IMG/VR virus record: IMGVR_UViG_3300028388_004838
Coordinates: 1 to 24,898 of that record
Length of the DNA: 24,898 nucleotides
Reading direction: 5' to 3' (one strand)
DNA from: a virus
Positions within the stretch are counted from its first letter, which is position 1. The number at the start of each line of letters is the position of its first letter. This document shows positions 1 to 24,898 of the stretch, in pieces. The translations under genes and the position numbers were made by a program. Under the pieces are notes generated by a model. It made no database searches and had not been told where the DNA came from. It saw only the letters and a program-made list of their open reading frames with translations.

Positions 1-8
1 ATAAAATA

Positions 9-20
9 GGATGCCATCCC
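9..20. repeat. Dispersed palindrome, 12-base copy
   Basis: GGATGCCATCCC, one base short of the GGGATGSCATCCC palindrome found throughout this window. It abuts the GC-rich hairpin at 18-35 and shares its last bases with that stem. It is one of the few copies outside a coding region. Confidence 0.7.
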
Positions 21-40
21 GCGCCGAGGCGCGGGCTCCG
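18..40. repeat. Left GC-rich hairpin, one arm of an inverted repeat flanking the MuB gene
   Basis: Bases 18-35 form a perfect stem of eight GC pairs around a two-base GA centre. Bases 19-40 are the exact reverse complement of 820-841, so the MuB-type gene is bracketed by 22-base inverted repeats. There is no T-run, so it is not a classical terminator. It could be a REP-like element, an mRNA-stability hairpin or a protein-binding site. Confidence 0.75.
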
Positions 41-60
41 ATAACCAAGAGGAAACCACA

Positions 61-810
61 ATGGAAAACCAAACGATTGAAACGCTAGCGCTCAAAGAAG
101 CGCTCATCATGGCAGAAACCCTGCTCGAACAAGACAGCGAGCGGGTCGGCAAAGTCAGTGGCGCGCCTGGAACCGGCAAAACCGTGGCGAGTAAATACCT
201 GCAGAGTAAATACCCGGATGCAGTACGGCTGTGCGCCTTTGAGGGCATCACCCGGCGCGAGATTCTGATTATGCTGGCGCAAGCCTGGGGGCATCCGTCA
301 CCGCGTAATGTGGCGTATGGGGCATTGATGAACTGGTGCGGTGAACGCGCCAACGGGCGGTTGATTCTGATTGATGAGGCTGACGAACTGAAACACAGCC
401 TGTTGAACTCACTGCGTACCCTGGCGGATGAATACGGTGCGGCGATTATCCTGTTTGGCTCTGAGATTCTGGAACGCCAATTCGCCGACCCGCGTAGCGG
501 TGCGTACTTGGCGCGGCTGGCGCGGCGAGTTGGTACGTCCGTGGTGACGTTCCGTCCCATCGAAGGCAGGGATGACAACGCCATGGCGTTGGCAACGACG
601 TACTTTATTAAGCCGGTGTTCGGCGATGTCAGCAAAGCCGCTGCGCTGGAATTCCTGAAACACAGTCACGGCTACTGGGGCGAGGCCAAAGAACTGGCTC
701 GCGCCTGTCAGCGGGTACTCAAACTGAGCGGCGGCGAAGGCGGCAAGTTGACCGTTTTGACCGTTGATGTGATTCGCAAGGCCGCCAGCGAAATGGTCAA
801 AGGCCGCTAA
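61..810 (+). CDS. B: MuB-type AAA+ ATPase, transposition target-selection protein
   Basis: An AAA+ ATPase of 249 residues in the MuB/ExeA-like group. In Mu, B binds DNA as ATP-dependent filaments, picks the target site and activates the MuA transpososome for replicative transposition. Walker A is GAPGTGKT (residues 34-41). Walker B is LILIDEADEL (from residue 101), with D105-E106 for magnesium binding and hydrolysis. Mu B itself is about 312 residues with an N-terminal helix-turn-helix; that domain is absent here, leaving the ATPase core and a helical C-terminus as in shorter B proteins of other transposable phages. An AGAGGAAA ribosome-binding site precedes the ATG. It should follow the transposase gene, which lies outside the window. 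ExeA-type secretion ATPase is the alternative, but the downstream GemA and virion genes favour MuB. Confidence 0.9.
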   Translation: MENQTIETLALKEALIMAETLLEQDSERVGKVSGAPGTGKTVASKYLQSKYPDAVRLCAFEGITRREILIMLAQAWGHPSPRNVAYGALMNWCGERANGRLILIDEADELKHSLLNSLRTLADEYGAAIILFGSEILERQFADPRSGAYLARLARRVGTSVVTFRPIEGRDDNAMALATTYFIKPVFGDVSKAAALEFLKHSHGYWGEAKELARACQRVLKLSGGEGGKLTVLTVDVIRKAASEMVKGR

Positions 811-819
811 CATTACTAA

Positions 820-841
820 CGGAGCCCGCGCCTCGGCGCGG
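820..841. repeat. Right GC-rich hairpin, second arm of the repeat flanking MuB
   Basis: Exact reverse complement of bases 19-40. It folds by itself into CCGCGCC/GGCGCGG around a TC centre. It sits between the MuB stop and the AAAGGAG ribosome-binding site of the next gene, so it may affect mRNA stability or translation there. Confidence 0.75.
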
Positions 842-858
842 CTTAAAGGAGAGGTGAT

Positions 859-1239
859 ATGCAACAGGTAGCCGCAAGCACAAATATTTGTGGTAGATGC
901 AGGTATTCAATGGAGAAACCATGGGGTGAAGGTAATGCCCTGTTTTGTTCGTATGAAGCGGAACAGGCAGTTAGCCCTCTTTCTACTTGCGACGCTTACG
1001 AACCGGTAGACGGTTCACACACCAGCGAGGCGCACTTCGTCTTGGACGCGGATGAAAACCCTGCCGACGAACCGCCCACGACGCCGGAAATGGCCGAAGA
1101 TGCGATATACGAGTTTCTGGATTCGTGGTTCACCTCGGCGCAAGCGATTGAAATATTAGACACCATTCGCAAGCGCTTTGAAGACCGGATGATTGTCGAA
1201 CTGACGGGAGCGATAGACGATGAACACGCAGACGACTAA
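859..1239 (+). CDS. Early-region protein with N-terminal zinc-binding cysteines
   Basis: An unrecognised protein of 126 residues. Cysteines 11, 14, 30 and 44 follow the pattern C-x2-C-x15-C-x13-C, typical of a small zinc-binding module. The middle is acidic and proline-rich. The C-terminal half, from about residue 75, is predicted helical and acidic. The start has a good AAAGGAG site upstream. The gene overlaps the next one by 20 bases, so the two are probably co-translated. Position after MuB places it among the early, semi-essential genes of Mu-like phages, which are highly variable. No function can be given from sequence. Confidence 0.75.
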   Translation: MQQVAASTNICGRCRYSMEKPWGEGNALFCSYEAEQAVSPLSTCDAYEPVDGSHTSEAHFVLDADENPADEPPTTPEMAEDAIYEFLDSWFTSAQAIEILDTIRKRFEDRMIVELTGAIDDEHADD

Positions 1240-1489
1240 ACGCAGTTACAAGCCGCGTGACAAGCAGCATGTCGATTTCGCCACGCAGATTACAGAAAAG
1301 CAACTGCTATCCTGGCTGGCGAAAGACAAGCTGCGGCATACGGACATCGGCCTGGAAAAGCAGTGCCCCATCTGTAAAGAGTATTGGCCGTATGACAACG
1401 ACTTTTTTTATAGCCAAAAATCAGCCTGTATCGACTGTTTTCAACAACGGAAAGCGCGTTATGAAGCCGCGAATCAAACCGATATTTAA
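1220..1489 (+). CDS. Small zinc-finger early protein
   Basis: An unrecognised 89-residue protein. Cysteines 49, 52, 70 and 73 form C-x2-C-x17-C-x2-C, a zinc-ribbon or treble-clef pattern like that of small phage and HNH-type fingers. No HNH catalytic histidine or asparagine pair is visible. The N-terminus is basic (KRSYKPRDK), consistent with nucleic-acid binding. The ATG lies inside the end of the preceding gene. Plausible roles are DNA or RNA binding, or host takeover, but this is inference. Confidence 0.7.
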   Translation: MNTQTTKRSYKPRDKQHVDFATQITEKQLLSWLAKDKLRHTDIGLEKQCPICKEYWPYDNDFFYSQKSACIDCFQQRKARYEAANQTDI

Positions 1490-1775
1490 GCATTCCATCG
1501 TCATGCACGGGCATATCTTCCAAGCGCCGCCCGTGCATGGCAGGATGTGCGTCGTTGTCGCTTGGGACAGCGGCGCGATTTACACCGTCCCGTATCTGGG
1601 ACATGGCATCGTACACGGCGAACTGTGCCGGTGCGAACTCAAAAAGGAGAGTAGACGTGAAATCACTTTTGATGATTATCGCCCTGTTGTTGACGGGCAT
1701 GGACTTCGCGGAGGCGGACATGGGCCGCATCAGCGCACCACAAGCCGGGATGAAATCCCAACTGAGCGAGGGTAA
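1461..1775 (+). CDS. Hypothetical protein, start and extent uncertain
   Basis: An ORF of 104 codons from an ATG inside the end of the zinc-finger gene, with GGAAAG upstream. The first 65 or so residues look protein-like (MHGHIFQAPPVHGRMCVVVAW). The last 37 are rich in Gly, His, Arg and Thr and look like an out-of-frame reading of the small signal-peptide ORF at 1657-1779. Either both overlapping frames are used, or this gene once ended earlier or has a frame error near 1655. An in-frame reading exists upstream to 1257, but that part overlaps the better zinc-finger gene. Confidence 0.4.
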   Translation: MKPRIKPIFKHSIVMHGHIFQAPPVHGRMCVVVAWDSGAIYTVPYLGHGIVHGELCRCELKKESRREITFDDYRPVVDGHGLRGGGHGPHQRTTSRDEIPTERG

Positions 1776-1779
1776 GTGA
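1657..1779 (+). CDS. Small protein with a hydrophobic, signal-like N-terminus
   Basis: A 40-codon ORF with a GTG start and AAGGAG eight bases upstream. Its product begins MKSLLMIIALLLTGMDFAEA, a Lys, a hydrophobic core and then small residues, resembling a signal peptide or single membrane anchor. About 20 residues follow. It ends one base before the ATG of the next gene, a normal phage spacing. It overlaps the previous ORF in another frame. Too short for family recognition; a membrane or periplasmic accessory peptide is possible. Confidence 0.45.
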   Translation: MKSLLMIIALLLTGMDFAEADMGRISAPQAGMKSQLSEGK

Positions 1780-1780
1780 G

Positions 1781-2215
1781 ATGGCATTTTTTGCTAAAGA
1801 AGTGAAAACCGCGCTACTGAAACGCGGCGACAGCGAGCAAACCTGCCCGCCAGATTTGGCTTTTCAGGCGCGGCGTCTGTTCCAATTGCAGGAACAAGCA
1901 AAGCTGGTTGAGCGCGATATTAAAGCCGTGCGCGACGAAATCGACGGCAAGTTAGACCCGCAAGATAAAGTGGTATTACCGGGCGAGTGTCAGGTTATGA
2001 AAGTTACCACGGCGCGAATTGAAGTGACCGACGCGGACGGATTGCGCCGGGCATTGGGCGAGCGATTTGACGATTTAGTTCATGTCAGCACGTCATTTAA
2101 GCTGGAGAACCGCTTAAAGGACATGATGAACGACGATGCCGACGCAGCAGGTCAAACCGCCAAGCAATACGTGCAAATCAAACACACCCATTCGCTGCGC
2201 TGCACATCCGCGTAG
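1781..2215 (+). CDS. Early-region coiled-coil protein, possibly Gam-like
   Basis: A 144-residue protein not firmly recognised. Residues about 28-60 form a charged helix likely to be a coiled coil (LAFQARRLFQLQEQAKLVER onward). A beta-rich segment with ITVTDAD-like strands follows, then a short helix and another strand (VHVSTSFKLENRL). The order long helix, strand, helix, strand and the position between MuB and GemA match Mu Gam, the double-strand-end binding nuclease inhibitor. The sequence match is weak, so this is inference. Siphovirus Gp157-type proteins are an alternative. The last 20 residues look poorly conserved. Confidence 0.7.
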   Translation: MAFFAKEVKTALLKRGDSEQTCPPDLAFQARRLFQLQEQAKLVERDIKAVRDEIDGKLDPQDKVVLPGECQVMKVTTARIEVTDADGLRRALGERFDDLVHVSTSFKLENRLKDMMNDDADAAGQTAKQYVQIKHTHSLRCTSA

Positions 2216-2223
2216 CATCAACC

Positions 2224-2253
2224 GGATGTCATCCCAGACATGGGATGACATCC
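2224..2253. repeat. Hairpin made of two inverted palindrome copies
   Basis: GGATGTCATCCC (2224-2235) and GGGATGACATCC (2242-2253) are exact reverse complements separated by AGACAT, giving a 12-pair stem and six-base loop. No T-run follows. This is the only place in the window where two copies are paired head to head, an arrangement like a REPIN. Confidence 0.75.
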
Positions 2254-2348
2254 AAAAGAGCACGGAAATGTCCATTGAGCACAGCGGCGAACAGTCTTGG
2301 ATTGACGCGGATGGCATCCCAGAGGGCGTAAACGATGCAAAGGGTTGA
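2226..2348 (+). CDS. Possible small ORF spanning the double palindrome
   Basis: Forty codons from an ATG within the hairpin repeat at 2224. The product is acidic (MSSQTWDDIQKSTEMSIEHS at its start) and ends DGIPEGVNDAKG, with a further palindrome copy at 2309-2320. No clear ribosome-binding site, and its end overlaps the ATG of the next small ORF. It may be only chance open frame in a spacer between 2215 and 2424. Confidence 0.25.
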   Translation: MSSQTWDDIQKSTEMSIEHSGEQSWIDADGIPEGVNDAKG

Positions 2349-2427
2349 CAACCAGGCTGACAACCAATTGGCCCAGCTACAGCAGCAGGCAGAGGCCCGA
2401 CCGTTCGCGGTGAAAAGAACAACTTGA
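2335..2427 (+). CDS. Possible 30-residue glutamine-rich peptide
   Basis: ATG at 2335 to TGA at 2425-2427. The product is helical and rich in Gln and Ala (QLAQLQQQAEA). It overlaps the preceding small ORF and its stop overlaps a TTG that could start the next gene, a typical translational-coupling pattern. Too short to assign; kept because otherwise the stretch 2216-2423 has no confident gene. Confidence 0.3.
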   Translation: MQRVDNQADNQLAQLQQQAEARPFAVKRTT

Positions 2428-2732
2428 GACTTGTTATCGCGTTCAGCCGGCAGGCGTTTATGTCCATCGCTCGGATGAGTAAAGGGCAATGGGAGAAAAT
2501 TTGCGCTGAGCAAGTGCCTGGCTGGTCAGGCAGGTTCACCGGCATAGACCTCTTAACCCTCAGTCAGGAAGCCAAAACGGTCCACCAGCGGGCCGAAAAT
2601 CCACCATCTCCAACAACAGGCCCGCCGCGTCCGGTAATAATCAGAACGGAAGCGGAAAGGGCCACCATAAACAACGCCCTGGCGGAAGCCAGAGCCATAC
2701 TGGGATGCCAGGATGCCATCCCAAAGGACTAG
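2424..2732 (+). CDS. Hypothetical early protein
   Basis: An unrecognised ORF of up to 102 residues. TTG at 2424 is the first start and would be coupled to the preceding stop. ATG at 2460 (MSIARMSKGQWEK) or 2475 (MSKGQWEK) are equally reasonable; none has a strong ribosome-binding site. The middle is Pro/Thr-rich (NPPSPTTGPPRPV), a linker, between an N-terminal helical part and a C-terminal helix (ERATINNALAEARAIL). The end carries a palindrome copy at 2711-2722, read as QDAIPKD. Confidence 0.6.
   Translation: MRLVIAFSRQAFMSIARMSKGQWEKICAEQVPGWSGRFTGIDLLTLSQEAKTVHQRAENPPSPTTGPPRPVIIRTEAERATINNALAEARAILGCQDAIPKD
2711..2722. repeat. Dispersed palindrome, 12-base copy
   Basis: GGATGCCATCCC inside the last codons of the preceding gene, preceded at 2702 by a partial second copy (GGGATGCC). 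Confidence 0.65.
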
Positions 2733-2750
2733 AACCCTGGAGGACATCAC

Positions 2751-3185
2751 ATGAGAAACAGCAACTACGCGCATTTGCGTTATTACCGCCTGCTGTCGAT
2801 TGCAAAAAAGCAGCTCGACATGGATGAGGACAGCTACCGCTCGCTGCTCGCACGCTGCGGTGCAAAGGAATCAAACGGGAAAGTCAGCGCAACTAGCATG
2901 ACGATTCCCCAACTGGAGCAAGCGGTAAACGAGATGAAACGGATGGGTTTTCGGATTGTCGCAAACCCCAACTCTCCAAGCCCCAAGCAGTGGGGTATGT
3001 TCTCGTATCTCTTGACTCAGAACGGTTACGATGGCGATGACGATCCGGGTTTCCTGGCATTCATGCGCCATACCGTCAAAACCGACGATGTGAAGAACCT
3101 GAGCAGAAAGCAGATGAGCAACTTAATCACCGGCCTGCAACGCCGTATGCGGACGTCTTCTAATAAGGAGGAAACATGCGTATAA
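2751..3185 (+). CDS. gemA: GemA family regulatory protein (Mu gp16-like)
   Basis: A 144-residue member of the GemA/DUF1018 family of Mu-like phages. The hallmarks are an N-terminal helical block (LRYYRLLSIAKKQLDMDEDS, then YRSLLARCG), a central segment ending in LEQAVNEMKRMGF, and a C-terminal half opening with PSPKQWGMFSYL. Mu GemA is an early protein reported to alter host gene expression and DNA topology; its exact biochemical activity is unclear. The start has GGAGG in CCCTGGAGGACATCACATG. This is one of the strongest signs, with MuB, that the element is a transposable phage. Mor, which normally follows nearby, is not recognisable here. Confidence 0.9.
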   Translation: MRNSNYAHLRYYRLLSIAKKQLDMDEDSYRSLLARCGAKESNGKVSATSMTIPQLEQAVNEMKRMGFRIVANPNSPSPKQWGMFSYLLTQNGYDGDDDPGFLAFMRHTVKTDDVKNLSRKQMSNLITGLQRRMRTSSNKEETCV

Positions 3186-3202
3186 AAGGAATATTGACAT
3201 GA
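3176..3202 (+). other. Eight-codon leader ORF with a strong ribosome-binding site
   Basis: AAGGAGG at 3165-3171 is one of the strongest Shine-Dalgarno sites in the window. It precedes an ATG at 3176 that encodes only MRIKGILT before TGA at 3200. That stop overlaps the ATG (3199) of the next gene as ATGA. The mini-ORF also overlaps the last codons of gemA. It probably delivers ribosomes to the 58-codon gene by coupling, or is a remnant. Confidence 0.4.
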
Positions 3203-3375
3203 GACCAATCTTATTCATGCCGCATGTCGATGATCTCCGCTTGAAATATAGAAGCGAGGTGGAAGCGTTTGCAAAGCGTGACGGGTTTGACAACGTTACG
3301 GATTTTATCAGTTTCTTTGCGGGACGGTATAAGCTTCCGTTTGATGGTGATGTGTATCGGTGGCGATTAGTCTAA
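3199..3375 (+). CDS. Small hypothetical protein
   Basis: A 58-codon ORF with AAAAGGA about nine bases upstream of its ATG. The product is rich in aromatic and charged residues (RDGFDNVTDFISFFAGRYKL, ending DGDVYRWRLV) and looks like a real small folded protein. No family recognised. Its stop overlaps the stop of the convergent RAYT gene by a few bases, so the transposase gene ends exactly at its 3' end. It might be a remnant or an intact small regulator after gemA. Confidence 0.55.
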   Translation: MRPILFMPHVDDLRLKYRSEVEAFAKRDGFDNVTDFISFFAGRYKLPFDGDVYRWRLV

Positions 3376-3959
3376 TCAACCTCAATCAAAAACTCCCGCA
3401 CCGCGCGATAATCACTCAACATATCGTGTACCTGTAATAACTTATCCAAGCCGCCGAAGATGTCCAAGGCGGCTTTTTTATCGGCGATGCCCGTAGCCGT
3501 TCCGCTCAACTGCGCCCACGAACTCCAGCGCCACTCGCGCCAATCCGCCATGATGCCGTGATGCGTGGGATTATAATGGATATAATGAATCACGCTTAAA
3601 GCATACGCTTCCGTGTTGACATGGATACGGCGAAACGGCTTGCGCATCAAATTACCGCAGCGGCCCCGGCGAAAGTTTACGGCCTGCGCGTATTCCTTAA
3701 ACGCCTGGCGCATCATATCCGGTACCTCTGTTGCCGGCTCAGGGATGACATCCGGCACAAAAATCAGCATGTGAAAATGATTAGGCAGTAGACAATATGC
3801 GCAAATATTGATTTTATCTAAGTGTTTGCTAAGCTTATCAAGGAACAGAAGGTACTCATCATCATCACAAAAAAGCTTTTCCATGCCGTTTGCGCGGTTG
3901 AATACGTGATAATATGAGCTTTGCGCAAACACAGCGCGGTATTTTTGCAGTAATGGCAT
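3372..3959 (-). CDS. REP-associated tyrosine transposase (RAYT, Y1 HUH family)
   Basis: A 195-residue HUH single-strand DNA transposase of the REP-associated type. The HUH metal site is H61-F-H63 in LLPNHFHMLI. The catalytic tyrosine is probably Y126 in VIHYIHYNP, matching the YIHxNP signature of RAYTs. N-terminal YHVFNRANG is also typical. RAYTs cleave and are thought to spread short palindromic REP sequences; no TnpB partner is present, which separates it from IS200/IS605. It is on the minus strand among plus-strand phage genes, looks more AT-rich than its neighbours, and probably entered the phage later. It contains a palindrome copy at 3742-3753. Length is within the family range and all visible catalytic residues are intact. 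Confidence 0.9.
   Translation of the reverse strand: MPLLQKYRAVFAQSSYYHVFNRANGMEKLFCDDDEYLLFLDKLSKHLDKINICAYCLLPNHFHMLIFVPDVIPEPATEVPDMMRQAFKEYAQAVNFRRGRCGNLMRKPFRRIHVNTEAYALSVIHYIHYNPTHHGIMADWREWRWSSWAQLSGTATGIADKKAALDIFGGLDKLLQVHDMLSDYRAVREFLIEVD
3742..3753. repeat. Dispersed palindrome inside the RAYT gene
   Basis: GGGATGACATCC, read on the minus strand within PDVIPEP of the transposase. The transposase therefore carries the same repeat as the surrounding phage genes. Confidence 0.6.
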
Positions 3960-3998
3960 CGGATAACACCCAAGACGAAATTAAAGTTAAACAGCATT

Positions 3999-4196
3999 AT
4001 GGATTGTCCGCACTGTTCAAGCAAGATGAATGTTTACGGCACCGTGCGCTATAGCGCCGTGGTGTTGCGTTATCGCTCGTGCAAGGCGTGCGGGCATAAA
4101 CTCATATCAGCAGAAGAAACCACGGGACGGCATCCCAAATGCAGGAAACCGAAATCACAGCGGCAGTTGCCGCTGCCGTTGCAAGAATCAAACTGA
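3999..4196 (+). CDS. Zinc-ribbon protein, possibly an Ogr- or Com-like regulator
   Basis: A 65-residue protein with C3-x2-C6 and C28-x2-C31. The spacing, the opening MDCPHCSSKM and the SCKACGHKLISAEE segment resemble the zinc ribbons of P2 Ogr/Delta late activators and NrdR. The C-terminus is basic and ends in a low-complexity PLPL stretch. Ogr proteins activate phage late promoters, so a role in switching on the following virion genes is an attractive inference; Mu Com, a zinc-binding translational activator, is another option. No good ribosome-binding site is seen. The end overlaps the MuF start by 58 bases. Confidence 0.65.
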   Translation: MDCPHCSSKMNVYGTVRYSAVVLRYRSCKACGHKLISAEETTGRHPKCRKPKSQRQLPLPLQESN

Positions 4197-5512
4197 GACA
4201 GGCGGTAATAAAAGACGATGCCGCGTTTGAGCGCACGTACACGGCGCTTCAAGATGCGCTAAGCCGGTCATGGGATAAGCAGGTACGCGAAGCCTTGACG
4301 GCTTCGCTTGAACGCCTGGCGCAACTTGGCGCGGGCGAATTCAGCAAAGCCGATGCGGAAATTCTCATGTACGCGGTCGAGCGTTACTTGGGGCCGGATG
4401 CCATGATAGCCGCAACGCGAGGCCCGGCGCTGGAATTCTCCGCGCTGCTGTATGAAATCGGCTGGAAAGAAGTTAGGGATGCCATCCCAACCGGCGTAGA
4501 TTTAACCTTCAAGCAGCCAGACTTACGCGCTCTTGAACTCACCCAACGCGCCAATCTTTACTGGATTGGCAACAGTTGGAACAGCTATACGGACGGGCTG
4601 TTTCGGAATGCACTCAAGGACTATTACGAACAAGGCTACAGCCGTAAGAAACTGATGGACAGGATGGCATCCGACTTTGCCGGGTTGGGTGAACGCGGCT
4701 ATGTGTACTGGGACTTAATGGCCGATCATACCGCGACCAAAACGCGGGAAATCGGGCGCATCGGCGCGTATGACGCGGGCGGTATTGAATACGTGCAGGT
4801 GCGTGCGCATCTCGACCAGCGCACCACGCCGATATGCCGCAGCTTGCACAATCGGATTATCCCCGTGTCCAGGCTCAAACAGCAGCGTGACGATTACCTG
4901 AATGCCACGTCTGAGCGTAACGAATACGCGGCCAAAGAAGCATGGACGATGCACGGCGCGGACGCTAACCTGGACGGCGTGAATACCAACAAACTGCCGA
5001 GGGGGACGGCGATGCCGCCGTATCACTTCAGATGTCGGACAATTACCGTGGCGTACTTCAAACCGTCACGGGATGCCATCCCAACAGTGCAGCACGGCGA
5101 CGGCATGAGCCCAGCGCAACGGCGCAAGGTGGACGCGCTGAGCGCCCAGGAACACGCCGCCAACGCGCGGGACATACGCGCCAATGCCAAGACGCTGCAA
5201 TTCAATGAAAAAGATTTTCGCAACGACTTGCGCAAGGCTATACTTAAACATGCTGAGCAAGATTATGGGATTACCGACGCGGCGGAATACCTTGAGCAAG
5301 CCAGAAAAACAGTCGCCAGCGCCGACCATGTATCGGTGCGTGATTACAAAGGCGGCTTGCAATACTCGTTTTTGTCAACCAAAGAAAAAGGCTATGCCGT
5401 GGTGGACATGAATCTGCAACTACGCGGCTGTTATGGACACGTCAAAGAGGGGGCGATAGAAAAATGCCTGCGCGAAAATTTAGAGAAGTATCAGACCATG
5501 ATCATGTTTTAA
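4139..5512 (+). CDS. MuF-type head morphogenesis protein with a probable C-terminal toxin domain
   Basis: A 457-residue protein. Residues about 130-305 are a MuF domain (SPP1 gp7/Mu gp30 family), a minor head protein bound near the portal. The signature DQRTTPICRSLHN and the closing PPYHFRCRT, with its His and Cys, are clear. A linker (about 306-360) leads to a 100-residue C-terminal domain not needed for the MuF fold, with VSVRDYKGGLQYSF and GYAVVDMNLQLRGCYGHV. Its beta-hairpin look resembles BECR-fold RNase toxins seen at MuF C-termini; this is inference. Two palindromes lie inside (4476, 5070), read as RDAIP. The start overlaps the previous gene and its ribosome-binding site is weak, so a later start is possible. 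Such MuF fusions are known as temperate-phage polymorphic toxins. Confidence 0.88.
   Translation: MQETEITAAVAAAVARIKLRQAVIKDDAAFERTYTALQDALSRSWDKQVREALTASLERLAQLGAGEFSKADAEILMYAVERYLGPDAMIAATRGPALEFSALLYEIGWKEVRDAIPTGVDLTFKQPDLRALELTQRANLYWIGNSWNSYTDGLFRNALKDYYEQGYSRKKLMDRMASDFAGLGERGYVYWDLMADHTATKTREIGRIGAYDAGGIEYVQVRAHLDQRTTPICRSLHNRIIPVSRLKQQRDDYLNATSERNEYAAKEAWTMHGADANLDGVNTNKLPRGTAMPPYHFRCRTITVAYFKPSRDAIPTVQHGDGMSPAQRRKVDALSAQEHAANARDIRANAKTLQFNEKDFRNDLRKAILKHAEQDYGITDAAEYLEQARKTVASADHVSVRDYKGGLQYSFLSTKEKGYAVVDMNLQLRGCYGHVKEGAIEKCLRENLEKYQTMIMF
4476..4488. repeat. Dispersed palindrome, perfect 13-base copy
   Basis: GGGATGCCATCCC within the MuF gene, read as VRDAIPT. Confidence 0.8.
5070..5082. 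repeat. Dispersed palindrome, perfect 13-base copy
   Basis: GGGATGCCATCCC in the linker between the MuF domain and the C-terminal domain, read as SRDAIPT. It marks the fusion point of the probable toxin domain. Confidence 0.8.
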
Positions 5513-5769
5513 GCTGGATTGGCATTTTGGAGGAAGGCGCAAAGCCGCCCGGCTGGCCTTCGCCAAGTGTGCCGATTTCCGGCTTGATGAACCTGTCAGA
5601 CTACGCCGACGCCATCACCGAAGCGGACGCCGCAAGGTTGCGCAAAGTCCTTGCCAGCGACGCGATATTGAAAGACGATGACGTGATGCAGATGGTGGTA
5701 GGCATTCGCAGAGATAACCCCAAGGATTACCCTGAAAGTCATTGGTGGTGGTGGCCGGAAAAGCTGTAA
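5464..5769 (+). CDS. Small protein overlapping MuF, candidate immunity protein
   Basis: A 101-residue protein of no recognised family. Its ATG lies 49 bases inside the MuF toxin-like domain, in another frame, so the two are co-translated. It is acidic, with a helical middle (LMNLSDYADAITEADAARLR) and an unusual tryptophan cluster at the end (SHWWWWPEKL). A small acidic protein directly after and overlapping a toxin domain is the usual layout of an immunity gene, but that is inference from position. A later start such as TTG 5527 is possible. A strong terminator follows two bases after the stop. Confidence 0.75.
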   Translation: MPARKFREVSDHDHVLSWIGILEEGAKPPGWPSPSVPISGLMNLSDYADAITEADAARLRKVLASDAILKDDDVMQMVVGIRRDNPKDYPESHWWWWPEKL

Positions 5770-5771
5770 TA

Positions 5772-5798
5772 AAAAAGCCCGCGCGATGCGGGCTTTTT
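5772..5798. terminator. Bidirectional rho-independent terminator
   Basis: GCCCGC (5777-5782) pairs with GCGGGC (5788-5793) around a GCGAT loop, with an A-run before and a T-run after. It therefore terminates in both directions. It separates the convergent candidate immunity gene (plus) and gp10-like gene (minus), as expected at a convergent junction. Confidence 0.9.
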
Positions 5799-5802
5799 GC
5801 TT

Positions 5803-5815
5803 GGGATGGCATCCC
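5803..5815. repeat. Dispersed palindrome, perfect 13-base copy, intergenic
   Basis: GGGATGGCATCCC between the terminator and the end of the gp10-like gene. One of very few copies outside a coding region. Confidence 0.8.
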
Positions 5816-5817
5816 AC

Positions 5818-6294
5818 CTACTTGATACTTTTACGCAATTCCTCAATCACCTCGGCGGTCAATTCATCTGCCAGAAAATCAAAGCCTTCTGCCCGCAGGG
5901 TGTCAATCGCCCGTGCAAAGTACGGGTCGGCGGGGCGGGCGGGCTGGTGGACTTCCCGTGCAATGCCGATTTCGCCAGCGTCTACCGCGTCTGAAAACGC
6001 TTTGCCGGTGGGGAAAGGCTTGTAGGCGTCGCCCTTTTGCCGGTTCTTCCACCAGGCTAAAACCTTTTTTCCGGGCTTGGGGCGGATGGTCAGGGCCGGG
6101 CGTCCGTCGTGGACGGCGCGGGCATATTCCAGGTTGGTGCCGACCACCACCACGTCCTTGCCTTCCTGCTGTACGCCGGTTTCGTTAATGCTCTTGCGCA
6201 AGTCGCCACGGTCGAACGGGATATTTCCCTGGCGGGTTGTCACCTCAATGAGTTTGAGGGCTATTTTGTGGAGTATCCGGCTGGTGTCAATCAT
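5818..6294 (-). CDS. HK97 gp10-like head-tail joining or tail-completion protein
   Basis: A 158-residue protein starting at MIDTSRILHK; the ATG overlaps the terminase stop as ATGA, so this start is preferred to one 24 codons upstream. The pattern resembles the HK97 gp10/Mu gpG-type morphogenesis family: an N-terminal helix, a DRGDLRKSI segment, NLEYARAVHDG, then a loop with PGKKVLAWW and a C-terminal ARPADPYFARAID plus helix. These proteins sit at the neck or tail terminator. In most phages they follow the capsid gene; here the gene is the last of the minus-strand head operon. Confidence 0.75.
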   Translation of the reverse strand: MIDTSRILHKIALKLIEVTTRQGNIPFDRGDLRKSINETGVQQEGKDVVVVGTNLEYARAVHDGRPALTIRPKPGKKVLAWWKNRQKGDAYKPFPTGKAFSDAVDAGEIGIAREVHQPARPADPYFARAIDTLRAEGFDFLADELTAEVIEELRKSIK

Positions 6295-7877
6295 AACAAC
6301 CTCACGATAATATTTCCCGCATCCTCGCCTTTGGCGAGTCCTTCCAGCGCTAGCGCCAGCGCCCAAAAGGCGTCGGCGTGGCCTTGTTCATCCCGCGCCG
6401 CGTCGTAAGTAATCCGCCCGCCTTGCGTGGCTTTACGCTTGACGGCGTGGAGTTGCGCCAAGATTGCCGGGTTATTCGGCAATATCAGGCGCTTATCTTC
6501 AGCCAGCTTCAACATATTCAACGCAAGCTTCTCCTTGCGCTGCCAACTGAAATCAACCCCCCGCGCCTGTTGCGGAAAGTCTGATACGATTTCTTCTGCC
6601 AGTTGCCGCCCCAGCCCGGTGCGGTCTATTTGCAGGCGGCGCACTTGATAACGGCGCATCACGTCACCCAACAATCCGCGCTGCTCGGCAAAGGCGCGGC
6701 CCTTGTGCTCATCCAGGTGCAGCAGTTGATACTTATCTTGGGATGCCATCCCAACTACGGCAATCGCCGTGCGGTCATTGACACGGCCCACGTCAACGCC
6801 CACATACACCGGCCCGTCATAAATGCGGGATTCCATCCCGGTAGCCAGCTCATGCAACAACTCCCAGCCAAGCAAGGCGCTACCGTCCTCGGCCCACTGG
6901 CATTCATACATCATCGCCCAGGATTCGGCGTCGAATTGCATCCGTAGTTCTTCAATACCGCCGGGCAGGGTCATGCCCTGGGCGACGGCGTCGTGAATGG
7001 TGATTTTACGGCGGCTATAGTGGTTGTATTTGCCTTTGTGGTTCTCGGCGATTTCCCAGAACAAATTACCCGGCATAAAGGGCGTACTGCATACCGTCAC
7101 CCGCCCGCCGACGGCGGTAATACTCGGGATGACAGCCCGCCATATCGCTTTCGGACGTTGATGCCAAGCGAACTCGTCCAGGATGACATCCCCGTTAAAG
7201 CCTTGTATGGTGCGCTGATTTGCGGGTAAGGCGCGGATCACATTCGTGCTTAGCGTCAACTCGCTTTTGGTGATGGCGTTAAGTTCCAAGCCGAGCTTTG
7301 CGGCGTGTTGTATCGCGTAGTCGATAAGGATGTCTGATTGTTCCTGGCTGGCGCTAATAATGATTTGATTGCGCCCGGCGGCGCAACCTAGCAGCGCCCG
7401 CAATGCCAGCGCGTAGGAGAAACCAATCTGGCGCGACTTCAGCACCACTTGAAAGCGGGCATCGTCTTGTAAAAACTCGACTTGGTACGGATACAGCCCG
7501 AAGTCCGGCGACAGTACGCGCTTAAACAAATCCTTGTTGATGGCATTCGCCACCACCGGACGCGGCGCGGTTTTGGCCGGCGCGGTTTTCTTGATGCGCT
7601 CTAGCGTCCGCGTCAACATCGCCAGACGCATGGCCTTGGCGTCGCTCATGTTGCCCCGGCTGAGCTTGGCAATTTGATCCTCCAAGTTGCGCACGGTGCG
7701 ATGGCGCTGGTCTTTGTAAACCTTAAACCCCTTGCCGCGGATCCAGTTATAAACCGTGTTGACGGTCACGCCGTATTTATGCGCAATGTCCGCCACTTCA
7801 CCGCCCGCGAGGTATTCTTCGCAGGCGGTTTGTTTTTGTTCGGCGGTACAGTGTTTTTTTTGTTTTCGCATACGCAT
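6291..7877 (-). CDS. Large terminase subunit with fused N-terminal helix-turn-helix
   Basis: A 528-residue DNA-packaging motor. Residues 11-48 form a helix-turn-helix (EVADIAHKYGVTVNTVYNWI) like that of P2 gpP and small-terminase DNA-recognition domains. The ATPase part has a Walker A-like KSRQIGFS (147-154) and a Walker B GDVILDEF (about 229-236). The C-terminal RNase-H-like nuclease contains VGVDVGRVNDRTA (about 355), DRTGLGRQLAEE and a late HADAFWALALAL. The order fits Terminase_5/Terminase_6-type P2/PBSX enzymes. No separate small terminase is seen in the window, so the fused helix-turn-helix may do that job. The start follows the membrane peptide stop by a few bases. Confidence 0.92.
   Translation of the reverse strand: MRMRKQKKHCTAEQKQTACEEYLAGGEVADIAHKYGVTVNTVYNWIRGKGFKVYKDQRHRTVRNLEDQIAKLSRGNMSDAKAMRLAMLTRTLERIKKTAPAKTAPRPVVANAINKDLFKRVLSPDFGLYPYQVEFLQDDARFQVVLKSRQIGFSYALALRALLGCAAGRNQIIISASQEQSDILIDYAIQHAAKLGLELNAITKSELTLSTNVIRALPANQRTIQGFNGDVILDEFAWHQRPKAIWRAVIPSITAVGGRVTVCSTPFMPGNLFWEIAENHKGKYNHYSRRKITIHDAVAQGMTLPGGIEELRMQFDAESWAMMYECQWAEDGSALLGWELLHELATGMESRIYDGPVYVGVDVGRVNDRTAIAVVGMASQDKYQLLHLDEHKGRAFAEQRGLLGDVMRRYQVRRLQIDRTGLGRQLAEEIVSDFPQQARGVDFSWQRKEKLALNMLKLAEDKRLILPNNPAILAQLHAVKRKATQGGRITYDAARDEQGHADAFWALALALEGLAKGEDAGNIIVRLL
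6740..6752. repeat. Dispersed palindrome, perfect 13-base copy
   Basis: GGGATGCCATCCC, in the terminase nuclease domain, read on the minus strand as VGMASQ. A variant, GGGATTCCATCCC, lies at 6827-6839, and a 12-base copy at 7181-7192 falls in the Walker B motif. Confidence 0.8.
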
Positions 7878-7880
7878 GGT

Positions 7881-7961
7881 CTAAGCTCTTGGGCCGCGCC
7901 GCGCCAAGATAAAAACGGCGATAAGAATAGCGGCGGTAATGACGATAGATTCAGGTGTCAT
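7881..7961 (-). CDS. 26-residue membrane peptide between portal and terminase
   Basis: The sequence MTPESIVITAAILIAVFILA then RRGPRA is a single hydrophobic helix with a positive end. Its ATG overlaps the portal stop as ATGA, so it is translationally coupled. It ends just before the terminase ATG. The size and position suggest a real tiny gene, not noise; the same strand has a larger open frame from 8063, but that overlaps the portal. Function unknown; possibilities include a small holin-like or accessory peptide. Confidence 0.6.
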   Translation of the reverse strand: MTPESIVITAAILIAVFILARRGPRA

Positions 7962-9100
7962 AAGCTTTTTAGCAAGTCTAAGGCTTTGTCCAGTTGGGTC
8001 TCTTGAGAGTCCATTACATCCGGCGGCGTGACATCCGTCCCCACAAACCGGATTCCATCCCACGGGATACCCAACTCTGCCAGCAAGGGGCGCAATAAAT
8101 CCCGCACACGGCGGCGGCGGGGTTTCAGCGTATATTCTTCAAACACATGCAATTGCCCGGCGACTTCAGAACCACCGCCCAAACTGCCAGAGGTGACAAT
8201 ACCCAACATGCGCGGCGGCACGCCGTGGGCAATCGGGATTCTATCCCGCGCGGCGTCCAGCAACTTGAGAAAATCGCCGTCCTTGAAATCGCCGGTCAAC
8301 TTTTCAAACTTCAAATCTGCCGTTTCGTCGGTCAAATGCAGGTACAGCGTCTTATGAGCATTATCCAAGCCCTGAAATTCCCGCTGGAAAAAGCCCTTAA
8401 CGGCGTCCAGTTGGCCTTCGGAAAGCTGACTGCCCTTAGTGACGATGGCGTACTCCGGCAGGCTCTTGTTGCTGAAAAACTGCTGATTGAAGCGCACCGC
8501 AGCATACACAAGTTCAATCATCCCCGCCCCGGGAATCCACGCGGGCATCGCATAATAGCCGCCGGACGGACAGGCATAACGCAAGTGCAGGATGGCATCC
8601 GGCGGGAAGTATTGCGCCAGTTGTTCACCGTTGGGCGTCGTTGTGAGTTGAGTGTAACTGCGTTCGTCGGCGTTGCGGTACATGGTGACGGCGGGCAAGT
8701 GGCGGATTTCGCGTATTTTCTTATTGCCGTCGCGGACAATTTCCGCAAAGGCATTGCCGTAGGTTTCCAGGTCTACCCCTAACGACACAAACAAATCCGC
8801 AGCACCATTGGGCATCAGCGCTTCCAGCGTGCTCGCGCCAGCCCCCTCAATGCCTCTGCCAAAAGCCCCTTCAGCTTTGATGTGGATTGAGCGCCCGTGC
8901 TCGGCGCTGTATTGGTACAGGCTGAACAGCGCGGCGGGGTCTACCTGCCACGCGATCAGGTTGTCATGTGCGCCCGGCGCGGTGAACAGTTGCGCGAATG
9001 AGAAGCCGCCCGGCAAAGTCGATTTGATTACCGCCCCCCCGCTCGCTGAGCTTGTCGAAGCGATAGGCCGTTTAGGTTTAAAAAAATCCGTCAGTGTCAT
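7958..9100 (-). CDS. Portal protein, PBSX/P2 gpQ family
   Basis: A 380-residue portal protein. The protein forms the dodecameric ring through which DNA enters the head and onto which the tail is built. Recognised by the overall pattern of the PBSX family (P2 gpQ): DLETYGNAFAEIVRDGNKKI, the IREIRHLPAVTMYR segment, PAWIPGAGMIELVYAAVRFN, and the C-terminal ARDRIPIAHGVPPRMLGIV with VAGQLHVFEEYTLKPRRRR. Length is close to P2 gpQ. The start has GGGGGAT upstream in the divergent region. It leads the minus-strand operon portal, membrane peptide, terminase, gp10-like. Confidence 0.93.
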   Translation of the reverse strand: MTLTDFFKPKRPIASTSSASGGAVIKSTLPGGFSFAQLFTAPGAHDNLIAWQVDPAALFSLYQYSAEHGRSIHIKAEGAFGRGIEGAGASTLEALMPNGAADLFVSLGVDLETYGNAFAEIVRDGNKKIREIRHLPAVTMYRNADERSYTQLTTTPNGEQLAQYFPPDAILHLRYACPSGGYYAMPAWIPGAGMIELVYAAVRFNQQFFSNKSLPEYAIVTKGSQLSEGQLDAVKGFFQREFQGLDNAHKTLYLHLTDETADLKFEKLTGDFKDGDFLKLLDAARDRIPIAHGVPPRMLGIVTSGSLGGGSEVAGQLHVFEEYTLKPRRRRVRDLLRPLLAELGIPWDGIRFVGTDVTPPDVMDSQETQLDKALDLLKSL

Positions 9101-9230
9101 AAATCCCCCGTGTTTTGCGCATCATACCGCATGGGGAAAAACATAATTAAATCAGCTTTATATATCTTGAAAGACGCGCAACACAAGGCAATTTGGTTGG
9201 GTTATAGTGCGGTTCCAAGGAGGGCGAGAC
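9101..9230. promoter_or_regulatory. Divergent promoter region between portal and protease operons
   Basis: The only sizeable gap in the virion region. It separates the minus-strand portal operon from the plus-strand protease-capsid operon and is AT-rich in the middle (9141-9165). Possible -10 boxes are TATAGT at 9203 (plus) and TATGAT, reverse complement of 9121-9126 (minus), without clear -35 boxes, as expected for activator-dependent late promoters. A strong AAGGAGG lies at 9217-9223. P2 also transcribes its portal/terminase and capsid genes divergently. Confidence 0.5.
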
Positions 9231-10013
9231 ATGCCGAGAGAACTGATTGAGTTAAGCGTCGAGTACATCAGCCTGGTGGATAAACCGGCGAATAGAAAAG
9301 CGCTGGTATTGAAAGCCGTCGATACCGGGATGGCATCCCATAGTGTAATGAAGCTTGACGAAGAAATGCAACGCGCCTACGGCATCGTGTACGGCCCCGG
9401 CGAAGTGGACGCGCAGGGCGATTTCGCCAATGCCGCGACGATTCGCAAGGCGGCGGATGAATTCATGCTGCACAAGCGCATGGACAAAGTCGATAAGCAG
9501 CATGATTTTAATCCGCTGCCGGATGTGTACGTGGCGGAATCGTGGCTGTTGCGCAAAGGTGACGCGCTGTTTCCGACGGAAGCTGAAGGCGCGTGGGCGG
9601 TGGGGGTCCAAATCGACAACGCCGAGGTGTGGGCGCAACTGAAGAAAGGGGAACTCGCCGGGCTGTCCCTGGCCGGGTTCGGACGTGGTGAAGAGCGGGA
9701 CGGGTTCCCGGAGGAAGATACTGTGGAAGATATTAAGAAAATGTTGGACGAGGCGTTAGCGCCGATTGGTGAGCGCTTGAGTCGTTTGGAAAAGGCGCAA
9801 GAAGGCGCGCAGGAAGCCGTAGAAGACGGCGAAAACGAAAACGCGAGCGATGGTGGCGGCGGCGATGAAAAAGCGCTGCAAAAGTCGTTACAGGCGTTTT
9901 TAGCGAAAATTGAAAAGCGCTTGGATGAGATGGAATTGTCCGTCTTGCGCAAGGGCCGCTCCGAAAGCGGCGGCGGTAGTGTTTCGGATGACATCCCGGA
10001 GGGCTTCCTGTGA
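9231..10013 (+). CDS. XkdF-type prohead serine protease with scaffold-like tail
   Basis: A 260-residue protein starting at MPRELIELSV, seven bases after AAGGAGG; an upstream GTG is less likely. The N-terminal half resembles the XkdF (Peptidase_S78_2) family: SVEYISLVDKPANRK, RAYGIVYGPGEVDAQGDFA, HDFNPLPDVYVAES, GAWAVGVQI and ELAGLSLAGF. From about residue 165 the sequence is acidic and coiled-coil-like with a Gly/Asn/Asp-rich break, typical of an internal scaffold. It precedes the capsid gene with a GTGA overlap, matching the PBSX xkdF-xkdG order. The catalytic Ser and His are not confidently placed. Confidence 0.85.
   Translation: MPRELIELSVEYISLVDKPANRKALVLKAVDTGMASHSVMKLDEEMQRAYGIVYGPGEVDAQGDFANAATIRKAADEFMLHKRMDKVDKQHDFNPLPDVYVAESWLLRKGDALFPTEAEGAWAVGVQIDNAEVWAQLKKGELAGLSLAGFGRGEERDGFPEEDTVEDIKKMLDEALAPIGERLSRLEKAQEGAQEAVEDGENENASDGGGGDEKALQKSLQAFLAKIEKRLDEMELSVLRKGRSESGGGSVSDDIPEGFL
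9327..9339. repeat. Dispersed palindrome, perfect 13-base copy
   Basis: GGGATGGCATCCC in the protease gene, read as TGMASHS. A 12-base copy lies at 9986-9997 near its end, read as DDIPEGF. Confidence 0.8.
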
Positions 10014-11002
10014 GCAATGAAATTCAATTTTTGAAGGCGGTGGAAACCGGCGTCAAGAACAAGGGCGCGGCCTGGTTGCAGCAGCAAGTTGTGGGCGCGC
10101 AGTTGTACGCGGTCGCCAAGGGTCTGGTCTCGCCGGAAGATGTGCGGGTGGGTGGCACGCTGCGCCCGCTGGCGGCGAATGCGATTATCAGCATGGTGCG
10201 AGAAGATGCGTTCTTGTCGAAAGTCACCACCGAGCGCATGGGCAAACTGAAGAAAGACGTGGATGTCTATGACGTGCTGGCGCGGCAATTGGTGCGCGTG
10301 GCGGAAGGCAGCGAGCCTACCAGCGGGCAAATGCCTGACGTCAGTGAATTCGGCTGTACGCTGACTGCGTTGCCGGTGCAGTTGTTCCCGACGCTGAAGC
10401 TGTCCACGCTGCAAGACAATTCGGACAATCCGCAATTCCTGCAAACCGTCAACGGCATGTTTAACACCGTATTTCAGAACGACTTGCTTGACCTGGGGAC
10501 TAACGGTACAGCGGATGATTACGCTGCAAGCGCATTCCTTGCGCTGAACAAAGGCTGGTTGCAAATCGCGCTGGACAGCGCCAACACGCCCAAGCTCGCC
10601 ATCGACCCGGCGACTGTCGGCTGGATTGATACCCTTGCCGCGATTCGCGCCGCGAGTGACGTGCGCTTCCGCCCCGAGTCGGTGTTTATCATGTCGCCGA
10701 ATGACGCCGATGCCTACAACATCGAGCTGGGCAAGCACGTCACCGGCGCGGCGATTATCGCCAACAGCAACGGGCAAGGCTTCCTGGCAACGCCTGTGAT
10801 TCCAAACCGCTACATGCCAGACGGCAAAGTGTTGTACACCCCGCTGAAAAACCTGGTGTTTGGAATGCACACCACCATCACTCGCACCGGTGCGTTCCAC
10901 GCCAGACGCCGAGCTTTCGAGTTCACCTACGACATGTCGGTCGATTATGAAATCTCGGTTAAGCAAGCGTGTGTATACGCGGCTGTCGGCTATGTTCCGT
11001 AA
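10010..11002 (+). CDS. Major capsid protein (HK97 fold, P2/PBSX-like)
   Basis: A 330-residue protein with a GTG start that overlaps the protease stop (GTGA). It resembles major capsid proteins of the P2 gpN/PBSX XkdG type: LRPLAANAIISMVREDAFLS early on, NDLLDLGTNG and LNKGWLQIALD in the middle, ESVFIMSPNDADAYN, then a final LKNLVFGMHTTITRTGAF and YEISVKQACVYAAVGY. Position after the XkdF-like protease supports the call. The exact family is not settled by eye. It contains no palindrome copies. Confidence 0.87.
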   Translation: MSNEIQFLKAVETGVKNKGAAWLQQQVVGAQLYAVAKGLVSPEDVRVGGTLRPLAANAIISMVREDAFLSKVTTERMGKLKKDVDVYDVLARQLVRVAEGSEPTSGQMPDVSEFGCTLTALPVQLFPTLKLSTLQDNSDNPQFLQTVNGMFNTVFQNDLLDLGTNGTADDYAASAFLALNKGWLQIALDSANTPKLAIDPATVGWIDTLAAIRAASDVRFRPESVFIMSPNDADAYNIELGKHVTGAAIIANSNGQGFLATPVIPNRYMPDGKVLYTPLKNLVFGMHTTITRTGAFHARRRAFEFTYDMSVDYEISVKQACVYAAVGYVP

Positions 11003-11015
11003 GGACTGACGCAAC

Positions 11016-11423
11016 ATGCTGCCGGCTGAACTGAAAACCCTGTTCAATCTCCCTGCTGAGGTGCCTGACCCGTTCCTCTCGGAAAAGCTGACTGCGGCTG
11101 AGCGTGACTTGGAACGCGACACCAGCGCAACAGCAGGCGGGATTGATGCCGGTATGGTGCCCATCTGGAACGAAGCGCTTGGGTACAAGGCTTACGCGCT
11201 GGCTGTGCCGTTCCTGCACCTGTTCACCCTGCAAGGCGCAAGCAGAGCCGAGCGCCTGGCCGCGCACTTGGATGCTCGGTTTATGGATGCGCGTGAAAAT
11301 GCGGCATTGGTGGACAGCCTGAATGAACGCTACCGGGAACTGGTGGTGGTGATTGTCGCCTCTGTCGCGCCTGATGAACCGGAAACAGGCGGCGTGCCGG
11401 GTATTCAGTGGGTGGCAATATGA
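11016..11423 (+). CDS. Head-tail connector or head-completion protein
   Basis: A 135-residue protein directly after the capsid gene, where P2 gpL-type head-completion and lambda-like connector proteins are found. It is helical with several Arg/Glu-rich segments (SRAERLAAHLDARFMDAREN) and a hydrophobic C-terminus. Family membership is not certain. AAGGA lies upstream of ATG. The stop overlaps the next ATG as ATGA. Confidence 0.65.
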   Translation: MLPAELKTLFNLPAEVPDPFLSEKLTAAERDLERDTSATAGGIDAGMVPIWNEALGYKAYALAVPFLHLFTLQGASRAERLAAHLDARFMDARENAALVDSLNERYRELVVVIVASVAPDEPETGGVPGIQWVAI

Positions 11424-11830
11424 CGCCGTATATCCAGGATTTAATTGAAACCCGCATTCGGGATGCCATCCCGGAGTTCGCGGGGGATACCTGGGGCGGC
11501 GAAAAGGCGCTGGTGGTGGTGGACGAGCTACGACTTAAGCCCGCCAACGGGGTTAGAAACGGCTGGCGGTTGCAGGCGGAATTGAACGGGGAAATCTCTG
11601 TTCTGCTGTATTGCGACCGCAGTGTTTATATTTCCCCGTTAAGTTTAATTTCATCCTGCGCCGACGAGTTGCTTACATTTTCGTTTCCTTCGGATGCTAT
11701 CCCAGGGGATGTCGGCTTAAGCGGTGAACTGCGCCCGCTACGCTGGCGGGAACGCTTGACCGAAACTTCGCGCCAGGTGGCGCTGGGTTTTGAGTGTGTG
11801 AATTTGTTGATGGCAATTAAAGAGGAATGA
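11420..11830 (+). CDS. Neck or tail-completion protein, Mu gp37-like position
   Basis: A 136-residue protein starting MTPYIQDLIETRIRDAIPEF; the ATGA overlap with the previous gene fixes the start over an upstream GTG. It looks alpha/beta, with beta-rich middle (ISVLLYCDRSVYISPLSLIS). The location and size match the DUF1834/gp37-type tail-completion genes of transposable phages, but the sequence call is tentative. Palindrome copies lie at 11460 and, degenerate, at 11692. Confidence 0.6.
   Translation: MTPYIQDLIETRIRDAIPEFAGDTWGGEKALVVVDELRLKPANGVRNGWRLQAELNGEISVLLYCDRSVYISPLSLISSCADELLTFSFPSDAIPGDVGLSGELRPLRWRERLTETSRQVALGFECVNLLMAIKEE
11460..11472. repeat. Dispersed palindrome, perfect 13-base copy
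   Basis: GGGATGCCATCCC, read as IRDAIPE near the start of the neck-protein gene. This is the last perfect copy before a gap of almost 3 kb. Confidence 0.8.
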
Positions 11831-11833
11831 TGG

Positions 11834-12748
11834 ATGAATTTCCGTACAGATGTATTATTGAGTCAGAACGCGCTGAGAAGCGCGAAGATTGACCCTGTTG
11901 CGACTGACCCCGTATCTCCGGTTTCCGGGCAGATGTGGTACAACACAACGTCCAATCGACTAAAGTATTATGATGGCGGTGTGGTACGCGAAATTGTGTC
12001 GCCGGAAACAGGTGACACCCTACTGAATAAAGTTTTTGACGCCAATGGCAGCGGCAACAGCATCAGCAATCTGGAGGTGGCCGACTTCGCGGCCAGCGTC
12101 GTAACCCATGACCTGGTCACAAGCGCGCTGTCCACCCAGTTCGCGGATGCAGCGGCGATTAAGTCCTATGTTGACAGCAATACCTCTTCCCTGACCGACC
12201 CGCTGCTGTTCAAGGGTGGCATTGACGCGAGCACAACCCCGAATTATCCGGCTGCTGACGCAGGCGATTTGTACAAAATCACCGTGGCCGGAAAAATTGG
12301 AGGGGCCAGCGGCCCTGCTGTGGAAGTCGGGGATACGATTATCTGCACCGTTGACAGCTCAGCCACCGGGGACCACGCCACAGTCGGCGCGAACTGGATT
12401 ATTCTCCAGGCCAACATCGACGCGGCCACTGATAGCGTGCCAGGCTACGTGGAGCTGGCTACTGTGTCTGAGTCCGAAGCCAAGACCGACACCGCCCGCG
12501 CAGTGACCCCTGCCGGCCTGGCGAGCTTTGTACGCCGCTATGGTGCAGACGTCACCAACAGCACCGGACAGACAATTCTCGCTGCTACGCATGGACTTGG
12601 AGCCACTAAGCATTTGCAGGTGGCGGTGTACGAGGAGGACGGAACGACAAACAATCAGGTTATTGTGGATGTATCTGTGGCTGACAACGGCGATGTGACC
12701 TGGGCCAGCAACACCGCCATCACAGGCCACATCGTGATCATGGGTTAG
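11834..12748 (+). CDS. Fibre- or decoration-like virion protein
   Basis: A 304-residue Thr/Ser/Ala/Gly-rich protein. Signals of phage fibre proteins are visible: GQMWYNTTSNRLKYYDGGVV near the start, a DPLLFKGGIDASTTPNYPAA segment with DAGDLYKI, and SESEAKTDTARAVTPAGLAS, a motif common in tail-fibre proteins. The C-terminus is beta-rich. It has a start four bases after the previous stop. It lies between neck and tail-tube genes, not at the tail tip, so a head-fibre or neck-fibre (whisker) role should be considered. Confidence 0.75.
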   Translation: MNFRTDVLLSQNALRSAKIDPVATDPVSPVSGQMWYNTTSNRLKYYDGGVVREIVSPETGDTLLNKVFDANGSGNSISNLEVADFAASVVTHDLVTSALSTQFADAAAIKSYVDSNTSSLTDPLLFKGGIDASTTPNYPAADAGDLYKITVAGKIGGASGPAVEVGDTIICTVDSSATGDHATVGANWIILQANIDAATDSVPGYVELATVSESEAKTDTARAVTPAGLASFVRRYGADVTNSTGQTILAATHGLGATKHLQVAVYEEDGTTNNQVIVDVSVADNGDVTWASNTAITGHIVIMG

Positions 12749-12752
12749 GCGC

Positions 12753-13118
12753 ATGAAATACCTGGCTGATTCCGTGCCGGTGGATGCCTACCAGAGTTTC
12801 ACCGATTCAAGCGTGACGCTGGATTTGGCGGTGGCCCGTTCGTTCCGGGTGACGATGAGCGGGAACCTGACGATTAATTTCACCCACCCGCCCGCCAGCG
12901 GACGGGTATATCACGTCCTGCTGGCATTGACGCAGGACGGCGTAGGTACGCGCAGCATCAGCGCATGGCACATCGGCGGGGTCGCCAAAACACCGGCCTA
13001 TTCCGACAAGGCCGCGCCCGTGCTGGCCAGCGGGGCCGGGGCGCGCACGGATTTGCATGTGATTGTGTGGGGGGACGGGACCCTCACCGTAAAATTAGCG
13101 GGCTTTGACGTAGGATGA
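12753..13118 (+). CDS. Small beta-rich virion surface protein
   Basis: A 121-residue protein with short alternating hydrophobic segments (SFRVTMSGNLTINFTHPPAS, then RVYHVLLALTQDG) and a C-terminal DLHVIVWGDGTLTVKLAGFD, pointing to an all-beta fold like fibre-tip or decoration domains. It is coupled to the next gene by an ATGA overlap and belongs to the three-gene surface cluster. No firm family. Confidence 0.65.
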   Translation: MKYLADSVPVDAYQSFTDSSVTLDLAVARSFRVTMSGNLTINFTHPPASGRVYHVLLALTQDGVGTRSISAWHIGGVAKTPAYSDKAAPVLASGAGARTDLHVIVWGDGTLTVKLAGFDVG

Positions 13119-13990
13119 TTTCGCACAACTACGCCACCCGACAGCGCACGGCCAAAACCGTCTATTCCGTGCGGCAATTGTATTCGCAGATTTCGGGCTA
13201 TTGCTTGCGCGTGCGCCGGGCGTCTGACAATGCCGAGCAGGATGTGGGCTTCAGCGGTGGGGCGCTGGACACCGTCAGCCTGTCCGCGTTTTGCGGGGCG
13301 TCCGCAGGTTATCTCTCGGTCTGGTACGATCAGACCGGGTATGGACTCGACATGAGCCAGACCAATACCTCGTTGCAGCCCATGATTTACGACGGCAGCG
13401 TGGTTCTGACCGCTGATAACGGCAAGCCGGCGCTCAAATTTGACGGGGATTATATTTTTGTGCCCAATAGCAGAGGGGATTTCACCTACCTGCACAACGG
13501 TACATCAAGCAGCGTGTTTATGGTGGTGAGTCCGGGTCTGGTGTCGAATCCTAACGCGGGCTACAGCCTGATCATGAACAACGGCGGGGCCTCCTACAAT
13601 ATCGGGGCCTCTCTGGGCTATGAGGACCGCTCAGTCTACGGCTTCAACGACACGCTGAGCGTAGGCGTCACCAATGGCATCACTTCGCAGCCCTCCATCG
13701 ACAACCGACCCAACAACGTCATCACGCCCAATGTCAGCCACATTGTGAGCGTGTTTATTGATGCGGGCGCGGCGGTGGCCGCTGACCGGGTGACGGGCTA
13801 TGTGGACAATGTGAACGCGGGGTTTGCCAATACGCATACCCGTGCGCCGAGTCTCGCCATGTCGACCAATTTCATGCAAATCGGCACCCTGAGTGGATAC
13901 CTGCAAGAGCTGGTTTTTTATAACAGCGACAAATCCGCTGACCGGAGCGCGATAGAGGCTGACATGAACGGATACTACGGGATTTACTGA
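13115..13990 (+). CDS. Surface protein with arabinofuranosidase-B/ConA-like carbohydrate-binding fold
   Basis: A 291-residue protein. The N-terminal part matches the arabinofuranosidase B catalytic-type fold found in many phage fibres: VYSVRQLYSQISGYCLRVRR, SDNAEQDVGFSGGALDT, a WYDQTGYG motif and NGKPALKFDGD. This concanavalin-like beta sandwich binds or hydrolyses polysaccharide. The C-terminal half (from about residue 110) is also beta-rich with LYLQELVFYN-like LamG character and ends ADMNGYYGIY. The whole likely binds a host surface glycan; enzymatic activity cannot be judged. ATGA overlap with the previous gene. Confidence 0.8.
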   Translation: MISHNYATRQRTAKTVYSVRQLYSQISGYCLRVRRASDNAEQDVGFSGGALDTVSLSAFCGASAGYLSVWYDQTGYGLDMSQTNTSLQPMIYDGSVVLTADNGKPALKFDGDYIFVPNSRGDFTYLHNGTSSSVFMVVSPGLVSNPNAGYSLIMNNGGASYNIGASLGYEDRSVYGFNDTLSVGVTNGITSQPSIDNRPNNVITPNVSHIVSVFIDAGAAVAADRVTGYVDNVNAGFANTHTRAPSLAMSTNFMQIGTLSGYLQELVFYNSDKSADRSAIEADMNGYYGIY

Positions 13991-14076
13991 TGTCAGCGAT
14001 TCGGCGGGCAAAAGATATGAATGAATTGCGGGCGATTGTCCGTTTGGTACCGCAGTATCCATTTCCTGGAGACTAA
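13990..14076 (+). CDS. Possible 28-residue peptide
   Basis: ATG overlaps the last base of the preceding stop (TGATG) and the frame runs 28 codons to TAA just before the next gene. The product is basic then Pro-rich (MSAIRRAKDMNELRAIVRLV onward). The coupling makes translation likely, but it may have no function as a protein. Confidence 0.35.
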   Translation: MSAIRRAKDMNELRAIVRLVPQYPFPGD

Positions 14077-14081
14077 ACAAT

Positions 14082-14360
14082 ATGCTCAAGACACTCAACT
14101 TCGCACTTTTTTCTCGTGCGTTTGTGTACGTGAATCAAATCCTTACGGGATTTGTCGAGGCAAAAGACGATGGCAGCCCTGGCGGGCGGGCGGTTACACC
14201 GCTGGAAATCGTCGGCATTACCGCCAAGGTCAGCAGTACCTGGGCGCAGGCAGATGGGGTCAAGGTGGAAGTAACACTTGAAGAACTCATTGAAACCTTA
14301 GAACGGGCCGGTTGGACGGTCCTTCGGGATGGCATCCCAAATGATGGAGAAAAAAGCTAA
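14082..14360 (+). CDS. Hypothetical protein before the tail tube gene
   Basis: A 92-residue protein with a hydrophobic, aromatic N-terminus (MLKTLNFALFSRAFVYVNQI), a central segment and a helical C-terminus (LEELIETLERAGWTVL). No family recognised. Its stop overlaps the next ATG by one base. It contains a perfect palindrome at 14326, read as LRDGIPND. Confidence 0.7.
   Translation: MLKTLNFALFSRAFVYVNQILTGFVEAKDDGSPGGRAVTPLEIVGITAKVSSTWAQADGVKVEVTLEELIETLERAGWTVLRDGIPNDGEKS
14326..14338. repeat. Dispersed palindrome, perfect 13-base copy
   Basis: GGGATGGCATCCC in the last codons of the hypothetical gene before the tail tube. Confidence 0.8.
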
Positions 14361-14812
14361 TGGATATGTATACAAGCATCGGCACGGTGCTGAGCATCAG
14401 CGCAGCACAACCGGCAACCTACGATTCTGTGGGCTATGCAGCGTTAACGTGGACCAAAATCGGACTCATTGGTAGTATCGGTGACTTGACCGGACAATGG
14501 GATTCTGATGAGTTCAACCTGCTGGAAACCGGCGGTACGGTAAGGGCAAAGACGTTCCGTGACCCAGGCTCTACTCAGTTGACGATCGGCTATAAACCGG
14601 CGGACGCAGGGCAAGCGATTCTGCTCAGCGCGTACAACGATATTCTGAACGACTACAGCTTCAAGCTGGAAATGCCCGACGGTCAGGTACGGTACTTCCA
14701 GGCCAAGGTTATGGAGTACACCTACCAAGGTATTGACGGCAATTTCCAGAAGTTGCAAACCAGCCTTTCTCGACAAACCGACCCGGACGGGCAAGATGAG
14801 GTGATTGTATGA
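14360..14812 (+). CDS. Major tail tube protein
   Basis: A 150-residue protein in the position of the siphovirus tail tube, followed at once by the chaperone and tape-measure genes. The sequence is beta-rich with the strands expected of the tube fold: IGTVLSISAAQPATYDS, WTKIGLIGSIGDLTG, TFRDPGSTQLTIGYKPADAG, and FKLEMPDGQVRYFQAKVMEY. Similar to lambda gpV-type/Phage_tail_3-type tube proteins in layout; homology not verified. The stop overlaps the next ATG by four bases. Confidence 0.82.
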   Translation: MDMYTSIGTVLSISAAQPATYDSVGYAALTWTKIGLIGSIGDLTGQWDSDEFNLLETGGTVRAKTFRDPGSTQLTIGYKPADAGQAILLSAYNDILNDYSFKLEMPDGQVRYFQAKVMEYTYQGIDGNFQKLQTSLSRQTDPDGQDEVIV

Positions 14813-15204
14813 TCAGCTTAGCTGAGCTTGAAGTCAGCCCCACGGCTGAAATCCAAATTCGTGATGCCAACGGCGAGCGCCTTCCCGGCGTGGTGGCCCG
14901 TGTCTATGGCCCTGGCAGTCAGGAATACGCCAGCGCCGCAGCCGCCTGGCGGCGGCGGAACAAAACCATTGATGAATATGATGACAAGGCGATGCTTGAC
15001 AGTAACGCCCGGTTTCTCTCCGACATCACGCTGGAATTTGTTGGCGTTGAGTACAATAACTTAGGCGGCAAGGAGTTGGCTGACGCCATTTACCACAACC
15101 AGGCATTGGGCTATATCAGCAAGCAAATCCTGGCGGCGGTGTCTGACTGGGGGAAGTTCAGCAGGAGAAATACCTCGCCCTCGACATCTACGCCCGTCAA
15201 TTAG
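14809..15204 (+). CDS. Tail assembly chaperone, short (G-type) form
   Basis: A 131-residue protein in the lambda gpG position between tube and tape measure. It has a beta-rich N-terminus (AEIQIRDANGERLPGVVARV) and helical remainder. The last 18 residues after W114-G115 are Ser/Thr-rich and look unconserved, whereas the -1 frame continues with good coding character from the same place to 15533. The normal product is therefore the short form, and ribosomes that slip produce the longer G-T form. Confidence 0.8.
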   Translation: MISLAELEVSPTAEIQIRDANGERLPGVVARVYGPGSQEYASAAAAWRRRNKTIDEYDDKAMLDSNARFLSDITLEFVGVEYNNLGGKELADAIYHNQALGYISKQILAAVSDWGKFSRRNTSPSTSTPVN

Positions 15205-15533
15205 GCTGGCTGCACGCCTACCCAGGCAGGTCTGGCCTGCCTGATTCTTACCCCCATTATGCAGAGGTTGATGTGTTTCACGACATCGGACTCTGCGGCC
15301 AGGACTCACAGGGCATTCATCCGATTACCTGGGGGGAGCTGGTCAACTTCACCCGCCTGACCTTCGCTATCCCGCCCGCTGTACTGTTGTCTGTGCGGGA
15401 AATGAGCGCCGCGTATGTGAATGCGAGGCATTTTTTCTACAATGAAAAAGGCGCACCGCCGCCGTACAGTAACCCAGAGCGAGCGCGTGAGAGAATTCTT
15501 GCCGCGTTCGGAGGCAATAAAAGGAGGTCTTGA
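15147..15533 (+). CDS. Tail assembly chaperone, T-type extension read by -1 frameshift
   Basis: The frame minus one relative to the G-type gene is open from after the TGA at 15144-15146. It runs QQEKYLALDIYARQLGWLHA, later VDVFHDIGLCGQDSQGIHP, ITWGELVNF, RLTFAIPPAVL and AAYVNARHFFYNEKGAPP to TGA at 15531-15533. It has no convincing start or ribosome-binding site of its own near the beginning; a GTG at 15273 would lose the front half. As in lambda, the joined G-T product (about 241 residues if the slip is at the G-run) should help wrap the tape measure during tail assembly. Confidence 0.8.
   Translation: MGEVQQEKYLALDIYARQLGWLHAYPGRSGLPDSYPHYAEVDVFHDIGLCGQDSQGIHPITWGELVNFTRLTFAIPPAVLLSVREMSAAYVNARHFFYNEKGAPPPYSNPERARERILAAFGGNKRRS
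15148..15156 (+). promoter_or_regulatory. Probable -1 ribosomal frameshift site
   Basis: TGGGGGAAG: zero-frame codons are TGG GGG AAG; a one-base back-slip on the G-run gives GGG then GAA and enters the T frame. It lies just after the T-frame stop (15144-15146), so a slip here keeps the frame open. The lambda site is GGGAAAG, so the match is approximate. Confidence 0.65.
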
Positions 15534-15953
15534 GTGGATATTCAGGGGAATGGGAATGCCACGCAGTTTTTGATGGAAATGAGCCACGACATTGCTGAAA
15601 TACGCACCCAGCAGAAAACCACAGAAAATGAGATGGTCAAAATATCCGGCCTGCTGGAGCGGCTGATTGAGTCTGAGGTGAAGTTACAGCAGGCGGTGAT
15701 CAACCACGGCGAGAAGTTCGACCGCGTTTTCCAGTCGTTTGACCGCCTGGAGGCCCGTGTTTCGTCTCAGGAAAAAGAGCTGATTTCATGGGTCAACAGA
15801 GGCAAGGGGGTCGGCGCAGTTCTGCTGGCGCTCAGCGTGGTTGTCACCGGCGTGACCGGGTTCATGCTGAAGGAAATCTTCTACATGCGCGATACCATGA
15901 ACGTACACGACGTGATCATCATCGAGTACATGAAATCCAAGCACGGCAAATAA
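15534..15953 (+). CDS. Coiled-coil membrane protein of the tail/lysis region
   Basis: A 139-residue protein with a GTG start and AAGGAGG at 15521-15527. Residues about 15-85 form a charged coiled coil (LLERLIESEVKLQQAVINHG and LEARVSSQEKELISW). One transmembrane helix follows (residues about 93-113, GVGAVLLALSVVVTGVTGFM), then a short tail. The coil plus single membrane helix resembles XhlA-type hemolysin/lysis-accessory proteins; a tail-associated membrane protein is also possible. Fusion or frameshift is not indicated. It ends one base before the tape measure start. Confidence 0.7.
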   Translation: MDIQGNGNATQFLMEMSHDIAEIRTQQKTTENEMVKISGLLERLIESEVKLQQAVINHGEKFDRVFQSFDRLEARVSSQEKELISWVNRGKGVGAVLLALSVVVTGVTGFMLKEIFYMRDTMNVHDVIIIEYMKSKHGK

Positions 15954-15954
15954 C

Positions 15955-18900
15955 ATGTCCACGAATGATTTGACCATACGAGTGCGCCTGCTTGCCGACG
16001 GGCATGCGCTCGTTGACGGGGTAGACCGTGCCGATAACAGCCTGAAAGGCATGAACGGTACGGTCAACTCGGTGAATGAATCCATCGGTTCAATGATAAA
16101 AACTGCTGCCGCTGCTGTTGCCGGCTTTATCGCAATCGACAGCGCGCTGGATTCTTGGCAGCGGTTTGACGCTGCGGTGAATAATACCGCAAACCTCACC
16201 GGTCAGGCCCTCGACCAGGTCAAGCAGAGCGCTGTTGATACCTCCATTGAATTCGGACGTTTCGCGGGAGACGTAGCGGACGCGATGGGGGTTATTGGCT
16301 CCAAAGCGCCTGTGCTGCTGGAGATGCCAGCCGCCATGCAGGCCGTGACCGAGGCAAGTTTCACCCTGGCCGATGCGGCCAAGGCCACGGGCGATGCGCT
16401 GTCTGACGTGGACGCCGCCACCGCAGTCACTGCGTATCTTTCCCAATGGTCTATCGCCGCCAGTGACGCGGCCAGCGAGGCTGAACGCTTCGCCAATGTG
16501 GCGGCTGCCGGGGCGCAGTTAGGTTCGGCCTCGGTGTCCGACATGACGGATGTGATGAAAAACAGCGGTACCGTTGCTGCATCCGCTGGTGTGTCTATCG
16601 AGCAGTTCGCTGCTGTGACGCAGGTACTCGCTGAGCGCCAATTGGAAGGCGCTGAAGCCGGGACGGCGTTCAGGAACGTGCTTAATACCCTGCTCACCAA
16701 AGGCCCTGAGTTTGAGAAATTCGGAGTGAGCGCAGGTAGCGTTAATCCGAAAATTGTCGGTCTGGAGCAGGCGTTGAAAAACCTCGCGCCGATACTGGAA
16801 AATGACGTGGCGCTCACTAAGATTTTCGGCGCTGAAAACCTGGTGGCCGCGCAAATCCTGGGCAACGGCGCGGACGCGGTGGGTGAAATGACCGCCAAGT
16901 TGACAGGAACGAATACCGCCTACGCCCAGGCAGAAGCCGGTCTCAATTCGTTTTCCGCTCAACTGGAAATCAGCAGCGCGTTACTGCAAACCATCAGCGC
17001 CATTACCATTGACGAACTCATAGGCCCCGCCCTGGCCCCGGCCCTGGCTGGGGTTAATCAACGCTTGCGGGATTTGGCGGTGTCCGCTCAGGGTATCAGC
17101 GACAGCGCGTCATTTCAGCAGATGAGCATGGAGCTTGACATCGCCGGGCGCTACGCGGCTGAACTGTACCCAGCGCTGCAAATGATTGCCCAGGGCTGGC
17201 TGGACATTGCCAACATGCTGAACCAGTTGACCGCCGACTTCGGCCTGATTGCGGAAAATACCGACCTGGCCGACAGCAGCATGTCGCGGTTTATCGAATC
17301 GGGGTTGCAGGGACGCACCTTGATTGAAATTTTCCAGGATGCCTGGAATGAGATTCTGCACATCGGTAGCACCATACAAGCCCTGTCCGCGATAGCCAGC
17401 GCGGAATTTACCGCCATCGGGGCGTGGTTTGCCGGGGTGTGGATTGACGGCAAAATATTCGCTATCGAAACCTTCCGAGAGTTGGAAAATTGGATCAGCG
17501 GTATCGGCCTGCTGATGGGTGAGTTGCGAGTCGCCGTGTTGCGGGCGTTCCGCGATATGCTCGATAGCGCCGCGTCCATGTCCAATAGCCTGAGCGCATT
17601 GCCTGGGCCGTTTGGCGATGTGGCCGAAGGCGCAGCCGCAGCCCGTGATGCCGTGGCCGGGATGACATCCGACGCCATCGCCGGGCAACGGGACGCGCTG
17701 AAATCAACTCTGGATTGGAACGCGGGCATTGACGCTCAGGTGGCCGGGCTGAAGCAGGAAAAAGAGGCGCTGCAAGATTCTGCGTTCGCGGCCCGCGAAA
17801 AAGCGGAAGCGGCGATCGAGCAGCACCAGGCGGCTAAGGATTTGACCCAGACCACGCGGGAACAAATACAGGCTGATTCAGACCTGAGCGATGAAGCCTA
17901 TGAACTGGCAGAAGCCATGAAGGCAACGGGTGATTTTACCGCTGACCAAGTGGATGACCACGTGGCGATTTACAAGGCCCGCCGCCAAGCCGCCGAGGCT
18001 GCGGATGATGAGCGCCGCCAGGCTGAGCGCCTGACAGAGCAGAGTGAATCCCGTATCCAGGACATGCAGGCTGAACTGGAGCTGCTGCAAATTGCGGATG
18101 AAACCGAGCGTGAACGCTTGCGCCATTTGCGGGGTTTTGCCCCTGAGTACCAGGCTCAAGCTGAGGCCCTGATGGATCAGATTGACGCCCAGCGGGAAAT
18201 GAATCAGGCTGCGCGGGAACTGAAAAACGCCTATGAAGACGCTTTCAGTTCCGCCCTCGGCGCGTTTGAAAGTTTTCTGGGCGCTGTGCTCAGCGGCTCA
18301 GGCGACATTAAACAAAGCCTGGGAAATCTGGGCGGCAGCCTGGCCGGCATTGGCGCTAATTTGAGCAAGGCAGAACAAAAGGCGGCTGATAAGGGCCTTG
18401 CCTTTGGTACCGGTGACGGCACATTTGGCGCGTTGAGTTCAGCGTCCACTCTGTTTGAAAATGCCGGCTGGGATATGTCAGAAGGCGTTTCCAGCTTTTT
18501 GGGTTCTACTGACAGCTTTGCTGAATCAGTCGGTGGATGGGGGAATGTGATTGGCGGCGCTGGCGCTCTTATCTCCCTTGCGTCTGGCGATTATGCGTCT
18601 GCATTGGGAACTGCGGGTTCCATGCTGGGTCAGTGGGCCGGTAATCTGCTGTTGCCGGGGGCTGGCGGCATGATAGGCAGTGTGTTAGGCAATCTTGCGG
18701 GGACTATGTTAGGCGGCGCTCTAATGGGCGGCGAGACCCGTAGCGGCGGCGCGTATCGCATGTCCGATGACGGGGTGGAGAAAATACAAGGCCCTTCTGG
18801 TGGCGATATTGGCGGTGAGCAAGGGCTGAACTTTGTGGTGGAATCCATAGAGGGCACCACGTCTTACACCAACAATCTGTTGAGCCTGTTGGGTTCTGAT

Positions 18901-21756
18901 AATAAGGTGGTTAATTTCACCGCAGCCCTTGAATCGTCCGGGGAAGGCCGTGGCGGGGTGTGGGCCGGTGGCGAACTGAGCGGCGGCGGTACATTCGGTG
19001 AGCAGTTCAACGGCCAGAACGTGTTTGAGAGTTTCACCGATAGAACATTGACCCCGGATGAAGCGGTCGCGGCGTTTGGTCTGGACCTGAAACAGTCCAT
19101 TATCCAGGCCCTTCAGGCGGCAACGGATTTGCCGGAATGGGTGCAACCCCTGCTTGACGTAGACGCCGAAAGCCTGACCGAGGATGAGGTTAATAATATC
19201 CTGGGCAATATCGAGGCCCTTGCGCAATTGGAAGATTACATTGTGCAGATGGGCGGCAACCTGAATGAGCTGACCAGCACCCTGACGGTTGATGAAATCA
19301 CTAACGGCATTCAGGCGGTCAGTATGCTAAACCCTGTGCTCACCATGCTGGGGGCGAATGCGTTTCAAATGAACTCCCAGGGGTTGTTGGCCGCGCAGGC
19401 GCTGGTGCAACTCGCCGGCGGCGCTGAGGCCCTGGGGGAAAAAATAGGCTTTTTCTATCAGGAATTTTTCACCTCGCAACAGCAGGCCCAGCAACAACTG
19501 GATGCGTCTACCCAGGCAATGGCATCCACGTTTGAGCAATTGGGGCTGGAAGTTCCGGCCACGCGGGAGGAATTTACCCGACTGGTGCAAGGGCTTGACC
19601 TCACCACCGAATCCGGCGTGAGGACGTTTGACGCGCTGATGAGCCTGGCCCCTGCGGCTGATGTGGTCTATGACGCGGCTGAAACAGGCGGCGATGCGCT
19701 ACAAACCTTTGCCGCTGCCATGCGTAACTTGCCGGATAATATCAGCGCAAACGACGTGGAAAACGTGCTCAGCCAGGCAATTACTAACGCGGCCAGCCGC
19801 GAACAGGCCGGGGAAATGTTCGCCAGCGGCGTTATTCAGCAGCTACAGAATACCCTGGTCAACACGGTGGTGGGCGCTGTGGCGCAGACCGTGTTTAACG
19901 CCATTGTCAGCCCAATGGTTCAGGCGGGAGCGAATAGCGCAACAATGTTGGCCCAAGGCGGGGCGGCTGGCGCTAATGCAATGGCTCAGGGCGGCGTGGC
20001 GGCTGCCAATGCCAATGCCACAGGCGGTACAGCCGCAGCCACCGGCCTGGCCCAAGGTGGTGCGCAGGCCGCAGGCGCTATGGCCGCTGGCGGGGATGCC
20101 GCCGCCAATGCGATGGGGGCGGGTGGTCAAGCGGCTGGCGACAGGGTTGGTCAGGCCGTGGCTCAAGTTCGTGAATTCCTGACCACAATGGCCGCCGTGA
20201 TGCAGGATGAGGGTGTGCAAGAAGCCTTAGCTGAAACAACGACGGCGTTAAACGAAATCGGCGCGGCTACCTACGATTTCACACAGAGCGTCGGTACGTC
20301 GTTCAATGCCATCGCGCCGTCCATGACGATGGCGGCTGATACAACCAGTCATGCCACAGCGCAATTAAACCGAGCGGCTGACGAAGCCGATAATGCAGCA
20401 GATGAACTGGCCGCTGCTGTGGATGAGTGGCAACAACAACTGCGGGTTGATTTCCTGGGCGAAAGCACGCTGCAAGAGCAACTGCTTGGGATGGCATCCC
20501 AGGCTGAACTGACCTCAAATCAATTGGCAAACTTCCTGAGCCTGCTCAGCCCTGAGCGAATCCAATACTATGCCGATGCGTGGGGCGTGTCGGTCGAAAC
20601 CATGATGGATGCTGGTGGCGATGTGGTTGCCGTGCTGGCCGATATGGAACAGGCGGCAAATGACAGCGCTGCTGAACTGGCCGCTGCTGTGGATGAGTGG
20701 CAGACTGGTTTAAGAGAGGCGCATTTAGGACAAGCTACGCTGGGCGAAAGCCTGCTGGCGCTGGCTGATGAAATGGGGCTGACATCCTGGCAGGTGGCAA
20801 ACTTCCTGAGCCTGCTGACCCCTGATGAAATCCAGCAGTATGCCCTCGACTTCGGCGTGGCTGAGCAGGATTTAATGCGCTCATCCGATGGGGTTGTGGG
20901 CGCGTTGCGGAATGCTGAGCAGGGATTTGCAGATTTTGTGGCCGGGGTTCAGAGCTGGCAGCAACAGCTCAATGTTGAGTTTTTGGGCGGTAGCACGCTG
21001 ACGGATACGCTGGTGGATTACGCTAATTCCATTGGGGTCAATGCCGAGCAGGCCGCTGAATTTATGGTGAACCTCACCGCCGAGCAGGTCGAGGCATATG
21101 CTGAACAGTTTGGCGTCTCTACGGATGAGGCGATGCGGGCGGCAACAGCAGCGGTGCAGCGGCTCAGTAATGTGGATTCTGGTAACCCTGATACCACGTA
21201 CTCGAACGACTCTACAAACGTGTGGGATAGAGCAGCGGATACGACCACGAATGCCGCAGAATCTTTGTTTGATGCCGCTGAAGCTTTGCGGCAACAGGTT
21301 GAGGATTTGCGCCTGGATGAGCAGTTGTCGCCGTTGCTCATGAGTGAGCGTTTGCAAATAGCAGGGGAAAATTATCAGCAAGCCCTGGGCGCGGCTCAGG
21401 CTGATACGTCTGATGAGAACGTTCGAGCGCTGGAGCAAGCGGCCCGGCAATATCTTGGGCTTGGGCGTGAATTCTACGGCTCTGGCTCAGAGTATACGGA
21501 TATTTTTGGTCGGGTCACAGACAGCATGGAGGCGCTGGTAGGGCCTATTCCGCAACAGCCGCAGCAGGGCACAGAGTCTCAGGCCGTGGTGGAAGAGCTT
21601 CGCCATTTGCGTGAAGAGATGGCGGCCATGCGCCTGGATGCCGCAGGTCAGAACAGTAGGCTGGTTGCCAGTAATGAGAGGGTTGCCCGCGCAATGCGCG
21701 ATGCGCCGCGTGAACAATCGCGTCTCATGTCAGCCCGTAGCGCGGTGGGTCGATAA
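15955..21756 (+). CDS. Tape measure protein
   Basis: A 1933-residue protein that sets tail length; at about 0.15 nm per residue it predicts a tail near 290 nm. Residues about 95-260 match the TP901-type tape-measure domain (GDVADAMGVIGSKAPVLLEM, SDMTDVMKNSGTVAASAGVS, AEAGTAFRNVLNTLL). Residues about 600-770 are a long charged coiled coil. Residues about 862-926 are a Gly/Ala-rich hydrophobic stretch like tape-measure membrane segments. Residues about 1333-1397 form a low-complexity Ala/Gly/Asn/Met tract. Three tandem repeats of about 90 residues follow (W1492, W1582, W1668). The final part is helical with Arg-rich end. The ATG follows the previous stop by one base. Confidence 0.93.
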   Translation: MSTNDLTIRVRLLADGHALVDGVDRADNSLKGMNGTVNSVNESIGSMIKTAAAAVAGFIAIDSALDSWQRFDAAVNNTANLTGQALDQVKQSAVDTSIEFGRFAGDVADAMGVIGSKAPVLLEMPAAMQAVTEASFTLADAAKATGDALSDVDAATAVTAYLSQWSIAASDAASEAERFANVAAAGAQLGSASVSDMTDVMKNSGTVAASAGVSIEQFAAVTQVLAERQLEGAEAGTAFRNVLNTLLTKGPEFEKFGVSAGSVNPKIVGLEQALKNLAPILENDVALTKIFGAENLVAAQILGNGADAVGEMTAKLTGTNTAYAQAEAGLNSFSAQLEISSALLQTISAITIDELIGPALAPALAGVNQRLRDLAVSAQGISDSASFQQMSMELDIAGRYAAELYPALQMIAQGWLDIANMLNQLTADFGLIAENTDLADSSMSRFIESGLQGRTLIEIFQDAWNEILHIGSTIQALSAIASAEFTAIGAWFAGVWIDGKIFAIETFRELENWISGIGLLMGELRVAVLRAFRDMLDSAASMSNSLSALPGPFGDVAEGAAAARDAVAGMTSDAIAGQRDALKSTLDWNAGIDAQVAGLKQEKEALQDSAFAAREKAEAAIEQHQAAKDLTQTTREQIQADSDLSDEAYELAEAMKATGDFTADQVDDHVAIYKARRQAAEAADDERRQAERLTEQSESRIQDMQAELELLQIADETERERLRHLRGFAPEYQAQAEALMDQIDAQREMNQAARELKNAYEDAFSSALGAFESFLGAVLSGSGDIKQSLGNLGGSLAGIGANLSKAEQKAADKGLAFGTGDGTFGALSSASTLFENAGWDMSEGVSSFLGSTDSFAESVGGWGNVIGGAGALISLASGDYASALGTAGSMLGQWAGNLLLPGAGGMIGSVLGNLAGTMLGGALMGGETRSGGAYRMSDDGVEKIQGPSGGDIGGEQGLNFVVESIEGTTSYTNNLLSLLGSDNKVVNFTAALESSGEGRGGVWAGGELSGGGTFGEQFNGQNVFESFTDRTLTPDEAVAAFGLDLKQSIIQALQAATDLPEWVQPLLDVDAESLTEDEVNNILGNIEALAQLEDYIVQMGGNLNELTSTLTVDEITNGIQAVSMLNPVLTMLGANAFQMNSQGLLAAQALVQLAGGAEALGEKIGFFYQEFFTSQQQAQQQLDASTQAMASTFEQLGLEVPATREEFTRLVQGLDLTTESGVRTFDALMSLAPAADVVYDAAETGGDALQTFAAAMRNLPDNISANDVENVLSQAITNAASREQAGEMFASGVIQQLQNTLVNTVVGAVAQTVFNAIVSPMVQAGANSATMLAQGGAAGANAMAQGGVAAANANATGGTAAATGLAQGGAQAAGAMAAGGDAAANAMGAGGQAAGDRVGQAVAQVREFLTTMAAVMQDEGVQEALAETTTALNEIGAATYDFTQSVGTSFNAIAPSMTMAADTTSHATAQLNRAADEADNAADELAAAVDEWQQQLRVDFLGESTLQEQLLGMASQAELTSNQLANFLSLLSPERIQYYADAWGVSVETMMDAGGDVVAVLADMEQAANDSAAELAAAVDEWQTGLREAHLGQATLGESLLALADEMGLTSWQVANFLSLLTPDEIQQYALDFGVAEQDLMRSSDGVVGALRNAEQGFADFVAGVQSWQQQLNVEFLGGSTLTDTLVDYANSIGVNAEQAAEFMVNLTAEQVEAYAEQFGVSTDEAMRAATAAVQRLSNVDSGNPDTTYSNDSTNVWDRAADTTTNAAESLFDAAEALRQQVEDLRLDEQLSPLLMSERLQIAGENYQQALGAAQADTSDENVRALEQAARQYLGLGREFYGSGSEYTDIFGRVTDSMEALVGPIPQQPQQGTESQAVVEELRHLREEMAAMRLDAAGQNSRLVASNERVARAMRDAPREQSRLMSARSAVGR
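17659..17670. repeat. Dispersed palindrome, 12-base copy
   Basis: GGGATGACATCC in the tape measure gene, read as AGMTSDA. Confidence 0.6.
20404..21180 (+). repeat. Three tandem repeats of about 90 residues in the tape measure gene
   Basis: Units start near 20404, 20674 and 20940, spaced 270 and 258 bases by the conserved Trp (20428, 20698, 20956). Each has the core W-Q-x-x-L-x-x-x-x-L-G-x-x-T-L and then LSLL or MVNL with a YA(D/L/E)xxGV motif. The first two share 29 identical bases (20404-20432 and 20674-20702), so that duplication is recent or kept similar by conversion. Confidence 0.8.
20488..20500. repeat. Dispersed palindrome, perfect 13-base copy
   Basis: GGGATGGCATCCC in repeat unit 1 of the tape measure gene, read as LGMASQA. 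The matching positions of units 2 and 3 do not have it. Confidence 0.8.
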
Positions 21757-23609
21757 TGCCCACGTTCACCAGCATCCCTAAATTTACCGGGGTTGTGAAT
21801 GCGCCCTATGAGTACGCGGTGGCGACTGTGCCGAAATGTCTGCTGAGCGATAGTAACGGGTTTTTGCTGCTGGATTCCAGCGGTCTGTATATTGATACCA
21901 CGCCGTGCGATATAAACAGCGCTTGGCGAGAAATCACGATTGTTACAGCGCCGCCTTGGCTGTTTTTGATTGTTGTTGATATTAACGCTGGTACTGCGCT
22001 GCTAACCGGAACGCCTGTTTTGAACGGTGTTTTCAGCGTGGAGTTGCTGGTGACTGACAGCAGCGGCTACACGGATACCCAAAGCTTCAATATTGAGGTG
22101 AACACGCCTTATGAGTCGCTTGTCCCGGATGAAATTATTCTTAACTGGCTGGCGCAAAATCAGCAGGCGCTTTTGCTGTTGCGCATTCAATCCAGCGCCG
22201 GTGAGAAATTCCTGAGCACGGGTAAATATACCTCCAAGCCTCTGGATTCTCCAGCGCATCAGCCGTTCATGCCGCTGATTGCGGATTGGCCGTATTTCGA
22301 GACGCGGATTGATGACCCCTGGGCTGAGCCTGATCCAGCTTGGGGCGATATTCGTATCCGCAACAACGGCATGATGGACGATTGGAACGCGCTTGGATTT
22401 GATGGGCGTGAATTTACCTGGCTGATGGGGAATGAGGAATGGGCGCTCAGTGATTTTGAGCAAATAGCAACCGGCAGGGTAGCCAATACCGGCATTCGGG
22501 TTGTCGACGGCGGGCATTACAGCCTGGCCGTGGGTGATATGCTCGCGGCGTTGGATACCCCTTTTTATAATGCCGGTGGGTTGCCGTTCGAGAATTATCA
22601 CTTCACGGAAGGCCCCAGCGAGGGTGAAATAATCCCTATCTGCTTTGGGCGCTGTTTTAATATCCGCCCAGTGCTGGCAAGTCTGAATCCGCTCTGTTAC
22701 CGATTCAACAGGGGCGCGTCATTCGCCCTGCACGCGGCCCGCGACAACGGGCAGCCCTTGACAGACTATCATGTTGACCTGGCTAACAGCCTGTTCTATC
22801 CGCACAGCCAGCCGGTAGGTGATATTACTCTGGATGTGTCCGGTTATCTCACTGGAACGGGGTACTACCTGAGAACGCCTGGCGAATTCGTCTGGCTATG
22901 CCTCGCCACGGCTGGGGTTATATCTGCCGGTCAACCGCTGGACGGCGCGGACGATTTGGACGCTCTGTTGCCGTATGAACTTGGCATGTACATCACTGAC
23001 GATATTTCATGCCGGGAACTGTTGACCAAAATCCGCAAATCATTGGGATGCGCAGTTGGCGTGCGCCGGGATGGCATCCCATATACGCGGTCGCTGGATT
23101 TCCGCGACACGCCGGATCATGTGCTGAACGCGGGGGATGTTCCACACCAGGCGTATGAGTTTGTGGACAAGATGATGCCGTTAAAGCAGGTTACGGTGAA
23201 TTACCGGACCAACTGGACGCCGCAGAGCAATTTTACCGGCTACGTGTCAGAGGTACAGCCCGACCTGGCAGACACCTACCGCAAGGAGTTTTCACAGGTG
23301 ACGGTGGTCAATCCAGCAGTCCCGGCCAAGCACATAACGTCAGAAGGATATGAGCTGGACACGCTTATATATAACTCGACTGAAGCGCAGGCATTGGGTC
23401 AGCGCGTGCTGGATTTCCGGTCAAGCATGATTGACGTTATCGAGTTACCAATCCAAGACCAGCGTATCAGCCTGATTGAGTTGGGCGACACGGTGCAGAT
23501 ACCGTGGCTCCAGCGATTTGGGCTGGCTGACTCTATTATGCTGGTGGCCGGTATCAAAAATTCAGTCAGCGGGCGCGGCGTACTGACTCTTTGGCGCAAG
23601 CAAACGTAG
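21756..23609 (+). CDS. Tail hub or baseplate protein with N-terminal Ig-like domain
   Basis: A 617-residue protein after the tape measure, the place of the tail hub in siphoviruses. Residues about 60-120 look like a putative Ig/He_PIG domain (TAPPWLFLIVVDINAGTALL, TGTPVLNGVFSVELLVTDSS). The rest is beta-rich: IADWPYFETRIDDPWAEPDP, SLAVGDMLAALDTPFYNAG, ISCRELLTKIRKSLGCAVGV and RISLIELGDTVQIPWLQRFG, comparable to hub proteins that hold the tail tip; transposable siphophages such as B3 and D3112 carry large proteins here. Homology not verified. Its start overlaps the previous stop by one base. A perfect palindrome lies at 23068. Confidence 0.72.
   Translation: MPTFTSIPKFTGVVNAPYEYAVATVPKCLLSDSNGFLLLDSSGLYIDTTPCDINSAWREITIVTAPPWLFLIVVDINAGTALLTGTPVLNGVFSVELLVTDSSGYTDTQSFNIEVNTPYESLVPDEIILNWLAQNQQALLLLRIQSSAGEKFLSTGKYTSKPLDSPAHQPFMPLIADWPYFETRIDDPWAEPDPAWGDIRIRNNGMMDDWNALGFDGREFTWLMGNEEWALSDFEQIATGRVANTGIRVVDGGHYSLAVGDMLAALDTPFYNAGGLPFENYHFTEGPSEGEIIPICFGRCFNIRPVLASLNPLCYRFNRGASFALHAARDNGQPLTDYHVDLANSLFYPHSQPVGDITLDVSGYLTGTGYYLRTPGEFVWLCLATAGVISAGQPLDGADDLDALLPYELGMYITDDISCRELLTKIRKSLGCAVGVRRDGIPYTRSLDFRDTPDHVLNAGDVPHQAYEFVDKMMPLKQVTVNYRTNWTPQSNFTGYVSEVQPDLADTYRKEFSQVTVVNPAVPAKHITSEGYELDTLIYNSTEAQALGQRVLDFRSSMIDVIELPIQDQRISLIELGDTVQIPWLQRFGLADSIMLVAGIKNSVSGRGVLTLWRKQT
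23068..23080. repeat. Dispersed palindrome, perfect 13-base copy
   Basis: GGGATGGCATCCC in the tail hub gene, read as RRDGIPY. Confidence 0.8.
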
Positions 23610-23616
23610 GAACACT

Positions 23617-24474
23617 ATGAAGTCGAATATCGCCTTTTGTTTCGCAAATCTCGGCACGGCCAGCAACGTCAACTCGTTCCCTACGCTGTTGCCGGAACTG
23701 CCGCCGTCAAACACCCTGACCGCGAATCCCAGCGAGGTATGGCGCTCAGCCGATACGCAGGATCATGCCCTGGCCTATGAGTGGGCAAATCCGCAGACCA
23801 TTGATTTCTTTGCGTTTGACGTGCGCAAATGCACGGGGGACGCGGTTTTTTACGTTGATATGTTTGATGCATTAAATCCAGGGAGCGAGAACGGAATTTA
23901 CAGCAGCGGGCCTATGCCAAAGGACGGTGATTATTGCCACCGCTGGCTTGATACGCCTGTCACTGGGGTTTATGTCTTAAATTTCGTGATCATCGACCCT
24001 AACCAGGGGCGCGGCTATCACGAAGTGGAACGCACCTATGCCGGGCTGCGTTGGTCTCCGAAATTCAATTGCGCTTGGGAGCCTACGCTGACTTATGTGG
24101 ATAATGCCGAAACATTCCGGGGGGAAACCGGGGTTTCTACTGTAACCCCTGGCGTGCGTTACAGAAATATGTTTTTAAGGTTTCCATCCCTCAATCAAGC
24201 GGACATGCAAACCCTGCATGTGTTGCTCAATTCTATCGGTAAAACAGGGGATTTTGCCGCGTCCCTCTACCCTGAAAGCGCCAATGCCCAACAAATAAAT
24301 GCTCACTTCGGCATCTGGCGTATGGTTAACGATTTCCAGATAACGCACCGTATACCGGGTTACTGGTCTATGGGAATGGAGCTGACCGAATCACGCGGCG
24401 ACAATCCGCTGGCGGATTACCTGAACAAAATCGCCGCCCTTGAGCAAACCATCATAAACCTTACCGGAGCCTGA
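23617..24474 (+). CDS. Tail tip-associated protein
   Basis: A 285-residue protein following the hub gene. It is beta-rich and aromatic (SEVWRSADTQDHALAYEWAN, WANPQTIDFFAFDVRKCTG, RYRNMFLRFPSLNQADMQTL) and ends with a short helix (LNKIAALEQTIINLTGA). It has the character of siphovirus distal-tail or minor-tail proteins. No firm family; position supports tail tip. The next gene starts one base after its stop. Confidence 0.65.
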   Translation: MKSNIAFCFANLGTASNVNSFPTLLPELPPSNTLTANPSEVWRSADTQDHALAYEWANPQTIDFFAFDVRKCTGDAVFYVDMFDALNPGSENGIYSSGPMPKDGDYCHRWLDTPVTGVYVLNFVIIDPNQGRGYHEVERTYAGLRWSPKFNCAWEPTLTYVDNAETFRGETGVSTVTPGVRYRNMFLRFPSLNQADMQTLHVLLNSIGKTGDFAASLYPESANAQQINAHFGIWRMVNDFQITHRIPGYWSMGMELTESRGDNPLADYLNKIAALEQTIINLTGA

Positions 24475-24475
24475 T

Positions 24476-24814
24476 ATGCCACAGCAAGGAAGTTTCCAAG
24501 CCCCTGATTTGCCGCTCACTGGTACTGAGATTTTACTGGGCAATCAAGATGGTATTACGCGGGACATACCCGTTAATGCCGTATGGGATGGCGCGTCAAG
24601 CGCGTTTGTGGCGACTATTAACGGTCTGTCAGGTACGGTCAATGTGCCGGGCGATGCTACAGATAGCCGATGGAGCGTCCAGTGTTGGCTGAATAGCGAG
24701 CCTATCATGATCGGCATTTCGCGAAGCGGACGGCTGTTTTCCTGGTCCGCTTCACCGGCCCTGTCAAACGCTGAACTGGTGATAATAGAGTATCAGCGCG
24801 TGGATGCTATTTAA
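24476..24814 (+). CDS. Small tail-fibre-like protein
   Basis: A 112-residue protein with a fibre-like opening (PLTGTEILLGNQDGITRDIP), a loop rich in Gly, Ser and Thr and a short beta-rich C-terminus. Similar short domains are found at the tail tip of transposable siphophages. No firm family. Confidence 0.6.
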   Translation: MPQQGSFQAPDLPLTGTEILLGNQDGITRDIPVNAVWDGASSAFVATINGLSGTVNVPGDATDSRWSVQCWLNSEPIMIGISRSGRLFSWSASPALSNAELVIIEYQRVDAI

Positions 24815-24828
24815 TATATGGCAAGGCT

Positions 24829-24898
24829 ATGTTCGACCGGTCTGATTTTACAAATCTACGGGATTTGCTGACTGATGCCACTTGCAAGTGGATGCTGA
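24829..24898 (+). CDS. Start of a partial gene cut by the window end
   Basis: An ATG at 24829 with AAGG a few bases upstream opens a frame, MFDRSDFTNLRDLLTDATCK and on, that runs to the last base without stop. Twenty-three codons are visible, too few for a family. The first 14 bases after the previous stop hold no other clear feature. Confidence 0.4.
   Translation, partial: MFDRSDFTNLRDLLTDATCKWML

Follow-up and report, generated by a model that had tools for sequence, protein, structure and literature searches.

A RAYT-family gene as a probable accessory acquisition between gemA and an Ogr-like gene in a Mu-like phage

RAYTs have been described as settled chromosomal genes, inherited mainly vertically at close range (PMC6006769). 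The window, by which we mean the whole stretch of 24,898 nucleotides that was analysed, is a lone virus record (IMGVR_UViG_3300028388_004838). The features of the locus are as follows.

2751-3185, plus strand: gemA (PF06252, E 6.8e-10), the left neighbour, which adjoins ogr in relatives
3186-3998: extra stretch between gemA and ogr, 813 nt
3199-3375, plus strand: 58-codon phage-type gene (PHROG 8581, E 1.4e-6)
3372-3959, minus strand: RAYT-family HuH/Y1 gene, 195 aa, ATG to TAG, no internal stop
3376-3998: largest possible RAYT insert
3448-3479, plus strand: terminator-like hairpin on the strand opposite to RAYT, with an 8-bp stem AAGCCGCC/GGCGGCTT, a 12-nt loop and a T run
3582-3584, minus strand: catalytic codon Y126
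3742-3754, plus strand: imperfect palindrome copy within the RAYT gene, GGGATGACATCCG
3771-3773, minus strand: catalytic codon H63
3777-3779, minus strand: catalytic codon H61
3999-4196, plus strand: Ogr/Delta-like zinc-finger gene, a putative late regulator (PF04606, E 0.0016, below the gathering score)
4139-5512, plus strand: MuF-like minor head gene (PHROG 241, E 7.5e-14), the first virion gene past the insert

The gene order in the window runs from a MuB-like ATPase (PHROG 296, E 6e-25) and GemA, across the insert, to the Ogr-like and MuF-like genes, a P2-type terminase and portal, a protease, the capsid and tail genes. As the contig starts at MuB and MuA is expected leftward of it, MuA and the phage ends lie outside the window. 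The lineage would appear to combine transposition and early genes of Mu type with packaging genes of P2 type. An earlier note, made from the sequence alone, had placed the RAYT between the early and the virion genes, and this is indeed its position, with MuB and GemA to the left and MuF, terminase, portal and capsid to the right. The note had also put the gene where Mu carries Mor. The location after the early genes is correct, but the regulator slot is still occupied by the Ogr-like gene beyond the RAYT, a probable late regulator whose start lies 39 bp past the RAYT start. The regulator has kept its place, and the RAYT precedes it in opposite orientation. Mu and KS10, a transposable Burkholderia phage in which mor directly follows gemA, share with the window the succession of MuB, GemA, a regulator and then head genes. 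The window differs from both in that its regulator is Ogr-like, its packaging genes are P2-like and an insert separates gemA from the regulator.

For the 58-codon gene on the left of the RAYT, tblastn found similarity (E 3e-5) to the C-terminal part of gp22, which is an early gene of KS10, but no homologue among the 87 related phage loci described below. The two ORFs overlap by four bases at their stops (TAA at 3373-3375 and the RAYT stop, the reverse complement of 3372-3374), and the overlap claimed in the earlier note is thus borne out by the ORF coordinates. A weak palindrome spanning the two stops, GATTAGTCTAATC, was dismissed on its fold (z about -0.5). Elsewhere in the window, a GC-rich hairpin sequence of 21 nt, GGAGCCCGCGCCTCGGCGCGG, occurs on either side of the MuB-like gene in two exact copies of inverted orientation (19-39, minus strand; 821-841, plus strand). 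None is expected by chance, the sequence is absent from the 248 loci compared and it looks REP-like or terminator-like. In the structural region, the protein encoded at 13115-13990 partially matches an arabinofuranosidase catalytic domain (PF09206, E 3.5e-8) and is perhaps a host-binding part.

The window protein is a real but divergent member of the RAYT family. The NCBIfam model NF047646 (REP_Tyr_transpos, REP-associated tyrosine transposase) was covered along its whole length (E 1.1e-14), with a score of 54.6 bits that falls short of the curated cut-off, 80; several accepted-looking chromosomal homologues likewise score below that value. Chromosomal RAYTs matched the window protein with E-values as low as 3.6e-23. 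Both the HuH motif and the catalytic tyrosine within Y---NP are present, and when the protein was aligned with 21 RAYT homologues, residues H61, H63, Y126, N130, P131, S146 and S147 were invariant. Pfam gave no match, which carries little weight because the same library also missed the E. coli RayT. A structure was predicted with AlphaFold from the window protein and three homologues on viral contigs (pLDDT 76). The best Foldseek match to this model was 4er8, the E. coli RAYT (E 1.8e-6), and alignment with VIA-align gave a Z of 15.0 over 151 residues for 4er8, against 8-9.2 for IS608/IS200 transposases. A fold search of BFVD returned no clear viral homologue, PADLOC assigned no defence family and Rfam gave no match. 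Profile, invariant residues and predicted fold therefore agree with the earlier description of an intact minus-strand RAYT with H61/H63 and Y126.

We sought to establish whether the gene is extra by comparison with related phages. Terminase searches gathered 87 related loci, 35-54% identical in terminase, a few of which duplicate one another. None of them carried a RAYT when scanned with a RAYT HMM. An Ogr-like gene was detected by iterated HMM in 61 of these relatives, and in 54 it adjoins gemA on the same strand. The gap between the gemA stop and the ogr domain has a median of 0 nt in these 54 loci, does not exceed 236 nt in 53 of them and reaches 548 nt in the remaining one, against 813 nt in the window. 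The gene is thus an insertion relative to the relatives that lack it, and we regard it as accessory because it is absent from all 87 loci and because gemA and ogr are nearly gapless in the 54. The same gene at the same place in all related phages, which the earlier note had linked to a resident phage gene, was not what we found (0/87). The junction can accommodate small genes, since three relatives (L018, L019 and L033) have short ORFs there, about 50-61 codons long and on the same strand. DNA similarity between the window and the relatives is too low to place the exact insertion boundaries. The empty site was seen at a distance (terminase identity of at most about 54%), and the RAYT may be resident in a nearer clade beyond this sample. 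The GC content of the RAYT is 48%, compared with a phage average of 56%, and its codon usage is within what the other genes of the phage show, which suggests either that it is not a very recent arrival or that it came from a donor host of similar usage.

Among known proteins the closest relationship is to RAYT/TnpA-REP (class 2 TnpA-Y1; NF047646; E. coli RayT, PDB 4ER8), with which the window protein shares the HuH motif, Y---NP, the SS tail motif, the fold and the layout of a single small gene lacking IS ends. It differs in being carried by a phage, in its long branch, in the absence of the W-Q guide motif and in having flanking REPs no more often than chance: one REP-like structure was found within 1 kb of the gene, against 1.1 expected, and there was no repeated family of REPs with a GT[AG]G foot. 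The W-Q(x)R and E-H residues that read the GTAG guide (PMC6006769) are not conserved, the W-Q segment reading G-N-L-M-R-K-P-F in the window. The motifs found here (NHFH, M-R where W-Q is expected, YIHYNP, SS) match no published subclass set (PMC6006769). Subclass 2.6 (group 5, Bacteroidetes) and similar short proteins, from an Aureibacter plasmid and from contig L191, are of similar length and likewise lack a C-terminal HTH. However, the HuH-Y spacing is 63 residues in the window against a median of 82 in 2.6, WQ is missing and the grouping is unsupported in the tree. Subclass 2.1 is marked by a long C-terminal extension with an HTH; the 195-aa window protein is without the extension that the ~285-aa homologues carry. 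In the RAYT tree a long branch leads to the window protein, which falls between the E. coli type and all other members and belongs to no starred group. The highest identity over the whole alignment was 34%, to the Aureibacter plasmid protein. The HuH/Y1 fold is also common to the TnpA of IS200/IS605 elements (IS608, ISDra2). The fold match to these is weaker (Z about 9), they have Y---NQ where the window has Y---NP, and the window gene lacks IS ends.

Phages very seldom carry RAYTs. Four RAYT queries against 50,697 GenBank phage records returned one match, an unverified metagenomic scaffold, whilst 12 of 72,556 plasmid records matched the window protein. Scanning IMG/VR with profiles, within the limits set by their peptide patterns, turned up about ten viral contigs, of which several represent bacterial flank or a contig edge. 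Direct search of IMG/VR and GTDB contigs revealed no close relatives. On two viral contigs, L190 (5086-5948) and perhaps L246 (5337-5600), a RAYT or RAYT fragment lies beside packaging genes, which is possible further phage carriage; on a third, L243, a RAYT gene lies near a holin gene. Contig L191 (3468-9886) has a RAYT-like gene (8007-8582) between a cas9-like gene (RuvC_III, HNH_4) and cas1 and cas2. The best chromosomal matches to the window RAYT were 35-38% identical, about 900 sampled genomes yielding no potential donor above 38%, and neither a second host nor a second phage bearing this RAYT was found. We found no report of a phage-borne RAYT in the literature searched, in which journal coverage was partial.

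Taking these data into account, we consider it likely that the RAYT is an accessory, moron-like gene, acquired on the opposite strand between gemA and the Ogr-like gene by the lineage of this phage. Its orientation, opposite to that of its neighbours, was counted in favour of this reading. A resident gene, long held by a narrow clade of phages and serving the life cycle, for example in replication or regulation, would also account for the phage-like codon usage, for the tight packing in which the RAYT stop overlaps that of a phage gene and for the terminator-like signal of the early operon inside the RAYT gene. That signal, the hairpin at 3448-3479, has a predicted energy of -14.5 kcal/mol (z -3.98, with 0/200 shuffles as stable) on a 36-nt stretch and a z of -1.85 on 50 nt, and it may terminate plus-strand early transcripts. 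However, the gene is missing from 87/87 related loci and from nearly all phage records, and we judge residence to be unlikely. An assembly chimera of phage and bacterial DNA, which a single virus record might invite, is the least probable reading of all those considered: phage genes abut the RAYT on both sides, and gemA and ogr have the same order and orientation as in the 54 relatives.

A further reading is that the phage has its own working REPtron, in which the RAYT recognises, acts on or has spread the dispersed palindrome GGGATGNCATCCC and influences how it spreads through the DNA of phage or host. The palindrome is over-represented in the window, with 35 matches within 3 mismatches against 8.3 expected, and 22 places within the 24.9 kb match with at most one mismatch. 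It is absent from the 87 RAYT-less relatives, is not repeated in any other viral contig and is rare in 398 Pseudomonadota genomes. Its copies favour poorly conserved residues (p 0.03). However, RAYT and palindrome occur together in a sample of one, and enrichment at indels is weak (p 0.09). Most copies lie inside genes and several are at ungapped positions, one of them inside the conserved terminase segment GDVILDEFAW, so that they are not clear insertions. The flanks of the perfect copies have no GT[AG]G foot, and the residues that would read such a guide have changed (M-R for W-Q). As the earlier note had stated, the RAYT does contain a copy, at 3742-3754, but this copy is imperfect and at chance level (about 0.5 expected in a 588-bp gene, given 22 in 24.9 kb) and no significance can be attached to it. 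The palindrome is more readily seen as a sequence signal maintained through codon choice than as an element that has transposed, and we hold a phage-borne REPtron to be very unlikely. Less probable still is that the RAYT arrived as its own insertion sequence, either IS200/IS605-like or a TIRYT with terminal inverted repeats. The protein does belong to the HuH/Y1 family, and subclass 2.1 RAYTs have been described with inverted repeats of the form GGGG[AT][CG]A[CG] (PMC6006769), but no such repeat was found near the window RAYT, searches of the ends of the insert found neither paired repeats nor subterminal hairpins, and the record holds no second RAYT copy.

Under the accessory reading, the RAYT most likely entered by ordinary illegitimate recombination between genes, as no element ends are visible. 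The arrangement resembles the morons of temperate phages, which are accessory genes, in that a single opposite-strand gene lies between conserved phage genes and is absent from relatives. It differs in its cargo, which is a transposase-family nuclease, and in the apparent lack of a clear promoter for that gene: a scan upstream of the RAYT revealed no sigma-70-like promoter, and the terminator-like hairpin was found for the opposite strand only. That hairpin may end the early operon within the insert and thereby uncouple ogr from gemA. TnpA-REP cuts and rejoins REP hairpins (PMC6006769, PMC8266576). Because the complete HuH/Y1 centre is kept, the window protein is predicted, by analogy with its family, to use Y126 to nick and rejoin single-stranded DNA at a hairpin. 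The targets probably lie in a host chromosome, and the gene is probably dispensable for phage growth.

The gene belongs to a family already known, although its carrier is unusual, and it is additional cargo rather than a new system. The protein fits no described subclass, and the conserved gemA-ogr junction offers a clear empty-site comparison for the insert. The patchy distribution of RAYTs among phyla implies that some vehicle transfers them horizontally (PMC6006769). A phage of transposable type with a complete RAYT inside it is a concrete candidate for such a vehicle, one by which RAYTs may move between hosts.

Follow-up and report, generated by a model that had tools for sequence, protein, structure and literature searches.

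Neck fibres are mostly known from microscopy and have seldom been tied to genes. In lactococcal siphophages of the 936 and P335 groups, carbohydrate-binding modules are part of the neck passage structure (NPS), which is present in 73 of the 113 phages of one study, has been reported as non-essential in TP901-1, and includes one such module that bound host cells weakly (PMC6669499). A three-protein neck fibre (gp80-gp82) with a distal carbohydrate-binding module has been described for the Anabaena myophage A-1(L), and no binding of this module to the host was observed (PMC10966104). The Alteromonas siphophage R7M also displays whiskers where head and tail meet; the gene suggested for them, on the ground of protein abundance, belongs to the head-tail module (PMC8265664). 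Tail terminators, in turn, sometimes carry extra domains, e.g., for sheath binding, as stated in one paper (PMC11784142), and no description of a terminator-adhesin fusion was found in the literature searched, which was mostly that outside of subscription journals.

The three-gene locus presented here (fibA, g121 and abf) would, as a neck fibre, resemble the NPS in that exchangeable carbohydrate-binding ends are borne by siphophage neck fibres in a part of the phages (PMC6669499), and the A-1(L) fibre in its three-protein composition and distal carbohydrate-binding module (PMC10966104). There are also differences: the NPS is proposed to attach by a BppU-like N-terminal domain (PMC6669499), and the A-1(L) fibres sit on a pentadecameric gp5 ring and are encoded far from the other structural genes (PMC10966104), whereas the anchor candidate of the locus analyzed here is the tail terminator or a neighbour of it, with a GH54-like domain as the probable distal end. 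The cassette is probably a variant of known neck adhesins such as the lactococcal NPS and the A-1(L) neck fibres, from which it differs in the terminator as the likely carrier and in the GH54-type domain. It seems reasonably likely that these three genes provide a Mu-like transposable phage, whose tail is non-contractile, with its neck (collar) fibre. The interpretation of the first-pass annotation, which had suggested that they may be a variable set of glycan-binding proteins of the head or neck, is partly supported, more strongly so for location and variability than for the putative glycan binding, against which the A-1(L) module that did not bind its host has to be weighed.

The window (the whole stretch of DNA analyzed, 24,898 bases of an IMG/VR virus record) is, judging by its gene content, a piece of a Mu-like transposable phage whose tail genes indicate a long, non-contractile tail, since a Mu B-type DNA transposition protein (phrog_296) and a GemA-like gene (PF06252), both at the left end, are combined with the following order of head and tail genes:

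6291-7877 and 7958-9100, minus strand: terminase and portal
from 9207, plus strand: protease
10010-11002, plus strand: major capsid protein (phrog_1623), the anchor for the search for relatives
11016-11423, plus strand: head-tail connector-place gene (HTC), 135 aa, by its place after the capsid gene
11408-11830, plus strand: predicted tail terminator (neck ring), 140 aa, by predicted fold
11834-12748, plus strand: fibA, modular fibre protein, 304 aa, by PHROG matches
12753-13118, plus strand: g121, possible fibre-end domain, 121 aa, by a weak match (E 0.007)
13115-13990, plus strand: abf, GH54-fold adhesin-like protein, probably non-catalytic, 291 aa, by PF09206 and predicted fold
14360-14812, plus strand: tail tube (major tail protein), 150 aa (phrog_158, 6.8e-17), the right border
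15955-21756, plus strand: tape measure, 1933 aa

The plus-strand series beginning at 9207 thus runs through the protease, the capsid protein and two genes in connector place to fibA, g121 and abf, after which a 92-aa gene, the tail tube, two ORFs in chaperone place, a 139-aa gene and the tape measure follow. Fibre- or adhesion-type genes in the middle of the structural block, ahead of the tail tube, had been noted in the first-pass annotation, and there are indeed three of them: consecutive plus-strand ORFs occupying all of 11834-13990, behind the connector genes and before that of the tail tube, with abf overlapping g121 by 4 bases. The tail tube has matches in 117 phage records; a search with it for close relatives among viral contigs yielded three stretches, none of which was confirmed, and the tape measure had no match in six related records.

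Relatives collected by the capsid protein comprised 24 loci with the same head module (48-57% identity), some of which may be one phage present in two collections; L158, L162-L164 and L166 (the same contigs as L050 and L052-L055), L165 (taken as L070) and L169-L171 (capsid identity 25-28%, no match to fibA, g121 or abf) were not counted. An HTC homologue lies downstream of the capsid gene in all 24, a terminator homologue lies behind HTC in 23, and fibA, g121 and abf were found in none of the 24 (tblastn, E 1e-4). Directly after the terminator homologue, or overlapping it, 21 of the 24 carry a gpV-like baseplate gene (gpV and gpJ are P2 gene names); L064, L070 and L152 show no gpV, but L070 shows the later gpJ. 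Those relatives that were read further by eye encode a fibre-like gene ahead of the sheath- and tube-like genes, so the initial premise that fibres usually lie at the end of the tail region is not universal.

Two of the relatives look siphovirus-like. In L064 (a Thiotrichaceae MAG, capsid identity 57%), the terminator is followed by a tail-tube gene (phrog_807) with nothing between them. L152 (capsid identity to the window 55%) carries a podophage GP4 fibre-I family gene (PF23140, 4.6e-7) and a Collar-domain gene (PF07484, 2e-18) between the capsid gene and the connector, about 240 aa of repeat-like sequence ahead of the HTC homologue in one open frame (an internal start is possible), and two small genes between the terminator and the tube, one of them holin-like just under the cut-off. 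Wider searches for the head module returned 2 of the 42 genomes of L064's order (its own and G035, taken as L152) and 2 of 369 genomes class-wide (L064's again and G144, with the match at a contig end). The gene content of the relatives marks the head-tail junction as a place where adhesin-type genes are gained and lost, and supports an exchangeable fibA-g121-abf cassette, the relatives having either none or other adhesin-type genes near the junction. The variable cassette that had been suspected initially is therefore upheld: the comparison among relatives for swapping revealed no constant, conserved cassette (0 of 24), with other fibre-type genes in L152 and none in L064.

The gene at 11408-11830, immediately ahead of the cassette, has no Pfam match and no PHROG match below E 0.45 (HTC has no Pfam or PHROG match either), and its position between the connector and the tail genes is that of tail terminators. 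Its AlphaFold2 model, built from eight homologues (pLDDT 75.8), matches the SaPI1 neck (VIA-align Z 9.8, rmsd 3.1, 111 aligned of 140 aa), T5 p142 (Z 9.3), lambda gpU (9.2), GTA (9.0), and the terminators of A-1(L) (8.5) and Mu (8.4), with other folds appearing from Z 7.2 down; Foldseek returned none at E <=1e-3, the best match (3.3e-3) being a stopper-terminator complex. The gene is predicted from this model to have a tail-terminator fold and to form a ring between the head and the tail. Its placement in the PF11367 or PHROG terminator families was rejected, as it has no sequence match to them and is terminator-like by fold; the hhalign probability was 0.1% against each of the PF11367-type, L093-type (see below) and Hc1 profiles, and the matches of the terminator profile to PDB sequences, a histone (0.015) and a kinase (0.82), were read as chance. 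The terminator and fibA share a frame and are parted by a stop codon and one codon (11828-11833), and fibA is likely initiated separately, since AGAGGA at 11821-11826 is a possible ribosome-binding site for it.

FibA is a modular fibre protein. Its residues 1-289 match phrog_8309 (E 2.3e-15), parts of it match phrog_910 tail collar fiber (3.2e-7) and phrog_8443 tail fiber (1.9e-6), and phrog_16122, of the head and packaging class, is matched at 6.6e-7; there is no Pfam match up to E 1, and the best match among the sequences of solved structures is a Gp12 short tail fibre at E 0.13. A block at about residues 101-200 shares 51-73% identity with L001, L072, L147 and Xanthomonas phage Rb1, and lies near abf in L072 and L147 too. 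Thirteen phage records were matched by fibA; R7M is not one of them and may be absent from the collection. An iterated fibA search was discarded for its drift into fibre-shaft repeats. For g121, which has no Pfam match, the PHROG matches are weak (the best being phrog_3904 tail fiber, 1.2e-4), and an iterated search from it alone gave no matches. It weakly matches (E 0.007, about 2,060 sequences) the C-terminal domain of a fibre gene that adjoins the abf homologue in L049, a match which was kept out of the profile. A g121-like fibre domain was found above the threshold in seven proteins from six loci, and a gene ending in it lies directly upstream of abf in three of these (L049, L077, L147) and downstream of abf in L097, which makes g121 a possible fibre-end domain.

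The third gene, abf, matches Pfam PF09206 (ArabFuran-catal) over residues 16-86 only (E 3.5e-8, above the cut-off) and phrog_10356 ("virion structural protein", head and packaging) over residues 12-290 (9.7e-21); searched alone against the sequences of solved structures, it has no match. The AlphaFold2 model from 30 homologues (pLDDT 76.2, pTM 0.82) was found to resemble, over its residues 7-290, residues 18-334 of the GH54 alpha-L-arabinofuranosidase B 1wd3 (Z 16.9, rmsd 3.3, 234 aligned residues, 14% identity), so that the modelled likeness extends over the whole catalytic domain; an N-terminal sequence motif is shared as well. Foldseek also gives GH54 (E 1.1e-7), and the next folds are lectin-like domains (Z 12.3) and the tailspike of the cyanopodophage Pan3 (Z 11.9). 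Asp or Glu is present in at least 60% of the 30 homologue rows at residues 38, 41, 43, 52, 72 and 265, as well as at residue 8, which is Thr in the window, and E265, near the domain end, is conserved throughout (29 Glu and 1 Asp among the 30). The acid/base of GH54 enzymes is D297. Their nucleophile is E221 (title of structure 6sxr), the counterpart of which is expected within abf residues 73-264, where acidic residues reach a share of 60% among the 30 homologues at no position. In contrast to 1wd3, therefore, abf does not have a conserved acid in the nucleophile region, and it sits in a virion gene cluster; given the GH54 fold combined with this, abf is most likely a binding domain, probably a non-catalytic one.

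The neighbours of abf in other phages offer a view of where such a module might be carried. An IMG/VR scan with a four-row abf alignment gave at least 534 confirmed relatives, the best 80 of which were kept; as these loci were chosen for abf, the fusion shares apply to abf-bearing loci and not to all phages, and ORFs were taken as the longest frames without a gene finder, so internal starts are possible. Among these best 80 of at least 534, abf is C-terminal to a PF11367-like tail terminator in one open frame in 14 (L078, L083, L084, L085, L101, L102, L109, L112, L123, L134, L139, L140, L143 and L148), which amount to 13 at the 85% level because L083 and L084 do not differ; the terminator begins at residue 185 of the called frame in L123, and the frame is cut at its 5' end in L140. 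One further locus of the best 80 of at least 534 has abf fused to the head closure protein Hc1 (L079). In six of the same 80 of at least 534 (L093, L099, L103, L117, L126 and L150), abf is fused to a conserved N-terminal protein of the L093 type, which has no PHROG or solved structure match and was for this reason counted apart from the terminators; no link between the PF11367 and L093 types was found. Five loci, three of them distinct, among the best 80 of at least 534 (L081, L090 and the nearly identical L110, L114 and L115) have abf fused to a probable tail-tip protein, for whose tested parts there was no Pfam or PHROG name, and which is taken as such because this conserved partner lies after the tape measure in L079, L083 and L085, as judged by eye. 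As for separate abf genes, these lie, among the best 80 of at least 534, behind the tail-tip gene in seven loci, upstream of a marker in seven (in L098, L138 and L142, the contig begins within abf, 3.3-4.1 kb before the tail-tip gene) and behind an L093-type gene in two, while 38 loci have no marker and are uninformative.

In a Pfam run on nine proteins, eight of them abf-bearing, the PF11367 cut-off was passed in all five terminator fusions tested, L079 passed PF05521 (head completion), PF11367 was found in neither L081 nor L093, and seven of the eight abf-bearing proteins had PF09206, L079 being the one whose abf domain was recognised by our own profile. The N-terminus of the L083 fusion is phrog_347 tail terminator (6.3e-18), that of L079 is phrog_25 head closure Hc1 (1e-14), and the L083 gene at 9845-10258 is phrog_1407 major tail protein. 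Free-standing PF11367-like terminators of 129-164 aa are present in nine of the best 80 loci (of at least 534), with abf fused to or following the tail-tip gene in eight of them and fused to Hc1 in one (two loci with free-standing terminators, L144 and L149, look like one phage). Taken together, the fusion and free-standing patterns place the abf module at both the neck and the tip among phages that share the marker genes, and suggest that the neck, in addition to the tail tip, bears adhesive fibres in some viruses.

Applied to the window, the neck-fibre reading would have the N-terminal part of fibA attach at or beside the terminator (or connector) ring, with g121 and abf forming the distal end of the fibre. 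Several copies, six if the ring is hexameric, would project from the head-tail junction, and the fibre would be the first to touch surface glycans, in a contact that is probably reversible, with the tail-tip machinery coming into play later. The terminator adjoins fibA here, with terminator-abf fusions being seen in other phages only, and, as the terminator and the fibre are separate genes in the window, their attachment is something we infer; the neck or head position envisaged by the first-pass annotation has thus gained indirect backing, from the terminator fold of the adjacent gene and from terminator-adhesin fusions elsewhere. Structure prediction has likewise answered in part, with abf coming out as GH54- or lectin-like and the upstream gene as a terminator, while the abf domain by itself would suit a tail tip as well. 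A broader proposal, which we put forward tentatively and consider somewhat doubtful at present, is that adhesins are generally displayed on the terminator ring: in many uncultured phages, a GH54-derived module would be fused to the terminator or, as in the window, encoded right behind it, and would move between neck and tip among related phages. Were it true, neck fibres would be predictable from sequence alone, and neck-mediated host contact would be a widespread, unrecorded adsorption strategy. By terminator-adhesin and head-closure-adhesin fusions, neck-borne adhesins could be recognised from sequence in uncultured phages, and, with one adhesin module occurring at both tail ends, the contribution of the neck to adsorption becomes open to testing.

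The same genes might instead encode ordinary distal tail fibres, their position being a relic of modules exchanged with phages whose fibre genes precede the tube, which we regard as rather unlikely. The gpV-like gene after the terminator in 21 of the 24 relatives, and the fibre-like gene ahead of the sheath and tube in those relatives read on by eye, are in favour of such an exchange, and so are, among the best 80 of at least 534 loci, the five in which a probable tail-tip protein carries abf and the seven in which abf lies behind the tail-tip gene. However, none of the 24 relatives possesses homologues of fibA, g121 or abf, and, of those that look siphovirus-like, L064 has no fibre between the terminator and the tube and L152 has a different set, nearer the connector; the 14 terminator-abf fusions among the best 80 of at least 534 loci point away from the tip as well. 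The cassette also ends at 13990, ahead of the tape measure start at 15955, which is not the canonical place of distal-fibre genes. A limit to the neck-fibre reading is that, the contig stopping at 24898, the phage's own tail-tip fibres lie beyond the comparison.

Attachment of the cassette products to the head shell rather than to the neck ring, as capsid-surface fibres or decoration proteins, appears quite improbable: phrog_10356 and phrog_16122 are both classed as "head and packaging", and RcGTA head spikes bind capsule polysaccharide, according to PMC9973310, but the cassette follows the terminator and is not beside the capsid gene, and those fusions that were typed, by terminator, head-closure and tail-tip markers, are to these three. 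Least credible of all is a virion-borne enzyme, i.e., abf as an active arabinofuranosidase or a related glycosidase trimming surface glycans, for which the full-domain GH54 fold (Z 16.9 versus 12.3 for the next fold) and the conserved E265 would speak; it is given low weight since residues 73-264, where the E221 nucleophile would be expected, hold no conserved acid, and the sequence similarity to GH54 is limited to chain residues 16-87. The neck fibre is the reading preferred here.

As a control, PF11367 was found in 3 of 369 gammaproteobacterial genomes, where its open frames span 134-146 aa, and in the L065 genome, where the frame is 154 aa long. When two fusion proteins were searched by tblastn against 50,697 phage records, no record covered 80% of the query, partial matches numbering 24 and 218; as there is no cultured phage with the fusion among these records, the fusion is seen here only in uncultured contigs. 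Aphanizomenon phage CL131, with a fibre-like gene beside an annotated arabinofuranosidase, was considered as a parallel and dropped because its capsid gene is in another block. Against the neck reading, cassettes in L072 and L147 that are related to that of the window lie near lysis-type genes, with no recognisable neck gene nearby when read by eye. Bacteroides phages match the terminator part only of the L083 fusion, in a gene annotated as a putative tail completion protein.

The sole spacer between the terminator gene, assigned by its predicted fold, and the modular fibre gene fibA in the window is the TGA TGG at 11828-11833, across which both genes keep the same frame, and read-through of the stop codon there would yield a terminator-fibre fusion resembling those of other phages; the AGAGGA at 11821-11826 makes initiation of fibA separately from the terminator gene the more likely of the two. 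At the head-module relative L152 (6238-7326), about 240 aa of repeated sequence (R..F and PQ motifs) is followed in one open frame by the connector homologue, and this repeat region would perhaps represent a fibre shaft carried on the connector itself.

The GH54-fold adhesin-like domain (abf) is also found in other architectures: a single ORF of 2585 aa (L094:3212-10969) matches it six times, and at six loci (L093, L099, L103, L117, L126 and L150) it is fused to a conserved protein (the N-terminal 135 aa, MITFNNIV...), free-standing in further loci and possibly another terminator or connector type. In the loci listed below, the gene immediately 3' of the abf-bearing one is conserved and encodes about 131 aa (YIIVLPEG... 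RELYNIT); its product is a candidate fibre chaperone or tip partner:

Conserved ~131-aa gene behind the abf-bearing gene
L083: 9039-9434
L085: 4958-5362
L093: 2508-2900
L112: 3331-3732
L117: 4207-4608
L134: 3956-4351

Between the tail tube and tape measure genes of the window, two ORFs (14809-15533) resemble a lambda G/GT-type tail-chaperone pair, whose frameshift site may be the GGGGGAA stretch near 15150. They are separated from the tape measure gene by a coiled-coil-like 139-aa gene with a hydrophobic stretch (15534-15953), for which the family search gave no match above the cut-off.

Terminase and portal are encoded on the minus strand of the window (6291-9100) and the remaining head genes on the plus strand; this inversion also occurs in head-module relatives.
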